Assembly: GCF_004795855.1 (NCBI RefSeq)
Contig: NZ_CP039252.1
Location: 3,968,001 to 4,032,000, forward strand
Direction: 5' to 3'
Source: Hydrogenophaga sp. PAMC20947
GTDB lineage: Bacteria > Pseudomonadota > Gammaproteobacteria > Burkholderiales > Burkholderiaceae_C
Length of the DNA stretch: 64,000 bases
The notes below the pieces were generated by a model. It saw only the letters and a program-made list of their open reading frames with translations. It made no database searches and was not told the origin of the DNA. Position numbers and translations under genes: made by a program. This document shows, piece after piece, positions 1-64,000 of the stretch (the first letter of the stretch is position 1; every line of letters begins with the position of its first letter).

Positions 1-961
1 AATCGACGTAGTTTTGCGTGGTGGCGCTGGTTTTGTCGCCCAGCGAAAGAATCGAATTTTTCTTGGCGTATTCGTTGATCACGCGCTCGCTCTCTTCGAG
101 CTTGGCCTTGGTCTGCTTGATCTGGTCTTCCAGAAACTGCCGCGCATACACCGACGATTCCAGCTTGCGCTCCAGGTTGATCGCAATGAAGGCCTTGGCC
201 ATGGTGTTGGCGATGCGGGCCGACAACTCGGCGTCGCTGTTCAGCACCTGAATTTCCACCAGCCGCGAATTGCGAATCGGCTCGATCTTGATCGAGCGTT
301 GAAACGCACCGATCGTTGCGCTGCGGCTCAGGGTTTGTGCGTTTTGGCTCGAAGGCGTGAACAGCTGGGCAAAGTTGCCCGTGAGTTGCGCCCACAGGCT
401 GCGCTCGGCCAGCTCACCATTGGCCGTTGCCGCATCAAGGCCAGCGCCGGGCAGCGTGCCACTGTCAACCGCAGCAGCTGCTGCTGGTGCCTCCATGGCG
501 CCGGGCAAAGCGGTGGGGGCGTTGCGCTTGTACAGGCCCAGCTCGTCGATCACGCGCTCGGCCAGGGTGCGGCTTTGCAGCAGCTCGATCTGGGTGCGCA
601 GGCTGATGGCTTCGGAGCTGGCGCCTGGGTCCATCTCGACTTCGCTGTTGAAGCCCACCACCTTTTGCGCCGCCCGGTCGATCTGGATCAGCGTGGTTGA
701 TTGGTATTGCGGTGTTTGCCGCAGGGTGAACACCACCGCCGCCAGCGTGCACAGCGCCGTGATGCCCACGATCATCCACTTGTGCTTCATCAGCGTGCGG
801 AAGATGGCCTTGAGGTCGATCTCGTCGTCGGCCTCTGCCGCCGCCTGGGCCTCTTCGCGGGCCAGCACATGCGTTTGCAACATGCGCGGCTGGTGCAGCG
901 CCAGGGCGCCGGCTTGCGGGTGGGGGGGCTGGGCGAGGGGCAGGTGTTCGTTGGCAGACAT
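1..961 (-). CDS. Wzz/Wzc-type polysaccharide copolymerase, 3' end outside window
   Basis: The first 320 residues of an inner membrane chain-length determinant are visible; the gene runs off the left edge. A cytoplasmic N-terminus of about 60 residues carries the Wzz-family entry (DEIDLKAIFRTLMKHKW, 46-62), followed by one membrane segment (about 61-81) and a periplasmic region that ends in a helical, probably coiled-coil stretch (about 262-302). The segment LRTQIELLQSRTLAERV is typical of Wzc/GumC-like PCP-2 proteins, so a tyrosine kinase domain may follow outside the window. It probably sets polymer length with the Wza-like protein encoded just upstream. The ATG at 961 is the only good start; the gap to the preceding gene is about 95 bp. 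Confidence 0.88.
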   Translation of the reverse strand, partial: MSANEHLPLAQPPHPQAGALALHQPRMLQTHVLAREEAQAAAEADDEIDLKAIFRTLMKHKWMIVGITALCTLAAVVFTLRQTPQYQSTTLIQIDRAAQKVVGFNSEVEMDPGASSEAISLRTQIELLQSRTLAERVIDELGLYKRNAPTALPGAMEAPAAAAAVDSGTLPGAGLDAATANGELAERSLWAQLTGNFAQLFTPSSQNAQTLSRSATIGAFQRSIKIEPIRNSRLVEIQVLNSDAELSARIANTMAKAFIAINLERKLESSVYARQFLEDQIKQTKAKLEESERVINEYAKKNSILSLGDKTSATTQNYVD

Positions 962-1056
962 GGCGGCTGGGGGCGTGTGACAGGCTGGGGCGCGGGCGGG
1001 TATCAGCAGCGGAGCAGGGGGCGCCGCGCGCAAAAAAGGAGAGGAAGGGAAAAGGC

Positions 1057-2046
1057 TTACTTGAAGGGGTTCAAGGTGCTCAACAGATCGCCAAAAAACG
1101 AATCGCGCAAGGCCGTGCGTTTCGGGTCTCGCTTGACCACAATCACATCGTCGGCGTTGATGATCGGGTCGGCGATTTCACCGGTGCGGATCTTTTCCAG
1201 ATCAAACATCTGGGTGTTGGCTTCGAGCGAGCTGCCGCTGCGAAACAGCATCACCTCGTTGAGCAGCGCGTATTGCCCGCCGCCCCCGGCCAGCGCCAGG
1301 GCGCGCAGCAAGGTGAGCGTACCGGTGACGGGGTAAATGCCCGGCTTGGCCACCGCGCCCTCAATGGTGATGCGCTGCGAAGTGAATTCTTTGATGAACA
1401 GCGACACCTGGGGGTTTTGCAAAAAGTCTTTTTCGTACTTTTGGGCGATCAACGCCTCGGCCTGGGCGGTGTTGAGGCCGGCCAGCGCCACCGGCCCAAT
1501 CAAGGGCAGCGAGACCACGCCCGAAGCGTTCACCCGCACCGTGCGCTGCATATCGGGCACGCCGTACACATCGAAGTCCAGCAAATCGCTGGGCCCAATG
1601 CGGTAATCGGCCCCCACAGAGGCGGCCGAATTCAGCGGCGGCACACCGCCGCTGCCCGCAACCGGCCCCGCCGGGTCTTGCCCTTTGTCCATGCGCAGGG
1701 CCATGCCCGGGTTGTTGGCACCCACTGGTGCATTGGCGTTTGGGTCTAACCCCGTGTACACCGGCTGGCGCGAAGCCTCAACCGAGCGCTGCAAGGGCTC
1801 AACCGCCTGGGCGCCCAGGGGCTCACCCATGGGCGAGCCCAAGCGAGTGTCTGAAGGTGAAGGCGCACCGGACCGGCCCGGGGCATTGCCAGGGCCATTG
1901 GCCGCAGCGGCCTGTTGCGCCAACGCGCTCGCCGGGGCAGCGCCCGCCAGCGCCAAGCCCAGCAGCAACACCGACGCCAGCGCAGGGGAATGTGGGGGCC
2001 GCAGGCTTAAAAACCGGCCAAAAAACAGTCTCATCTCAGGTAACAC
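1057..2046 (-). CDS. Wza/GumB/EpsE-like outer membrane polysaccharide export protein
   Basis: A 329-residue exported protein. Residues 1-43 look like a Sec signal sequence ending ASALA-Q, with no lipobox cysteine, so it may not be lipidated like E. coli Wza. A low-complexity linker (44-145) precedes a poly_export domain (about 146-220, YRIGPSDLLDFDVYG) and one SLBB domain (about 225-300, ITIEGAVAKPGIYPV). It should form the outer membrane exit for the polymer made by this locus. Start is uncertain between ATG 2046 and the in-frame ATG at 2034. A 194-bp gap separates it from galE, so it may also have its own promoter. Confidence 0.88.
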   Translation of the reverse strand: MLPEMRLFFGRFLSLRPPHSPALASVLLLGLALAGAAPASALAQQAAAANGPGNAPGRSGAPSPSDTRLGSPMGEPLGAQAVEPLQRSVEASRQPVYTGLDPNANAPVGANNPGMALRMDKGQDPAGPVAGSGGVPPLNSAASVGADYRIGPSDLLDFDVYGVPDMQRTVRVNASGVVSLPLIGPVALAGLNTAQAEALIAQKYEKDFLQNPQVSLFIKEFTSQRITIEGAVAKPGIYPVTGTLTLLRALALAGGGGQYALLNEVMLFRSGSSLEANTQMFDLEKIRTGEIADPIINADDVIVVKRDPKRTALRDSFFGDLLSTLNPFK

Positions 2047-2240
2047 CTTGTTGCAAAAAAATCAACGCTTCAACCTGAGATTTTACGGCCTTTCGCAGTG
2101 AGAGGCGGGTCCTCCCCGGGGTATCTGATCAGCGGGAGGGCCTAGCATCACAATTTCCTGCAGTCTTGTGACTTACTTCGGGTTTGCCGGCCCCGGAAGA
2201 ACGCCGCCCAGCGGCGGTTGGTTGTTCCCGGGTTCCGGCC

Positions 2241-3272
2241 TCAACCTGGTTTGAAGCCATGGGGGTTTTGCGATTGCCAGCGCCAGGTGTCGACCATCAT
2301 GGTTTCCAGATCGCGGGTTGCTTGCCACCCGAGTTCGCTGGCAGTCTTTTTGGGGCAGGCCCAGCATTCAGCCAGGTCGCCCTCGCGCCGCGCCACGATC
2401 TTGTAGGGCACCTTTTGGCCCGAGGCGGCTTCAAAAGCCCGCACCAGTTCCAATACGGAATAGCCGAGGCCTGTACCCAGGTTCCAGACCTTCACCCCAC
2501 TGCAGTTCCCCGAACTCAGCGCCTGCAGCGCCTTGATATGGCCGTTGGCCAAATCCACCACGTGGATGTAATCGCGCACCCCGGTGCCGTCTTGCGTGGG
2601 GTAATCGCCACCGAAGATCGACAGTTCAGCCAGCTTGCCCGCCGCCACCTGGCTCACATAGGGCACCAGGTTGTTGGGAATGCCGTTGGGGTCTTCGCCA
2701 ATCTGCCCGCTTTCGTGGGCGCCCACGGGATTGAAATAGCGCAGCAGCGCCACGCTCCACCGCGGGTCAGACGCGGCCAGATCGCTCAACACCTGCTCCA
2801 CCATCAGCTTGGATCTGCCGTAGGGATTGGTAGGCGAGCCCAGGGGCGCACTTTCGGCATAAGGCACCGGGGCTTCGCTGCCGTACACCGTGGCCGACGA
2901 GCTGAACACGAAGCGAAATACACCCGCGTGTGCCGCCGCCCGCGCCAGCGCTATGCTGCCGGCCACGTTGTTGTCGTAATACGTGAGCGGGTCGCGCACG
3001 CTCTCGCCCACCGCCTTGAGCCCCGCAAAATGCACCACCGCCGAAAACGCGTGTTCGGCAAACAGGCGCTCCAGCAAGCCAGCGTCGCGTATATCGCCCG
3101 CAACCAACACCGGCTCCCGGCCCGCCAGCTTGCCCACGCGCCGCAGCGATTCGGGCGAGCTGTTGCACAGGTTGTCCAACACCACCACGTCAAACCCCGC
3201 TTCCAACAGCGCCAGCGTGGTGTGCGAGCCTATGTAGCCCGCGCCACCCGTGATCAATATATTTTCAGCCAT
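2241..3272 (-). CDS. galE: UDP-glucose 4-epimerase
   Basis: A 343-residue short-chain dehydrogenase-type epimerase that interconverts UDP-glucose and UDP-galactose in the cytoplasm. The NAD-binding motif TGGAGYIGS is at 8-16, the catalytic SSSATVYG at 124-131 and the Tyr151-xxx-Lys155 pair (YGRSK) follow as in GalE. HFAGLKAVGES and the C-terminal Ala-Glu-Cys-Trp region (DLAECWACP) also match the family. Length is normal for GalE. It sits 10 bp downstream of the O-antigen ligase-like gene, so it is probably cotranscribed. A WbaP-type galactose phosphotransferase at the head of the locus gives a ready use for UDP-galactose. Confidence 0.95.
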   Translation of the reverse strand: MAENILITGGAGYIGSHTTLALLEAGFDVVVLDNLCNSSPESLRRVGKLAGREPVLVAGDIRDAGLLERLFAEHAFSAVVHFAGLKAVGESVRDPLTYYDNNVAGSIALARAAAHAGVFRFVFSSSATVYGSEAPVPYAESAPLGSPTNPYGRSKLMVEQVLSDLAASDPRWSVALLRYFNPVGAHESGQIGEDPNGIPNNLVPYVSQVAAGKLAELSIFGGDYPTQDGTGVRDYIHVVDLANGHIKALQALSSGNCSGVKVWNLGTGLGYSVLELVRAFEAASGQKVPYKIVARREGDLAECWACPKKTASELGWQATRDLETMMVDTWRWQSQNPHGFKPG

Positions 3273-3282
3273 TGTTCAGTTT

Positions 3283-4710
3283 CTACCCTTCTTGTTTGAT
3301 TCTTGAAGACCGCCGCTGGGCGTTGGCCTCAGCGTTGACTTCGGGCGCTTGGGCCGGCTCGCGCAGAAAAACCCCCAGCAAAAACGCCGCCATCATGGCG
3401 TTGGCCGGTATGTGCAGCGGGTAGTCCACCAGCGCATGCAGCGCCGTGGCCAGCGCGCCCAGCACGCAGGCCACGGCCAACCGATCGGCCTCGGCCCAGC
3501 CCCCGGCGCCGCGCCGCGCCCCGCGCGCCTTGCCCACCAACTGCACCAAGCGCCGCGCCACCAGCGCCAACACCAGCGCCGCCAGCGCCACAAACACCAC
3601 CCCCAGTTCCATGAATAGCTGCAAATAATCGTTGTGGGCCATATCGATCACATAGCCCCCAAGCTCGGCCGGGTGAAACGCTGGGAACACCCACCGGTAA
3701 CTGCCCAGGCCCGAGCCCCAGGGCCAGTGGGTCATGGCCCCTTGCCAAGTGGCTTCGCGCATCAGACCGCGCACCGCGTCGTCGGCCGCCAGGCGCTCGC
3801 CTTCAAACCGGGCCAGCCATTCCAGCCCGCCCGTCAGCGCCACCGCCGCCAGCAGCGCCGCCGCGCCCAGCCACACCCAGCGCTTGCCCCTTTTGCTGCC
3901 CGCGCCCGTGCCCCTGCCTTGGCTGGAGCGATTGGGCATGAGCAAGCCCACCGAGAGCAAGGCCGTCAGCAGGCCCGTGGCGATGCCGGTGCGCGATGTG
4001 CTGAGGGAAATACATGCCAACAACACAAACCAGGCCCCTCCCCACAGCCAGGGCCTGCCACTTCGGCCTTTGCCTGATTCGTTCCCGCCTTGGGCCAGCA
4101 AGCCATACACGGCCAGTGGCACCGCCATCACCAGCAGGTTGCTGTAGGTGTTTTTGCTGGCGTAGGTGCCAATGAGTTTTTCGCCGGATTCCAACCCGAA
4201 CCGCAAAGCCTCCCAGCCACCGAGTTGCATCAGCCCCATGGCGGCTTGCGCCAGCGCCATCCAAAGCCAAGCCAGCCAGAGCGACCGGGTTTGCGCCGGG
4301 CTGGCGCTCAGCCCCAGCAGCCACATGGCCGCCACGGGCAAGCCCACCAGTGCAGCGGCCCAGCCTGCGAGCGGTGTGGCGCTGGATGCCCCCAGCGCAT
4401 TGAGCAGCAGCACCCAAACAGGAAGCGCAGCCAAGGCAGCGAAACCCCACCGCGAAAGCCCCTTGCCCCAGCCTGCAGGCCAGCGCCCTTGCAGCAGCGC
4501 GCCCCAGCCCCAAGCCAGGCACACCAACAGGCCCAGCCATTCCAGCGCCAACAAAGGCACATAGCGGTTGCCACCGCGAATGAGCGTGGCGAAAACAATC
4601 AGCGCCAGCGCCAAGCCGAATGCAACCGCAAAAGCCCTGTTGGCCCAATGCGCCTGAGCCGGTGTGTCGCCGCTGATGACCGGGGCCGAAAAGTGTGCAG
4701 TGGTGCTCAT
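3283..4710 (-). CDS. O-antigen ligase/polymerase family membrane protein (Wzy_C)
   Basis: A 475-residue multi-spanning membrane protein with about ten to twelve hydrophobic segments. Family marks are GTYASKNTYSN (181-191), the SLSTSRTGI loop with Arg240, and the large periplasmic loop holding AHNDYLQ (358-364), which is the hallmark of the Wzy_C/WaaL fold. It may polymerise repeat units or ligate the finished chain to an acceptor. A second Wzy_C-like protein is encoded at 10758-12026, so the two probably divide these tasks; the sequence alone does not say which is which. Its ATG overlaps the stop of the Nudix gene (ATGA), which implies translational coupling. Confidence 0.85.
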   Translation of the reverse strand: MSTTAHFSAPVISGDTPAQAHWANRAFAVAFGLALALIVFATLIRGGNRYVPLLALEWLGLLVCLAWGWGALLQGRWPAGWGKGLSRWGFAALAALPVWVLLLNALGASSATPLAGWAAALVGLPVAAMWLLGLSASPAQTRSLWLAWLWMALAQAAMGLMQLGGWEALRFGLESGEKLIGTYASKNTYSNLLVMAVPLAVYGLLAQGGNESGKGRSGRPWLWGGAWFVLLACISLSTSRTGIATGLLTALLSVGLLMPNRSSQGRGTGAGSKRGKRWVWLGAAALLAAVALTGGLEWLARFEGERLAADDAVRGLMREATWQGAMTHWPWGSGLGSYRWVFPAFHPAELGGYVIDMAHNDYLQLFMELGVVFVALAALVLALVARRLVQLVGKARGARRGAGGWAEADRLAVACVLGALATALHALVDYPLHIPANAMMAAFLLGVFLREPAQAPEVNAEANAQRRSSRIKQEG

Positions 4711-5276
4711 GCCGCGCTGCCTTTTGCGCCAGCTTCAAAAGCCTTGCCCACCCAGGCCAGGTAGGGCGCTACATGCTCATGCAGCTCGCCTGCGTTAGCG
4801 CTCCAAGGCACCCAGCGCCAGGCGCTGTGTTGCTCGCCCACGGGCAGCGCCGGCATCAGTGCTTCCACCTCACTCCAAGTGAGCGGCGCCCAATAGGGCA
4901 GGTTCACATAATGCGTGGCGGCCGCTTCCGAAAACGCGCTGTCAGCGTAGAAATGATCCCAGGCACCCATAAGCTGCGCTCTCTCAATCAAGTTGCTAGC
5001 CAAAGTCCGGGAAGCGCCTAGCTCAACCATAGCCACGCGCAAGAGCGCAGCCGCCAATGCCTCACCTTTGTGTACCCGCCCGCCCGGTGTGAACCAGGCG
5101 CCGCGCGCTGGCGCATTCAGCCGCAAGCCGCAAAGCACAGCCCCGGCCGGATCGATCAATACCCAATCGACAGAAATCAGGGGGAGTGCAGCCATCGCCG
5201 CTTTGAATACAGCTTGGCTCAAAAAAGGGCTTGGCGTTGAATTCACTAATTGGCAATCATTTAGCGTTCGGCACAC
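4707..5276 (-). CDS. gmm: GDP-mannose mannosyl hydrolase-like Nudix protein
   Basis: A Nudix protein of up to 189 residues. The segment LISVDWVLIDPAG followed by ARGAWFTPGGRVHKGE and then a helix ending ELG matches the modified Nudix box of Gmm/NudD, which lacks part of the canonical box. Such enzymes hydrolyse GDP-mannose or GDP-fucose to GDP and sugar and sit in clusters with gmd and fcl, as here. The start is unsure: ATG 5276 overlaps the previous gene by 20 bp, while the family's homology begins near residue 18, so an internal GTG (5246) or TTG (5222) is possible. The substrate is inferred from family and context. Confidence 0.75.
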   Translation of the reverse strand: MCRTLNDCQLVNSTPSPFLSQAVFKAAMAALPLISVDWVLIDPAGAVLCGLRLNAPARGAWFTPGGRVHKGEALAAALLRVAMVELGASRTLASNLIERAQLMGAWDHFYADSAFSEAAATHYVNLPYWAPLTWSEVEALMPALPVGEQHSAWRWVPWSANAGELHEHVAPYLAWVGKAFEAGAKGSAA

Positions 5277-6066
5277 GATTGAACAAAATCTGTTGCATTG
5301 AGTACCAAATAAATAAGGTATTTGTCACCAAGTATCGCTTCCAAAGTCGACGAGGTTCGCTTGCAAACCGATGTAACCATTCCAAACCGTTGCGTTGCAT
5401 CCAAAGAGGTGCGCGCTGAATGGTGCCAGCATGGTAATCAAAGGCAGCACCCACACCAACCATCACCGCGTTAATTCGCCCCCTGTGTTCATCCATCCAT
5501 TTTTCCTGCTTTGGACAACCCAGACTCACCCAAACCACGCCTGCATTTGAATCATTGATGGCCTTGACTGCGGTTTCATCTTCTTCTGCAGTCAATGGGC
5601 GGAAAGGAGGCGAGTAACTTCCTGCGATCCGCAGCGCCGGAAAAGCGGCCATCAACCGATCTTTCAAGATGCTTAAGGTGGCTTCCGAGGATCCATAAAG
5701 GTAAATTGCTTCGCCACAGTCAGCGGCATGGGCGCAATACTTCCACATTAAATCCGGTCCATTTATCCTTTGCTGATCGCGCGCGCCCAAGCGGCGCAGC
5801 AACCAAGCGACGGGCGCACCGTCTGGTGTCGCCAAGTCGGCATTAAAAATTACTTGAGAAAACTCTGGGTCTTGTCGCGCTGTCACGACGGAGTGAGCAT
5901 TACATATGCAGACCACCTTGCTTTCGCGTGTAAGCGCCCATGTGCTAATGCTGTCTACCGCCTGATCCCAAGAGATGATGTCGATGGGAATGCCAAAAAC
6001 GTTCCCAATAGAGCGTTTCAAACTAAGCACATCAGGCCTTGCTTCTTTGGTTGTTATCAATGACAT
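5257..6066 (-). CDS. WecG/TagA/CpsF family glycosyltransferase (GT26)
   Basis: A 269-residue cytosolic or membrane-associated transferase of the WecG/TagA/CpsF family, which adds N-acetylmannosamine(uronic acid) or related sugars to an undecaprenyl-pyrophosphate-linked acceptor. The family signature runs VFGIPIDIISWDQAV (23-37), NADLATPDG with the conserved acidic residue (75-83), RINGPDL (100-106) and WVSLGCPKQEKW (179-190). The C-terminal basic segment (about 225-245, ERxRRLWKRY-like) is usual and helps membrane docking. It overlaps the 3' end of the preceding GT4 gene by 35 bp, so it is part of the same transcript. The sugar transferred cannot be read from sequence. Confidence 0.9.
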   Translation of the reverse strand: MSLITTKEARPDVLSLKRSIGNVFGIPIDIISWDQAVDSISTWALTRESKVVCICNAHSVVTARQDPEFSQVIFNADLATPDGAPVAWLLRRLGARDQQRINGPDLMWKYCAHAADCGEAIYLYGSSEATLSILKDRLMAAFPALRIAGSYSPPFRPLTAEEDETAVKAINDSNAGVVWVSLGCPKQEKWMDEHRGRINAVMVGVGAAFDYHAGTIQRAPLWMQRNGLEWLHRFASEPRRLWKRYLVTNTLFIWYSMQQILFNRVPNAK

Positions 6067-7192
6067 CGGTGTAAATACTCAAAAGTTCCTGATAGTTTCT
6101 CTGAGGTGTGTAGCGCTCCTCGTAGCGTTCGCGGGCGGATCTCCCCATTCGAGCCATTTCTTGCGGGTGTTCCTGAGCCCAGCGCATCTTGCTAGCCAAG
6201 TCTTCTGCATTGCCGGGTTCAAAAAGCAAACCAGTCACGCCGTCCTTTACCAACTCGGCCATTGCCCCATGTCGGCTTGCTATTACTGGCATGCAACTGC
6301 CATAGGCTTCCACCAGCGTGCGGGGAAAGTTCTCATAACAAATGCTGGGCAGCACCAGTGCTATAGCTTGGCTCATTTCAGTACGCACCGCGTCACCTGT
6401 CAGGGCACCCAAAGCCTGAATGCCCGGCACACCGTTCAGTAAATCAGCTTCCGGCCCCGTACCCGCCACGCGAACCTGCACTTGAGGCAGGCTGCGGGTG
6501 GCATTCACAAGCACATCCACCCCTTTTTCGCTAGACAAGCGGCCCACAAACAAAAAGCCGTTTCGTTCTACCGACGGGAGCGCTTCAAAGTCCACAAAGT
6601 TGGGCTTCACTACAACGCGGTCCGCTGGCAAGCCACCGTCAATGAACTTCTTGCGGCAAAACTCATTGAGGGCAATGTAGCGGGTGACTTTTTCGTTCCA
6701 GGTGCCCATGGCGCGGTGCAGTGTGACCATGCCTGCCAAAAGAGTGCTTTGCACCTTTGATTCCCGGTAACAACCACGCACGGCGCCGCGCCACGGGACC
6801 TTGCCCAAACAGTCCTCGCACACCTTGCCCTCCCGCAAAAACATGGCCTGAGGGCACAGCAATCTAAAGTTGTGCAAGGTCTGAATCACCGGCACGCCCG
6901 CATGGGTGGCCGCCCAGTACAAAGACGGCGACACCAGCGGAAACGTGTTGTGCACGTGAATCACGTCAGGCCGCTCGTTCTTGATCAAGGCGGCAAGGTC
7001 TTTGCTGGTTTGAGAAGACCACAGCGTTTGCCGCGCCACAGAGATAGCTGGCATGTGGCGGATCTCATCATTGCTTCGGGTGTAAACCGCGACCTGATGC
7101 CCGTGGGCACGAAGCAAGTCAACCTCTGCTTCAGCGACGGAGTCTTCGCCACCACGTTGTTGGTAGGTGTTGTGGGCAATCAGTATTCTCAT
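6032..7192 (-). CDS. Glycosyltransferase family 4
   Basis: A 386-residue retaining GT-B enzyme. The N-terminal domain opens MRILIAHNTYQQRGGEDSV and has a Cys-rich loop (CEDCLGKVPWRG...CYRES) found in a subset of capsule GT4 enzymes. The C-terminal donor domain contains GRLSSEKGVDVLV and the E-x7-E region ENFPRTLVEAYGSCMPV. I chose ATG 7192 because it overlaps the stop of the upstream glycosyltransferase as ATGA; an in-frame upstream ATG at 7246 would add 18 residues inside that gene. GC is intermediate between the flanking GC-rich genes and the AT-rich cassette. Donor sugar unknown. Confidence 0.88.
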   Translation of the reverse strand: MRILIAHNTYQQRGGEDSVAEAEVDLLRAHGHQVAVYTRSNDEIRHMPAISVARQTLWSSQTSKDLAALIKNERPDVIHVHNTFPLVSPSLYWAATHAGVPVIQTLHNFRLLCPQAMFLREGKVCEDCLGKVPWRGAVRGCYRESKVQSTLLAGMVTLHRAMGTWNEKVTRYIALNEFCRKKFIDGGLPADRVVVKPNFVDFEALPSVERNGFLFVGRLSSEKGVDVLVNATRSLPQVQVRVAGTGPEADLLNGVPGIQALGALTGDAVRTEMSQAIALVLPSICYENFPRTLVEAYGSCMPVIASRHGAMAELVKDGVTGLLFEPGNAEDLASKMRWAQEHPQEMARMGRSARERYEERYTPQRNYQELLSIYTDVIDNNQRSKA

Positions 7193-8352
7193 TTGAGTGC
7201 ACCTGTTTGTTGGTTTATCAAGAATTGCTTCAGCATTGCGCCGCAACTTTCGCCAGAAAACTTGTCTCTAAATCGTTGATATGCAGCGCGGCCCGCCATG
7301 GCCATCACTTGAGAATCAAGAATCCACTTCAATATTATTTGTGCGGCTTCGTCGGGATCGTTTAAAGGAATAAAGCGTCCTTCTATACCGTCCGAGAAAA
7401 CTTCAGGTATTCCCCCAACGGCTGGCGCGAAAATTGGGACTCCGCGAGACAGCGACTCAATGAGAGTAATTGGCAGGTTTTCAATGCGGGCGACATGTAA
7501 ACAAGCCCTATGGGTTTGAAAACTTTCAGCAGCATTCGCTACAAACCCCAAAAACCGAACGTCATCAGCAACCCCAAGGCGCAGTGATGCTGCTTCCAAC
7601 ATTTGACGGTCTGGGCCATTCCCAATCAATGTCAGGCTAAGTGCAGAACCCAGACGACGCGCTGCAGCAAGAATTTCGAGAGCATATATTTGGTTCTTCC
7701 GCGATTCCAATGTGCCCACGCATAAAAGTTCAGTCGCTCCAACGGGTCTGGCAAAACAAACTTTCGGATCGGCAAGAAAATTTGGAATCACCTTCCACGG
7801 CACCGACTTCACGCTGGGGATTCTCTTGTAAAGAATCTCCCGCATAAATTCCGAAACAAAAATTATGCCATCAAGCAACGGCAGTTGCTCAGATTCCATT
7901 TTTTGAATGAAACGATATACAGCCCCATTTTGTCCAAGTCGTCCTTGTCCAACAAATTCATCTGCTTGACTGATATTGAAGTGGACAACCAATACCACCT
8001 TCTGATGCGATCCAAATCGCGCTTCTCTGGCCGCCTTCGAGGATACCGGGCATTGCGCGTAGATAACACAATCATCAGCACCTGCAAGAAAGCTTCGCAA
8101 CCTTCTCTTCAGAATCCAGCCGTGACCCCATCGATAAAGAAGAACCTCAAAAGATGGCGAGAAACGTGCTGTTAATTTCCTCAAAATCAGCATGAATGTA
8201 AGGATGATTCGATCAAGAAGATTCCCATCATGAGGGCACACAAAAATAGGATCGCTGTCGTTTTGCTTGAGAAATGGAAAAACTTCGCGCACATGAGTTT
8301 GAACACCCGTTGTGCCATTCCACTGCAATAAAGACGCAATAAAAAAGGTCAT
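7189..8352 (-). CDS. Glycosyltransferase family 4/1
   Basis: A 387-residue GT-B fold glycosyltransferase. The donor-binding half shows VGTLESRKNQIYALEIL, GNGPDRQML, and the ENLPITLIESLSRGVPIFA region with GGIPEV, all typical of GT4. It starts by ATGA overlap with the stop of the polysialyltransferase-like gene and ends by ATGA overlap with the next GT4, so three genes are translationally coupled. Base composition begins to shift to AT-rich from this gene toward higher coordinates, so it lies at the edge of the horizontally acquired block. Acceptor and donor are not predictable. Confidence 0.85.
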   Translation of the reverse strand: MTFFIASLLQWNGTTGVQTHVREVFPFLKQNDSDPIFVCPHDGNLLDRIILTFMLILRKLTARFSPSFEVLLYRWGHGWILKRRLRSFLAGADDCVIYAQCPVSSKAAREARFGSHQKVVLVVHFNISQADEFVGQGRLGQNGAVYRFIQKMESEQLPLLDGIIFVSEFMREILYKRIPSVKSVPWKVIPNFLADPKVCFARPVGATELLCVGTLESRKNQIYALEILAAARRLGSALSLTLIGNGPDRQMLEAASLRLGVADDVRFLGFVANAAESFQTHRACLHVARIENLPITLIESLSRGVPIFAPAVGGIPEVFSDGIEGRFIPLNDPDEAAQIILKWILDSQVMAMAGRAAYQRFRDKFSGESCGAMLKQFLINQQTGALK

Positions 8353-9488
8353 AAACGTTGTCCAATTGAATTTGACATAATTGTTTCAAAATTTGCCAAA
8401 AAGCTTCCAGTTGGAAATGATTTGACGCCAAATTGTTTCAAGACATTCCTCAACTCAACGAGTGAACCGTTTTCATCAGGAGGTGACACAAGAAACGGCG
8501 CAAAGGTGTAAATTGGAACACCATCTCCGAGCAGGCGTGGGGCGTTCAACAACACTGTGCTTCGGAATGAAACCAGTGCCGCTGGCCGGGTGGTTTTTGC
8601 TAATATTTCAAAAGGAATGTTAGTTTCCAGTAATTTAAACCCCGCACTTTTCGCAGCAGCTAATTGTTCCAGCGACTCAAAATGGTGAGGTTTATAAATT
8701 AGTGGTAAATTAAAGTATTCATTAAGACCATGTGCTAGATTGGTATACAAATCGTTCAAATCAAATCTAGGGTCTAGATGAGGTTGGCCCACAAACATAA
8801 CTGCGTTCAAGTTTTCTCCTGAAAACTCAATTGAGGATGTGTGAGTAGGTAGAAGCTCTATCTGCTTTCCATGTCGAGATAATAGATCAGGATATTCTGC
8901 AATAAGCCCAGCTACGTTCGGCATATCCAGACCATGCGGGTGACCACTAATTGTTAGCCCAAAGCTAAATCCATACATCCATGAAATGCATCGAAATATT
9001 GAAAATTTAATCTTCCACTTTATAGGTAAAGTTAGTTCAAGATAAGAGCTAATGCCTTCGGCATAAATATAATGGCGGCAATTTTCATTTTTTGAAAAAA
9101 TAGCATAGATGGCGTTCATAAGAGGATGAAGTAGCCCTGGATATACTATATCCGTGATCGAAACATCCCATGATTTCAAATGTGTCTGTACGGCCCGAAG
9201 TGCGTGAACATTTTTTCTATTTAGCCTTCCAGTTGATGATGGAATGGCTGCAATTTTTGAAAATCCATTCTCTTCCGTAATATCTAAATCTTGCGAAGTA
9301 CCAGTGAAGATTAGATATGCGCTATTTCCTATTCTATTTTGATAGAAATGTCGGAGCACAAAACTAAGCTGAGGTCTTGTGAAAGCTAAATACAAATAGG
9401 TAGCCAAGGTAGTGTTCAGGAAATTTTGATTGAAGCATTGGAGGATTTTAAAAAATAGAAGTTTTGCGTTCAATTGCAAGACATCCAT
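8349..9488 (-). CDS. Polysialyltransferase-like glycosyltransferase
   Basis: A 379-residue AT-rich gene product that resembles the alpha-2,8-polysialyltransferase family rather than GT4. The marks of bacterial sialyltransferases are visible in order: an acidic-Gly motif at YAEG (142-145), a His-containing motif KPHH (266-269, in place of the usual HP) and a Ser/Thr pair in VSFRSTVL (306-313). No neu genes for CMP-sialic acid synthesis are in the window, so the donor may be made elsewhere or be another CMP-sugar. The first motif is AEG rather than the standard D/E-D/E-G, so activity needs proof. It is the first gene of a coupled run with the next two transferases. Confidence 0.6.
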   Translation of the reverse strand: MDVLQLNAKLLFFKILQCFNQNFLNTTLATYLYLAFTRPQLSFVLRHFYQNRIGNSAYLIFTGTSQDLDITEENGFSKIAAIPSSTGRLNRKNVHALRAVQTHLKSWDVSITDIVYPGLLHPLMNAIYAIFSKNENCRHYIYAEGISSYLELTLPIKWKIKFSIFRCISWMYGFSFGLTISGHPHGLDMPNVAGLIAEYPDLLSRHGKQIELLPTHTSSIEFSGENLNAVMFVGQPHLDPRFDLNDLYTNLAHGLNEYFNLPLIYKPHHFESLEQLAAAKSAGFKLLETNIPFEILAKTTRPAALVSFRSTVLLNAPRLLGDGVPIYTFAPFLVSPPDENGSLVELRNVLKQFGVKSFPTGSFLANFETIMSNSIGQRL

Positions 9489-9587
9489 TTTTTATGAAAC
9501 CCTATTTTGTCACTAAATGATGATGAAGATTTTCTATATAGCTTGAAGTCTATTTAATGAAATTTGTGAATCTATCGGTTAAGATAA

Positions 9588-10754
9588 CTACGAAGCAATT
9601 ACTTTTTTGATCAAATTTGAGAAATTTTGTACGGATTCATAAAATGTGTGCGACATCAACGATGGGCGAATCTTAGAAAGACTGGGAATTGTTAGTGAAT
9701 CAAGTGATTTAATAATGCCGTTCATTTTTAGTACTAATTCATCATCGTTGCCATATTTAAATATATCGCCATTAATATTTGAACTAATGAGAGCTTTGGC
9801 CCCAACTTTATCCGAGCAAAGAACTGGCATACCCGATAAAAGTGCTTCGTTGACAACAGCCCCAAATGCCTCAAACGAGCTAGGAAGCACGAGCAGTTGC
9901 CCCACCCTATACCAAGCATAACGATGTAGCCCCTGCACATTTCCGGCAAAAATCACTCGCGATTCGATTCCAAGATCCTTTGCTAGCTGAATAAGGTTGG
10001 ATTTCTCGGGACCATGCCCAACTATTACAAGGCGGGTCTCAACTATTCGATCATTGACGTTGCCGAAGGCGCGAATTAGGGCCGCTACTTGCTTTTCTAC
10101 AGAGAGGCGACCAACAAATAAAATGATCCGTTTTCCTATCAGATTATTAGATTCAGCTAGTGATACGGCCAAGTTTGTAGATTCCTCAAGACCTTTTGAA
10201 AACTCCGTTTCTTCCTGCAGCATTAGTGATGACTCAATAGGTATTTTTAAACCATAAGTGCTTCTGTAATACTCAGCTGTCTGACTAGAAAGACATATCA
10301 CACCGTTTACTCTTGGTAAAGTTAAATGTCGGAGGTATTTTCTAATTTTTGAGTCCAGCAACATGAAATCTGGATTGTCATCGGTCCATATAACGTGTTT
10401 CGTTTTCTTTGAAATATGGCAATATATTAATGTGATAATTGTTGCTAATGAAAACTCAGAAGTTACAACAACCTGAGGTTTGAACGTATAAATTTCTCTT
10501 AATATGCTGGGGCGAAAAGCACGGCGGCCAAGTAATATAAATCCGTCTGTAAGGTACTTGTATCTAACGCGCAAAGCTGCCCTTAGCGCAGCTTGGTCAA
10601 AGTTGTTATTCCAAGAGTTTGAAAACTCAAAACATATTTTTAAATTGAATAGAGATCCCAGTGAGTTAAAAAAGTTAACCCTATACGGTGCAAGCACGGG
10701 ATGGATGATTAGAAGTTGATTATCTATTTTCATGGTACTTTTCTTTTTAGACAT
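9588..10754 (-). CDS. Glycosyltransferase family 4, AT-rich cassette
   Basis: A 388-residue GT4 enzyme. It opens with IIHPVLAPYRVNFFNSLG, typical of GT4 acceptor domains, and the donor domain has FVGRLSVEKQVAALIRAF, GHGPEKSNL and SFEAFGAVVNEALLSGMPVLC. The start at 10754 is backed by an AAGGA ribosome site inside the end of the wzy gene, three bases upstream of this gene. An alternative ATG is at 10733. Composition is strongly AT-rich, unlike the housekeeping genes of the window, which suggests transfer with wzx and wzy. The specific linkage is unknown. Confidence 0.87.
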   Translation of the reverse strand: MSKKKSTMKIDNQLLIIHPVLAPYRVNFFNSLGSLFNLKICFEFSNSWNNNFDQAALRAALRVRYKYLTDGFILLGRRAFRPSILREIYTFKPQVVVTSEFSLATIITLIYCHISKKTKHVIWTDDNPDFMLLDSKIRKYLRHLTLPRVNGVICLSSQTAEYYRSTYGLKIPIESSLMLQEETEFSKGLEESTNLAVSLAESNNLIGKRIILFVGRLSVEKQVAALIRAFGNVNDRIVETRLVIVGHGPEKSNLIQLAKDLGIESRVIFAGNVQGLHRYAWYRVGQLLVLPSSFEAFGAVVNEALLSGMPVLCSDKVGAKALISSNINGDIFKYGNDDELVLKMNGIIKSLDSLTIPSLSKIRPSLMSHTFYESVQNFSNLIKKVIAS

Positions 10755-10757
10755 TGC

Positions 10758-12026
10758 TTATTCCTTATTTTTTAATCTCAAGCAATACTTCACAGATAGG
10801 CCTAGAAAAAAGCAAAATGGCGCCATGATTTGCGGACGAAGAATTGCGTCAGTCGTCAGGCCTGCAACTAATAATATGAGAAAGTATGATATCGAAATGC
10901 TAGATAGGGTGACGACATTCTTGTTATTGGATTTGAGCAACTGGTAAAATATTTTCGATGTAAATAGAAGTATTGATGTGCAAAAAATTAATCCAATTAA
11001 TCCAAGTGATACAAGGATATAGAGATAAATGTTATGAGCGTTTGCATCTTCAAGTCCTGCAACCTCTGCAAACCCTGATACAAATATTCGATCGGCGTCT
11101 AACCCGGCACCAAATAACTGAGTAGTTAGATCCGATGACAGGTAGCCGGCTATCAGTGCATCCCATATTACTGATCTGCCTTGCGTGTTTGACGCTGAAA
11201 AAAAGTCAGTAGTTGAAATTACCAAATAATCACCATTATCTGAAAATGCGCTGATTCCAAAGTACATAACAAGCGAAGCTGCTATCGCTAACACTAAGGT
11301 TTTTCCAAATATTGATAAATAATTTATATTGGGTCTATCTTTGTTAGAAATTAGGTAGGCTATTATTGGTAGAAGAAAAACAATTGGTATGAAAACTCGT
11401 GCGTTGGTTTGAAGAACTACAATCATTGTAGATAGCCAACTGATAGATAAAAGTTTTATGTTTTTACTTCCAGATAGAATTATTGTCAGCAGCATGCATG
11501 CTGATAAAGCCAAGTCGGATTTAAAAAAATAGCCAGCCGTAAAGGTGGATACTCCACCCCAATCCTGGTAGCCCACACCTAGAAGACCCATTCCCAAAAA
11601 TGCTAACAACGCAATGGAAGCAATTATGGATAGCTTTTCAAGTTGAGAAAACACAAGTAAGTTCATTCTTCCTGCGAAATAGGCAAGCAGAAAGAGGCAG
11701 AATTTTATTGTGATTATGAGTGTGTCGTCATTTGCATTGAATAGATAGGAGCTGCAAACATAGAGCGTAAATGAAATTGCGAGTAAATCAATCCCAGTAA
11801 TTGAGAGTCTCAGTTTTCTGCGTGTTACTTTAAGGAATAAAAGCGCTACAAATATTATTAGTATTTGAGAGGCGCTTAGTATTTTAAATTCCCAGAAATA
11901 GTCTGATATGAATCTGGAGACTAAGAAAGCCTCAATCATTCCGGATCCTTTGAATTCACTTGAGTTTTGTGAGGGCGCATCTGTATTGTCATTTTTATAG
12001 CGCTTATTTCTGGTTGTCTTTAGCAA
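10758..12026 (-). CDS. wzy: O-antigen polymerase (Wzy-like)
   Basis: A 422-residue protein with about ten to twelve hydrophobic spans, AT-rich. The Wzy_C marks are a long periplasmic loop with NTQGRSVIWDALIAGYL and LFGAGLDADRIF, then NAHNIYLYILVSLGLIGL. These fit an O-unit polymerase that joins lipid-linked repeats at the periplasmic face. It overlaps the end of wzx by 23 bp, and the wzx-wzy pairing in an AT-rich block is the normal arrangement of a serotype-determining cassette. A second protein of the same superfamily is at 3283-4710. The start might be at a later ATG (residue 30). Confidence 0.82.
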   Translation of the reverse strand: MLKTTRNKRYKNDNTDAPSQNSSEFKGSGMIEAFLVSRFISDYFWEFKILSASQILIIFVALLFLKVTRRKLRLSITGIDLLAISFTLYVCSSYLFNANDDTLIITIKFCLFLLAYFAGRMNLLVFSQLEKLSIIASIALLAFLGMGLLGVGYQDWGGVSTFTAGYFFKSDLALSACMLLTIILSGSKNIKLLSISWLSTMIVVLQTNARVFIPIVFLLPIIAYLISNKDRPNINYLSIFGKTLVLAIAASLVMYFGISAFSDNGDYLVISTTDFFSASNTQGRSVIWDALIAGYLSSDLTTQLFGAGLDADRIFVSGFAEVAGLEDANAHNIYLYILVSLGLIGLIFCTSILLFTSKIFYQLLKSNNKNVVTLSSISISYFLILLVAGLTTDAILRPQIMAPFCFFLGLSVKYCLRLKNKE

Positions 12027-13284
12027 CTTTATTGTTAGATCTTGTAAGAATTATTATTACCACAATTTCACCCAATCCAAGTCCAATTGGTCCGCCGATT
12101 GGGCCGTAAATATTTATCAGAATGAAAGAAATGATAATGCTAAAGAAGCCAGATATAGCTGATGCATAAAAGAATTTCTTAAATTGTTTTATTGCGTGAT
12201 TGTGGAGTGCTGCACCACTTCGCGCTGCTACCATTAGTGCAGCAAAGCACCACCCATACATCGTCCCGTCGAGATCTTCGTATTTTCCTGAAGTTAATAG
12301 TTTTGATATTGGTTCAAAGAAAAAAACAAGTGGCGCTATATATGCTAGGGTTACAAATATAAGTAAGAGGCTAACGGCGTAACCAGTATTCTTGGTGCTT
12401 AGGATATTTTTTCTCTGTGCGACCATGCGCGGTAAGATGACTTGATTTATTGCGGGTAATAAAACAAAAGGAGGCGTTAGATATAGCTTGGCCGCATTCA
12501 TGGTGGCGACGCCTATAGGTCCCATTAATAACGCACCGGTTATTGTGTGAGCTTGAGTTTGAATTGCGTTTGCTATAGTCACCAGCACATACCAACCACC
12601 GCCACCACGCCAAGACTCCTTGGCGTCTATCAATATTTTTCCGAACTCCAAGTTTTTCATGGAGATTTCTGATCGAGTGAACCCAATGATCGCACCAATT
12701 GCATTGCTGCCACCGTAAATTAATAAAGCGTAATTTGAGTTTATTTCAATTTTCAGTAGTTTTAGGGAGAAAACTATTGCCAGCATCGACATTGCAACCC
12801 ATGCATTAATTATTACTGCATTTGATTCTTTTTGAAGGGTATACGATTTTCGTATAAAGAAATCTTTATACAAAAATCCAAGCGATGCGATTGCTGTTGA
12901 GAAAAAGCTAATAGTTTGTAAATTCTCTCCTTGAAATGCATAACTTGTTATAAGAAATAGTATGAATGTTATCGATACAAGAACTATGCTGAATAGTGTT
13001 AAGCCTGCCAGCATTCTTGCAAGGTACGGTAATCTATCGTCTTCTTCTTTGTCCCCGAAATTGACAACCATCTGAGTTAGGAATACTGAGTTACCCAGTC
13101 CTGCTAGAAAAAGGCTTATGGCCAAGGCTATTCCATAGAATCCAAAGTCGGAAGGGGTTAGCTCTTTTACAAGGTATATTCCAAAGGCGAAATTTGATAC
13201 ACTGCTCAGACCTTGATTGATAATGCTGGTGGATAAGGCTTTTAGTAGTTTGCCATTCTTTGGAAAGAAAAATAGTTCCTTCAT
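12004..13284 (-). CDS. wzx: Oligosaccharide flippase (Wzx-like)
   Basis: A 426-residue MOP-superfamily polysaccharide transporter with about twelve predicted membrane spans. The opening LSTSIINQGLSSVSNFAFGIYLVKELTPSDFGFYG-type N-terminus (split here into its parts: first span with SNFAFG, then the TPSDFGFYG loop) is the usual Wzx signature, and AINQVILPRM sits in the central part. It should move undecaprenyl-linked repeat units across the inner membrane. It is the first gene of the AT-rich cassette in transcription order. Wzx proteins diverge with the repeat unit, so the family is clear but the substrate is not. Confidence 0.87.
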   Translation of the reverse strand: MKELFFFPKNGKLLKALSTSIINQGLSSVSNFAFGIYLVKELTPSDFGFYGIALAISLFLAGLGNSVFLTQMVVNFGDKEEDDRLPYLARMLAGLTLFSIVLVSITFILFLITSYAFQGENLQTISFFSTAIASLGFLYKDFFIRKSYTLQKESNAVIINAWVAMSMLAIVFSLKLLKIEINSNYALLIYGGSNAIGAIIGFTRSEISMKNLEFGKILIDAKESWRGGGGWYVLVTIANAIQTQAHTITGALLMGPIGVATMNAAKLYLTPPFVLLPAINQVILPRMVAQRKNILSTKNTGYAVSLLLIFVTLAYIAPLVFFFEPISKLLTSGKYEDLDGTMYGWCFAALMVAARSGAALHNHAIKQFKKFFYASAISGFFSIIISFILINIYGPIGGPIGLGLGEIVVIIILTRSNNKVAKDNQK

Positions 13285-13312
13285 CTTCGTGCCATTTATT
13301 TTATGCTATTGT

Positions 13313-13341
13313 TTAGTTTGTAGAAACTAAGATTTTTTTCC
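13313..13341. terminator. Hairpin followed by T-run upstream of wzx
   Basis: TTAGTTT (13313-13319) and AAACTAA (13324-13330) are perfect 7-bp inverted arms with a four-base loop, followed on the plus strand by a T-rich run. It would work as a terminator only for plus-strand transcription, where no gene is seen. On the minus strand it lies just upstream of wzx and may be an operator or a leftover of the cassette boundary. Confidence 0.3.
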
Positions 13342-13489
13342 AAAAAAGGTAAGATAATTTAAGGTAGATATTAAAATTGATTTTTGCTTTTGGGGGATAT
13401 TTAATCAAAAATACCAACCCCATAGATTGATATTTTGTTGTCTATTTGTCGAGGAGTAAAAACAGTATTGATATGAGGGTGCCGTCGTT

Positions 13490-13714
13490 TTAGGCGTTTC
13501 CATAGGTCTTGGACTTATCCAGAGTGGCTTTGAGCTTACGCGGCTGGGTGGGTAGGTAGTGTTTTAGCTTGGCGTCTTCAATGGGGCTTTGCTTGTGGTT
13601 AAGCAAGGCCACTATGGCGGGCACGATGTCAATCGCCTCCACCTCGTTGTGCTGGGCCAAGAGCACAGCGTTGCTCAGGCCGACCTAGCCGGTACCGACG
13701 ATAGCGATTTTCAT
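13490..13714 (-). pseudogene. Remnant of UDP-glucose 6-dehydrogenase
   Basis: Reading the minus strand from ATG 13714 gives MKIAIVGTG, a TAG stop, then VGLSNAVLLAQHNEVEAIDI and a short tail ending at TAA 13490. This is the N-terminal Rossmann segment of a Ugd-type nucleotide-sugar dehydrogenase (family GTGYVGLSNA), with the Tyr10 codon changed to TAG and everything after about residue 74 missing. It lies between intact gmd and the AT-rich cassette, so it marks a lost ugd gene or a recombination edge. No functional product is expected. Confidence 0.8.
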
Positions 13715-13729
13715 GGTGTGGGGCCCGGT

Positions 13730-14920
13730 TTACTCAACGCTGACGTTGACGCGGTAGCCGTGGGTCTTCAGCAGAGCGTGCTGTTTGGCCAAGGCCAGGT
13801 CGTGTTCGACCATTTCTTTGCACATGTCTTGTGCGGTGATCTCGGGAATCCAGCCCAGGTCTTTTTTGGCTTTGCTGGGGTCGCCCAGCAGGGTTTCCAC
13901 TTCGGTGGGGCGGAAGTAACGGGGGTCGATTTTGACCACAATGTCGCCCACCTTTAGGGCGGGGGCCTTGCTGCCAGTAATGTCGGCCACTTTGGCAACT
14001 TCGTCCACGCCCGTGCCTTCAAAGGCGACGGTAATGCCCAGTGCGGCGGCGCTCCAGGTAATGAATTCGCGCACGCTGTATTGCACGCCGGTGGCGATGA
14101 CAAAGTCATCGGCTTTGTCTCGCTGAAGCATCATCCATTGCATGCGCACGTAGTCTTTGGCGTGGCCCCAGTCGCGCAGGGCATCGATGTTTCCCATGTA
14201 AAGGCACTTTTCCAGGCCCACAGCGATGTTGGCCAGGCCGCGGGTGATCTTGCGGGTAACAAAGGTTTCGCCGCGGCGGGGGGATTCGTGGTTGAACAAG
14301 ATGCCGTTACAGGCGTACATGCCGTAGGCTTCGCGGTAGTTCACCACGATCCAGTAGGCGTAGAGCTTGGCCACGGCGTAGGGGCTGCGGGGGTAAAAGG
14401 GCGTGGTTTCCGTTTGCGGGGTTTCTTGCACCAGGCCATACAGCTCAGAGGTGCTGGCCTGGTAGAAGCGGGTCTTCTTTTCCATGCCCAAGATGCGAAT
14501 GGCTTCCAGCAGGCGCAGGGTGCCCAGGCCGTCCACATCAGCGGTGTATTCCGGGCTTTCAAAGCTCACGGCCACATGGCTTTGCGCGCCCAGGTTGTAG
14601 ATCTCGTCGGGCTGGGTTTCTTGAACGATGCGGATGAGGTTGCTGGTGTCGCTCAAATCGCCGTAGTGCAGCTTGAAGTTGGCGTGTTCAATGTGCGGGT
14701 CTTGGTAGATGTGGTCCACACGCTGGGTGTTGAATGACGAAGCGCGGCGCTTGATGCCATGCACCATGTAGCCTTTTTCGAGCAGCAGCTCGGCGAGGTA
14801 AGAGCCGTCTTGCCCGGTCACGCCGGTGATGAGGGCGACTTTGGGTTTGTCCCCGTTGTTGCTGTTGCTGGTTTCGTTGTTGCTCGACATATCTTGGGTA
14901 TCGGTTAGGTTCGTGGTCAT
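13730..14920 (-). CDS. gmd: GDP-mannose 4,6-dehydratase
   Basis: A 396-residue extended SDR enzyme that converts GDP-D-mannose to GDP-4-keto-6-deoxy-D-mannose using bound [13 protein letters not shown] is at 32-40, the catalytic STSELYG at 156-162 and Tyr181-xxx-Lys185 (YAVAK). [15 protein letters not shown] and [16 protein letters not shown] are strongly conserved Gmd segments. The first 25 residues (Asn/Ser-rich) are not part of the fold, so translation may begin at Met11 (14890). fcl lies 41 bp upstream in the transcript, which completes the GDP-L-fucose pathway. GC content is high, in contrast to the adjoining cassette. Confidence 0.96.
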
Positions 14921-14961
14921 CGATTTGCGTCTGCGCTGGCTTGAGCGTTGGCCGGTGGGGC

Positions 14962-15942
14962 TCAGCCGTTGTGCTTCAGGAAGTCTTGGTAGGCCAGGGC
15001 CAGGCCGGTGGCCAGGGGCACCTGGGCTTTCCAGCCCAGGCTTTGCAGGCGGCTGCTGTCCATGAGCTTGCGGGGGGCGCCGTCGGGTTTGGTGGCGTCT
15101 TGGTTGATCTGGCCGGTATAGCCCACGGTTTGGGCCACGGTTTTGGCCAGATCGGCAATGTTCAGGTCGCTGCCAAAGCCCACGTTGATGTGGCTGAGCA
15201 TGGGCTGGGTGTGTTGGGCGTAGGTTTCGGCGGGCAGGTTCATCACGTGCACGCTGGCGGCGGCCATGTCGTCCACAAACAAAAACTCGCGGCGCGGCGT
15301 GCCCGAGCCCCAGATGACCACCTCGGGCGCGTTGTTGGCCTTGGCTTCGTGAAACCGGCGAATGAGCGCGGGGATCACGTGGCTGTTTTCGGGGTGGTAG
15401 TTGTCGCCGGGGCCATACAGGTTGGTGGGCATCACGCTGCGGTAGTCAACACCATGGCTGGCGCCATATTGCCGGTTGTAGCTTTCGCAGAGCTTGATGC
15501 CGGCGATTTTCGCCACGGCGTAGGGCTCGTTGGTGGGCTCCAAGGTGCCGGTGAGCAAGGCGTTTTCCGCCATGGGCTGGGGGGCGAGCTTGGGGTAGAT
15601 GCAGCTGCTGCCCAAAAACAGCAGCTTTTTCACGCCCTGGCGAAAGGCGGCTTCGATCACGTTGGCCTGGATCATCAGGTTGTCGTAGATGAAATCGGCC
15701 GGGTAGGTGTTGTTGGCATGAATGCCGCCCACGCGGGCTGCGGCCAAGTACACCTGGGTGGGGCGCGCTTGCTCAAAGAAGGCGCGAACGGCGGCTTGAT
15801 TGGTGAGGTCGAGCTCGGCGTGGGTGCGGGTGACGATGGCGCTGGGCGCGTGGCCGGCCGCCAGCAATTGGCGCACGATGGCCGAGCCCACCATGCCACG
15901 GTGGCCGGCGACGTAGATTTTTTCGGGGATGGAAGGCGTCAT
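14962..15942 (-). CDS. fcl: GDP-L-fucose synthase
   Basis: A 326-residue SDR epimerase/reductase that turns GDP-4-keto-6-deoxymannose into GDP-L-fucose with NADPH. The nucleotide motif is GHRGMVGS (13-20); FLGSSCIYP supplies the catalytic Ser/Cys region and [20 protein letters not shown] the Tyr-xxx-Lys pair. [21 protein letters not shown] and the [15 protein letters not shown] block are diagnostic of Fcl/WcaG. Length is standard. It lies between manC and gmd on the same strand; the three provide GDP-mannose and GDP-fucose for the polymer. Confidence 0.96.
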
Positions 15943-16053
15943 CTATGGGAGCGGCTGGCGCGCGCAGCGCGGGCCAGCGGTCAAGTAAAGAGGTAAAGGG
16001 CTGGGGCGGAACGGTGGTGGTGGGGCAAAAAGGCGGGCCGAAAAGGCCGGGGC

Positions 16054-17670
16054 CTATTTGACAACAACCGGGGCAGCGCCAGCAACAACACTCGTTTCAT
16101 CGCCCTTGCCGATGCCCGCAACGGGGCCGGGCAGGCCGGGGGCCACGCGGCCATAGGTGTCTTCCAGGCGCACGATGTCGTCTTCGCCCAGGTAGGCGCC
16201 CGACTGCACTTCGATCATTTCCAGCTCCAGCTTGCCGGGGTTGCGCAGGCGGTGGATCTCGCCAATGGGGATGTAGGTGCTCTGGTTCTCAGACATCAAA
16301 AACACATCGGTGCCGCGGGTGACTTCGGCCGTGCCTTTGACCACGATCCAGTGTTCGGCGCGGTGGTGGTGTTTTTGCAGGCTCAAGCTGGCGCCGGGTT
16401 TCACGCCGATGCGCTTGACCTGGAAGCGCTCGCCCATATCGATGCTGTCGTACCAGCCCCAGGGGCGGGCCACTTTGCGGTGGGTGGCGGCTTCGGCCAA
16501 GCTGAGCGATTCGAGCAGGCTGACCACGTCTTTCACCTGTTCGGCGCTGTCGCGGTGGGCCACCAGCAGGGCGTCGGGTGTGTCGATGATGAGCAGGTCT
16601 TGCGTGCCCAGGGCCACCACCGGGCGGTGGGGGGCGTGAATAAAGGTGTTGGTCGAATGCGGGGCGTGGCCCTGGCCTTCGATGCGGTTGCCTTGGGCGT
16701 CGGGCTCGCTCAGATCGGCCACGGCATTCCAGCTGCCCACATCGCTCCATTGGCCACTGAACGGCACCACGGCCACGTTGGCGTGGTGTTCCATCACCGC
16801 GTAATCGATGCTTTGTGAACGGCAGGCGGCAAAGGCGCCGGGGTGGGGGACCACCCAGGTGACGGCGTTGGCCGGGTCGCTTGCTGGGTTGCCGCTTCCG
16901 TTGAGCGGTGTGCCTGAGGCTTCGGGCAGCGAAGCGCGGCAGGCCGCCAAAATGTCGGGCGCGTGCTTGTGCAAGGCTTTGATCAGGGCGCTGGCGCGCA
17001 CCAGGAAGATGCCGGCGTTCCACAACACGCTGCCTTCGAGCAGCAGGGCCTGGGCCTGTTCGGCGGCGGGTTTTTCAATGAAGCGCGCCACTTGCCGCGC
17101 GCCATCGGGGTGGGGGTCGCCTTGGCGGATGTAGCCATAGGCGGTGCTGGGGAAGCTGGGCACCACACCAAAGGTGACGATGGCGCCGCCCTGGGCGGCG
17201 CTCACGCCTTGCTGAACCGTGTGGGCAAAGGCGGCCACGTCGGGGATGTGGTGGTCGGCGGGGCAAAACAGCAGCAGTTGATCGGGCTGGCCGCTGGCTT
17301 CGGCTTGCAGGGCGGCCAAAGCCATGGCGGCGGCGGTGTTGCGGCCCACGGGCTCCAGCAACACGGTGGCGGGTTTGGGGTTGTTTTTGGGGTTCGGTGC
17401 CTGGGCGCTTTGCAAGGCATCGGCCACCAGAAAGCGGTGGGCCTCTGAAGCCACCACCATCAGGCCACCGCCCAGGCCCTGCACCCGCTCCAGCGTGAGC
17501 TGCAGCAGGCTCTTGCCGCCAATGAGGGGCACAAACTGCTTGGGAAAACTTTTGCGGCTGAGCGGCCACAGGCGGGTACCGGAGCCGCCGCACAGGATCA
17601 CGGGGGTGATGGGTGTGGGGGCCGGGGTGGCTGCGGTGGTCGAGTGGTAAGCGGTCATAAAAAATGCCAA
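16054..17670 (-). CDS. manC: Mannose-1-phosphate guanylyltransferase/mannose-6-phosphate isomerase
   Basis: A 538-residue bifunctional type II enzyme. The N-terminal nucleotidyltransferase domain has CGGSGTRLWPLSRKSFPKQF starting at residue 27 and the FIEKP active-site block; the C-terminal cupin has LQKHHHRAEHWIVVKGTAEV, the isomerase metal site. It makes GDP-mannose, the substrate of gmd and of any mannosyltransferase here. The length is longer than usual (about 470-480) because of a 20-residue N-terminal leader, so Met6 may be the start, and a C-terminal Gly/Ala/Val-rich tail. No phosphomannomutase gene is in the window. Confidence 0.94.
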   Translation of the reverse strand: MAFFMTAYHSTTAATPAPTPITPVILCGGSGTRLWPLSRKSFPKQFVPLIGGKSLLQLTLERVQGLGGGLMVVASEAHRFLVADALQSAQAPNPKNNPKPATVLLEPVGRNTAAAMALAALQAEASGQPDQLLLFCPADHHIPDVAAFAHTVQQGVSAAQGGAIVTFGVVPSFPSTAYGYIRQGDPHPDGARQVARFIEKPAAEQAQALLLEGSVLWNAGIFLVRASALIKALHKHAPDILAACRASLPEASGTPLNGSGNPASDPANAVTWVVPHPGAFAACRSQSIDYAVMEHHANVAVVPFSGQWSDVGSWNAVADLSEPDAQGNRIEGQGHAPHSTNTFIHAPHRPVVALGTQDLLIIDTPDALLVAHRDSAEQVKDVVSLLESLSLAEAATHRKVARPWGWYDSIDMGERFQVKRIGVKPGASLSLQKHHHRAEHWIVVKGTAEVTRGTDVFLMSENQSTYIPIGEIHRLRNPGKLELEMIEVQSGAYLGEDDIVRLEDTYGRVAPGLPGPVAGIGKGDETSVVAGAAPVVVK

Positions 17671-17786
17671 CGCCGGCGCGGGGCCGGCTGCAGGGGAATG
17701 TGGGGATCAGGGACTATCGGAACAGGGGCGTGGCGGCGGGTGCGAAGGTTGGGGCGTGTGAATTCAGTGTTTGAGCGCGCTGGGTT

Positions 17787-19421
17787 TCAGCTGGCGCCTT
17801 CCTGTTTCACGACCACCCGCACGGTGCGCAGCAAGATCACAAAGTCGGTCCACATGGACCAGTTGCGCACATACCAGAGGTCCATGGCGATGCGGTGCTG
17901 GAAGGTGCTGGCGCTGCGCCCGCTGATCTGCCACAGCCCGGTGATGCCGGGGCGGGCTTTGCCGTAGGCGTTGATGCTGTTGCCGTATTCGCCCAGCTCG
18001 CGGGGCAGCAGGGGGCGCGGGCCCACGATGCTCATGTCGCCGCGCAACACATTCACCAGCTGGGGCAGCTCGTCGATGCTGGTGCGGCGGATGAACCGGC
18101 CAATGGCGGTCACCCGGGGATCGTTGGCGAGCTTGAAGTTGCTGGCCAGGTATTGCACGTAGAGGGCTTCGTTTTCGGTTTTCCAGCGCTCCAGGGCGGC
18201 GTCGGCATCGAGCACCATGCTGCGGAACTTGATGAACTTGAACAGCTTGCCGTCTTTGCCCACACGCTGCTGCGTGAAAAACACAGGGCCGCCGCCTTCG
18301 CGCTTGATGCGCCAGGCCACCCAGGCAAACAGCGGGGCCAGCAACACCAGCAGGGCGCTGGCGCCCACGATGTCCAGCACACGTTTCAGAAACTGGGGGC
18401 CGCGGCGCGACAGGCTGTTGCGGGCGCGCAGCAGCAGCACTTCATGGCTGAAGAAGTGCGAGACCTCCATGCCCAGCATCGGCAAACCGTTGAGGGCGGG
18501 GATGATGATCACGTCGTCTCGGGTGAGCATGAGCTCTTGGGTGAGCTCGCGCAGCCAGTGGTTGTCGCTGAAGCCCAGCACCGCCACCACCTGGTAAGCC
18601 CCGGGCTGGGCCAGCAGCTGGCGCACGGCGGGGGTCAAGGCGATGGGGGCCAGGGTGATCGGGCCCAGCTGGGTGAGGCGTTCGCCGGGATCGGGGCAGA
18701 CCACGGCCACCGGGGTGTAGCCCAGGAATCGCTCGCTGGCCAGGGCGGTGGCGGCTTGTTCCAGGTCTTCCGGGCGGCCCAGCAGCACATAAGGCTGGGT
18801 CAGCTTGCCGGCTTTCAGCAGGCGGATGCGAATGGACAGGCGCGCCAGCGGCAGGGCGCTGAAGATGAGCAGCCAGGTGACCCCGGTCCAGAGCCGGGAA
18901 AACTGCCACTTGCCCAGGTACATCAACACGGCATCGGCCATGGCCGCAATGATCACCACGGTGACCATCTGGCGGGCTTCGTCCCACCAGGGCTTGCGGC
19001 GCGAAGCGGTGTAGTGGCCCTGTACCGAGCCCATCCAGCCGATCATGCCCACCACGACCACGGCAAAAATACCCAGACGCAGCGGACCACCACCGACCCA
19101 CCAGATGTTCATGGCCTCGGCCAGGCTCACTTCTTGGCGCAGCCACATGGGCAGGCGCCCGACCAGAAAACACAGCCAGAAGACGCTGAGATCGGTGGCG
19201 ACCAGCCTGGCCTTGGTCCAGGACTGGTTGCGGCCCCAATCGGCCCAGGGGGCGAGGGCGCGGGCGAGCTCGTGGTCGCTGCGCAGGGGCACCACGGTAT
19301 CGCGGGGCTCACGGGGTCCGTTTGGGTCACCGCCTTGGGAGGGCTGCGCTGGCTGGGCCGGGTTGTAGGCCGAGCCTGCCTGCAACGGATCGGGCCTGGG
19401 GTGTTGGGCGGTGGCGCTCAT
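17787..19421 (-). CDS. wbaP: Undecaprenyl-phosphate galactose phosphotransferase (WbaP type)
   Basis: A 544-residue initiating phosphoglycosyl transferase that should load the first sugar phosphate, probably galactose-1-P, onto undecaprenyl phosphate. A Pro-rich cytoplasmic leader is followed by four to five membrane spans, a CoA-binding-like domain (VLLGRPEDLEQAA) and the catalytic C-terminal PGT domain: FTQQRVGKDGKLFKFIKFRSM, RRTSIDELPQLVNVLRGDMS, GPRPLLPRE and RPGITGLWQISGRS. I chose ATG 19421 because it overlaps the stop of a small upstream frame (ATGA) and an earlier ATG at 19484 lies in that frame. It heads the polysaccharide operon. Confidence 0.92.
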   Translation of the reverse strand: MSATAQHPRPDPLQAGSAYNPAQPAQPSQGGDPNGPREPRDTVVPLRSDHELARALAPWADWGRNQSWTKARLVATDLSVFWLCFLVGRLPMWLRQEVSLAEAMNIWWVGGGPLRLGIFAVVVVGMIGWMGSVQGHYTASRRKPWWDEARQMVTVVIIAAMADAVLMYLGKWQFSRLWTGVTWLLIFSALPLARLSIRIRLLKAGKLTQPYVLLGRPEDLEQAATALASERFLGYTPVAVVCPDPGERLTQLGPITLAPIALTPAVRQLLAQPGAYQVVAVLGFSDNHWLRELTQELMLTRDDVIIIPALNGLPMLGMEVSHFFSHEVLLLRARNSLSRRGPQFLKRVLDIVGASALLVLLAPLFAWVAWRIKREGGGPVFFTQQRVGKDGKLFKFIKFRSMVLDADAALERWKTENEALYVQYLASNFKLANDPRVTAIGRFIRRTSIDELPQLVNVLRGDMSIVGPRPLLPRELGEYGNSINAYGKARPGITGLWQISGRSASTFQHRIAMDLWYVRNWSMWTDFVILLRTVRVVVKQEGAS

Positions 19422-19657
19422 GCGAGGGCGCCTGGATGGCGGAGCCAGGCTTTGGGGCCGCTGCCGAGTGCCATGCTGAAGCATGCGCTCAAGGTTTCAA
19501 GGGCGCGGCCGAAGAAGCGATAGCCGAGGCTTTGGGGCGTGGAAATCACCGGCTGCAAACAGCCAAGCGCAAACCCAGGCAAAAGCCCAGGCGCTTGGGC
19601 GTTCGCCTGCCCCTCGTTCGAATCTCTATTCGTGCTCAGCAATGGCCCGTCAGTCAT
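19418..19657 (-). CDS. Short leader ORF coupled to wbaP, uncharacterised
   Basis: A 79-residue frame starting at ATG 19657 (MTDGPLLSTN) with a GGAGG about eleven bases upstream. Its stop overlaps the wbaP ATG as ATGA, the same junction used between other genes in this locus. It has no recognisable domain; the product is rich in Ala, Gly, Leu and Pro. It may be a real small protein, a leader peptide that couples wbaP translation, or chance. Conservation in relatives would decide. Confidence 0.35.
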   Translation of the reverse strand: MTDGPLLSTNRDSNEGQANAQAPGLLPGFALGCLQPVISTPQSLGYRFFGRALETLSACFSMALGSGPKAWLRHPGALA

Positions 19658-20475
19658 GGCGCTCAACCCCTCCAGCGTGTTTTTTCTATTGGGAGGAATG
19701 CCCGGCCCCCCCAAAGCATTCCGCCCCCCCTTCATTGCCTGCAGCCGCATGCCCAAAGGCGCTGGTCAGCGCCTGGGGCCTGTTGAGGCCATAGGTTCCA
19801 CCTCGCCAAGCGAGACATGTCCATAAAAGCCTAGGGGTATCCCTTAAGTCTAAGGGCTCTAATTACTTTTTGTAACACCGTTGGTCGTATTCACACGATT
19901 GGGGGACAAGCTTGGGCATGGACTTGTCTATTGGTGTGAACTGTGAGCATTTGTTGCAGCGCAGCACAAAATGGCGGCGATATGCCTTTTGAGAGCAAAC
20001 GGTGCGCAATTTTTAACGCTATTTTGGGGTGTTGGCACACGCGCTGAGGCCAATGGCGCCCCGCAAAGGGGCGCCGGCGGGGGCTGAGCGCGCTGGGATG
20101 GAGCCGATATCGCCGCTGGTGCTGTGGTGGAAAAAACACGCGACTGGGCGATTGACGCCCTGCCAATTTGGGTACCCCTTGCACAGTACCCAAAGGCCAG
20201 GGCCTGAAACTTTGGCTTGATCGCAGGGGGGCGAGCCGCTGCCCGGGGATGGTTTGGGGTGGTTAAGCCAAAGGTACCAAGGGGGCTTGTGAACGCATTG
20301 CCTGGGTTGCCGTTGCCGTTTCGACGGGCTTGGGCCGACCGGGGGTGGGTCGGTGGCGGTGGCAAGAAGGGTGGCAAGAAGGTTGGCTGGAAGGGGGCAT
20401 GTGCCTGTCCCTGGGCCGCCCTTTCTGTGTGCGCTTGTCGCTAAGTCGCTAACCGCTTTTGCTTCGTTGCTTCGC
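19658..20475. other. Non-coding promoter region of the polysaccharide operon
   Basis: About 820 bp without a convincing gene. On the minus strand TTACAA (about 19876-19871) and TAGACT (about 19853-19848) are spaced 17 bp apart and could be weak -35/-10 elements. An inverted pair TTAC/GTAA lies in the same AT-rich patch (about 19862-19876). A 19-bp imperfect palindrome, TTGTTGCAGCGCAGCACAA (19951-19969), resembles TGC-N3-GCA regulator sites. The rest, including GC-rich 20030-20440, shows nothing I can name. Confidence 0.4.
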
Positions 20476-21021
20476 TCAGAGCGCCGTGATGTCGGTTTGC
20501 ACGGGCCAGGCCATGGCGGTAACGGTTGTGTTGGCGTTGGCTGTGGCCTGGGTGGTCGTGGCGCTGATCGCGGGCTTGAAGCTGTGTTGCAGCAGCAGGC
20601 TGTAGCGGCCGGGGCGGCTGGCGCAAAGGCGGTAGCCTTCGGCGGTGGGGGTGAGCAATGTGCCGCTGGCCTCGGCGGTTTGCAGCTGCCACTCGCCAGC
20701 CTGGGGCTGGTTGCGGCGCAGGGCCACGCAAAAGCCGTGTTTCATGTTGGACACCACCACCAGCCGCTGCTGACCCACCAGCGCGCCATCGGCCGAGGCC
20801 TGGAGCTGGCTGGGGTGGCTGTTTTCCAGCCCCCGCATCACGGGGGGGGTCACCACCCGAAACTGCAGTGTGGCGCTGGCGCCTGAGCCCCCGGCCTGGC
20901 CACCGCTGACGCTGAGCCCACCTTCGGCCCGGGCCATGACCGGAACCAGGGCCACACCGGCGGCGAGCGCCAGCAACATGACCCAAAAGCGCAGAGGACT
21001 GGGGCGGTGCAAGGTGGTCAT
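20476..21021 (-). CDS. Secreted subunit-like protein of the chaperone/barrel locus
   Basis: A 181-residue protein with a signal peptide (about 1-32, cut after ARA). The mature part opens with a short Gly/Ser-rich segment and then ATLQFRVVTPPVM, which matches LDFRVVVPRVLF in the pilin-like protein at 26087-26662; the rest differs and contains two cysteines (in GFCVAL and RLCASR) that could form a disulfide. It is the last gene on this strand of the secretion locus, separated from the barrel gene by the tandem repeat array. I do not recognise a named family; it may be a tip, anchor or minor subunit. Confidence 0.7.
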   Translation of the reverse strand: MTTLHRPSPLRFWVMLLALAAGVALVPVMARAEGGLSVSGGQAGGSGASATLQFRVVTPPVMRGLENSHPSQLQASADGALVGQQRLVVVSNMKHGFCVALRRNQPQAGEWQLQTAEASGTLLTPTAEGYRLCASRPGRYSLLLQHSFKPAISATTTQATANANTTVTAMAWPVQTDITAL

Positions 21022-21156
21022 GCCTAAGGTATCGGCACACCTTTGAGGAACTTGAAGCGCTCAGAAAAACATTCCGTGCAAGCCGTTCATTCGAGCCTTG
21101 TGGATGGGGGGTTCTGGTAGGGCTGAGGTGAAGGAGGTAGGGGCGTTGGCGGTGAA

Positions 21157-21598
21157 GTGGGGGGCGCAAGCGATCCGGCGCCGGGCCGCCCCAAGCCGGA
21201 TCAGCGCCCTCGGGGGGCAGCGACCCGCAACGCGGCGGGGTGTGGGGGCACGCAAGCGATCCGGCGCAGGGCCGCCCCAAGCCGGATCAGCCCCCTCGGG
21301 GGGCAGCGACCCGCAACGCGGCGGAGCGTGGGGGGCAAGGAACCAACGGGACCGGCGCCGGGCCGCCCCAAGGCCCAGCCCCCTCGGGGGGCAGCGACCC
21401 GCAACGCGGCGGGGTGTGGGGGCGCGCAAGCGATCCGGCGCCGGGCCGCCCCAAGCCGGATCAGCCCCCTCGGGGGGCAGCGACCCGCGCCAGCGGCGGG
21501 GTGTGGGGGCACGCAAGCGATCCGGCGCAGGGCCGCCCCAAGCCGGATCAGCCCCCTCGGGGGGCAGCGACCCGCGCCAGCGGCGGAGCGTGGGGGCT
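21157..21598. repeat. Five tandem copies of a GC-rich unit of about 86 bp
   Basis: The core CTCGGGGGGCAGCGACCCGC occurs at about 21209, 21295, 21383, 21469 and 21556, so the period is 86-88 bp. Four copies begin with GCAAGCGATCCGGCG; the third has a different opening (AAGGAACCAACGGGACCGG) of like length. Each unit contains inverted CCCTC/GGGGG type arms. It fills the gap between the barrel gene and the secreted gene at 20476-21021. Similar GC-rich palindromes are common between genes in Comamonadaceae. Confidence 0.9.
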
Positions 21599-21604
21599 AA
21601 AAGC

Positions 21605-23767
21605 TCATTCGCTCCGCTGCACCGGCAAGCTCAGGCGGGTGGTTTCTCGCAGGCGCACTTCAACCAAGGCCTGGCCTTCGTTGACCACGTTCCAGGGCAG
21701 GGGCAGGGTTTCGTTGCGCAGGGTGACGGTGCGCGGACCGGTGCCCACCAGGGGGAACGAGAAGCGGCCTTGGGCGTCGGTGCGCACGCCGTAGCGGTTG
21801 TCGATAAAGACGGTGACATTGGGTACACCGGTTTCGCTGGCTTCCTGGGTGCCGGTGCGGTTGGCGTCGTAATAGACCACGCCTTCGATGAAGCCACCGC
21901 CCTCAAAGGCCTGGCCGCCCAGGGGCACGCTGCGGCTGCCGGCTTCGAACTCATAGCGCAGCACCACATAAAACGAGCGGTCGCTGTCGCTTTGCGATGC
22001 GGTGGTGGTGATGATGGGGGCGAGGGGGTCTAGCGAGGTGGTGGTGGTGACGCTGCGGCCCAGGCTGCGGTTGAAGTTGGCGTCGAGCGTCCAGCGGGGG
22101 TTGATGCGCCAGTTGCCGCCCAGGCTGAGGGCTTGGCGGTTGCGCCCGAGCTGGCTGCGCTCGAGGCTGGCGGTGGCGTTGAGGCTGGCGCGGCTGCCCA
22201 CGGGGGCGTTGAGGGCGGTCGATGCGGTCCAGAAGCGGTCGCTTTGGGTGAGGCCTTCTTCCAGTGTGTCGCGCTCAACGCCGAGGCCAACGCTGCTGGA
22301 AACGGTCCAGCCCTGGGGGGCGGACCAGTCTTGGTCGTAGGTCAAGACCTGGCTGCGGGTTTGATCGCTGTCGCCGCCGGCGAGCTCCAGCCGCAGGCCG
22401 CTGTTGCCCCAGCGGTTGTCAAAGCGCCAGTCGCCGTAGGTGCTCCAGGCGTTGCCGTCGAAGCGGCGCACCGAGCCGCCGGCGCCCACGTTGCTGCTGC
22501 GGTCAAGGCGCCAGCGCGCGCTGGCCGAGGCGTAGCTGCCGGCGGCGCGATCGCCACTGATGGAGCGCAGCCAGTCGATCGAGCCTTCGGCCTGCCATTG
22601 GCGGGTGCGCCAGGCGGTGCTGACGGCGACGCCCTGGAGGTCGTTGGGCATGGTCTGGCCCGCCCAGCTGAGGCCGGGGTCGAGGCGGTAGAGGCTGAGG
22701 CCGTGGGTGCGGGGGCCTTCGTCCCACTGGCTGTCGACCCAGAAGCCCTGAGCGCTGCGGGCAATGGTGCTGGTTGTGGTGGTGGTCGCCGTGGATGTTG
22801 CTGTCGATGTGGCCGGGACATCCGACGCGCTGGTGATGACCTGGGCCTGGATGCGCTGGCCTTCGCTTTCATGGCGGGCCGCGAGCAGGGTGGCGCTGGC
22901 GGCGGTTCGCAGGGCGGATGTGGAGGCGGTGGTTGAGGTGTCGGTGGATTGCACCAGGCCACTCAGATCGCTGGCGTTTTCATGCTGGACGGCGAGGGTC
23001 CAGCCGGGGAGTTTGAGCGAAGGCGTGTTGTCTGGGGCGCCGCCGCCAGGGCGCCATTGCGCGCCCAGGGTATGGCGGCGTCCGCCCAGCCCGGTGAATC
23101 CGGTGGAGGGCAGGCTTTGCAGCTGGCCGGGCTGGCCGCTGCCGGCGATCACGCTGAGCCCCTGGCCTGCGTTGCGCCATTCGCCGCTGGCGCCGAGCAA
23201 GGTGGCCGACGGCAGGTAGACCCGCCCGGGCAGGCGGCTCAAATCGGTGGCGGGCGCGTTGATCACGCCGCCTTCGTGGTTGCCCACCCAACCGCCTTCG
23301 AGCGGCAGGCCGCGCTGGCGCAGGGTGAGGTTGCCGCTGCTGCTGCTCGGGGTGTAGGCGCCGTCGAGCGAGAGGGCGCCGTGGTTGGGGGTGTCGATCA
23401 GGCCGTAGAGGGCGAGGCTGTTCTGGGTGCTGCCCTCGGTGTCAAACGGCTGGGTGCCGACGCGGGACTCCAGGCGCAGGAAGCGCGGCCAGCCCGAACC
23501 GTCGTAGGGCTGGCCACTGGGCGCGCTGCTGGCGGCGGGGGCCAGGCCTTCAATGACGCGGTCCTGGTAAGGCGCGGGCTCGGTGGGGCTGGCGGCGGCT
23601 GGGGCCGCAGTGGGGGCCTGGGCGCCGGCGGGGCTGGCGATCCAGCCCAGAGCCATGAGGCCCAGGGCTGCAGCCCCTTTGGGCCTGAGGCGCCGATGGG
23701 GCTGAACAACCCCAAGCCTTTCGACAGCCTCAGGGCCGGTCTTCCCCAGCCAGACCCGGGGTTTCAT
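21605..23767 (-). CDS. Probable outer membrane beta-barrel, usher-like role, with C-terminal Ig-like domain
   Basis: A 720-residue exported protein. The start at 23767 overlaps the stop of the chaperone gene (ATGA); an in-frame extension to 24196 only runs through the chaperone in another frame and is not real. After a signal sequence (about 22-50) and a Pro/Ala linker come many amphipathic strands with a RLESRVGTQPF start and repeated W/Y-rich strand pairs (ESRG..W..., RWRLDRSSNVGAGGSVRR, NPRWTLDANFNRSLGR, FYVVLRYEFEAGS), as in a barrel. The last 95 residues (IEGVVYYDANRTGTQEASE) are an SdrD-B/CarboxypepD_reg-like fold with DANRTGTQ in the calcium-loop position. I see no FimD or PapC hallmark. 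Position beside a PapD-like chaperone suggests subunit export. Confidence 0.7.
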   Translation of the reverse strand: MKPRVWLGKTGPEAVERLGVVQPHRRLRPKGAAALGLMALGWIASPAGAQAPTAAPAAASPTEPAPYQDRVIEGLAPAASSAPSGQPYDGSGWPRFLRLESRVGTQPFDTEGSTQNSLALYGLIDTPNHGALSLDGAYTPSSSSGNLTLRQRGLPLEGGWVGNHEGGVINAPATDLSRLPGRVYLPSATLLGASGEWRNAGQGLSVIAGSGQPGQLQSLPSTGFTGLGGRRHTLGAQWRPGGGAPDNTPSLKLPGWTLAVQHENASDLSGLVQSTDTSTTASTSALRTAASATLLAARHESEGQRIQAQVITSASDVPATSTATSTATTTTTSTIARSAQGFWVDSQWDEGPRTHGLSLYRLDPGLSWAGQTMPNDLQGVAVSTAWRTRQWQAEGSIDWLRSISGDRAAGSYASASARWRLDRSSNVGAGGSVRRFDGNAWSTYGDWRFDNRWGNSGLRLELAGGDSDQTRSQVLTYDQDWSAPQGWTVSSSVGLGVERDTLEEGLTQSDRFWTASTALNAPVGSRASLNATASLERSQLGRNRQALSLGGNWRINPRWTLDANFNRSLGRSVTTTTSLDPLAPIITTTASQSDSDRSFYVVLRYEFEAGSRSVPLGGQAFEGGGFIEGVVYYDANRTGTQEASETGVPNVTVFIDNRYGVRTDAQGRFSFPLVGTGPRTVTLRNETLPLPWNVVNEGQALVEVRLRETTRLSLPVQRSE

Positions 23768-24621
23768 GGGGCGAAGCGGTGATCGATGGGCATGCGTTGA
23801 TCGGCCCACTCCAGCTGGCCGCTGACGGTGATCGGGAACAGCATCGTGGGCGGGGCTTTGTCTTGCTCGACCACGGGGTTGAGCTCGATGCGGCGGCTTT
23901 CTCCGGGGAGTATGGGCATGTCGGCCGGGGCGAGCTCCACGGTTTTGCCGCTGGCGTCGGTGGCGTTGACAAAGCCGTCGAGCCGGCCGGTGGCGTTGCC
24001 GGTGTTGCGCACATTGAGGGTGGCTGTGGGCTGGCCTTTGAGGGTGACCACTTGCTGGCCGGTCAGGGTGAGCTCGGGCTTGGCGCCCCCCACGGCGGCG
24101 TAAACGATGACGCCAATGCGCCCGCTCACGGGGAAGCTGATGTCGCCGGTGATGCGGGCGGGGTCCAGGCCCTCGATCATGAGGGCGAAGCGGCATTCGC
24201 GCGGCGGGGTGCCGGGCGGGGGGGTGATCTCAAAACGGTAGCGGTAGGCGGCGCCCCCGGCCAGGGTGAGGTCGCGCCGTTCAATGGCCACCCAGGGGCG
24301 GCAGCTGTCGGGCGCGAGTTCGTTGCTGAAGGTCACGGCGTTGTCGGGGCCGAGCGTCCAGTCGCTGGTGTAGAAGCGGTATTGGCCGGGCTGGTTGCCC
24401 ACGTGTTGCAGCTCCAGCACCTGTCGCAAGGGCTCACCGGGCTGGACCTGCACTTCAAACCGGGGCGGCGAGACATAGGCCGCGAAGCCCTGGGCCAGCG
24501 CCGAGGGCGCCGCGAGGGCGGCCCCGGCGAGCGCCGCGGCCGATGCGCAAGCGCGCGCCACATGGCGGGCTGAAAAGGGGTTGCCGGCGGGGCGACGAAA
24601 GCGGGGTGAGAACACGGTCAT
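23764..24621 (-). CDS. PapD-like periplasmic chaperone
   Basis: A 285-residue protein with a signal sequence (about 1-45). The mature part starts FAAYVSPPRFEVQVQPGEPLRQVLELQHVG, the Ig-like first domain of pilus chaperones, with a second domain containing GRIGVIVYAAVGGAKPELTLTG and TLNVRNTGNATGRLDG. In PapD proteins a conserved Arg/Lys pair anchors the subunit C-terminus; candidate residues exist in the first domain but cannot be proven here. It is longer than classical chaperones (about 220 mature residues). Neighbours are two secreted proteins upstream and the barrel downstream with an ATGA overlap, so it most likely keeps the small subunits soluble in the periplasm. Confidence 0.75.
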   Translation of the reverse strand: MTVFSPRFRRPAGNPFSARHVARACASAAALAGAALAAPSALAQGFAAYVSPPRFEVQVQPGEPLRQVLELQHVGNQPGQYRFYTSDWTLGPDNAVTFSNELAPDSCRPWVAIERRDLTLAGGAAYRYRFEITPPPGTPPRECRFALMIEGLDPARITGDISFPVSGRIGVIVYAAVGGAKPELTLTGQQVVTLKGQPTATLNVRNTGNATGRLDGFVNATDASGKTVELAPADMPILPGESRRIELNPVVEQDKAPPTMLFPITVSGQLEWADQRMPIDHRFAP

Positions 24622-24651
24622 GCAGGCATGCAGTCTTGCAGGTAAGGAAGG

Positions 24652-25185
24652 TCAGCGGGCGGAGGTTGAGGCGGTGGGCGCCAGGGGGGCGTCTGCGCCG
24701 TCGACGTCGAGCTCGAAATAGAAGTTGAGGCGGCGGCTGGAGGTTTCCCAGTCGGGGGCGGAGCGCAGGCGCACCTGGATCTGGTCTTGCAGGGTGCTGC
24801 CGGCAATGCGCCCGGCGTAGACCAGGGCGCGTTCGCCCGAGACCAGCCGGCCGGCTCGCAGGGTGCCGTTGGTGGTCCACTCGGCTTCCATGCTGGAAGC
24901 TTGGTCGCGGGGCAAGACCATGTAGACGCGGCCGGTGCGGCCCACCCAGTCGCTGGTGTCAATGCGGACGTTCACGCGCACCCAGGCTTCCACCCCGGCA
25001 TCGGGCTCGGCGCCGGTCTGGGCGCGCCACTGCATTTGCGCGCTGGCGGGCACGGTGTGGCTGAGGGCATCGTCGAGCCGGTGCGGGTTGGCCACGGCGG
25101 GGCCGCTGAACAGCAGCAGGGTGCCGATCAGGGCGGCGACCAGGCTGGGCAGCGGCCTCAGACTGCAGGTTTGGCTTGGGTTCAT
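24652..25185 (-). CDS. Secreted protein of the chaperone/barrel locus
   Basis: A 177-residue protein with an N-terminal signal sequence (about 1-32, ending SGPAVA). The mature part is beta-rich, with VEAWVRVNVRIDTSDWVGRTG, YMVLPRDQ and LNFYFELDV near the end, and no cysteines after the leader. Its ATG overlaps the stop of the upstream secreted gene (ATGA), and the chaperone gene follows after 30 bp, so the operon is tight. I do not recognise a family. It could be a minor subunit, an adaptor or a periplasmic assembly factor. Confidence 0.7.
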   Translation of the reverse strand: MNPSQTCSLRPLPSLVAALIGTLLLFSGPAVANPHRLDDALSHTVPASAQMQWRAQTGAEPDAGVEAWVRVNVRIDTSDWVGRTGRVYMVLPRDQASSMEAEWTTNGTLRAGRLVSGERALVYAGRIAGSTLQDQIQVRLRSAPDWETSSRRLNFYFELDVDGADAPLAPTASTSAR

Positions 25186-25829
25186 GGGCTGCTCAGCGTG
25201 TAGGTGACCTGCCCGGTGTAGGTGCCGGCGGCCCGCACGGTCTCATTGGCGTAGACAAAGCTGTGGCAGTTTTCGATGTAGGTATTGGCCCGGATAGAGG
25301 CCAGCGTGAGCGAACCACCATTGAATGCGCCCGCAGCGATCACATTGCTCTGGGCGCTGCCCGAGGCCGATACGCTCCAGCTGATCTGGGAAAACGGAAT
25401 GGTGTCGCTGTTGTCGTTGACGAGGTTGGCGGGCGATGTCACGCGCAGGGTGGCTCTCGCCGGGCCGTCTCTGCCGTTGTTGCGGCGGTAAGAGGCGCCG
25501 ATCAGGATCTGGCTGGCCGGGTTGGGGCAGGTGCTGTAGCCATCGTAGAGGCTGCGCGACTGGGTGCTGTTGGTGGTCATGGCCTGCGGATTGCCGCCGA
25601 TGAGCTGGGCACTGGTGAGGGTGGACGAGACGGTGTTGACGGTGCCGTTGTTGCCATCGTATGTGCCATTGCCCACGTGCAGGAACACGCGGCGCGAGGC
25701 CGAGGCGAGCGACAGGGTCCAGGCGTGGGCGCTGGTGATCTGAGACAGGCACACCAAGGCGAGCGCAGCGGCCCGCCAGGCGCCGCGTGAGGGGTGCAGG
25801 GCGGCGGTGCGGTGCAAGGGCGTGTTCAT
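25182..25829 (-). CDS. Pilin-like secreted subunit
   Basis: A 215-residue exported protein (signal about 1-36, ending TSAHA). The mature part is Ser/Thr/Asn-rich and ends AAGTYTGQVTYTLSSP, an alternating hydrophobic strand like the C-terminal strand of chaperone-usher pilins. It shares three segments with the 26087-26662 product: VFLHVGNGTY, SDTIPFSQISW and that C-terminus. Two cysteines (STCPNP and ENCHSF) may pair. I chose ATG 25829; upstream in-frame codons lack a signal-like start. It is the first gene after the hairpin terminator and may be a minor or tip subunit. Confidence 0.72.
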   Translation of the reverse strand: MNTPLHRTAALHPSRGAWRAAALALVCLSQITSAHAWTLSLASASRRVFLHVGNGTYDGNNGTVNTVSSTLTSAQLIGGNPQAMTTNSTQSRSLYDGYSTCPNPASQILIGASYRRNNGRDGPARATLRVTSPANLVNDNSDTIPFSQISWSVSASGSAQSNVIAAGAFNGGSLTLASIRANTYIENCHSFVYANETVRAAGTYTGQVTYTLSSP

Positions 25830-25988
25830 GAGGGTTTCATTGTCTACCAGCCGGCGTGACGCCGTTGCGGCAGCGGATGGGGTGCACGCTGGATGGTCTG
25901 AAAGGCAGGGGGGCGGCAAGGGGACGGCTCGGAATCGCCAAGGGCGATGCCAAGAAAAAGGCAGGGCATCAGCGGCAAGCGCTCAGCA

Positions 25989-26018
25989 AAAAGGGCCGTT
26001 GCGAACAACGGCCCTTTT
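25989..26018 (-). terminator. Strong hairpin terminator after the major pilin-like gene
   Basis: A perfect 13-bp stem (25989-26001 with 26006-26018, GGGCCGTTG core) closes a four-base loop and is followed on the minus strand by TTTTT counting the stem end. It lies 69 bp past the stop of the pilin-like gene at 26087. It should end or attenuate transcription so that the first gene is made in excess over the rest of the locus. A second GGGGG/CCCCC hairpin follows at 26028-26044. Confidence 0.85.
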
Positions 26019-26086
26019 CAAAAATGGCCCCCTTTTCGAGGGGGTTGGCTCGGCCGATGGCCGGGCTTGTGCGCTACAGCGCAGGC

Positions 26087-26662
26087 TCAGGGCATGGTGG
26101 CGGTGTAGGTCACGGTACCGTTGTAGGTGCCGGAGGCGGGCACGGTGTTGTTGGCGTAGCTGTACTTCCAGGTGGTCTGGTGGAGCGTGACCTTGCTGCC
26201 CGAGGAGATTGTGGGTTTGGCGGATCCCCCCACGGCTGGCACGTCGAAGTTGGTGGCGTCATCGGACTTTGCGATGATTTCGGCCCAAGGGATGGTGTCG
26301 CCAGTGGTGGCGCCCACCAAGCCCTCCACATTCGAGCCCACCGCACCAATTTCGATCTGGCCGTTGTTGCCCAAGACCTTGACGCTGACGTTTTGAGCGG
26401 TCGATGCCGTCTTGTTGCCCAGGGTGGCGGCGGCGGCGGCGCTGGCGTAGTTGAAGGTCAGCATGTCGACCTTGGTGTTTCTGGCGAAACCGCTGGCGCC
26501 GGTGCCCACGGCCAGGAACAGCACGCGTGGCACAACCACACGGAAGTCAAGTTTGGCGGCGGCGTTGCCGTTGCCGATCACGAGGCGCGATTCGGCCGAA
26601 GCGAGCAGGGGGGCGGCCAGGGCCAGGGCAATTGCGGTGTTGAGAATGAGGGCTTTTTTCAC
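26087..26662 (-). CDS. Major pilin-like secreted subunit
   Basis: A 191-residue exported protein. It starts at GTG 26662 with an AAGGA-type ribosome site just upstream and has a signal sequence (1-23, ending LASA). The mature part is Gly/Ala/Thr-rich, cysteine-free and beta-strand-like, and closes with ASGTYNGTVTYTATMP. It resembles the 25182-25829 product in VLFLAVGTG, GDTIPWAEI and the C-terminal strand, and the 20476 product in DFRVVVPRV. Its position as first gene, followed by a strong terminator, fits an abundant structural subunit. No named pilin family was recognised. Confidence 0.75.
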   Translation of the reverse strand: MKKALILNTAIALALAAPLLASAESRLVIGNGNAAAKLDFRVVVPRVLFLAVGTGASGFARNTKVDMLTFNYASAAAAATLGNKTASTAQNVSVKVLGNNGQIEIGAVGSNVEGLVGATTGDTIPWAEIIAKSDDATNFDVPAVGGSAKPTISSGSKVTLHQTTWKYSYANNTVPASGTYNGTVTYTATMP

Positions 26663-26760
26663 GACGTTTCCTTTAGGACTTTTTTTGTAGCGTGCCTGAG
26701 TACCTATGTACCCTGCATCGCCGTTTTCTGATGGCCCAAGCTTATGGAAAGTTCAACATT

Positions 26761-26773
26761 GCTGCAATGCAGC
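26761..26773. promoter_or_regulatory. Perfect 13-bp palindrome upstream of the pilin-like gene
   Basis: GCTGCAATGCAGC is a perfect odd-length palindrome about 100 bp upstream of the GTG at 26662. Its TGC/GCA content resembles sites bound by PhaR-type regulators, which is only a resemblance. It lies between this gene and the 3' end of the Lrp-type gene, so the pilin-like promoter is the likely target. Confidence 0.35.
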
Positions 26774-26862
26774 GAAGAGAAAAAAGTCACGTTTATCAAC
26801 GACTTGGAGCCGATTGTTGCCTCGGCGGTCACATTCCGGGGATAAGCGGTGTCAAAAAAGAC

Positions 26863-27372
26863 TCAAGTTTTGCGGCCACTTGCCGTGGGTAGTGCTTTGG
26901 GCAGCAAATGCCCCAGCGGCAAAGCCCCCGCCGCCTTCACTTCGCCCAGCGAAAAGCTGGTGTGCAGGTCTTTCACGTTGGGCAGGTTGATCAGCACATC
27001 GCGGGCGAACTGGCTGAAGGTGTTGAGATCGCTGCTGACCACCTGCAGCTCGAAGGTGCCGGTGCCGCTGATGTAGTGGCAGCTGGTGACCTCGGGCAGG
27101 CGGCGGATGGCTTCTTCCAGCTTGCCCAGCAATTCACCCGAGTTTTGCGCGGCATCGAGCCGCACAAAGGCCAGCACATCGAGGCCGATTTTGTGGCGGT
27201 CGATCTCGGCGCGGTAGCCGCGGATGAAGCCCGCTTCTTCCAGCGCACGCACCCGGCGCCAGCAGGGCGCGGCCGACAGGCCCACGCGCTGCGCAAGCTC
27301 GGCGTTGGTCAGCCGCCCGTTTTGTTGCAGTTCGTTCAGAATGATGCGGTCAAACTTGTCGAGTGTTTCCAT
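26863..27372 (-). CDS. Lrp/AsnC family transcriptional regulator
   Basis: A 169-residue DNA-binding protein. Residues 4-60 form the Lrp winged helix-turn-helix (LDKFDRIILNELQQNGRLTNAELAQRVGLS), and about 70-150 the RAM ligand domain with DVLAFVRLDA and GTFELQVVSSDLNTF. It is divergent from the fused indolepyruvate oxidoreductase gene 180 bp away, a layout seen for local amino-acid-responsive regulators, so control of that enzyme by an aromatic amino acid or keto acid is a reasonable inference. A palindrome just before its start is a candidate operator. Confidence 0.93.
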   Translation of the reverse strand: METLDKFDRIILNELQQNGRLTNAELAQRVGLSAAPCWRRVRALEEAGFIRGYRAEIDRHKIGLDVLAFVRLDAAQNSGELLGKLEEAIRRLPEVTSCHYISGTGTFELQVVSSDLNTFSQFARDVLINLPNVKDLHTSFSLGEVKAAGALPLGHLLPKALPTASGRKT

Positions 27373-27380
27373 GGTGGCCT

Positions 27381-27396
27381 GATTCTAGAAAGAATC
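27381..27396. promoter_or_regulatory. Palindrome in the lrp/ior divergent promoter region
   Basis: GATTCTAGAAAGAATC: perfect GATTCT/AGAATC arms with a four-base centre, nine bases upstream of the lrp-type start. Size and symmetry fit an Lrp/AsnC dimer site, possibly for autoregulation and control of the divergent enzyme gene. Confidence 0.45.
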
Positions 27397-27552
27397 TTGC
27401 GTAGAAGGGGATTTAAAGGGCATGAAAAGCAAACACCTGTCAGCGCCCGGGTCATACACTGTGCGGCACACTGGAACAGGCCGACGCCGCCCGTGACCCC
27501 GTGAAAAAGAGAACCGCCCACAAAGCGGACCCCCGACCTTGGAGACATCACG

Positions 27553-30500
27553 ATGAACGCCCCTCTGCCCGAACACATTCGCCGCGCCCTGGAAACGGTG
27601 ACGCTGGACGACAAATACTCGCTTGACCACGGTCGGGCTTTCATGAGCGGGGTGCAGGCGCTGGTGAAGCTGCCCATGCTGCAGCGCCAGCGCGATGCCT
27701 TGCAGGGCAAGAACACGGCGGGCTTCATCAGCGGCTACCGGGGCTCGCCGCTGGGGGGTTACGACCAGGCCTTGCAAAAGGCCGAGCCTTTTCTCAAGGC
27801 GCAAAACATCGTCTTCCAGCCGGGTGTGAACGAAGAGCTGGCGGCCACGGCTTTGTGGGGCACGCAGCAGCTGGGTTTTGCGCCCGAGGGCTCAAACAGG
27901 TTCGACGGCGTGTTTGGCATCTGGTACGGCAAGGGCCCCGGGGTTGACCGCTGCTCGGATGTGTTCAAACACGCCAACATGGCGGGCACCACGCCTTGGG
28001 GCGGTGTGATCGCGGTGGCCGGTGACGACCACATTTCCAAGAGCTCGACGGCGGCCCACCAGAGCGACCACATTTTCAAAGCCTGCGGCTTGCCGGTGTT
28101 TTTCCCGTCGACCGTGCAAGACATTCTGGATCTCGGCATTCATGCCATCGCCATGAGCCGCTTCAGCGGCGTGTGGGCGGGGCTGAAGACGATCCAGGAG
28201 ATCGTCGAATCAAGCGCCACGGCCGAGATCGACCCGAACCGGGTGAAGATCGTGGTCCCCGAATTCGACATGCCGCCCGGGGGCGTGCACATCCGCTGGC
28301 CCGACCACGCACTGGAACAGGAAGCGCGCCTGTTCGACTACAAGTGGTACGCCGCGCTGGCCTACATCCGCGCCAACAAGCTCAACCACAACGTGATCTC
28401 GGGGCCGAACGACCGCTTTGGTGTGATCGCCAGCGGCAAGGCCTACAACGACACGCGCCAGGCGCTGCTCGATCTGGGCCTGGACGACGCCACCTGCCAG
28501 CGCATTGGCCTGCGCCTGCACAAGGTCAATGTGGTGTGGCCGCTCGAGGCGCAGACCACGCGGGAATTTGCCGAGGGCTTGCGCGAAATTCTGGTGGTGG
28601 AAGAAAAACGCCAGGTCATCGAATACCAGATCAAGGAAGAGCTCTACAACTGGCGCGGCGATGTGCGTCCCCTGGTGTTGGGCAAGTTCGACGAGGTCGA
28701 CGGTGATTTTACCGGTGGCGAATGGAGCATGCCCAACCCCAGCGCCCACCACCTGCTGCGCGCCAACGCCGATCTGAACCCGGCCATCATTGCCCGTGCG
28801 ATCGCCAAGCGCTTGCGCAAACTGGGGGTGCCCGACGATGTGCAGGCGCGCATCGATTCGCAGCTGGCGATTCTGACGGCGCAGGAGCAGTCGATGCAGA
28901 CGCTGCTGACCGTGGGTGTGCCCGGCGCCGAGCGCCAGCCCTGGTTTTGTTCGGGCTGCCCGCACAACACCAGCACCAAAGTGCCCGAGGGCTCGCGCGC
29001 CATGGCCGGCATTGGCTGCCATTTCATGACGATCTGGATGGACCGCGCCACGGTGGGCTTCACGCAGATGGGCGGCGAGGGCGTGCCCTGGATCGGGCAG
29101 CAGCCGTTCAGCAACGAGAAGCACATGTTCGCCAACCTGGGCGACGGCACCTATTTCCACAGCGGCATTCTGGCGATCCGCCAGAGCATCGCTGCGGGCG
29201 TGAACATCACCTACAAGATTCTCTACAACGACGCCGTGGCCATGACGGGCGGCCAGCAGGTGGGCGAGCGAGAAGAGGGCCACAGCGTGGTGCAGATCGC
29301 GCAGAGCATGCGCGCCGAAGGGGCGGTGAAGATCATCATCGTGACCGACGAGCCCGAGAAGTACGACGGCGTGAGCGGCCTGCCCAGTGGCATCGCGATC
29401 CAGCACCGCGACACGCTGGAAGCCGTGCAGCTTGAATTCCGCGAGATCAAGGGCACCACGGTCATCATTTACGACCAGACCTGCGCCACCGAAAAGCGCC
29501 GCCGCCGCAAGCGCGGCACGATGGTTGAGCCCACCGAGCGCGTGATCATCAACGAGCTGGTGTGTGAGGGTTGTGGCGATTGCGGTGTGCAGTCCAACTG
29601 CCTGAGCGTGGAGCCGCTGGAGACCGAATTCGGCCGCAAGCGCACCATCAACCAGAGCAGCTGCAACAAGGACTTCTCTTGCGTCAAAGGCTTCTGCCCG
29701 AGCTTTGTCACCGTTGACGGCGGCAGCCTGCGCAAGAAGAAAAAGGGCGACGCCGCCACCGAATGGACCGGCGGCGATCTGCCCGAGCCGACCCTGCCTG
29801 TGCTGAAGGCCGAGGCCTGGGGCGTGATCGTGGCGGGCGTGGGTGGCACGGGGGTCATCACCATTGGCCAGCTGCTGGGCATGGCCGCCCACCTGGAAGG
29901 CAAGGGCATCGTCACGCAAGACGCGGCGGGCCTGGCCCAAAAGGGCGGCGCCACCTGGAGCCATGTGCTGATCGGCGCCAGGCAGGACGACATCCGCACC
30001 ACCCGCGTGGGCTCGGCTTCGGCCGATCTGGTGATCGGCTGCGACCCGATCGTGGCGGCCCACAAAGACACCTGGCAACGCCTGCGCGCCGGGCGCAGCC
30101 ATGTGGCGCTGAACGCCAATGCGTCGCCCACGGCGGCCTTTGTGACCAACCCCGACTGGCAGAACCCGGCGCAGGCCTGCGTGGACACGCTGGTGAGCAA
30201 CCTGGGCGGCGACGCGGTGGGTGTGGTGAACGCCGAGATGGCGGCTTCGAAGCTGATGGGCGACGGCATTTACACCAACCCCATGATGCTGGGCTACGCC
30301 TGGCAACGCGGCTGGGTGCCGCTGGGTTTTGTGGCGCTGATGCGGGCGATCGAGCTCAACGGCGTGCAGGTGGCGAACAACAAGACGGCCTTTGAATGGG
30401 GCCGCCGCGCTGCGCACGATCCCAAGGGTTTTGCGGCTTTGCTGACCGGTGGCGGCGCGCAGGTGATCCAGTTCAAGCCCCGCGAGACGGTGGCCACGGT

Positions 30501-31152
30501 GATCGAGCGCCGGGTGGCGTTTCTCACCGACTACCAGAATGCGGCTTACGCGGCCGAGTACCAGCACTTTGTGGACCGCGTGCGCAAGGCCGAGGCGCCG
30601 CTGGGCAAATCGGACTTGACCATGGCGGTGGCCCGCTACCTCTTCAAGCTCATGGCCTACAAGGACGAGTACGAAGTGGCCCGCCTGCACAGCGACAAAG
30701 CCTTCCACGACCGCATTGCCAGCCAGTTTGAGGGCGACTTCAAGCTGCGCGTGCACCTGGCGCCGCCGCTGCTGGCCAAGAAAAACGCCAAGGGCGAGCT
30801 GATCAAGCAGAAGTACGGCCCGTTCATGTTCACGGCCTTTGGCTGGATGGCGAAGTTCAAGGGCCTGCGGGGCACAGCGCTGGATGTGTTTGGCTACACC
30901 GAAGAGCGCCGCACCGAGCGCGCCCTGATTGGTGAATACCGAACCGCCATCGAAGCCTTGTTGCTCGATCTGGACGCCGACAACTACACCTTGGCGCTGG
31001 AGATCGGGCGTTTGCCCGACCAGATCAAGGGCTTTGGCCATGTGAAAGAGCGCAACCTGGCTGCGGTGCGCAGCCGCTGGGCTGAATTGCAGGCGCGCTG
31101 GGCAGCGGGTGACGTGGCGGCGCCTGCGCCGGTGGCGGCCAACGCGCGGTAA
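27553..31152 (+). CDS. Fused indolepyruvate ferredoxin oxidoreductase (IorA-IorB type)
   Basis: A 1199-residue enzyme that oxidatively decarboxylates aryl 2-oxo acids to acyl-CoA using thiamine diphosphate and ferredoxin. The N-terminal half has the 2-oxoacid oxidoreductase alpha fold (NTAGFISGYRGSPLGGYD, WFCSGCPHNTSTKVPEG) and the TPP region (GIGCHFMTIWM, GGEGVPWIGQQ, YNDAVAMTGGQ). A Cys-rich block at about 672-715 (CEGCGDCGVQSNC...C..C..C) should bind Fe-S. The IorB/gamma domain begins near residue 756 (GVIVAGVGGTGVITIGQ), and a long C-terminal domain follows. One-chain fusion is usual in aerobic Burkholderiales. The divergent Lrp-type gene probably regulates it. Confidence 0.93.
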   Translation: MNAPLPEHIRRALETVTLDDKYSLDHGRAFMSGVQALVKLPMLQRQRDALQGKNTAGFISGYRGSPLGGYDQALQKAEPFLKAQNIVFQPGVNEELAATALWGTQQLGFAPEGSNRFDGVFGIWYGKGPGVDRCSDVFKHANMAGTTPWGGVIAVAGDDHISKSSTAAHQSDHIFKACGLPVFFPSTVQDILDLGIHAIAMSRFSGVWAGLKTIQEIVESSATAEIDPNRVKIVVPEFDMPPGGVHIRWPDHALEQEARLFDYKWYAALAYIRANKLNHNVISGPNDRFGVIASGKAYNDTRQALLDLGLDDATCQRIGLRLHKVNVVWPLEAQTTREFAEGLREILVVEEKRQVIEYQIKEELYNWRGDVRPLVLGKFDEVDGDFTGGEWSMPNPSAHHLLRANADLNPAIIARAIAKRLRKLGVPDDVQARIDSQLAILTAQEQSMQTLLTVGVPGAERQPWFCSGCPHNTSTKVPEGSRAMAGIGCHFMTIWMDRATVGFTQMGGEGVPWIGQQPFSNEKHMFANLGDGTYFHSGILAIRQSIAAGVNITYKILYNDAVAMTGGQQVGEREEGHSVVQIAQSMRAEGAVKIIIVTDEPEKYDGVSGLPSGIAIQHRDTLEAVQLEFREIKGTTVIIYDQTCATEKRRRRKRGTMVEPTERVIINELVCEGCGDCGVQSNCLSVEPLETEFGRKRTINQSSCNKDFSCVKGFCPSFVTVDGGSLRKKKKGDAATEWTGGDLPEPTLPVLKAEAWGVIVAGVGGTGVITIGQLLGMAAHLEGKGIVTQDAAGLAQKGGATWSHVLIGARQDDIRTTRVGSASADLVIGCDPIVAAHKDTWQRLRAGRSHVALNANASPTAAFVTNPDWQNPAQACVDTLVSNLGGDAVGVVNAEMAASKLMGDGIYTNPMMLGYAWQRGWVPLGFVALMRAIELNGVQVANNKTAFEWGRRAAHDPKGFAALLTGGGAQVIQFKPRETVATVIERRVAFLTDYQNAAYAAEYQHFVDRVRKAEAPLGKSDLTMAVARYLFKLMAYKDEYEVARLHSDKAFHDRIASQFEGDFKLRVHLAPPLLAKKNAKGELIKQKYGPFMFTAFGWMAKFKGLRGTALDVFGYTEERRTERALIGEYRTAIEALLLDLDADNYTLALEIGRLPDQIKGFGHVKERNLAAVRSRWAELQARWAAGDVAAPAPVAANAR

Positions 31153-31464
31153 TCCGCAGCAAGGCGGCGCCCCGGGCTTCGTTCGGGCGCGCCCGCCCGA
31201 GGCCGCGCGCATCGGGGGTTGTGCCGCGCTTTCTGGGCCCTGGCGTTCTGAAACCGGGTTTGCACTGCAGCTGTCGAAGCCTTTCCACGGGCACAGCCCG
31301 AGCGTTGGTGTACCCGTGGGTCAGGTGCCTTCAAAAGCGCCTCGGCACGCAACGAGGGCGCGACATACAATGACCGGTTGTGTCCTGCGTGTGCGGGTGG
31401 CCTGGTTTCGGGCTGCTGCGCTGTGGGCCTTTACTGAAACAACCGATCCCGTTGGAGAATTTCC
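31153..31464. other. Intergenic region before yajC
   Basis: 312 bp. It begins with GC-rich palindromic sequence (about 31163-31210) that may end transcription of the long upstream gene. TACAAT at about 31365-31370 is a good -10 but no matching -35 is visible. GGAG at about 31453-31456 is the ribosome site for the yajC GTG start. No gene seen. Confidence 0.5.
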
Positions 31465-31785
31465 GTGTTCATTTCCTCTGCTTTTGCTCAAGCCGCTACC
31501 GGTGGCGATACCCAGTCCACCATCATGGGCCTGCTGCCTTTGGTGCTGATGTTCGTGGTGTTGTACTTCGTGATGATCCGTCCCCAGATGAAGCGCCAGA
31601 AAGAGCACAAAGCCATGGTGGCAGCCCTGGCCAAAGGCGACGAAGTCGTCACAGCGGGTGGTTTCCTCGGCAAGGTCTCCAAAATTGGTGAAACCTATGT
31701 GGGCGTGGAGCTGGCTTCTGGCGTGGAAGTGCAGATGCAGCGTTCGGCCGTGACCCAGGTGTTGCCAAAGGGCACGATTAAGTAA
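31465..31785 (+). CDS. yajC: Sec translocon accessory protein YajC
   Basis: A 106-residue single-span inner membrane protein, part of the SecDF-YajC complex. A hydrophobic segment (about 17-38, IMGLLPLVLMFVVLYFVMI) is followed by the conserved cytoplasmic RPQMKRQKEHKAMVAALAKGDEV and GGFLGKV region. It starts at GTG 31465, supported by the GGAG about ten bases upstream. secD follows after 187 bp and secF after that, the usual order; the customary upstream queA-tgt pair is replaced here by the ferredoxin oxidoreductase gene. Confidence 0.95.
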   Translation: MFISSAFAQAATGGDTQSTIMGLLPLVLMFVVLYFVMIRPQMKRQKEHKAMVAALAKGDEVVTAGGFLGKVSKIGETYVGVELASGVEVQMQRSAVTQVLPKGTIK

Positions 31786-31788
31786 GCC

Positions 31789-31856
31789 CACCCCCGCGCC
31801 GCGCCTGCGGCGCGTCACCCCCTCCAGGGGGCGGTGCTGGCAGCCCGGCAAAGCCG
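31789..31856. repeat. GC-rich palindromic repeat between yajC and secD
   Basis: Inverted arms GCGCCGCGCC/GGCGCG around 31795-31815, then CCCCCTCCAGGGGG (31819-31832) and CCGGCAAAGCCGG (31846-31858). The last motif also occurs in the repeats at 37.5 kb. It looks like a dispersed intergenic repeat and may act as a weak terminator. Confidence 0.6.
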
Positions 31857-31972
31857 GTTCTGCGGCACCCTGGGTTGAACCCCTCTCGAGCTGCCTGGCA
31901 GTTGAATTGAACCGAACTTGTTCGCCGCGCTCTGAGTTTCATGTGTGCTCTTGCGCCGAAAGCGTCTGATTT

Positions 31973-33859
31973 ATGAACCGATACCCTCTGTGGAAATACG
32001 TGATCATCGTGGTCGCCTTGTTGATCGGGGCGATTTACGCCCTGCCCAACCTGTTTGGCGAATCGCCGGCGGTTCAGGTGTCGGCGGGCCGGACCACGGT
32101 TCGGGTGGACAGCTCCACCGTGACGCAGGTCGAGCAGGCGCTGGCCGCGGCCAAGGTGACGCCAACGATGATCCAGTTTGAGGGCACCTCGGTTCGGGCC
32201 CGTTTCGAGACCACCGACGATCAGATCAAGGCGCGCGACGCGATCGAGCAAGCGCTCAATCCCGATCCGGCCAACCCCACCCACATCGTGGCGCTGAGCC
32301 TGTTGTCGCGCACGCCCGCCTGGCTGCAGTCCCTGGGCGCTTCGCCCATGTACCTGGGCCTGGATTTGCGCGGTGGCGTGCATTTCATGTTGCAAGTGGA
32401 CTTGCCCGCAGCGCTGCAGCGCCGCATGGATGTGCTGGGCGCCGATCTGCGCTCGGCTCTGCGCGAGAAAAACGTGCGCCACGGCGGCATTGCCCGCAAC
32501 GGCAGCAGCATCGAAGTGCGCGCCCGCGACGCCGAAACACTGGAGGCCGCGCGCGGCGTGGTGCAAGACCAGTTCCCCGATCTGGCGGTGGGCGACGCCC
32601 CAGCCGACGGCGATCTGCGCCTGGTGCTCAACCTCAAGCCGGCAGCGGCCAAGGCCGTGCAAGATCAGGCGCTCAAGCAAAACATCACCACCCTGCACAA
32701 CCGGATCAACGAGCTGGGCGTGTCCGAGCCGGTGATCCAGCAGCAGGGGACCGACCGCATCGTGGTGCAGTTGCCGGGCGTGCAAGACACGGCCAAGGCC
32801 AAAGACATTCTGGGTCGCACCGCCACGCTGGAAATGCGCCTGTCCGATGAAAGCACCGAAGGCCGCGCGGCGGCCGACGGCTCGGGCCCGGTGCCGTTTG
32901 GTTCCGACAGTTTCCCCATGCGCGATGGCCGTGCAGCCATTGTGAAAAAGCAGGTGCTCACTACCGGTGAAAACCTCACCGATGCTCAGGCCGGCTTCGA
33001 TTCGCGTGACCAACAACCCAGTGTGACCTTGGTGATGGACGCGGCGGGCGGGCGCATCATGCGCGACGTGAGCCGCGAGAACATCAACAAGGGCATGGCC
33101 ATCATCTTGTTTGAAAAAGGCAAGGGCGAAGCCATTTCGGTGGCCACCATCCGGGGTGAGCTGGGCAACCGCTTCCAGATTTCGGGCAGCATGGGCATCA
33201 ACGAAGCCAACGATCTGGCGCTGCTGCTCCGCGCCGGCTCGCTGGCCGCGCCCATGGAGATCATCGAAGAGCGCACCATCGGCCCCAGCCTGGGTGCCGA
33301 CAACATCGCCAAGGGCATCAACAGCGTGATGTGGGGCTTTGCGGTGATCGTGCTCTTCATGTGCAGCTACTACATGCTGTTCGGCGCGTTTTCCAGCCTG
33401 GCGCTGGGCCTGAACCTGTTGCTGCTGGTGGCGGTGCTGTCCATGCTGCAAGCCACCCTGACCTTGCCGGGTATTGCGGCCATGGCGCTGGCGCTGGGCA
33501 TGGCCATCGACTCCAACGTGCTGATCAACGAGCGCGTGCGCGAAGAACTGCGCAATGGCGCCGCGCCCCAATCGGCGATCAACGCCGGCTACGAACACGC
33601 CTGGGGCACGATCCTTGACTCCAACATCACGACGCTGATCGCCGGCGTGGCCCTGCTGACCTTTGGTTCGGGCCCGGTGCGCGGTTTTGCCATGGTGCAC
33701 TGCATCGGAATTTTGACCAGCATGTTCTCCAGCGTGGTCTTCTCGCGCGGCCTGGTGAACTTCTGGTACGGCCGTCAGAAGAAGCTCAAATCGGTGTCCA
33801 TTGGCACGGTCTGGCGTGCGGGCGGTAGCGCCACCACCCCGGCTGTCAAAGGCGAATAA
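31973..33859 (+). CDS. secD: Protein translocase subunit SecD
   Basis: A 628-residue inner membrane protein that uses the proton gradient to help release exported proteins. It has an N-terminal span (about 7-27, LWKYVIIVVALLIGAIYALP), the large periplasmic P1 region (including YLGLDLRGGVHFMLQVD and IVVQLPGVQDTAKAKDILG) and five further spans with GAFSSLALGLNLLLLVAVL and AMAIDSNVLINERVREELR. Length is normal for betaproteobacteria. secF lies 45 bp downstream. Confidence 0.97.
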   Translation: MNRYPLWKYVIIVVALLIGAIYALPNLFGESPAVQVSAGRTTVRVDSSTVTQVEQALAAAKVTPTMIQFEGTSVRARFETTDDQIKARDAIEQALNPDPANPTHIVALSLLSRTPAWLQSLGASPMYLGLDLRGGVHFMLQVDLPAALQRRMDVLGADLRSALREKNVRHGGIARNGSSIEVRARDAETLEAARGVVQDQFPDLAVGDAPADGDLRLVLNLKPAAAKAVQDQALKQNITTLHNRINELGVSEPVIQQQGTDRIVVQLPGVQDTAKAKDILGRTATLEMRLSDESTEGRAAADGSGPVPFGSDSFPMRDGRAAIVKKQVLTTGENLTDAQAGFDSRDQQPSVTLVMDAAGGRIMRDVSRENINKGMAIILFEKGKGEAISVATIRGELGNRFQISGSMGINEANDLALLLRAGSLAAPMEIIEERTIGPSLGADNIAKGINSVMWGFAVIVLFMCSYYMLFGAFSSLALGLNLLLLVAVLSMLQATLTLPGIAAMALALGMAIDSNVLINERVREELRNGAAPQSAINAGYEHAWGTILDSNITTLIAGVALLTFGSGPVRGFAMVHCIGILTSMFSSVVFSRGLVNFWYGRQKKLKSVSIGTVWRAGGSATTPAVKGE

Positions 33860-33904
33860 GCCAACCGGCGCACGGATCCCCCGCGAACACGCAGGAACAC
33901 ACAC

Positions 33905-34867
33905 ATGGAATTCTTCCGCATTCAACGCGATATCCCGTTCATGAAGCACGCCTTGGTGCTGAACGCGATTTCTGCCATCACCTTCTTCGCCGCCGTGATC
34001 TTCCTGGTGTTGCGCGGCCTCAACCTGTCGGTGGAGTTCACCGGCGGTACCGTCATGGAAGTGGCCTACGAGCAGCCCGCCGACCTGGGCGCGGTGCGCC
34101 AGGTGGTGGAGTCGCTGGGCTATGCCGAAGTGCCGGTGCAGAACTTCGGAACATCCCGGGACGTCTTGCTGCGCCTGCCGATCCAGCCCGGCAAGAGCTC
34201 GGGCCAGCAAAGCGAGACGGTGTTGGCCGCGCTCAAGGTACAAAACCCGGCGGTGGAGCTGCGCCGCTCCGAGTTTGTGGGCCCGCAGGTGGGGCAGGAG
34301 CTGGTGCAAGACGGGCTGAAAGCGCTGGCGATGGTGATCATCGGCATCATGATCTACCTCGCCATCCGCTTTGAATGGAAGTACGCGGTCTCGGCCATCA
34401 TCGCCAACTTGCACGATGTGGTGATCATCCTGGGCTTCTTTGCTTTCTTCCAGTGGGAGTTTTCGCTCGCGGTGCTGGCCGCCGTTTTGGCGGTGCTGGG
34501 CTACTCGGTCAACGAATCTGTGGTGATTTTTGATCGGATTCGTGAGAGTTTTCGCCGACACCGCAAAAAGACCACGCCCCAGATCATTGACAACGCCATT
34601 ACGTCGACCATCAGCCGTACCATCATCACGCACGGTTCGACGCAGATCATGGTGCTGTCGATGTTGCTTTTTGGTGGCCCGACACTGCACTACTTTGCGT
34701 TGGCCCTGACCATTGGTATCCTGTTTGGCATCTACTCTTCGGTGTTTGTTGCGGCCGCCATCGCCATGTGGCTGGGCATCAAGCGCGAAGACCTGATCAA
34801 GACCTCCTCCACGGTGGCGGTGGTCGAGGGTGAAGCTGATGACCCCAACAAGGGTGCCGTGGTCTGA
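33905..34867 (+). CDS. secF: Protein translocase subunit SecF
   Basis: A 320-residue partner of SecD with six predicted spans. MEFFRIQRDIPFMKH and the first span are followed by the periplasmic GLNLSVEFTGGTVMEV, then LHDVVIILGFFAFFQWEF and GYSVNESVVIFDRIRESFR, which are diagnostic. The C-terminus extends about 30 residues beyond the last span. It is cotranscribed with secD. A hairpin lies after its stop. Confidence 0.97.
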   Translation: MEFFRIQRDIPFMKHALVLNAISAITFFAAVIFLVLRGLNLSVEFTGGTVMEVAYEQPADLGAVRQVVESLGYAEVPVQNFGTSRDVLLRLPIQPGKSSGQQSETVLAALKVQNPAVELRRSEFVGPQVGQELVQDGLKALAMVIIGIMIYLAIRFEWKYAVSAIIANLHDVVIILGFFAFFQWEFSLAVLAAVLAVLGYSVNESVVIFDRIRESFRRHRKKTTPQIIDNAITSTISRTIITHGSTQIMVLSMLLFGGPTLHYFALALTIGILFGIYSSVFVAAAIAMWLGIKREDLIKTSSTVAVVEGEADDPNKGAVV

Positions 34868-34882
34868 CCGTTGTGCAAGGGA

Positions 34883-34930
34883 TCACCGATTTCAATCCCC
34901 CGGGGAAAACACCCGGGCGGGTATCGGTGA
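34883..34930. promoter_or_regulatory. Nested hairpin after secF
   Basis: TCACCGAT (34883-34890) pairs with ATCGGTGA (34923-34930) and encloses a CCCGGG-type inner stem. There is no clear T-run, so it may be an mRNA stabiliser, attenuator or weak terminator ahead of the DUF1631 gene. Confidence 0.45.
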
Positions 34931-34961
34931 ATTGAGTTCTTTCGTGTCATACTGATTCACC

Positions 34962-37493
34962 GTGTCATCAACCGACCAGCATGTCTCCTCTCTGGCCAAA
35001 CAGGCGCGTGAACTCTTTGTTGTTCACGTTGGTCGATCGTTGCCGGAACTGGTCAAGGCTTGCGAAGCCCAACTGACTTCGCTGCTGGACCAGGCCGGGC
35101 CCGCCAAAGATATGCAGGACCGGCGGGACACCTGGATGGCGTTCCAGAAAAACCAGACCACCTGGCTCAACCAGTCAAGAAAAGCCCTGCAGCGCACGCT
35201 GCTGCCCCGCTTCGGCAATTCAGGCACCAGCGGTTCCGTGCCCGGCCGGCTGGAGTTGCTCGCCGAAGGTGTGATCGACGACCAGATCCTGGCCTCGCGC
35301 CTGGCCATGCGGATCCTGGAAAAATCGTCCACCGAACTCAACGATCTGCGCTTGCGCGTGCAACACCTGGAAAAACGCCAGGAACTGCCCCGCGGCGATG
35401 TGCTGTTGCCCGATGTGGTTTCGCGCATCCTGATTGATCAGTGGCTCGATGTGCAGTTGACCCGGGACGGCTGGTTGCTGGTGCAGGACGCGCTGGTGCC
35501 GAAGTTGTCCGTCAAGATGCTCGAGGGCTACAAGGCGGCCAACGAATTCCTCGTGTCCAGCGGCGTCATGAAAGAAATTGACCTGCAAGCCTTGGTGAAA
35601 CGCGCCCCGGGGAGCCGGTCTGCGCCGGCGGCCGCCCCGCGGGACAAACAGAACACGCCTGCAGACACCGGTGCTGATCAAGATTCGGGTGGCTATGGTG
35701 GCCACAGCGGTGGCGGTTCCCCGGGTGGGAGCTACGGATCATCCGCTGGCGGTGCTCAAGCACGCGGTGGCCAAAGTGGCGCAGCCGGGGCCCGTCAGGC
35801 GCCCGGTCGCGACCAGGGGGCTGGCTATGGGCAGCCGAGCCGTTCCTCTGGCCATCCGTCGTCTACCGACCATGGGTCCTTCGGCTCTGAGAGCTTGTCG
35901 GGGCAATCGGTCCGCGGAAACCGGGGCAACAGCTCCAGCATGGGTGTGCACGAAGAAACGCGCCTCATGACCCATTCTTCGCCACTGGCGCGCGCGCGCC
36001 AGCGCGCCCAGGGCGTGGTGGGGCGCCTCAAGCGCATGCTGATGGACAAGGTGGGCGGTGACTTTGAAGCCACGCAGCTCATGGAGCCTTCGCCGCAGCT
36101 GCAGCAGGCCATACAGCGCATGGGTCCCGTGGTGCGCAGCGATTCGGGCTTGCCCCACAGCTCCAGCGCGGCCGCCGAGCCCGGCATCATCGATAACAGC
36201 CACGTTGAGCGCACGGCAACGGCTTTGCGCCAGCGCACGGTCGAACTCAAGCAGGCGGCGAGCACCACTTCCGAGAAGGCCACCATCGAAATCGTGGCCC
36301 TCATGTTTCAAAGCATCCTGGCCGAAGAGCGCATTCCGCCAAGCGTGCGGGTGTGGTTTGCGCGCCTGCAGATTCCGGTGTTGCGCGTTGCGCTCGCCGA
36401 GCCTGAATTTTTCAGTGCCTTGCAGCACCCGGCGCGCCGCCTGATCGACCGCATGGGTTCGTGCGTGATGGGGTTCGAGTCCAGCGTGGGATCCCAGGCG
36501 CTTGAAGCGGAGATCAAACGGGTGGTGCAGGTGATCGAGCAATACCCGGAAACGGGTCGGCGCGTGTTCCAGCTGGTGTACGACGAGTTTCAGAAATTCC
36601 TCTCAACCTATCTCAGCGGCCAAGGCAGCGCCGGTCGTTTTGTGACGGTCGCCCAGCAGATCGAGCAGAAGGAAACGCTGTCGGTTCAGTACACCATCGA
36701 GCTGCGCAAACTGCTCGATGATGTACCGGTGCGCGACGAGGTGCGCGAGTTCCTGTTCAAGGTCTGGGTTGAGGTGCTGGCGGTGGCCAGCGTCAAGTAC
36801 GGCTTGAAGCACGAAGAGACGGCCTCCCTCAAGAAGGTGGCTTCCGAGTTGCTGTGGGCGGCCAGCGCCAAGCCCCACCGAAGTGACCGTGCGCGCGTGA
36901 TCCAGCAGCTGCCCAGCTTGTTGCAGCGCTTGCGCCAGGGCATGAACCTGCTGGGGTATCCGCCGGGTTTGCAAGATCAGCACATCAAGTCGGTGAGTGA
37001 CACCCTGGCCGACGCCTTCATGTCGCGCGCCGAAACCATCTCCCAGGAAAGCCTGGATCAGCTGGCCAACCGCCTGGCCCATCTGGAAGAGTACATGCCC
37101 GAGGGCGGCGTGGGCGATCTGGATCTGGACAACGAGAGCATCGAGATGATCACCGGCGTGGACGCCAACAACATCGAGGTGATCAAGGTGGGCGGCAGCC
37201 AGCCCAATGAGGCCATGCGCGCCTGGGCTGTGGAGCTGCAGATCGGGGCCTGGTTTGGTCTGGATCACAACGGCAAGCTCAACAACGTGCAGCTGGCCTG
37301 GCGCAGCGATCGCGGGCAGTTGTACATGTTTGTCACCAACATCGGTCGCTGTTTCCTCATTCAGGCCACCCGCGTGGCGGCGTATTTGCAGGCCGGTTTG
37401 CTGGTGCCGACCGAGGACGAGTCGCTCACGGTGCGCGCCACGCGCGACGCGCTGGCCAAGCTTGAGGCGAATCCTGAGCGCTTGTTGAATTAG
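34962..37493 (+). CDS. DUF1631 family protein
   Basis: An 843-residue cytosolic protein of the DUF1631 family, found in proteobacteria and without an established biochemical role. It begins at GTG 34962. Residues about 1-200 and 400-843 are helix-rich and conserved-looking; between them (about 213-330) lies a Gly/Ser-rich low-complexity linker. The C-terminal part includes WFGLDHNGKLNNVQLAWRS and LYMFVTNIGRCFLIQ, which look like a PilZ-type or DUF1631 C-terminal motif. There is no obvious coupling to secF beyond the same strand. Function not assigned. Confidence 0.85.
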   Translation: MSSTDQHVSSLAKQARELFVVHVGRSLPELVKACEAQLTSLLDQAGPAKDMQDRRDTWMAFQKNQTTWLNQSRKALQRTLLPRFGNSGTSGSVPGRLELLAEGVIDDQILASRLAMRILEKSSTELNDLRLRVQHLEKRQELPRGDVLLPDVVSRILIDQWLDVQLTRDGWLLVQDALVPKLSVKMLEGYKAANEFLVSSGVMKEIDLQALVKRAPGSRSAPAAAPRDKQNTPADTGADQDSGGYGGHSGGGSPGGSYGSSAGGAQARGGQSGAAGARQAPGRDQGAGYGQPSRSSGHPSSTDHGSFGSESLSGQSVRGNRGNSSSMGVHEETRLMTHSSPLARARQRAQGVVGRLKRMLMDKVGGDFEATQLMEPSPQLQQAIQRMGPVVRSDSGLPHSSSAAAEPGIIDNSHVERTATALRQRTVELKQAASTTSEKATIEIVALMFQSILAEERIPPSVRVWFARLQIPVLRVALAEPEFFSALQHPARRLIDRMGSCVMGFESSVGSQALEAEIKRVVQVIEQYPETGRRVFQLVYDEFQKFLSTYLSGQGSAGRFVTVAQQIEQKETLSVQYTIELRKLLDDVPVRDEVREFLFKVWVEVLAVASVKYGLKHEETASLKKVASELLWAASAKPHRSDRARVIQQLPSLLQRLRQGMNLLGYPPGLQDQHIKSVSDTLADAFMSRAETISQESLDQLANRLAHLEEYMPEGGVGDLDLDNESIEMITGVDANNIEVIKVGGSQPNEAMRAWAVELQIGAWFGLDHNGKLNNVQLAWRSDRGQLYMFVTNIGRCFLIQATRVAAYLQAGLLVPTEDESLTVRATRDALAKLEANPERLLN

Positions 37494-37496
37494 GCT

Positions 37497-37759
37497 CCCC
37501 CCCATCGCTGCTCACTGCGTGTGTGGCTCCGCCCCTCGAGGGGCAACGCTGGACGGCCGGCAAAGCCGGACCATCGGCCTGAACTGGGACCACCCCCATC
37601 GCCACTCACTGCGTGTGTGGCTCCGCCCCTCAAGGGGCAACGCTGGACGGCCGGCAAAGCCGGACCATCGGCGTTCTGGGCTTTGGGGACACTGCGCTCC
37701 GGAGGTGTATTTCCTACCCCCATCGCCGCTCACTGCGGGTGTGGCTCCGCCCTTCGTGG
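37497..37759. repeat. Two and a half copies of an 80-95 bp palindromic repeat
   Basis: Copies at about 37497-37577, 37592-37671 and a partial at 37717-37759. Each starts CCCCATCGC, then CTCACTGCGTGTGTGGCTCC, a GCCCCTCNAGGGGC hairpin and GGCCGGCAAAGCCGG. They lie between the converging DUF1631 and dprA genes and may serve as a bidirectional terminator. The whole 305-bp gap 37494-37798 holds nothing else I can name. Confidence 0.85.
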
Positions 37760-37798
37760 ATTTTGACTTGACCGTGGCTGGCGAGGCCGGGGGGAGGC

Positions 37799-38923
37799 TC
37801 AGCCTTGGTTCAGGCGCTGGAACAGGCCGCCGGGCAGGCGGGCGACTTGGCCGTCGAGTTCCAGCTCCAGCAGCTGGGCTTGCAAGTCTGGGGTGGGCAG
37901 GCCGGTGCGGGCTTGCAGGGCGTCCAGGCTCACCGGGTCGTGGCCCAGGGCTGTCAGCAGGCTGCTTTCTTCGGCGGGGTGGTCTTCTTCGCTGGTTGCC
38001 GCTGCGGGGGTGCGCCGAACCGGGCCGCTGTCCCATTGCAGGTCTTCCAGGATGTCTTGTGCCGATTCCACCAGCTTGGCGCCTTGGCGGATCAGGGCGT
38101 GGCAGCCGCGGGACTGGGGCGCGTGGATGGAGCCTGGAATGGCGAAGACATCGCGGCCTTGCTCGGCGGCCAGGCGGGCTGTGATCAGGGAGCCCGACTG
38201 CACGGCGGCTTCGACCACCAGGGTGCCTTGCGCCAGACCCGCGATGATGCGGTTGCGTTGCGGAAAGTGGGCAGGCAAGGGCGGTGTGCCCAAGGGGTAT
38301 TCACTGATGAGGGCGCCGCCTTGCGAGGCGATGCGGTGGGCGAGATCCAGGTGGCGTTTGGGGTAGACGCGGTCCAGGCCCGTTCCGACGACGGCCAGGG
38401 TGGGCGCCCCAGCCTCCAGGGCGCCTTCGTGCGCCGCACCATCCACGCCCAGCGCCAGGCCGGAGACGATGCACAAACCGGCCTCGCCCATGGCTCGGGC
38501 GAATTGGTGGGCGTTGGCCTGGCCTTGGGGCGTGGGGTTGCGGCTGCCCACCACGGCGAGTTTCTGGCGGTGGCTCAGTGCGCGCAAATCCCCCAGCACA
38601 TAGAGCATGAGCGGGGGATCCGCCATTTCCAGCAATTCAGGGGGGTACGAGGCATCGCCCAGTGCGATCACGTGGTGATCGGGGGATGCGGCCAGCCAGG
38701 CAGCCAGCCGCTCCCGGGCCTCGGGCCAATCTTCGGGGGCTTGTTGCAGCGCCGAACCGAGCCGCTCACCCACGACGGCCTGCAAGGCCGCCGCCGGTTG
38801 CTCAAAAATGGCTTCGGGCGATCCAAAGGCCGCCAGCAAACGCCGCGCGGTTTCGTTGCCGACGCCGCGCGTCAGCAGGAGTCTGAGCCAGGCGCCCTGT
38901 TCGGCACTGACCACGAGGGTCAA
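37799..38923 (-). CDS. dprA: DNA processing protein DprA
   Basis: A 374-residue protein that binds incoming single-stranded DNA and loads RecA during natural transformation. An N-terminal SAM-like region is followed by the Rossmann domain (VGSRNPTPQGQANAHQFAR, IVSGLALGVDGAAHEGAL, HFPQRNRIIAGL) and a C-terminal winged helix (about 315-370). The start appears to be TTG 38923, whose codon overlaps the stop of the LysM gene (TTGA); a GTG three codons on is possible. Coupled to the LysM gene, as often seen in Burkholderiales. Confidence 0.94.
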   Translation of the reverse strand: MTLVVSAEQGAWLRLLLTRGVGNETARRLLAAFGSPEAIFEQPAAALQAVVGERLGSALQQAPEDWPEARERLAAWLAASPDHHVIALGDASYPPELLEMADPPLMLYVLGDLRALSHRQKLAVVGSRNPTPQGQANAHQFARAMGEAGLCIVSGLALGVDGAAHEGALEAGAPTLAVVGTGLDRVYPKRHLDLAHRIASQGGALISEYPLGTPPLPAHFPQRNRIIAGLAQGTLVVEAAVQSGSLITARLAAEQGRDVFAIPGSIHAPQSRGCHALIRQGAKLVESAQDILEDLQWDSGPVRRTPAAATSEEDHPAEESSLLTALGHDPVSLDALQARTGLPTPDLQAQLLELELDGQVARLPGGLFQRLNQG

Positions 38924-40200
38924 GGATTGACGAAGCGATCGCCGATCTTGACGCCATCGTTGATTTGTAGCACCAACGCGTAGGAAACCTTGTCAAAGGT
39001 GCGGAACACCATCATCAGGCCGTTGCGTTCACCTGGCAGGCGCACCTTGGGCCGGCTGTCGTCGGTCTTGTCGGTGACGAGGTTGGTGTCGCGCAGCAAG
39101 GCGAAGACGTTGCCGTTGGACACGCCGTGCTCGAGGCCCCGGTTGATGGAAACGACCTGGTTCTGAGCGGCATAGAGCACCGCGTTGCCGTACACCGACA
39201 CGATGCGGCCATCGATGGGCAGCGCGGGCGCACTGGGAACGTAGTTGCTGAATTCCCGTGGTGGCTCGGGCAACAAGCGATCGCCGACGCGCATTTCTTC
39301 TTTGGCGCGAACGATGTCGATGGTGGCGGGCACGATTTCAGTTTTGGGGGCCTCCACTTGCGCGGTGGGCTTGTAGTCGCCTTTGCCAATCGTCTCGGGT
39401 GGCATTTCGACGTTCCGGCGGGATTCGTCTCGCACGATATAAGCGCCGCCCACATATTGCGCTTCGTAGCCCAACACTTCCCCGGTGCCGGGGTCTTTCA
39501 GTGGCGTGGCATTGCGGAACACCCGGTACTGGCGAGGCTGGCCTTTGGCTGTGCTGAGGGGTTCGCCCTCGCCGTTGGGTCCGTAGAGCGAGCGGGCATA
39601 GGCGCGATCACCCGCCGTGAGCAGCACCCGGTTCTCTGGCGTGGCCACGATGCGGGGTGCGCGCGCGAAGGTGTCCTCGTCCACGATCATGGGCTCGGTC
39701 AGGAAGGCTTCGATGGCCTGCATGGAAACGGCCGGGATGGCCGAGTCGGACAGGCTTTCCGAGCGAATGCGCGGTGACACGCGCACTTCGGTGGGGGCAC
39801 CGTCGGGGCGCTTGGTCGTCAGACGGGCGCGACCATTGCTGGTGTCGAGGAACAATTCCTGACCGGGGTAGATCCGGTGGGGGTTTTTGATGTCGTCGAG
39901 GTTCATGCCCCAGAGGTCGGGCCAGCGCCATGGGCTCTTGAGGAAGAGGCCGGAGATGGCCCAGAGGGTGTCGCCGCGCTTGACCTTGTAGCTGGCCGGC
40001 GCATTGGACGCCAGCTCAGACAATGGAACGCCCGCTTCGGCCACCTGGGTGGCGCGGTCGCGCTGACCTTTGGTGATGGGGTAGTTTTGCGCCCAAACGC
40101 TACCACTGGCCAAGGCGCCGAGCAGCAAAACGGCCCCTGCGAGTGGTCGCAGGTGGTGCCGAGAAAGGGATGGATTGGTGCAGCTGGTATTCAATGGCAT
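38920..40200 (-). CDS. LysM domain cell-wall-binding protein
   Basis: A 426-residue exported protein. I chose ATG 40200, which has a GGGGG-type ribosome site just upstream and begins a signal peptide (about 14-38, ending SVWA-QN); longer in-frame extensions lack coding character. Residues 70-119 form one LysM (YKVKRGDTLWAISGLFL ... IYPGQELFL), which binds peptidoglycan. The remainder matches the common neighbour of dprA in betaproteobacteria, with no catalytic motif visible. It probably works in the periplasm or at the outer membrane. Confidence 0.9.
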   Translation of the reverse strand: MPLNTSCTNPSLSRHHLRPLAGAVLLLGALASGSVWAQNYPITKGQRDRATQVAEAGVPLSELASNAPASYKVKRGDTLWAISGLFLKSPWRWPDLWGMNLDDIKNPHRIYPGQELFLDTSNGRARLTTKRPDGAPTEVRVSPRIRSESLSDSAIPAVSMQAIEAFLTEPMIVDEDTFARAPRIVATPENRVLLTAGDRAYARSLYGPNGEGEPLSTAKGQPRQYRVFRNATPLKDPGTGEVLGYEAQYVGGAYIVRDESRRNVEMPPETIGKGDYKPTAQVEAPKTEIVPATIDIVRAKEEMRVGDRLLPEPPREFSNYVPSAPALPIDGRIVSVYGNAVLYAAQNQVVSINRGLEHGVSNGNVFALLRDTNLVTDKTDDSRPKVRLPGERNGLMMVFRTFDKVSYALVLQINDGVKIGDRFVNP

Positions 40201-40540
40201 GTAATGGCCCCCGGGCAAGCACCTGCCTCCAAGTCCGCGCTGAGCTGCGCAGTCCCAGTGGATGGGGTGCTTTTTGTCTTGACAATTCGCATTTGATTTT
40301 GCGCCCAAGCCCTTGATTAGGCAATGTTTATGGCATTTGGTGCGCACGCTCGGGGCCAAAAGTGGCGAAAATACCGACAAACCTGTCTGCTTGTCGCTTT
40401 CTGTCCTGCCCGCCAGGCCGAAGGCCATCAGGCGCGGCCGATCGCTCCGCGGTCTGCCTTGTGTGGGGATCGGCTGCTCATTCGGTTGTTCCCATGTGTC
40501 CTTTTTCCCGATCTGTTGATCTGTTGTTGTCTCTACTGCC
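40201..40540. other. Divergent promoter region between the LysM gene and def
   Basis: 340 bp with no credible gene. It should hold the promoters for the minus-strand LysM-dprA pair and for def. AT-rich patches at about 40265-40330 and 40360-40400 are the likely sites, but no hexamer pair is convincing. Confidence 0.5.
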
Positions 40541-41062
40541 ATGACGTCTCCTGCACTGTTGCCCATTTTGTGTTTCCCGGACCCGCGTTTGCACACGGTC
40601 GCCAAGCCTGTTGTGGCGGTGGACGCGCGCATTCGCGAGCTGATCGAGGGCATGTTTGCGACCATGTACGAGGCCAGTGGCATTGGTCTGGCGGCCACGC
40701 AGGTGGATGTGCACGAGCGCCTGGTGGTCATTGACGTGAGCGAAACACGCGATCAGCGCCTGGTGCTGATCAATCCCGAGATCGAATGGGCCAGCCCGGA
40801 AACCCGCAAGGGTGAAGAGGGTTGCCTGTCGGTGCCGGGCATTTATGACGGGGTGGAGCGCTCTGTGGCGGTGCGGGTGCGGGCCCAGGATGCCAACGGC
40901 GTTGTGCGCACGATCGAGGCGGAAGACATGCTGGCCGTGTGTATTCAGCACGAAATGGACCACCTGATGGGCAAGGTGTTTGTGGAGTACCTGTCGCCGC
41001 TGAAGCGCAGCCGCATCAAGAGCAAGATGGTGAAGGCCCAGCGCGAAGCGGAGCGGGACTGA
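40541..41062 (+). CDS. def: Peptide deformylase
   Basis: A 173-residue metalloenzyme that removes the formyl group from nascent protein N-termini. All three motifs are intact: GIGLAATQ (47-54), EGCLSVP with the metal ligand Cys95, and HEMDH with His137, the catalytic Glu138 and His141. The following lipoprotein gene begins at its stop (TGATG) and fmt is 120 bp beyond, so formylation and deformylation genes sit together as usual. Confidence 0.97.
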
Positions 41063-41556
41063 TGCGCTTGGCGGTCCGCACCATGGGCCTTGGCATCGCC
41101 ATGCTGCTGGCGGGCTGTTCCCTCATGCCCGAGCGTGTGCCGTTGGGAGCCACCCGCAGCGAGATCGAAAACCGGCTCGGGCAGCCGACGTCTGTGTATG
41201 CGCTGGCTGATGGCACCCGGCTGCAGTACTCGCGCCAGCCCGCTGGCCAACAGGTTTACAACCTGGACCTCGATGGCAGCGGACACCTGCGCCAGACCGA
41301 GCAGGTGATGGCCGCCGCCTGGCTGCAACGCATTGAAGTCGGCCGCTGGACGCGTGAAACCGCCGAGTTGTATCTGGGCCGGCCAGCGCTGGTCGAGCGC
41401 GTGGCAAGCTGGGACGGCGACATTTGGACCTACCGCTTTCAGGAGATCACCGGCCCGCGCCAGGTTCACCTTCATCTGGACGCCGCTGGCGTGGTGCGGC
41501 GCGTGATGTTCACCGACGAGCCCCTGCCCGAGGCTGCGGCTGACTTTGGGCGCTGA
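41062..41556 (+). CDS. Small lipoprotein with BamE/SmpA-like fold
   Basis: A 164-residue probable lipoprotein: signal sequence with lipobox LLAGC and Cys19. The segment RSEIENRLGQPTSVYALADGTRLQYSRQ followed by VYNLDLDGSG resembles the beta-alpha repeat of SmpA/OmlA-type proteins, repeated once more at about 95-135. The start ATG 41062 overlaps the def stop. Outer membrane or inner membrane facing periplasm; role not known. Confidence 0.75.
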   Translation: MRLAVRTMGLGIAMLLAGCSLMPERVPLGATRSEIENRLGQPTSVYALADGTRLQYSRQPAGQQVYNLDLDGSGHLRQTEQVMAAAWLQRIEVGRWTRETAELYLGRPALVERVASWDGDIWTYRFQEITGPRQVHLHLDAAGVVRRVMFTDEPLPEAAADFGR

Positions 41557-41619
41557 AGCACCCGCGCACCCCTTCTTCCCATTCCACCCCGACCACCGCG
41601 TTTTCGCTCCGCCTTTTCC

Positions 41620-42600
41620 ATGAGAATCATCTTCGCCGGTACGCCCGAGTTCGCCCGAGTGGCTTTGGAGCGCCTGCACCGCGCCGGTTTTGACATTGTG
41701 CTGGTGCTGAGTCAGCCCGACCGACCCGCCGGGCGCGGGATGAAGCTGCAGGCTTCGCCCGTCAAACAATATGCGGTGGCCCACGGCATGCCGGTGGCGC
41801 AGCCGCGCAGCTTGCGCCTGGACGGCAAATACCCCGAAGAAGCGGCCGCCGCGCAGATAGCGATCCGAGACGCGCAGGCCGATGTCATGGTGGTGGCCGC
41901 CTACGGGCTGATCTTGCCCCAATGGGTGCTGGACACGCCGGCCCGGGGTTGCCTCAATATCCACGCGTCTTTGCTGCCGCGCTGGCGCGGCGCCGCGCCG
42001 ATTCACCGGGCCATCGAGGCCGGCGATGCCGAAACCGGTGTGACCATCATGCAGATGGACGCGGGGCTGGACACGGGCGACATGCTGGTGTGTGAGCGCG
42101 TGGCCATTGCGCCTGAGGACACCACGGGTTTGTTGCACGACAAGCTCGCAGACCTGGGTGGGCGGCTGATGGTGGAGGCGCTGGAGATGGCGGCTTGTGG
42201 CGGCTTGACCGCAGAGCGGCAACCCGAGGCCGGTGTGACCTATGCCCACAAGATTGACAAGGCCGAAGCCGCGATCGACTGGAACGATCCTGCGCTGACC
42301 ATCGCCCGGCGGGTGCGCGCGTTCAACCCGGCGCCAGGCGCTGCGGGTGTGCTGGGAGGCGAGCCGGTGAAGGTTTGGGCGGCCCACGCCGAGACAGGGG
42401 GCACCCACGCTGGTGCTGCGGGCGAGGTACTGGCGGTGGCCAGCGATGGCGTGCGTGTGGGCACGGGGGACGGTGTGTTGTGCCTGACCGAGTTGCAGCG
42501 GGCGGGCGGCAAGCGCCTGCCTGTGGCGGATTTCCTGCGGGGCCAGAGCATGGCCGTGGGTCAGCTGTTCACCGCAGCCCCACCGCGGGACGTGCGCTGA
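41620..42600 (+). CDS. fmt: Methionyl-tRNA formyltransferase
   Basis: A 326-residue cytosolic enzyme that formylates initiator Met-tRNA with 10-formyltetrahydrofolate. It starts [16 protein letters not shown], and the catalytic region [20 protein letters not shown] contains the Asn/His/SLLP motif; the conserved Asp is in [13 protein letters not shown]. The C-terminal OB-like domain (about 210-315) binds tRNA. Length normal. azlC begins inside its stop codon (TGATG). Confidence 0.97.
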
Positions 42601-43343
42601 TGTTTTTCCAGAAAGAATTGCGCCGCCAGCCCGAATTCTGGGAGGGCGTGCGCGAGCAGAGCAACGTGTCGGTGGGCATTGCTGCCTGGGGCCTGATGAC
42701 CGGCGTGGCCATGGTGGAGTCGGGGCTCTCGGCGCTGGAAGCCGTGCTGATGACGTTGATCGTTTTTGCCGGTAGCGCTCAGCTGGCGGCGGTGCCGATG
42801 CTGGTCGGTGGTGCCCCGGTGTGGGTGATCGTGGCGGCCGCCTTCTGTGTGAACCTGCGTTTCGTGGTGTTTTCGGCCCATCTGCGGCCCTACATGATGC
42901 ACCTGCCCTTGTGGCAGCGCCTGGTCAGTGGCTATGTGATGGTGGATCTGACTTACGTCTTTTTCACGCGGCGCTTTCCGGTGCCCGGCACCACGCCGCA
43001 AGAGCGGCTCAGCCAGCAGGCCTACATGATGGGCAACTGCGCCATCAATTACCTGGCCTGGATGGGCGCCAGTCTGGTCGGTATCGCCTTGTCCAGCGCT
43101 GTCCCCACCGCCTGGGGTCTGGGTTTTGCCGGCATTCTGGCGCTGGTGGGTGTGCTCGCGTCCATGGCCAGTTCGGGTCTGCGGGTGGTCTCGGCGGGGG
43201 TGGCTGGTACCGCCGCGGTGGCGGCCTGGGCGCTGCCTTTGAAGCTCAACATCGTGGTGGCGATCGCCAGCGCGGTCGCGGTGTGCCTGGTGATTGAAGC
43301 GATGCGCCCGCCGCGTGACCCATTGGGAGCGCACGGTGTTTGA
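42600..43343 (+). CDS. azlC: AzlC family branched-chain amino acid exporter subunit
   Basis: A 247-residue membrane protein with about six to eight spans of the AzlC/YgaZ family, which exports branched-chain amino acids with a small AzlD partner. VSVGIAAWGLMTGVAMVESG, FAGSAQLAAVPML and NLRFVVFSAHLRPYM are typical. ATG 42600 overlaps the fmt stop. azlD follows and overlaps its 3' end, so both are one unit. Confidence 0.93.
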   Translation: MFFQKELRRQPEFWEGVREQSNVSVGIAAWGLMTGVAMVESGLSALEAVLMTLIVFAGSAQLAAVPMLVGGAPVWVIVAAAFCVNLRFVVFSAHLRPYMMHLPLWQRLVSGYVMVDLTYVFFTRRFPVPGTTPQERLSQQAYMMGNCAINYLAWMGASLVGIALSSAVPTAWGLGFAGILALVGVLASMASSGLRVVSAGVAGTAAVAAWALPLKLNIVVAIASAVAVCLVIEAMRPPRDPLGAHGV

Positions 43344-43671
43344 TCTGGACCCACGCACCCTCATCACCATCCTTGCACTGGGGGTGGTGAGCGTGCTCAC
43401 ACGCAGCCTGTTTTTTATCTCCAGCAGCCCGTGGACGCTGCCGCGCTGGGCCCAGCGCGGGCTGAATTACGCACCGATCGCCGCGCTGGCCGCGGTGGTG
43501 GTTCCCGAGATCGTGATGGCGCAAGGCGCATTGATCACCCCCTGGTCCGATGCCCGTGTGTACGCGACGATCGCGGGCTTGGGCTGGTTTTACTGGAAGC
43601 GCGGCGTGCTGGGCACCATCGTGACGGGCATGGCGGTGTACCTGCCACTGCACCTGGGCCTGGGGTGGTGA
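43336..43671 (+). CDS. azlD: AzlD domain membrane protein
   Basis: A 111-residue protein with three to four spans, the usual partner of AzlC. GVVSVLTRSLFF, YAPIAALAAVVVPEIVM and GWFYWKRGVLGTIVTGM fit the AzlD family. I chose GTG 43336, with GGGAGC six bases before it and an eight-base overlap with azlC; the longer frame from 43294 would lie inside azlC. Confidence 0.9.
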   Translation: MFDLDPRTLITILALGVVSVLTRSLFFISSSPWTLPRWAQRGLNYAPIAALAAVVVPEIVMAQGALITPWSDARVYATIAGLGWFYWKRGVLGTIVTGMAVYLPLHLGLGW

Positions 43672-43725
43672 GCGGGCCGTGCGCGGAGGTGGGACAATGC
43701 CCAGTTGGTTCCACTGCGCGCCGCA

Positions 43726-43742
43726 TTTCATGCGGCCTTAAG
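43726..43742 (+). promoter_or_regulatory. Degenerate PmrA-like direct repeat before the GT2 gene
   Basis: TTTCAT, five bases, CTTAAG: half-sites spaced 11 bp like the better sites at 48790 and 51023, and a -10-like CAGACT follows ten bases later (43753-43758). The first half-site matches poorly, so this is a weak call. Confidence 0.3.
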
Positions 43743-43814
43743 CTAGTGGCGCCAGACTGAAGGTTTTTTGCGTCTCGCTGGCGCGGCCTTGGTCCAATCC
43801 AATTTTCCCGAACC

Positions 43815-44615
43815 ATGACTTCTTTTGCTGCCCATTCCGACGCTGCCGCGCCGCTGATCTCGGTGTTGATTCCGGCCAAAAATGAGGCGGGCAACATCGG
43901 CCAGCTGGTGGCCGAGGTGTCGGCTGCGTTGAAGCCGGTGTGTGCGTTTGAGGTGGTGCTGGTGGACGACGGCAGCACCGACGGAACCGCTGCCGAGTTC
44001 ATTCAGAGCTGCCAGGAACTGGGCGCTCAGGGCCAGCTGTTGCAGCACCAGGCCAGCGTGGGCCAGAGCACCGCGGTGGCCACGGCGGCCCGCCATGCCT
44101 TGGGCCGCTTTCTGGTGACCATCGACGGTGATGGGCAAAACGACCCGGCCGATATTCCCGCTCTGCTGCGCGCGGCGCAAGAGGTGGAGCCGACGGCCGA
44201 ACATTTCTGCATCGCGGGCTATCGCAAGAACCGGCAAGACACCGAGTGGAAAAAATTCCAGTCGCGCATTGCCAATGGTGTGCGCCAGCGCATCTTGAAC
44301 GACCAGGTGCCTGATTCGGGTTGCGGCCTCAAGCTGATCCCCAAGCAAACCTGGGACGTGCTGCCGTATTTTGACCACATGCACCGCTTCATCCCCGCCC
44401 TGGTGTGCCGCATCGGCGGCACGATACGGGTGGTGCCGGTGAACCACCGCGCGCGCCATGTGGGCGTGTCCAAGTACACCGCCTGGAACCGCCTGTGGGT
44501 GGGGCTGGTGGACATGGCCGGCGTTGCCTGGCTGACGCGCCGGGCCAAGCACCCGGTGTTGGCGGGACACCAGCGGGTGGCGCCCGCCACCGCAGTTCAT
44601 GAAAAGTCTTCTTAA
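43815..44615 (+). CDS. GT2 polyprenyl-phosphate sugar transferase (dolichol-phosphate mannosyltransferase-like)
   Basis: A 266-residue GT-A enzyme of the DPM1/ArnC-type. ISVLIPAKNEAGNIGQL, DDGSTDGT (51-58), TIDGDGQNDPAD (102-113) and the late VNHRARHVGVSKY are diagnostic. Enzymes of this group charge undecaprenyl or dodecaprenyl phosphate with one sugar at the cytoplasmic side, for a GT-C enzyme to use in the periplasm; an ArnT-like GT39 gene follows two genes on. It lacks the C-terminal spans of ArnC. The 3' end overlaps the TVP38 gene by 17 bp. Confidence 0.85.
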   Translation: MTSFAAHSDAAAPLISVLIPAKNEAGNIGQLVAEVSAALKPVCAFEVVLVDDGSTDGTAAEFIQSCQELGAQGQLLQHQASVGQSTAVATAARHALGRFLVTIDGDGQNDPADIPALLRAAQEVEPTAEHFCIAGYRKNRQDTEWKKFQSRIANGVRQRILNDQVPDSGCGLKLIPKQTWDVLPYFDHMHRFIPALVCRIGGTIRVVPVNHRARHVGVSKYTAWNRLWVGLVDMAGVAWLTRRAKHPVLAGHQRVAPATAVHEKSS

Positions 44616-45291
44616 GCCTTTGCTGCTGGCCCTGGTTCTGGGCCTGGCGTTTTTCTCTATCCACCTGGGCTGGTGGGGATCTGTCACGGAAGATGTGCTG
44701 CTGCAACGGCTGTTTGCCCAGCACTGGATGGTGGCCTGGCCGGTGTTCGTTCTGGGCTCCGTGGTGTACACCGCGCTGGGCGGACCGCGCCAGGTGCTGG
44801 CGCTGAGCTGTGGTGTCTTGTTTGGCGGATTCTATGGTGCGCTGCTCGGCACCCTGCTCACCGGCTTGGGGGCGTTGCTCACCATGGTGGCGGTGCAGCG
44901 TCTGAGCCTGGTCTGGGTGCGCGAACGCTATGCCAGCCGCATTGCGGTGGTGAGGGCGGTGCTGGCGGAAGACACCTGGGTGTGGGTGTGTGTGATCCGG
45001 CTCATGCCGGTGGGCAGCAACCTGGTCACCAACATCGCGGCGGCTTTGTCGGATCTGCGCCTGATTTCGGTCTTTTTTGGCAGCCTGCTGGGCTACCTGC
45101 CGCAGATGCTGATCTTCAGCTTCGCCGGCGCGGGCTTTGCGTTGCACGATGGCTCGCAGCTCTGGATCAGCCTGGGCATGCTGGTGTTTTCCACCGCGCT
45201 GGGGCTGTACCTGTACCACCACGGATTCAAACAGCGCCTGCGGCGCTTCAAGCTAGAACATGCCCATGACGCTCAGCAACCCGCTGTCTGA
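44599..45291 (+). CDS. TVP38/TMEM64 (DedA-superfamily) membrane protein
   Basis: A 230-residue inner membrane protein with about five to six hydrophobic segments. The central GPRQVLALSCGVLFGGFYGAL and the RLMPVGSNLVTNIAAALSDL re-entrant motif with Arg/Pro are characteristic of TVP38/VTT-domain proteins, which are linked to lipid carrier recycling and flipping. Location between a polyprenyl-phosphate sugar transferase and an ArnT-like enzyme suggests it helps flip the charged lipid carrier. It overlaps both neighbours. Confidence 0.85.
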   Translation: MKSLLKPLLLALVLGLAFFSIHLGWWGSVTEDVLLQRLFAQHWMVAWPVFVLGSVVYTALGGPRQVLALSCGVLFGGFYGALLGTLLTGLGALLTMVAVQRLSLVWVRERYASRIAVVRAVLAEDTWVWVCVIRLMPVGSNLVTNIAAALSDLRLISVFFGSLLGYLPQMLIFSFAGAGFALHDGSQLWISLGMLVFSTALGLYLYHHGFKQRLRRFKLEHAHDAQQPAV

Positions 45292-47002
45292 ACCCTCGGC
45301 CCGCCGGCACACTTTCTGGTGGCTGCTGGCGCTGATCGTGGTCTTGTTGCTGGGCGTGGGCCTGCGCTACCCCTGGCCGGCGGATGAGCCGCGATTTGCC
45401 CAGATTGCGCGCGAAATGGTGGAGAGCGGTCAGTGGCTTTTCCCCACGCGCGGCGGGGAGTACTACCCCGACAAGCCCCCGGTGTTCATGTGGATCAGCG
45501 CGGCCTTCTTTGCGTTGATCGGTCACCTCAAGGTGTCTTTCCTGCTGCCCAGCATTTTTGCCGCCATTGGCACGCTGCTGCTGGTGCACGATCTGGGCAA
45601 GCGGCTGTGGAATGAGCAGGTGGCGTTCTGGGCGGTGCTGGTGCTGGCGTTCACGCCGCAGTTCTTGCTGCAGGGCAAGGCTGCGCAGATTGACGCCCTG
45701 GTCACGTTCTGGATCACGCTGGGTTGTTACGGATTGGTGCGCCATTTCATCACCGGGCCCCATTGGCGCTGGTATTTTGTGAGCTGGGTGGCAATGGGCC
45801 TGGGCATCATGACCAAGGGCGTGGGCTTTTTGCCTTTGCTGATGCTGTTGCCGTTGGCGCTGTGGGCGAAAAACCCGCTGGGCGCTTGCGGGGTCGACAA
45901 GGTCTGGCGCTGGCGGGCCGCTGCCGGGCTGCTGGTGTTGCTCCTGACCGTGGCCTGCTGGCTGGGCCCGATGCTGTGGCAGGTGCATGCGCAAGGGACA
46001 GACGACTTGCTCGCCTACCGCAACAACATCCTGTTTCGCCAGACCGCCGAACGCTACGCCAACGCGTGGGGCCACATCAAGCCCTGGCACTACTTCCTGA
46101 CCCAGGCGATGCCACTGGTGTGGTTCCCGCTGCCCTTTGTGTTGCTGGCCCTGATCAAGCCGCTGGTGGCCTTGTTGCGCACCGATGCCAAGCTGCGTGT
46201 GCTGCTGGTGTGGGTGGCGCTGGTGGTGGTGTTTTTCTCCATCAGCAAGGGCAAGCGCGAGGTGTACATCTTCCCTGCGCTGCCGATGCTGGCGCTGGTG
46301 GTGGCGGTGTTGTGGAACAGCGCCCGCGCGTCCCGCCCGGCCCGGGTGCTGGCGGCGGTGCTGCCCTGGATCCTGGGGCTGGTCGCTGTGGGTATTTCGG
46401 CGCTGGGGGCGGTGATCCAGTGGGCGCCCCACAAGCTATCGGCGCGGTTGCAGGATTACAGCGAGTTGCTGGACACGCTGGGCCTGCCGCTGGTGGGTCT
46501 GGGCGTGGTGCTGCTGGTGTTGCTGGTGGCTTTGCGCCGGCGCGATCTGTTTGTGCGCATGGCGGTCAACAGCCTGGCGATCTGGGTGTTTGTGTCGCTG
46601 GTCGCCTGGCCTCGGGTAGACCCGCACCGCACGCCGCAGCAGATCATGGTGGATGTGGAAGAACACCTGCCCGCGGGCGCCGAGCTGGGTCTGTTGCAGT
46701 TCAAGGAGCAGTTTTTGCTGTTCAGCCAGCGCAAGCTGACCCATTTCAGCTACCTGTCGCCCTTGAGCGAGCAGGAACGGCGCGCCTGGGCCTGGGTGCA
46801 TGAAGCGCCGAACCGGTTTGTGCTCACGCCCACCGATGCCGAGCTGGCGTGTTTTGATGTCACGCGGGCGATTTCACTGGGCGAGGCGCACCGCCGCGAG
46901 TGGGTGCTGTTGGGCACCGATTCGCTGAGCGCCACCTGTGCCCCTCCGTTGCGTGACAAGCGTTTTGTTTACCAACCCCGCCTTGAGGGGGTCTTGCCAT
47001 GA
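45260..47002 (+). CDS. ArnT-like glycosyltransferase family 39/83
   Basis: A 580-residue GT-C membrane enzyme with about ten to twelve spans. The first periplasmic loop holds ADEPRFAQIAREMVESGQW with the acidic pair Asp42-Glu43 and later YYPDKPPVFMW, matching ArnT/PMT-type lipid-linked sugar transferases. It should move a sugar from a polyprenyl phosphate onto lipid A, core or another periplasmic acceptor. The start may be Met1 (45260) or Met3 (45266). No arnA, arnB or arnD is present, so the sugar may not be L-Ara4N. It overlaps the epimerase gene as ATGA. Confidence 0.85.
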   Translation: MPMTLSNPLSEPSARRHTFWWLLALIVVLLLGVGLRYPWPADEPRFAQIAREMVESGQWLFPTRGGEYYPDKPPVFMWISAAFFALIGHLKVSFLLPSIFAAIGTLLLVHDLGKRLWNEQVAFWAVLVLAFTPQFLLQGKAAQIDALVTFWITLGCYGLVRHFITGPHWRWYFVSWVAMGLGIMTKGVGFLPLLMLLPLALWAKNPLGACGVDKVWRWRAAAGLLVLLLTVACWLGPMLWQVHAQGTDDLLAYRNNILFRQTAERYANAWGHIKPWHYFLTQAMPLVWFPLPFVLLALIKPLVALLRTDAKLRVLLVWVALVVVFFSISKGKREVYIFPALPMLALVVAVLWNSARASRPARVLAAVLPWILGLVAVGISALGAVIQWAPHKLSARLQDYSELLDTLGLPLVGLGVVLLVLLVALRRRDLFVRMAVNSLAIWVFVSLVAWPRVDPHRTPQQIMVDVEEHLPAGAELGLLQFKEQFLLFSQRKLTHFSYLSPLSEQERRAWAWVHEAPNRFVLTPTDAELACFDVTRAISLGEAHRREWVLLGTDSLSATCAPPLRDKRFVYQPRLEGVLP

Positions 47003-48018
47003 GCGAACTGTCTACACCGCCTGCGTTGCAACGGGTGCTGGTCACCGGGGCGGCCGGGTTCATTGGTTTTCACCTGTGTTTGCGTCTGCTCGACCTCGGC
47101 TATGCGGTCGATGGGCTGGACAACATGAACACCTACTACGAGCCCGGGCTCAAGCGGGCGCGCCTGGCGCAGCTGCGCAACCGGCCGGGTTTTGGGTGGC
47201 ATGAGATGGACATTGCCGACCGCGACGGCATGGCGCGGCTGTTCAAGCAGGGGCGGTACGACGGCGTGGTGCACCTGGCCGCCCAGGCCGGTGTGCGCTA
47301 TTCGGTGGAAAACCCGATGGCTTACCTGGACAGCAACCTGGCGGGCATGCTGACGGTGCTGGAGGGCTGCCGCCACAACGGCGTTCAGCACCTGGTGTAT
47401 GCCTCGTCGAGTTCGGTTTACGGCGCGGCCACGGAGATGCCGTTGCGCGAGTCGCAGAACACCGACCACCCGATTTCCCTGTACGCCGCCAGCAAAAAAG
47501 CCAATGAACTGATGGCGCACAGCTACAGCCACCTCTACCGATTCCCAGCCACAGGGCTGCGGTTTTTCACGGTGTACGGCCCCTGGGGCCGGCCGGATAT
47601 GGCCATCTTCAAGTTTGTGCGCGCGGTGATCGATGGCCAGCCCATTGATGTGTACAACCACGGCGACATGCTGCGTGATTTCACCTATGTGGACGATGTG
47701 GTGGAGGCCGTGGTGCGGGTGTTGGGCAAGCCGCCGGTGGTGGTGGCGGACCGCGTGCCGCACCAGGTGCTGAATGTGGGCAACAACGGCCCGGTGCCGT
47801 TGCTGGAATTCATTGAGTGCATCGAAGCGGCCACGGGTTTGCCAGCCGTGAAAAACCTGCTGCCCATGCAGCCGGGCGATGTGCCCAAGACCTGGGCCGA
47901 TACTTCGGCGCTGGAGCAGGGCTATGGCTTGCGGCCCCACACCGATTTGCGGGTGGGCGTGCAGCGCTTCGTCGACTGGTACCGCGATTACTACGGCTTG
48001 CCAGCGGCCAAAGCTTGA
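46999..48018 (+). CDS. UDP-glucuronate 4-epimerase-like SDR
   Basis: A 339-residue extended SDR. GAAGFIGFH (17-25), DNMNTYYEPGLKRARLAQL and HLAAQAGVRYSVENPMAYLDSN, then ASSSSVYG, YAASKKANELMAH and RFFTVYGPWGRPDMAIFKF, are the pattern of UDP-glucuronate 4-epimerases that make UDP-galacturonate, rather than GalE. It overlaps the ArnT-like gene by four bases (ATGA), so both are one operon. UDP-galacturonate would be a natural donor for the GT2 gene at 43815. Confidence 0.9.
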   Translation: MSELSTPPALQRVLVTGAAGFIGFHLCLRLLDLGYAVDGLDNMNTYYEPGLKRARLAQLRNRPGFGWHEMDIADRDGMARLFKQGRYDGVVHLAAQAGVRYSVENPMAYLDSNLAGMLTVLEGCRHNGVQHLVYASSSSVYGAATEMPLRESQNTDHPISLYAASKKANELMAHSYSHLYRFPATGLRFFTVYGPWGRPDMAIFKFVRAVIDGQPIDVYNHGDMLRDFTYVDDVVEAVVRVLGKPPVVVADRVPHQVLNVGNNGPVPLLEFIECIEAATGLPAVKNLLPMQPGDVPKTWADTSALEQGYGLRPHTDLRVGVQRFVDWYRDYYGLPAAKA

Positions 48019-48767
48019 CGCTTTGCAGCACCCCGCTGCAGCCAGGGCTGGCTGAGGCGCCAGCCGGCGATCGAGATGCCCGAGCAGATCAGCAGCGTCC
48101 ACAGCGTGTGGCTGGGGTGGTGGGCCCCGCGCAAGGTCTGGGTGGCACCTGTGACCATACCCGCGAACAGGATGAGCGCCAGCCAGCGCCAGCCGGTGCT
48201 GCGCTGCCGCCGGGTGCCCGAGGGGGCGTGCAGCCAGGGCAGGCACAGCGCGAAGAAGGCGAGGGCGCTGGAGGCGTGGCCACCCGGGAAGCAGCGGCCG
48301 CCGCCGCCGTCGCCCACACCGAGCAGCCAGTGCGAGACGTAGCGGGCGTTGCCGCCAAAGGCTTGCAGATCCCAGGGGCAGCTGGTGCGGCTGTTGATCT
48401 TGACGAGGTTCACGGCGAGCAGGGACAGCAGCACCAGGCCCACCAGCAACAGCCGCTCGCGGCGGGGCAGGCCGCTGTTCTTTGAGGGCCAGACGGCCCA
48501 GACCACCATCACCAGAAACAGCATCTGCGCCACCAGGCGCAACTGGTCGTGCAGCACGGTGGAGAGCAGCCACTGATCTCTCAGGGGAAAACCTTCGTGT
48601 GTGCCGATGGCTTGCATGACCACCATGTCGAGCCCGGCGAAGTCCCAGAACAGCGTGAACGCCAGCAGCGCCAGCCAGGCCAGCGACAATGGGCGTGAGC
48701 TGTGGTGCGACAGGTGCAAAGCGCCCACGGCCGATGAGGCAGGCGTTGCGAGGGAAGGTGTTGGCAT
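47991..48767 (-). CDS. PAP2 family membrane phosphatase
   Basis: A 258-residue protein with about six spans and a PAP2 core. Its first motif is a variant (KINSRTSCPWDL), followed by CFPGGHASSALAF (a PSGH-type motif with PGGH) and LRGAHHPSHTLWT with the catalytic His. Members remove phosphate from lipid A or polyprenyl pyrophosphates at the periplasmic side. It is convergent with the epimerase gene (28-bp overlap at the 3' ends) and divergent from the PmrA-like gene, with which it shares a promoter region holding a PmrA-type repeat. Confidence 0.85.
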   Translation of the reverse strand: MPTPSLATPASSAVGALHLSHHSSRPLSLAWLALLAFTLFWDFAGLDMVVMQAIGTHEGFPLRDQWLLSTVLHDQLRLVAQMLFLVMVVWAVWPSKNSGLPRRERLLLVGLVLLSLLAVNLVKINSRTSCPWDLQAFGGNARYVSHWLLGVGDGGGGRCFPGGHASSALAFFALCLPWLHAPSGTRRQRSTGWRWLALILFAGMVTGATQTLRGAHHPSHTLWTLLICSGISIAGWRLSQPWLQRGAAKRQALAAGKP

Positions 48768-48789
48768 GCCCGCAGGTTAGGCGCGGTAC

Positions 48790-48806
48790 TTTAAGGCAAC
48801 CTTAAC
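48790..48806 (+). promoter_or_regulatory. PmrA-like direct repeat operator
   Basis: TTTAAG, five bases (GCAAC), CTTAAC: two half-sites with 11-bp spacing as for PmrA/BasR boxes. A good -10 (GATAAT, 48816-48821) follows nine bases later, before the response regulator start at 48864. The region also contains the promoter of the divergent PAP2 gene. Confidence 0.6.
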
Positions 48807-48863
48807 CACCGTCGGGATAATGGATCTTTTGAACTGGGGGGGCTGGTCAGGCCCGTTGTCGCC

Positions 48864-49589
48864 ATGCGTGCACTTGTTGTGGAAGATGATCCGGGCATCG
48901 CCAGTGGGCTGAGCGACTCGCTGCGCCGCGCGGGCTATGCGGTGGATGTGTGTCCTACGCTGGACCAGGCCTGGGGCGCGTTGGTGGTGGAGCCTTTTGA
49001 TGTGATGCTGCTGGATCTGGGCTTGCCCGATGGCGACGGCCTGGACTTGCTGGCCCGCGTGCGCCGCGCGGCCACCCGCAGCGGTGCACTGCCGCACCAC
49101 GACATGCCGGTGCTGATCATGACGGCGCGCGATGGGGTGAGCGACCGCATTGACGGGCTCGACAGTGGCGCCGACGATTACATCGTCAAACCGTTTGATC
49201 CCAACGAGCTGCTGGCCCGTTTGCGCGCGATGTTGCGTCGGGCCGGGGGTCGCAGCAACCCGCTGATCGAGCATGGCGACTTGGTGATCGATCCCGCGGC
49301 CCACACGGTGGAGCGAGCGGGCGAGAGCGTGGTGCTGGGCGGGAAGGAGTTTTCCTTGCTGCTGGCTTTGCTGCAAGCCCGCCCCCAGGTGCTGTCGAAG
49401 TCGCGCCTGGAGTCTGCGCTGTACGGGTTTGGTGAATCGCTGGAGAGCAATGCGATCGAGGTGCATGTGCACCACCTGCGGCGCAAGCTGGGTGAAACGC
49501 TGATCAAGACGGTGCGGGGGGTCGGGTATTTCATCCCTCGTGAAGCGGGTATTGCTCCACCGCCGCCGGCTCGGGGCAAAGCGCCATGA
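48864..49589 (+). CDS. OmpR-family response regulator (PmrA/QseB-like)
   Basis: A 241-residue regulator. The receiver has Asp8-Asp9, phospho-acceptor Asp51 (VMLLDLGLPDGDG) and Lys109 (DDYIVKPF); a nine-residue insertion before PVLIMTARD is often seen in Comamonadaceae members. The C-terminal winged helix includes LSKSRLESALYGFG, IEVHVHHLRRKLG and TVRGVGYF. The kinase gene follows with ATGA overlap. PmrA-type repeats lie before this gene and before eptA, so it probably controls both. Confidence 0.92.
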   Translation: MRALVVEDDPGIASGLSDSLRRAGYAVDVCPTLDQAWGALVVEPFDVMLLDLGLPDGDGLDLLARVRRAATRSGALPHHDMPVLIMTARDGVSDRIDGLDSGADDYIVKPFDPNELLARLRAMLRRAGGRSNPLIEHGDLVIDPAAHTVERAGESVVLGGKEFSLLLALLQARPQVLSKSRLESALYGFGESLESNAIEVHVHHLRRKLGETLIKTVRGVGYFIPREAGIAPPPPARGKAP

Positions 49590-50962
49590 CGCGGAACAAG
49601 ACCCCAGCCGCTCACCAACCCACTTTGCAGCACTATCTGCTGCGTTGGGCCATGAGCGCCGTGTTGCTCATCTGGGTGACGCTGCTGGCCGTGGCCTGGA
49701 GCACCGGGTTGCGGGAATCGCGCAAGTTTTCGGACGGCCAGCTGGTTTCAGTGGCCCGCCTGTGGTTGCAGACCGTACCCGCCTCGCAGGTGGAGCTGGA
49801 CCCGGCCGTGCTGGACGCCATGCGGCACGAGTACCTGCAAGATGTGGCGGTGATGGACTGGCAGGACGGGCGGCTTGTCATCGACAGCCACCACATGGCC
49901 GATGGCCTCAAAACCAGCGATATCCCCGCGCACGGGTTTGCCACGGTGTTGCACCGATCGCCAGGGGGCGACAGCGAACGGCGGCTTTACACGGTGGCCA
50001 TCGGGCAAGACGGCCATGAGCGCCGCATCGCGGTTTTCATGGACATCCAAAAGCGCGGCGAGCTGGGCAAGGACATCGCCGAGCATGTCGCCGCGCCGGC
50101 CTTGCTGATCTTTCCGCTGGTGGCCTTGTTGCTGTGGTGGGCGATTCGCCGGGGCTTGCGCCCGCTGGACCAACTTTCCAGCGAGGTGGCGACGCTGGAC
50201 GCGTTTTCGGGCCAGCGCATGGACACAGCGCACCGCTTCCAAGAATTCAACAGCACGGTCGCGGCCATCAACACGCTGGTGGACAGCTTGCAGCGCCAGG
50301 CCGAGCGGGAGCGCGCTTTTGCGTCGGATGTGGCGCACGAATTGCGCACACCACTGGCGGCCATGACCTTGCAGGCCAGCGCGGCCCAGGTTGACCCCAC
50401 CCCAGAGCGGCTGGCGCAGCTGGAGCAGGAGTCGTTGCGGGCCGGGCGCATACTGGCCCAGTTGCTGGATCTGGCCCGTGCCCAGCGTGTGGGGGCTCAA
50501 AGCCGTGTGAGCCACCAGCCGTTGTCTGCTGTGAATGTGGGTGAAGTGGCCCTGCAACTGGTGGCCGATCATGCGCAAAAGGCCTATGAGACCCGCCACG
50601 AGTTGTCCCTTTCGCAGCCCGATACCCCGGTGGAGCTGCCGGTTCCTTCCCTGCTGCTGGAGCTGGCTCTGCGCAATTTGATCGACAACGCCTTGCAACA
50701 CACGCCGCCCGAGACGCAGGTCAACGTGGAGTTGTTGCAAAACGCTGGGGAAATCACCTTGTCGGTCTCGGACGACGGCCAGCGACCTGCGGCGCCCGGC
50801 GCGGCAGCGGATCGAGGGGGTCTGGGGCTGGGCTTGCGACTGGTCGAGCGCATTGCAGAGGAAATGGGTGCAACGCTGGTGCGTGACGAGGGCTTGGCGC
50901 CCATGACGACCCGCTTCACGCTGCGCTGGGCGGCGCAGGTGGCCAGCGGTTCCCCCGTGTAG
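49586..50962 (+). CDS. Sensor histidine kinase (PmrB/QseC-like)
   Basis: A 458-residue inner membrane kinase with two spans (about 14-35 and 170-190), a periplasmic domain of about 130 residues, HAMP-like linker, H-box DVAHELRTPLAAMT with His251, N-box LIDNALQHT and G-boxes (GGLGLGLRLVERIA). It pairs with the upstream response regulator by four-base overlap. The periplasmic part has no clear Glu-xx-Glu iron motif, so the signal is unknown. Confidence 0.92.
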   Translation: MTRNKTPAAHQPTLQHYLLRWAMSAVLLIWVTLLAVAWSTGLRESRKFSDGQLVSVARLWLQTVPASQVELDPAVLDAMRHEYLQDVAVMDWQDGRLVIDSHHMADGLKTSDIPAHGFATVLHRSPGGDSERRLYTVAIGQDGHERRIAVFMDIQKRGELGKDIAEHVAAPALLIFPLVALLLWWAIRRGLRPLDQLSSEVATLDAFSGQRMDTAHRFQEFNSTVAAINTLVDSLQRQAERERAFASDVAHELRTPLAAMTLQASAAQVDPTPERLAQLEQESLRAGRILAQLLDLARAQRVGAQSRVSHQPLSAVNVGEVALQLVADHAQKAYETRHELSLSQPDTPVELPVPSLLLELALRNLIDNALQHTPPETQVNVELLQNAGEITLSVSDDGQRPAAPGAAADRGGLGLGLRLVERIAEEMGATLVRDEGLAPMTTRFTLRWAAQVASGSPV

Positions 50963-51022
50963 TTCGGTTTCAGTGCGATTCGGGCCTGCGCATGCTGCGT
51001 TGCCGCGATGGGGCAGCGGTTT

Positions 51023-51039
51023 CTTAAGGCTGAGATAAC
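51023..51039 (+). promoter_or_regulatory. PmrA-like direct repeat before eptA
   Basis: CTTAAG, five bases (GCTGA), GATAAC: the same spacing and similar half-sites as at 48790-48806. A possible -10 TAAGCT (51050-51055) follows ten bases later. eptA starts at 51099. Confidence 0.5.
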
Positions 51040-51098
51040 CTGGCCCGCCTAAGCTGGCAGAGCCGGTGTGTGCTGGCGATTCCTTGTTTTGTTTTGCC

Positions 51099-52814
51099 AT
51101 GCTCGCCTCTGACCATTCCTCCTTTCCCGCTGCCACGCCTTCCCGTCCTGCTCCTCGAGCCTGGGTGGCGGTGTGGGTACTGTCGCTCTGGCTGGCCAGC
51201 GCAGGCAATCTGCCGCTGTGGCAAAAACTGTTGGAGCTGGACCAGTCGCAGGGGCAGCGCTGGACCCTGGTGGGGCCCCTCGGGCTGATGGTGCTGGGCG
51301 GCACAGCTGCTTTGCTGTCCCTGCTTCGGTGGCCCCGCGTGTACCGCCCGTTGGCCACCGTCCTGGTGATCGTGACCGCCTTCAACAGCTACTTCATGTG
51401 GCAATACAAGGCGGTGATCGATTCCACCATGCTGGCCAATGTGATGCACACCGATGCCAACGAGGTGCGCGATCTGATGTCGTGGCGGCTGGTGGTCAGT
51501 GTGCTGCTGATCGCCGGCCCTGCGTTGTGGTGGATTTGGCGCAAGCCCATGGGCCAGCGCTCGGCATGGCAATACCTGTCGCGCAACGCCTTGGGCGCCG
51601 TCGTCGGTCTGGCGCTGGTGGTCGGGGCAGCGCTGGCGGGTTACCAGGGCCTCTCGTCGCTGATGCGCAACCAGAAGGATGTGCGCTTCATGATCAACCC
51701 GCTCAACAGCGTGTATGCCTCGAGCGTGCTGGTGGTGCAACAGGTGCCTCGCCAGGTGCTCGCGCTGCAAAAGATGGGCGAAGACGCCCAATTGGGCGCG
51801 AGTTATGCCTCGCAAACGCGTGGCCCTTTGTTGGTATTGGTGGTAGGGGAGACCGCCCGGGCCCAAAACTGGCAACTCAATGGCTACCCGCGTCCCACCA
51901 CCCCCAAGCTTGCTCAGTGGCAAGCGCAGGGCGATCTGGTGAATTTCAGCCATGCGAGTTCCTGCGGCACGAACACCCAGGTTTCGGTGCCCTGCATGTT
52001 CTCGCCGCTCACCCGGGATGAGGGTGGCAACAAGCCGCCTCACGAAGAAAACCTGCTCGATGTGTTGCAACGCGCGGGCCTGGCTGTCTTGTGGCTCGAC
52101 AACCAGTCGGGTTGCAAAGGCATTTGTGACCGCGTGCCCAGTGTGGACACGCGCACGCTGCAACTGCCCGGTCTGTGTGGCGATGGCGAATGCGCCGACA
52201 CCGCCATGCTCGATGGGCTGGATGCGCGCATCGAAGCGCTTGACCCCGTGCGCCGTGCCAAAGGCGTGGTGCTGGTGATGCACCAGATGGGCAGCCATGG
52301 CCCAGCCTATTTCAAGCGCCGCCCGGCTGACTTGCGGCCCTTTCAGCCTGAGTGCACCAGTGCCACGTTCTCGGATTGCCAGCCCGATCAACTGGTCAAT
52401 GCCTACGACAACACCATCGCCCAGACCGATGATTTTCTCGACAAAACGCTGCAATGGCTGCAGTTGCGGGCGGACCGTGGATCGAACGACACCGGTCTGA
52501 TTTACATGTCTGACCACGGCGAATCACTGGGTGAAAAAGGCATTTACCTGCATGGTTTGCCCTATGCCTTTGCGCCTGAACAACAAACCCGTGTGCCCAT
52601 GGTGAGCTGGCTCTCGCCGGGCTTGCAGAAGCGCCTGGGTGTATCCACCGAGTGCCTGCGCAAAGGCTCGGCAGAACCCGTCTCCCACGACAACCTCTTT
52701 CATACCGTGCTGGGCCTGATGGATGTGACGACCCAAGCCTATGCGCCGGCGCTCGATGCTTTCGCACCGTGTGGCAACGAGGCGGCGCCCGTCAAGCCGT
52801 CGCCGGCAGGCTGA
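51099..52814 (+). CDS. eptA: Phosphoethanolamine-lipid A transferase
   Basis: A 571-residue enzyme that adds phosphoethanolamine to lipid A phosphates, reducing binding of cationic peptides. Five N-terminal spans (to about residue 190) are followed by the periplasmic sulfatase-fold domain: VVGETARAQNWQLNGYPR, SSCGTNTQVSVPCMFS with nucleophile Thr293, and MSDHGESLGEKGIYLHG with the metal site. ATG 51099 is preferred to a GTG at 51066. It lies downstream of the PmrAB-like pair with a PmrA-like site between. Family members give polymyxin tolerance. Confidence 0.94.
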   Translation: MLASDHSSFPAATPSRPAPRAWVAVWVLSLWLASAGNLPLWQKLLELDQSQGQRWTLVGPLGLMVLGGTAALLSLLRWPRVYRPLATVLVIVTAFNSYFMWQYKAVIDSTMLANVMHTDANEVRDLMSWRLVVSVLLIAGPALWWIWRKPMGQRSAWQYLSRNALGAVVGLALVVGAALAGYQGLSSLMRNQKDVRFMINPLNSVYASSVLVVQQVPRQVLALQKMGEDAQLGASYASQTRGPLLVLVVGETARAQNWQLNGYPRPTTPKLAQWQAQGDLVNFSHASSCGTNTQVSVPCMFSPLTRDEGGNKPPHEENLLDVLQRAGLAVLWLDNQSGCKGICDRVPSVDTRTLQLPGLCGDGECADTAMLDGLDARIEALDPVRRAKGVVLVMHQMGSHGPAYFKRRPADLRPFQPECTSATFSDCQPDQLVNAYDNTIAQTDDFLDKTLQWLQLRADRGSNDTGLIYMSDHGESLGEKGIYLHGLPYAFAPEQQTRVPMVSWLSPGLQKRLGVSTECLRKGSAEPVSHDNLFHTVLGLMDVTTQAYAPALDAFAPCGNEAAPVKPSPAG

Positions 52815-54212
52815 GGCGCACCAGCAAACCCCCCATGGGGCTGGCCTCGAGGCTGAGCGTGCCGCCGTACAGCTGCACCAGGTCGGCGACGATGGCCAGC
52901 CCCAGCCCGCTGCCGGGCGTGCGCTCATCCAGGCGCTCGCCGCGCGCCAAAGCGGTCTCGCGCTGGGCTTGTGCAATACCGGGACCATCGTCTTCGATCA
53001 CGAGGACGAGTTGGCCGTTGCTTCGGGTGGCGCTGACATGCACCGCCGAGCGGGCCCACTTGCAGGCGTTGTCGAGCAGGTTGCCGAGCATTTCCTGCAA
53101 GTCTTGTGCTTCGCCCCCAAAGGCCCATGCTTCGGGAATGGGCGTCGCTTGCAGTGCCAGTTCGCGCTCGGCATTGACCCGCTGCATCACGCGCAACAAG
53201 CCCTTCACCACGGGCGCCAAGGGTGTGCGCAGGCCGGGCAAGCGTTGGGCGGCGGCCATGCGTGAACGCGCAAGGTGCCAGTCGATGTGGCGGCGCGCAA
53301 GGGTTACCTGTTCCTGAACGAGCTGGGGCAACTCGTCGGCTTTTGCGTTGGAGTGCGACGCTTGCTCGGCCGCCTGGATCAGCACGGCCAGGGGTGTCTT
53401 TAACGCATGCGCCAAGTTGCCCGCGTGTGAGCGCGCGCGCTGCACCACGTCCGCATTGCGATCGAGCACGCCGTTGAAGTCGTCGATCAGCGGTTGCACC
53501 TCCACCGGAAATCGCCCTTGCAATCGGGCCTCTCGGCCTTCGCGTACGTCGCTCAAAGCGCCTTGTAAAGCGCGCAGAGGCGCCAGACCGACCGCCACCT
53601 GCGCCCATGCAGCCACTGCCAGCATGACACCCAGCGCGAGCAAAGCCAGGGCGAGCAGGCGGTTGAACCGCGTCGCTGCGGCCATGGTTTGCTCCAAATC
53701 GCCTGCGACGATCAGACGCCAACCCACGCCCGGGCTTTCGTCGCTTCGCACCGTGCGCTCCACCATCAAGACTTCAGCGCCTTTGGGGCCAACACCGTGG
53801 TGCACATGCAGCGATCCGGTGTTCAACGTGTCGGCTTGCAAAGTGAGCTGCGTGTCCCACAGTGAGCGCGAGCGCAGCACGCCGCTGCGCGATTGACCGC
53901 TGGCGCTCATGCGGTCAATTTGCCAATAGAGGCCGGAATAGGGCGTTTGCCAGCGGGGATCCGACAGGGCTTGGGTGTCGATCAGCGGTTGGCCCTGGGC
54001 ATCGAACTCGAGCCGCGCCGTGAGTTGATCGAGTTGCAGTGTCAGCGAGGCTTCGAATTGCCGCGTGACATGGTCGCGAAACAAGCCTGAGAGAAACACG
54101 CCGGCCAGCGCCAGCGCCAGCACCAGCGCGGCGACTGTGGCGGCCAGCAGGCGGTGGCGCAATGAGGCGGCCCAGCGCCATTCATGCCTTGCCTTCGCGG
54201 CCGCCTGCGGGT

Positions 54213-54216
<4 letters not shown>
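52792..54216 (-). CDS. Sensor histidine kinase with PhoQ-type H-box
   Basis: A 474-residue membrane kinase: two spans (about 23-44 and 186-208) bound a periplasmic sensor of about 140 residues. The H-box is LAHALKTPLAVL with His270, the form seen in PhoQ rather than the usual HELRTPL. N- and G-boxes (LDNACKWA; EDDGPGIA; GSGLGLAIVADLV) are intact. It overlaps the response regulator by four bases and the 3' end of eptA by 23 bp on the other strand. The ligand is unknown. Confidence 0.9.
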
Positions 54217-54875
<659 letters not shown>

Positions 54876-54878
54876 GGG

Positions 54879-55223
54879 TCAGTGTCTGGATGCGGCGCGC
54901 ACCCGCTTGCTCAACACGTCACCGGTGCGGGCGTCGACCTTGATTTTCACCAATTGGCCATCGCTTTGAAGCAACTTGATTTCATAGAGCCACTGCCCGT
55001 CGTCGTGCTCCAGCTCCACTTCGAGGACCTGGCCGGGGTGCTCGCGCGCCACCTGTTGCAGCAGACGGTCGAGCGGCATGACCTGCCCCGCGACAACGGC
55101 CGCTTGCGCGCGTTCGTGATCGTCTCGCTCTTTGGCTTGCGCCTGGGGGGCGCCGGCCAACAGCACGAACGCCAGCAGGACGCCTAGGGTCCATCGCGGT
55201 GAAAGGGAGTGGGCAGCATTCAT
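54879..55223 (-). CDS. Secreted PepSY-domain protein
   Basis: A 114-residue exported protein (signal about 10-30, ending AQA). The mature part is one PepSY domain: LDRLLQQVAREHPGQVLEVELEHDDGQWLYEIKLL then KIKVDARTGDVL. PepSY proteins of this kind often sit next to two-component systems and may modulate the sensor in the periplasm. I chose ATG 55223; longer frames have no signal peptide. It is the first gene of the PhoPQ-like operon. Confidence 0.88.
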   Translation of the reverse strand: MNAAHSLSPRWTLGVLLAFVLLAGAPQAQAKERDDHERAQAAVVAGQVMPLDRLLQQVAREHPGQVLEVELEHDDGQWLYEIKLLQSDGQLVKIKVDARTGDVLSKRVRAASRH

Positions 55224-55229
55224 AGCGCC

Positions 55230-55265
55230 ATTGTCCTGCAGGATTTCTGAACGCCAGATGAACGC
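55230..55265 (-). promoter_or_regulatory. PhoP-like direct repeat and promoter
   Basis: On the minus strand GCGTTCA, four bases, GCGTTCA (55265-55248) gives two CGTTCA half-sites 11 bp apart, then 12 bases to a -10 GACAAT (55235-55230) and the PepSY start at 55223. Repeat spacing and the 12-base gap match known PhoP-activated promoters, where the box takes the place of the -35. Confidence 0.55.
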
Positions 55266-55267
55266 GG

Positions 55268-55302
55268 GCTTCAGCATGGATTCAAGCGCAGGGGCCAAAA
55301 AT
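55268..55302 (+). promoter_or_regulatory. Second, weaker PhoP-like repeat toward the cytochrome operon
   Basis: GCTTCA, five bases, GATTCA (55268-55284), then 12 bases to AAAAAT (55297-55302) as a possible -10. It faces the SHP-like gene at 55348. Half-sites are less alike than in the divergent copy. Confidence 0.35.
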
Positions 55303-55347
55303 GGCTTCGTCCCTGCCCGTTTATTCCTGTTTTGAAGGCCGCACATC

Positions 55348-55767
55348 ATGAAATTTTCTCCAAGAGTCCTGGTGCCAACAGGCTTGCTGTTTGGGCTGTT
55401 GTTCATGGCATTTTCCCCCGCTGTGTGGGCCGGTGACACCACACCCGGTGCACAGCTCCAACGCTGGAGCGCCGAAGCAGGCAAGCCCGGCAACGCAAAC
55501 CAGGGGCAGGTGTTTTTCAACAGCAAACACGGCGCCGAATGGTCGTGCGCGTCTTGCCACGGCACACCGCCCACGCTTCAGGGGCAACACGCCAACACGG
55601 GCAAGTCCATTGCGCCCTTGGCGCCGGCCTTCAACCCCAAGGGATTCACAGACACCGCCAAGGTCGACAAATGGTTTCGCCGCAATTGCAAAGACGTGTT
55701 GAGCCGCGAATGCACTGCGGTGGAGAAAGCCGATGTGTTGGCCTACCTCACCGGGCTCAGGCCCTGA
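55348..55767 (+). CDS. SHP-like monoheme cytochrome c (DUF1924)
   Basis: A 139-residue periplasmic protein with signal peptide (about 1-28, ending VWA). One heme site CASCH (about 69-73) and the family tail KWFRRNCKDVLSRECT...EKADVLAYL fit the sphaeroides heme protein group, where an Asn serves as a labile heme ligand and two Cys form a disulfide; the Asn in RRNC and the Cys pair here are candidates. Family members bind oxygen or NO and receive electrons from a diheme cytochrome, encoded next. Confidence 0.85.
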   Translation: MKFSPRVLVPTGLLFGLLFMAFSPAVWAGDTTPGAQLQRWSAEAGKPGNANQGQVFFNSKHGAEWSCASCHGTPPTLQGQHANTGKSIAPLAPAFNPKGFTDTAKVDKWFRRNCKDVLSRECTAVEKADVLAYLTGLRP

Positions 55768-55810
55768 ACCCCCGAATTTTTCGCCACAACCACATCCATT
55801 GGACTCTCAA

Positions 55811-56326
55811 ATGAACGCAATCAAAACGACGTTTCGCACCCTCTTGCTGGTGGCAACAGGATTGTCTGCCTTGAGCCTGGCCCACGCCGATGGCGGGCGC
55901 ATGATGCCGCGCCAGGTGTTGCCGGCCTATACCCAGGAATGCGCTGCCTGCCACACCGCCTATCCGCCCGGCATGCTGCCCGCCCCATCGTGGCAACGCA
56001 TCATGGGCGGGCTGGAGAAGCATTACGGGACCGATGCCTCGCTCGATCCGGCCACGGTGAAACAACTCTCCGCCTGGCTGCAGACCCATGCCGGCACCTA
56101 CAAGCGCGTGAGCGAAGCGCCGCCAGAAGACCGCATCACCCGGTCTGCCTGGTTTGCCCGCAAACACGACGACATTGCGCCACAGGTCTGGAAGCTGCCC
56201 AGCGTCAAAAGCGCGGCCAATTGCGCCGCTTGCCACACCGGTGCCGACAAAGGCAGTTTTGACGACGACAACCTGACCTATCCCGCAGGGCTCGACGCCC
56301 GCATGCGCCGGGCCTGGCGCGACTGA
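55811..56326 (+). CDS. Diheme cytochrome c (DHC-like)
   Basis: A 171-residue periplasmic protein (signal about 1-26, ending AHA). Two heme motifs CAACH, at about 42-46 and 138-142, with PSWQRIMGGLEKHYG between them and DDNLTYPAGLDARMRRAW at the end, as in DHC partners of SHP. It should pass electrons between the membrane cytochrome b and the SHP-like protein. ATG 55811 is chosen because it starts the signal peptide. Confidence 0.88.
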   Translation: MNAIKTTFRTLLLVATGLSALSLAHADGGRMMPRQVLPAYTQECAACHTAYPPGMLPAPSWQRIMGGLEKHYGTDASLDPATVKQLSAWLQTHAGTYKRVSEAPPEDRITRSAWFARKHDDIAPQVWKLPSVKSAANCAACHTGADKGSFDDDNLTYPAGLDARMRRAWRD

Positions 56327-56346
56327 TCGACACACGGAGTTCTGAC

Positions 56347-57114
56347 ATGCAAGCCCATCCCGCTATCGATGCAACCCCCTCGCGCACAGATCGTGTCGTG
56401 CAGGCGGCTCGCCGCCTGGTGACCGACGCGCCCACACGCATGTTTCATGGGCTGTTTGCGCTCAGCTTTCTGGGCGCTTATCTCACCGCCGACGGCGAGC
56501 GCTGGCGCATGCTCCATGTGACCTTGGGATACACCATGGCCGGCCTGCTGGTGTTCCGTGTTTTGTATGGCCTGCTGGGGCCTCGACAGTCGGGGCTGGG
56601 CTTGCTGTGGCGCAAGTTGTCCGGCGCCCCGGCGTGGCTGCGGTCGGCCACTGATTCGTTGCGCCAAGGTTCGTTGGCAGGCATCAACTGGCGCCAGGGA
56701 CAGAACATGCTGATGGCATTGGCCGTGGCGTTGCTGATGGCGATGGTGGTCCCGATCACCCTCACCGGTTACGCCTCGTTCAACGATTGGGGTGACTTTC
56801 TGGGCGGTGACTGGCTGGGCGAGTTGCACGAATGGTTCGGCGAAGCGTACCTGTTCGTGGTGCTGGCGCACCTGGCGCTCATCGCGGGCCTGAGCTGGCT
56901 GCGTCGCCAGAACCAGGCCCTGCCGATGTTGACGGGCTGCGTGGCCGGTCGCGGTCCGGATCTGGTGAAAAGGAACCGGGTGTGGCTGGCCGTGTTGTTG
57001 CTGGTGGCGGTGCTCGCCTACGGCGCCTGGGAATGGCAGCAGTCGCCCAACGGCTTGATTCCCTCCAGCGCTTTCACTGGCGCATCCCGTGATCACGACG
57101 ACCAAGACGATTGA
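56347..57114 (+). CDS. Cytochrome b561-type membrane protein
   Basis: A 255-residue inner membrane protein with about four core spans plus a C-terminal one. Histidines suited to bind two hemes lie in [32 protein letters not shown] and [20 protein letters not shown], as in the Ni-hydrogenase/DHC cytochrome b family. It likely takes electrons from quinol to the diheme cytochrome. It overlaps nothing but is 20 bp from the previous gene, and its stop region is close to the rubredoxin gene. Confidence 0.9.
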
Positions 57115-57161
57115 CGAGCCTTTTTGTTGAGATTTTTGTATACGCCAAGAAGGAGCAAGGC

Positions 57162-57326
57162 ATGAACGTTTACATGTGTGTGGTGTGCGGCGTCGTGTAC
57201 GACGAAGCCGCTGGCTGGCCGGAAGAGGGCATAGCGCCCGGTACGCGCTGGGCAGACGTGCCCGCCGATTGGCGTTGCCCGGAGTGCGGTGTGGGCAAGG
57301 CCGACTTCGTGATGAGCGAAATCTGA
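57162..57326 (+). CDS. Rubredoxin
   Basis: A 54-residue iron protein with CVVCG and CPECG, the four Cys ligands of a rubredoxin iron, and [14 protein letters not shown] between. ATG 57162 has AAGGAGC seven bases upstream; the in-frame extension from 57111 is not needed. It is the last gene of the cytochrome cluster and may serve as another electron carrier there. Confidence 0.96.
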
Positions 57327-57347
57327 GTTTCGCATCGGGTGTTGACG

Positions 57348-57403
57348 CCACTTGTTGATGTAGCGCTTTGCTGACCCGCCAAGCGGGTTGTATAAACAAG
57401 TGG
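57348..57403 (+). promoter_or_regulatory. Promoter with nested palindromes before the P-type ATPase
   Basis: TTGCTG (57368-57373) and TATAAA (57391-57396) are 17 bp apart. Between them CCCGC-CAA-GCGGG (57375-57387) is a perfect palindrome, and outer arms CCACTTGTT (57348-57356) and AACAAGTGG (57395-57403) are perfect 9-bp repeats. The inner site could be an operator for a metal or stress regulator; the whole could also fold as a terminator for the rubredoxin transcript. Confidence 0.55.
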
Positions 57404-57428
57404 AGATTCCTCAACACACCGCTTGCGC

Positions 57429-59921
57429 ATGAACCAAGACCCACCCGAAGGCCTGGACCCCGCCACCGCCGCGCAGCGCTTGCGCGATGAGGGGCCGAAC
57501 GAGCTGGGGGTGAGCCAGCGGCGAACCGTGCTCGACATGGCCTGGGATGTGGTGCGCGAACCCATGTTCCTGTTGTTGATGGGGGCGGGCACGATCTACC
57601 TGGCCATGGGCGACGCCCACGAGGCCATGATTCTCCTGGGCTTTGTGGTCATCATCATGGCCATCACCGTGTTGCAGGAACGGCGCACCGACAACGCCCT
57701 GGAGGCCTTGCGCGATCTTTCGAGCCCGCGTGCACTGGTGTTGCGTGGCGGCGAGACGTTGCGCATTCCGGGGCGTGAAGTGGTGCGCGACGATGTGTTG
57801 CTGCTTGCCGAGGGCGATCGCGTACCGGCTGACGGGTTGCTGCTGCAGGCGCACGAGCTCGCCACCGATGAGTCCATGCTCACGGGCGAGTCGGTCGCCG
57901 TGGCCAAGCAACTGCCTGACGGGCAGGTCTTCGCTGGAACGATGGTGGTCAGTGGGCAGGGCATGGTGCGTGTCACCGCCACCGGTCGGGAGACGGAGCT
58001 GGGGCGCATCGGCCAATCGCTGCAGGCCATTGAACTGCAAGCCTCGCCATTGCGCGAGGAAATGGCGCGGCTCACGCGCCGCCTGGTGGTCATCGGGGTG
58101 GCGCTGTGCGTGTTGCTCGCTGCGCTGTTCTGGTGGCTGCGCGGGGGGTGGCTGGAAGCGGTGTTGGCGGGGATCACCCTGGCCATGGGCATCTTGCCGC
58201 AGGAGCTGCCCGTGATCATGATTGTGTTTCTCGCCTTGGCTGCGCGGCGGCTGGCCGTGCAACAGGTCCTCACGCGGCGCCTCAACGCCATCGAGACGCT
58301 GGGGCAAACCACCGTGCTCTGCGTGGACAAGACCGGCACGCTCACGCAAAACCGCATGGCGGTGGCGGCGCTGTGCGTGGCCGACCAGACCCTTGATACC
58401 CAGCAGCTGTTGAGCAACAGCTTGCCCGAGGCCTTTCACGAGCTGATTGAGTACGCCGTGCTGGCCAGCGAGATCGAACCGCACGATCCGATGGAGCAGG
58501 CGTTTCATCGCCTGGCGGGTGCCCACCTGGAAATCACCGAACACCTGCACCCGCAATGGACGCTGGCGCGGGAGTATGAGCTCTCGCCCGAGTTGCTGGC
58601 CATGAGCCACCTCTGGCGCGATGGCAAAAACGCCCACGATGTGGTCGCGGCCAAAGGCGCGCCGGAAGCGGTCATCGACTTGTGTCACTTGCCCGAGGCG
58701 CAGCGTGAGCAGATCGCGGCGAGTGCGGCGGCGATGGCCGATCGCGGGCTGCGCGTGCTGGGCGTGGCCAAGGCGCGCCACCGCGCGGCAAGCGGTTGGC
58801 CCGACATTCAGCACGACTTCGATTTTGAATGGGTGGGGCTGGTGGGCCTGGCCGATCCCCTTCGGCCCGAAGTGCCCGAGGTGGTGGCGCAATGTCAGCG
58901 CGCGGGCATCCGGGTGGTGATGATCACAGGCGACCATCCGCGCACCGCGGGCGCTATCGCAGTGCAGGCCGGCATCCAGACCGAGGGCGTGGTCACCGGG
59001 GACGAGATCGCGGCCATGGACGCGCCCAGCCTCGCGGCACATGTGGCCAGGACCAACGTGTTTGCGCGGGTCAAGCCCCAGCAAAAACTGGCGCTGGTGG
59101 AGGCCTTGAAGGCGCAAGGCGAGGTGGTGGCCATGACCGGCGATGGGGTGAACGATGCGCCGGCGCTGAAAGCGGCCCACATTGGCATCGCCATGGGGCA
59201 GCGGGGCACCGATGTGGCGCGGGAAGCTGCTTCGCTGGTGCTGTTGCAAGACGATTTCACCTCGATCGTGCGTGCCATTCACCGCGGTCGGCGCACCTTT
59301 GCCAACCTGCGCCAGGCCATGGTCTACACGCTGGCTGTGCACATCCCCATCATCGGTCTGGCCTTGCTGCCGGTGTTGCTCGGTTTGCCGCTGGTGCTGG
59401 CGCCGTTGCACATTGCCTTTCTCGAGCTGGTGATCGACCCGGCTTGCTCCCTGGTGTTCGAAGCCGAAGAAGGGGATGCGGATCTCATGGATCGACCGCC
59501 GCGCCGCACGTCAGAGCCCTTGCTGTCGGCCGCGCATGTGGCGCTCAGCTTGTTGCAAGGCGGGGGGGTCACCGCTGTGGTGGTGGGTCTCTATGTGTGG
59601 GTGCTGGCCCAAGGCGCGGCCACCAGTTTGGCCAGTACCGCCGCATTCGTGGTGCTTGTGGTGGGCAATGCGGCTTTGATTTTGCCCAGCCGCTCCAGCC
59701 GAACGGGCTGGGGGACCCTTTGGTCAGGCATGACCGCGGTGAGTGGATGGGTACTGGGTGGGACCGCGCTGGCCTTGCTCGCCATCACCAGTGTGCCGGT
59801 GCTGGCTGGGCCGTTTGGGTTCGAGCCGCTGGGCCCCGCCCAGTGGCTGTTGGCCCTGGCCTTGGGCGCTGGATTGTTGTTGCCTTTTCAAGCCAACAAA
59901 TGGCTGCTCCGACGTCGCTAG
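57429..59921 (+). CDS. Cation-transporting P-type ATPase
   Basis: An 830-residue P-type ATPase. The actuator TGES motif is in DESMLTGESVAVAKQ, phosphorylation site Asp300 in CVDKTGTLTQNRM, the KGAPEAV nucleotide-binding block and the TGDGVNDAPALKAAHIGIAMG hinge. It has about ten spans and no heavy-metal domain, so it belongs to P2 rather than P1B; TM4 has GILPQELPV in place of the PEGLP of calcium pumps. The TM6 region DPACSLVFEAEEGD matches a group of uncertain cation. ATG 57429 is chosen over a TTG two codons upstream. Confidence 0.9.
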   Translation: MNQDPPEGLDPATAAQRLRDEGPNELGVSQRRTVLDMAWDVVREPMFLLLMGAGTIYLAMGDAHEAMILLGFVVIIMAITVLQERRTDNALEALRDLSSPRALVLRGGETLRIPGREVVRDDVLLLAEGDRVPADGLLLQAHELATDESMLTGESVAVAKQLPDGQVFAGTMVVSGQGMVRVTATGRETELGRIGQSLQAIELQASPLREEMARLTRRLVVIGVALCVLLAALFWWLRGGWLEAVLAGITLAMGILPQELPVIMIVFLALAARRLAVQQVLTRRLNAIETLGQTTVLCVDKTGTLTQNRMAVAALCVADQTLDTQQLLSNSLPEAFHELIEYAVLASEIEPHDPMEQAFHRLAGAHLEITEHLHPQWTLAREYELSPELLAMSHLWRDGKNAHDVVAAKGAPEAVIDLCHLPEAQREQIAASAAAMADRGLRVLGVAKARHRAASGWPDIQHDFDFEWVGLVGLADPLRPEVPEVVAQCQRAGIRVVMITGDHPRTAGAIAVQAGIQTEGVVTGDEIAAMDAPSLAAHVARTNVFARVKPQQKLALVEALKAQGEVVAMTGDGVNDAPALKAAHIGIAMGQRGTDVAREAASLVLLQDDFTSIVRAIHRGRRTFANLRQAMVYTLAVHIPIIGLALLPVLLGLPLVLAPLHIAFLELVIDPACSLVFEAEEGDADLMDRPPRRTSEPLLSAAHVALSLLQGGGVTAVVVGLYVWVLAQGAATSLASTAAFVVLVVGNAALILPSRSSRTGWGTLWSGMTAVSGWVLGGTALALLAITSVPVLAGPFGFEPLGPAQWLLALALGAGLLLPFQANKWLLRRR

Positions 59922-59992
59922 GGGCCTTCTGCCGCGCAGGCCCCTGGTGCGGTGTTCTGGCCTGCCCGCAGGCAACCGCTCATCCCCGTTGT

Positions 59993-60364
59993 TTATTGGC
60001 TGGTGCTCGCGGGCGCTGAGCGTGCGGGCCGGTTTGGTTTGGGCGGTGGGATGCGGGTCAGGCGAACCACTTGGCCCGTGATGGGGTGTACATAGGCTTC
60101 CACCACGGTGCCATCGTGCTCTACCGCGTAGAACTCATGGCAGTTTTCGCTGGAGAGCTTAAAGCTCAGCAGCAGGTAGTTCTCTGCGTGAAATCGCTCG
60201 CGCGCTTCGGCTTCCGACATCCAGCTTGAACGGGGTTCGGTGGTGCAGATCACCCGCTCCTTGGGCTCGCTGGCCAGCGCGTGGCCTGGGAAGAGGACGG
60301 ACAACGCGGCGGCAATGGGGCCCAGAAGCAGGATCCGGGTGTTGAATGGACGGCGGAAATTCAT
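59993..60364 (-). CDS. Small secreted PepSY-like protein
   Basis: A 123-residue exported protein (signal about 1-32, ending ALA). The mature segment SEAEARERFHAENYLLLSFKLSSENCHEFYAVEHDGTVVEAYVHPITGQVV looks like one PepSY-type domain with two cysteines. A Pro-rich tail ends the protein. It converges on the P-type ATPase gene and diverges from pgk. Function unknown; such proteins often accompany metal or cytochrome systems. Confidence 0.8.
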   Translation of the reverse strand: MNFRRPFNTRILLLGPIAAALSVLFPGHALASEPKERVICTTEPRSSWMSEAEARERFHAENYLLLSFKLSSENCHEFYAVEHDGTVVEAYVHPITGQVVRLTRIPPPKPNRPARSAPASTSQ

Positions 60365-60481
60365 GGATTGCCTTGCTGGGTGTCGTCTGGGAGGGAGACT
60401 CCGATGGTGTTGGGCGTACCTGAAAGGCGCCTTAAAAGTTAGACCCCGTGATTTTTTGTTCGGTTTGTCTGCGCCATTTCC

Positions 60482-60487
60482 TACAAT
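60482..60487 (+). promoter_or_regulatory. Possible pgk -10 element
   Basis: TACAAT lies 40 bp before the pgk start. TTGTTC 20 bp upstream is a poor -35. It is the best promoter candidate in the 162-bp gap. Confidence 0.35.
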
Positions 60488-60526
60488 GTCGGGGTTCTAG
60501 CACCATCAACCGACTCCGCTCAGCCC

Positions 60527-61729
60527 ATGTCCATGCCATTCATCCGCTTCTCTGATCTTTGCGCCAACGGCTCGGTCGCTGGCAAACGCGTTTTTATCCG
60601 CGCCGATCTCAACGTGCCGCAAGACGACGCGGGCCGCATCACCGAAGACACCCGCATCCGCGCCAGTATTCCGGCGATTCAGATGGCGTTGGACGCCGGT
60701 GCCGCCGTGATGGTCACTTCGCACCTGGGCCGTCCCACCGAAGGCGAATTCAAGCCCGCCGATTCTTTGGCCCCCGTGGCCGCCCGTCTGGGCGAGCTCA
60801 TGGACCGCTCGGTGCGCGTGATCGCCAACTGGGTCGATGGCGATTTTTCCGTCGCGCCCGGTGAAGTGGTGATGCTGGAGAACTGCCGCCTCAACATTGG
60901 CGAGAAGAAAAACGCACCCGAGCTCGCCAAGAAGCTGGGCGCCCTGTGCGACATCTTTGTGCACGATGCGTTTGGCACCTCCCACCGCGCGGAAGGCACG
61001 ACCTACGGTATCGCCGAGACCGCCCCCATCGCTTGCGCCGGCCCTTTGCTGGCAGCAGAGATGGACGCCATCGGTAAAGCGTTGGCTGCACCCAAGCGCC
61101 CGCTGATCGCTATCGTGGCCGGCAGCAAAGTCAGCACCAAGCTCACCATTCTGAAATCCCTGGCCAACAATGTGGACGGCCTGATCGTCGGCGGCGGTAT
61201 CGCCAACACCTTCATGCTCGCTGCGGGTCTGAAGATTGGCAAGAGCCTGGCAGAGCCCGATTTGCTGGACGAAGCCAAAGCCGTGATCGAAGCCATGAAG
61301 GCACGCGGCGCGGCTGTGCCGATCCCGACCGACGTGGTCACGGCCAAGGAATTCAGCCCCACGGCCAAAGCCACGGTCAAGAAAGCCACCGAAGTGGAAG
61401 ACGACGACCTGATTCTGGACATCGGCCCGGAGACGGCGAAGATGCTGGCAGAACAGTTGATGAAAGCCGGCACCATCGTCTGGAACGGCCCCGTGGGCGT
61501 GTTCGAGTTCGAGGCGTTCGAGAACGGCACCAAGGTCATCGCCCAGGCGATCGCAAAGTCCAGCGCTTTCTCCATTGCGGGCGGTGGCGACACGCTGGCC
61601 GCGATTGCCAAGTACGGCATTGAAAAAGATGTGGGCTACATCTCCACCGGCGGCGGCGCGTTCCTGGAAGTGCTGGAGGGCAAGACCTTGCCGGCGTTTG
61701 AGGTGTTGGCGCGCCGCGCCGCGGGTTGA
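60527..61729 (+). CDS. pgk: Phosphoglycerate kinase
   Basis: A 400-residue glycolytic enzyme that transfers phosphate between 1,3-bisphosphoglycerate and [15 protein letters not shown] near the start, SHLGRP, the nucleotide loop [12 protein letters not shown] and the final [13 protein letters not shown] region with [14 protein letters not shown] are all intact. Length standard. Start is ATG 60527 or the in-frame ATG 60533. The following P-loop gene may begin inside its stop codon. Confidence 0.97.
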
Positions 61730-62283
61730 TTGCGCAAGCGGCGCCCTCTTTGGTGACTTCCCTGGCCTTGGTCTCTGATCGGCGGCAACAACCCCAGCTT
61801 CACTTCATGTGCGGGAAAGCGGGTGCCGGTAAAAGCGTGCTGGCCAAGGCCGTTGCTGAAGCGGCCGATGCCGTTGTGCTGTCGGAAGACGTTTGGCTTG
61901 CGAGGCTTTTCGGGGATGAATTGGTGACTTTTGACGATTACGTCAAATTTTCGCGGCGGACGCGCTTGGTCGTGGCGCCGCTGGTGATCGATGTGCTGCG
62001 CGACCGTTCTGTGGTGCTCGACTTTCCTGCCAATACGCTGGAATCCCGCACGTGGTTCCGGTCCATCTTCGAGTCGGCGAATCGACCCCACACGTTGCAC
62101 TATCTGGTCGCGTCTGATGCGTTGTGCTTGCAGCGCATCGGTCGGCGCAATGTCGAGCGGCCCGAGGGCTCTCATGCGCTTTCGGAGGCGATGTTTCATC
62201 GCATCACTTCATTCTTCCAGCCGCCAGGCACAGAGGAACGGTTCAACGTGCAGCTCCATCCGCAGGGGTTGGAAGTCTTCTAG
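61726..62283 (+). CDS. P-loop kinase/AAA_33-like protein
   Basis: A protein of up to 185 residues with a Walker A GKAGAGKS (30-37) and an acidic pair in [15 protein letters not shown], resembling small nucleotide or zeta-type kinases of the AAA_33 group. [17 protein letters not shown] and [18 protein letters not shown] are family-like. TTG 61726 overlaps the pgk stop; GTG 61753 is a more likely start. Its TAG stop lies at the first base triplet of the foldback element that follows. Substrate unknown. Confidence 0.75.
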
Positions 62284-62470
62284 GGAAGCTCTTACATAAC
62301 CCCCGCGATGCCCGTTTTGAGCCGAACCCTTGCGGGCCGTGGTTTTGCGGGCGATGCGCTTTGTTGCGAATTCAGGCCAGCCGTCCAGGCTCGCCTTGGA
62401 ATTCGCGCCTCGCGCCTCATCCCGCAAAAGCCACGCCGCGCACGACGCGGGTTATGCAGCGCTTCCCTAG
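62280..62470. mobile_element. 191-bp foldback/MITE-like element
   Basis: Ends are perfect inverted 10-mers CTAGGGAAGC (62280-62289) and GCTTCCCTAG (62461-62470). Inside lie further paired arms: CATAACCC with GGGTTATG, CGTGGTTTTGCGGG with CCCGCAAAAGCCACG, and GCGAATTC with GAATTCGC near the centre. The whole can fold into one long hairpin. It has no coding capacity, so it would depend on a transposase elsewhere if mobile. It may also end transcription from both sides. Confidence 0.75.
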
Positions 62471-63204
62471 CGTTTCACGAACGTTTTTGCCAGTTGCAGC
62501 CACAGCACCGCCCAGGCCGATCCGAACGCCCAACCACCGATCACGTCGGTGGCCCAATGCACGCCCAGCGCAATGCGGCTGAGCCCGACCAGCAGTGTGA
62601 TGAAGCCGGCGATCAGCAAGATGTAGAAACGCTCGCCGGTGCGTTTGTGGGTAGCGGCGATCAGGGCGCCGACGGTCAGGTAGGCGATGGCCGACATGCT
62701 GGCGTGGCCGCTGGGAAAGCTCAAGCCTGATGCCGCGAGTTCGGCGAACGTGAGATCGGGTCGGGTTCGGCCAAAAAAGGCTTTGAACACGCTGACCAGC
62801 AGGGTGCCCGAGATCATGGCCACCGCCACCAAGGCCGCCATGCGCCTTGAGCTGAACAGCGCCAGGTACACCACGGTGATCACTGTGAACAGGGTCAACA
62901 CCGACACGCTGCCCAGCCCGGTGATGTCGCGCATCATGTCTGAGAGGATGGGGTATTGCTCGCGCAGGGCTTGAGCAAAGCGCAGGATGTGCTGGTCAAA
63001 GCCCTGGGTTTCGCCTTCCACCACTTCTGAGCCCAGCTTCAAAAAAACGAACACCATGGCCATCACGAACGAGCCGGCGAGCAAGGGGCGCCACAGGCTC
63101 CGAAAAGGGTCGCCATTCGGTGGGATGGGGCTGGGGCTTTTGGAGAGTGAGGTCATGGACACGAGGCGTTGGAGCGCGCGGAATTGATCTGCTTTTTTGA
63201 ACAT
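62467..63204 (-). CDS. PAP2 family phosphatase
   Basis: A 245-residue membrane protein with about six spans. The three PAP2 motifs are intact: KAFFGRTRP, FPSGHASMS and SRIALGVHWATDVIGG. It probably removes phosphate from undecaprenyl pyrophosphate or another lipid at the periplasmic side. Start at ATG 63204, or ATG 63156 (MTSLSK). Its TAG stop is formed by the end of the foldback element. Confidence 0.92.
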   Translation of the reverse strand: MFKKADQFRALQRLVSMTSLSKSPSPIPPNGDPFRSLWRPLLAGSFVMAMVFVFLKLGSEVVEGETQGFDQHILRFAQALREQYPILSDMMRDITGLGSVSVLTLFTVITVVYLALFSSRRMAALVAVAMISGTLLVSVFKAFFGRTRPDLTFAELAASGLSFPSGHASMSAIAYLTVGALIAATHKRTGERFYILLIAGFITLLVGLSRIALGVHWATDVIGGWAFGSAWAVLWLQLAKTFVKR

Positions 63205-63345
63205 ACAGCGAGAGAAATGCCCCGATCAAGGGGCAGAGCGGAACCGGATTCGCCAGGCCACCAGTGTGCCTTGCAGGCCGCGTCGGTGCCAGACGCACCG
63301 ACTCTTCGGACGGTCCCAGGCCGAGCAGACAGGCTGGGAGCCGCG

Positions 63346-63398
63346 GTCCTCAACCCCCTTGAGGGGGTGACGGCGCGCAGCGCCGGCGCAGGGGTGTG
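63346..63398. repeat. GC-rich palindromes between the PAP2 and YbaN-like genes
   Basis: CCCCCTTGAGGGGG (63353-63366) then GGCGCGCAGCGCCGGCGC (63371-63388). Similar to the yajC-secD repeat. Lies just past the YbaN-like stop on the minus strand, so it may end that transcript. Confidence 0.6.
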
Positions 63399-63836
63399 TC
63401 AAAGCCTTCGGGTGGGGATGCGCAAGACCACAAAGGCCCCGATGGCGCCGGTGAGCAGCAACACCAGCTGCACAAGCAGCCGCCCGCGAAAGCTCCAGAT
63501 CGAAAAACCCACCATGACCAGCATGGACAACACCGCGATGGTTTTGGTTCGCTGGGTCAAGCTGTGGTCGCGCTCCCAGTCGCGCAACATGGGACCGAAC
63601 CAGCGGTGGTTGAGCAGCCAGGCGTGCAGTTTGGGCGAGGCTTTGGCGTAGCACGCGGCGGCGAGCAAGATGAAGGGGGTGGTGGGCAGGCCGGGCAGCA
63701 CCACTCCGATCAGGCCCAGGGCCAGCGACACGCTGCCCGCGATCCACAACAGCACGCGCACGGTGCGCGAGCGGTGCAAGGTGGCGGTGCCGGGGGTGAC
63801 GTCGGCGTGGTGGTTGGTGGGTGGTGTGGGGGGCAT
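63399..63836 (-). CDS. YbaN/DUF454 family membrane protein
   Basis: A 145-residue protein with three to four hydrophobic segments. LLWIAGSVSLALGLIGVVLPGLPTTPFILLAA and CYAKASPKLHAWLLNHRWFGP are the DUF454 signature. I chose ATG 63836, which overlaps the stop of the SirB2-like gene (TGATG). The first 22 residues are hydrophilic and not part of the family core. Function not established. Confidence 0.9.
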   Translation of the reverse strand: MPPTPPTNHHADVTPGTATLHRSRTVRVLLWIAGSVSLALGLIGVVLPGLPTTPFILLAAACYAKASPKLHAWLLNHRWFGPMLRDWERDHSLTQRTKTIAVLSMLVMVGFSIWSFRGRLLVQLVLLLTGAIGAFVVLRIPTRRL

Positions 63837-64000
63837 CAGGACCACCAGCCGAGCGGACTGTGGTGGATGGCGATGGACGCCATGAAAGCAACGCACAGCA
63901 GGGCCGCTGCGAAGAACGCCGCTTTGGCGATACGGGTGGGCGCACGCTTGAGCGCGTAGGAGCCGAGCAGGATATAGACCACCAGCAACACCAGCTTGGC
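63836..64000 (-). CDS. SirB2-like membrane protein, 5' end outside window
   Basis: The last 54 residues of a gene that enters from the right edge: a span with KLVLLVVYILLGSYALKRA, then a second span and the end HHSPLGWWS. This matches the C-terminus of the SirB2 family (KLVLLVVYI...ALKR...HPLGW). Stop at 63836-63838, overlapping the YbaN-like start. Confidence 0.75.
   Translation of the reverse strand, partial: AKLVLLVVYILLGSYALKRAPTRIAKAAFFAAALLCVAFMASIAIHHSPLGWWS

What the first reader, a model, noticed from the sequence alone, without database searches (positions are those of the whole stretch)
20476..26662. Candidate new chaperone-assisted secretion locus without a recognisable usher
Seen: a PapD-like chaperone (23764-24621) translated together with a 720-residue barrel-like protein (21605-23767) that has a C-terminal Ig-like/prealbumin-like domain, four small signal-peptide proteins, and a strong terminator after the first. 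Two of the small proteins (26087-26662, 25182-25829) share three segments and both end in an alternating hydrophobic strand like pilins. Family knowledge: chaperone-usher pathways use a FimD-type usher of about 800 residues; I see none of its hallmarks here. Inference: a fibre or surface layer built by a distinct barrel.
Basis: partly seen in the sequence, partly recalled or inferred. Interest (0 to 1): 0.75.

Follow-up and report, generated by a model that had tools for sequence, protein, structure and literature searches.

The report
Pilus-like operon with stripped-down usher
Some environmental bacteria carry a conserved gene set that looks like a chaperone-usher pilus factory, except that the usual outer-membrane usher is replaced by a smaller barrel without plug or docking domain, which may show how little machinery such fibres need.

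Summary
On the minus strand lie two pilin-like genes (A, B), a small exported protein (C), a two-domain chaperone (D), a 720-aa barrel (E) and a further small gene (F). None of the six passes a Pfam or NCBIfam cut-off. D belongs to the PapD superfamily. A is predicted to have the fold of a chaperone-usher pilin. E is predicted as a 26-strand barrel plus one small C-terminal domain, without usher N-terminal domain or plug. The set is conserved in several gene orders: 45 of 47 loci with E also have C and D, and 7 of 7 further loci found with D alone have E. Of 21 genomes with the locus, 16, this one included, have no PF00577 usher. E-linked chaperones form one clade. E's tail resembles the first C-terminal domain of archaic-type ushers; its barrel shows no detectable homology. 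Best reading: an undescribed chaperone-usher-type fibre system with a minimal, reduced or replaced usher. Fibres, donor-strand exchange and export through E are inferred, not shown.

The parts
26087..26662 (-). A: pilin-like subunit, 191 aa, likely the most expressed one
   Evidence: AlphaFold2 model pLDDT 87.6; the 50 Foldseek rows listed are all from chaperone-usher pilus entries; expression rank is inference from the hairpin behind it
25985..26060 (-). Hairpin with T run between A and B (terminator or attenuator)
   Evidence: Fold z-score -4.12, 0 of 200 shuffles as good
25182..25829 (-). B: second pilin-like subunit, 215 aa
   Evidence: Similar to A at the C-terminus; found by both pilin profiles in relatives
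24652..25185 (-). C: small exported protein, 177 aa, role unknown (tip subunit or assembly cofactor)
   Evidence: Beside D in 45 of 47 loci; no family or PDB match; no profile match to the pilins (3.9%)
23764..24621 (-). D: PapD-superfamily periplasmic chaperone, 285 aa
   Evidence: hhalign 97.6-99.1% to PapD chaperones, 0.4% to SCPU control; R54 and R168 invariant in 33 sequences
21605..23767 (-). E: outer-membrane barrel with one C-terminal beta domain, 720 aa, proposed assembly platform
   Evidence: Model with 26 strands, no plug, no N-terminal domain; tail like archaic usher CTD1
20476..21021 (-). F: small exported protein, 181 aa, weakly pilin-like
   Evidence: Relatives beside the locus in 7 of 47 loci (L031, L032, L033, L055, L064, L065, L075); the F profile also hits some pilin ORFs at E about 1e-6 to 1e-4

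Best explanation
The locus encodes a chaperone-usher-type fibre system in which the usher's place is taken by E, a minimal barrel. Inferred working: the pilin-like subunits are exported by Sec; D completes their open Ig fold and holds the subunit C-terminus through R54 and R168; chaperone-subunit complexes go to E; the N-terminal extension of the next subunit displaces D by donor-strand exchange; the fibre leaves through E's pore. As E has no usher N-terminal domain, no plug and only one C-terminal domain, docking and gating must rest on that domain, on E's short N-terminal segment around the Y-x-D motif, and perhaps on C. E is most likely a drastically reduced and diverged usher that kept the barrel end and the first C-terminal domain; replacement by another barrel is not excluded. 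Shown by computation: the gene set and its conservation, D's family, A's predicted fold, E's predicted architecture, absence of PF00577 ushers in most of these genomes. Inferred: fibres, docking, exchange, export through E.
For: Linkage: C and D beside E in 45 of 47 loci, the two misses lying at contig ends; D alone as bait gave 7 new loci, E in 7 of 7, three times on the opposite strand. D is PapD-like. A's model matches chaperone-usher pilins. 16 of 21 genomes with the locus have no PF00577 usher. E-linked chaperones are one side of a branch, 100/99. E against archaic-type ushers 95.3%, E 2e-8; classical ushers 0.3%, LptD 0.4%, TonB receptors 3.9%. Foldseek's first nine rows for E are FimD.
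Confidence: 0.72

Rival explanations
1. E is not derived from ushers: an unrelated large barrel with an SdrD_B/prealbumin-like tail was recruited by a PapD-type chaperone and pilins, giving a convergent translocon.
For: No homology signal for the barrel; predicted 26 strands, nearest in size to MtrB; tail nearer to SdrD_B domains (98.9%). Even diverged ushers still align with PF00577 ushers over 635-710 columns at 93.5-99.7%, E does not.
Against: The tail aligns with archaic usher CTD1 through to its end and sits directly behind the barrel, as in ushers; the alignment with bridge ushers includes the last strands; SdrD_B domains and archaic ushers do not match each other well (14.2%).
Confidence: 0.33
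2. E is an ordinary usher too diverged for the models, with N-terminal domain and plug present but unseen.
For: Chaperone and pilin-like subunits present; usher-like tail.
Against: The model has no gap between strands above 25 residues and no folded N-terminal domain; by eye only about 45 residues lie between a likely signal cleavage and the barrel.
Confidence: 0.06
3. The set is not a fibre system: D and E secrete single adhesins or a surface layer, or E is a porin or electron conduit like MtrB.
For: MtrB is the top VIA-align row for E; no filament has been seen.
Against: Pilin-fold subunits in several copies per locus; PapD-type chaperone; no CxxCH haem motif in A, B, C, D or F (read).
Confidence: 0.2

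Closest known systems
Archaic (Csu/sigma-type) chaperone-usher pathway
   Same: PapD-type chaperone; pilin-fold subunits; large barrel with a CTD1-like domain
   Different: Barrel not matched by PF00577, no N-terminal domain, plug or second C-terminal domain, 26 instead of 24 strands predicted (the usher's 24 is recalled); pilins do not match SCPU
DUF4402-linked chaperone systems (L125, L134, probably L129) and the L128/L217-L221 bridge family
   Same: PapD-type chaperone beside a large outer-membrane protein with an SdrD_B- or CarboxypepD_reg-like tail that PF00577 does not report
   Different: Their outer-membrane proteins are 658-888 aa and align with PF00577 ushers nearly end to end; E does not
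MtrB-type 26-strand barrel
   Different: No multihaem partner; a chaperone and pilins instead
WxL/WxLIP surface system of Gram-positive bacteria
   Same: Weak similarity of D to WxLIP: PDB E 0.033, Pfam 7 of 33 members
   Different: No WxL protein seen; the similarity is sub-threshold and probably only tandem Ig-like domains

Membership tests
Chaperone-usher pathway | PapD-type two-domain periplasmic chaperone | tested here: met
   hhalign 97.6-99.1%, SCPU control 0.4%. Pfam PapD_N only sub-threshold, 5 of 33 members, best E 0.03
Chaperone-usher pathway | Pilin subunits with incomplete Ig fold and N-terminal extension | tested here: met
Chaperone-usher pathway | Usher of family PF00577 | tested here: not met
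   No match in E or the own genome; 16 of 21 genomes with the locus have none
Chaperone-usher pathway | Usher N-terminal chaperone-docking domain | tested here: not met
   Residues 1-86 have no structure, pLDDT below 50; prediction only
Chaperone-usher pathway | Plug domain inserted in the barrel | tested here: not met
   Largest gap between the 26 strands is 25 residues; prediction only
Chaperone-usher pathway | Two usher C-terminal domains | tested here: inconclusive
   One CTD1-like domain: 93.9% to archaic-type ushers, 0.1% to classical ones, but 98.9% to SdrD_B-like domains; no second domain in the model
Chaperone-usher pathway | 24-strand barrel | tested here: inconclusive
   26 strands predicted; Foldseek ranks FimD first, VIA-align MtrB
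Chaperone-usher pathway | Polymerisation by donor-strand exchange | not testable with these tools
   Needs complexes or fibres
SCPU (PF05229) or DUF4402 (PF14352) pilins | Family match of the subunits | tested here: not met
   No match in the own genome; profile comparison 2.3% and 0.3% (the comparison sets were small, 14 and 3 sequences)
MtrB-type electron conduit | Multihaem cytochrome partner | tested here: not met
   No CxxCH in A, B, C, D or F, read

The most novel reading that the evidence does not exclude
E is not an usher at all: a non-homologous, plug-less barrel of about 26 strands took over the usher's job, making this a chaperone-pilin pathway with a different outer-membrane assembly platform.
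Probability: 0.33. Interest if true: 0.85.

Novelty: new variant of a known kind. Interest (0 to 1): 0.7.

Why it matters
Ushers use an N-terminal docking domain, a plug and two C-terminal domains to recruit, gate and hand over subunits (recalled). A conserved natural system that pairs a PapD-type chaperone and pilin-fold subunits with a barrel lacking most of these would show which parts are dispensable and make docking and gating testable in a simpler machine. It would also give a function to protein families that public sources name only 'hypothetical', 'COG1470 family' or 'SdrD B-like domain-containing'.

Tried and rejected
Rejected: E as an ordinary usher; pilins as SCPU or DUF4402 members; E as a relative of LptD or TonB receptors (0.4% and 3.9%); MtrB-like electron conduit (no CxxCH).

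Dropped before counts: of the 34 genomes matched, 20 were left out (19 match only E's C-terminal domain, mostly inside large ORFs; G119 only residues 20-109, E 9e-4). Of the 51 loci (L078-L094) share only the C-terminal domain. The label 'PF00577-usher' there was checked by a neighbouring usher for 2 of 8 rows only (L042, L147), and the DUF4402 label by a family match for 2 of 3. SdrD_B comparison: 60 of 112 domains were used. Some orders are distorted because ORFs were taken stop to stop.

Led nowhere: PDB sequence searches gave SdrD-type matches for E's tail and otherwise weak or chance hits; Rfam nothing; promoter scan nothing. The two trees disagree on the nearest relatives of the E-linked chaperones. 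The hairpin between A and B was not found conserved by eye in four relatives. Profile comparisons were spoiled by loci read on the wrong strand and were redone. The D search in the order scored at most 8 candidates per genome, so misses are possible. Families missing from the VIA-align rows are not excluded. A search for ushers like L128 had one genome in its order and 7 of 369 in the class.

Literature: (open-access PubMed Central only; some returned nothing). I saw listings and opening lines of abstracts and read no paper.

Full report
What is there. Six minus-strand genes at 20476-26662 encode A (191 aa), B (215), C (177), D (285), E (720) and F (181). B-C and D-E overlap by ATGA, and a strong hairpin with a T run separates A from B. 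Pfam and NCBIfam give no match above cut-off for any of the six; E has a sub-threshold SdrD_B/CarboxypepD_reg stretch at 630-684. The own genome has no PF00577 usher, PF00345 chaperone, PF14352 or PF05229 match.

Relatives. Protein searches gave 284 relatives of E, 2374 of D and 517 of A at E<=0.001 (the first two scored only the 8000 candidates sharing most words, and 120 rows were listed each time). Organism names given by sources are mostly Hydrogenophaga, which suggests the window's genus (inference).

Distribution and linkage. With E as query 34 of 200 genomes of the family matched: 14, the own one included, over the barrel; 19 only in the C-terminal domain; one weakly at residues 20-109. 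The 13 others with a barrel were fetched. A scan of genome contigs with an alignment of seven distant E proteins gave 51 loci, 34 with a barrel (Variovorax, Ramlibacter, Comamonas, Xenophilus, Pseudacidovorax, Hydrogenophaga and genomes named only to higher rank) and 17 with the C-terminal domain only. Of the 47 loci with a barrel, 45 have both C and D; in the other two, L035 and L063, the contig ends beside the set. All 47 have at least one pilin-family ORF. About five are repeats. Gene order varies: pilin-pilin-C-D-E near the window, E-pilins-C-D-pilin in most others, C-D-E-pilins in L036.

Independent test. D alone as bait matched 9 of 300 genomes of the order. The seven beyond the own genome and one congener were fetched: E lies beside D in 7 of 7, C and pilins in 6 of 7, the seventh contig ending within D. 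In L147-L149 E is on the opposite strand, so the association outlives operon structure.

No ordinary usher. PF00577 was found in 5 of 21 genomes with the locus and not in the other 16. In G063 (L042) an ordinary usher, a chaperone and a gene that looks pilin-like by eye lie directly beside the E locus; in G314 (L147) a usher and chaperone lie within about 5 kb.

Chaperone. Profile comparison aligns D with PapD chaperones over both domains: 97.6%, E 3.5e-12 with six archaic-type ones; 98.9% with four others; 99.1%, E 4.7e-19 with all 13; SCPU control 0.4% (hhalign values are for single comparisons). Pfam's PapD_N is sub-threshold (5 of 33 members, best E 0.03), fn3_5 and WxLIP do as well or better (9 and 7 of 33). 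R54 and R168 are invariant in 33 sequences and fall on the basic positions of the archaic chaperones by my reading of the alignment; their match to PapD R8 and K112 is recalled. In a tree of 57 chaperones the 43 E-linked ones form one side of a branch, 100/99. In a second tree of 35 rows the E-linked (19), ordinary archaic-type (8) and DUF4402-type (3) chaperones each form one side of a branch, and the bridge type (5) is unresolved. The chaperone type thus seems to track the outer-membrane partner; not all partner labels were verified (see Tried and rejected).

Profiles of E. Against nine ushers 94.7%, E 6.2e-8, over the later part of the barrel and the C-terminal domain; LptD 0.4%, TonB receptors 3.9%. 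Against 25 archaic-type ushers 95.3%, E 2e-8; 13 classical ushers 0.3%. C-terminal domain alone: 93.9% and 0.1%. Barrel alone: 0.4-13.8% against ushers, 4.5% against TonB receptors, 0.4% against LptD, so no evidence. The C-terminal domain matches SdrD_B-like domains at 98.9%; archaic-type ushers match those at 14.2%, DUF4402-type ones at 85.6%. A bridge family of diverged ushers (L217-L221), with PapD-type chaperones in 5 of 5 loci, aligns with E at 91.2% over the last strands and C-terminal domain, and at 0.3% with the barrel alone. Bridge and DUF4402-type ushers still align with PF00577 ushers over 635-710 columns at 93.5-99.7%, so E is unlike even diverged ushers.

Interpretation. A PapD-type chaperone, pilin-fold subunits and a dedicated barrel, conserved together mostly without an ordinary usher, are best explained as a chaperone-usher-type fibre system whose platform has been cut down to barrel plus one C-terminal domain, or replaced. 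Either way it is open what docks the chaperone-subunit complexes and what closes the pore. Candidates are the segment around Y67 and D69 (invariant in 14 sequences; D69 invariant and Y67 at 90% or more in 61; the fuller pattern in 36 of 50 ORFs, some of them partial), the C-terminal domain with its invariant PLPW, and protein C.

Known or new. Ten searches of an open-access library showed no description of this set; subscription papers and preprints were not covered. I rate it a new variant of a known kind; it would be more if E proves unrelated to ushers.

Noticed in passing
window 21157-21597: About five copies of an 87-bp GC-rich repeat between E and F, with a CCCCCGAGGGGGC-like dyad in each copy.
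   Followed up: no
L042 11068-15473 (same place as L058) and L147 13716-17251: An ordinary usher with its own chaperone lies beside the E locus.
   Followed up: partly
L059 1900-14415; L075 8734-20054: Comamonas sp. JUb58 has two tandem copies of the E locus; Hydrogenophaga borbori has one locus of each gene order side by side.
   Followed up: no
L125, L128, L129, L134, L217-L221: Outer-membrane proteins beside PapD-type chaperones, some with DUF4402 proteins, align with ushers by profile, yet Pfam's usher model did not report the four scanned as whole ORFs.
   Followed up: partly
window 26863-27372 and 27553-31152: An Lrp/AsnC-like regulator and a 1199-aa indolepyruvate-ferredoxin-oxidoreductase-like gene (named by eye) flank the locus, and similar genes lie beside it in L031 and L032.
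   Followed up: no
window 1057-19484: The other flank looks like an exopolysaccharide cluster: glycosyltransferases, nucleotide-sugar enzymes, export protein (named by eye).
   Followed up: no
protein D, alignment A4: Weak similarity of D to the Gram-positive WxL-interacting protein (PDB EfmWxLIP1 E 0.033; 7 of 33 members in Pfam).
   Followed up: no
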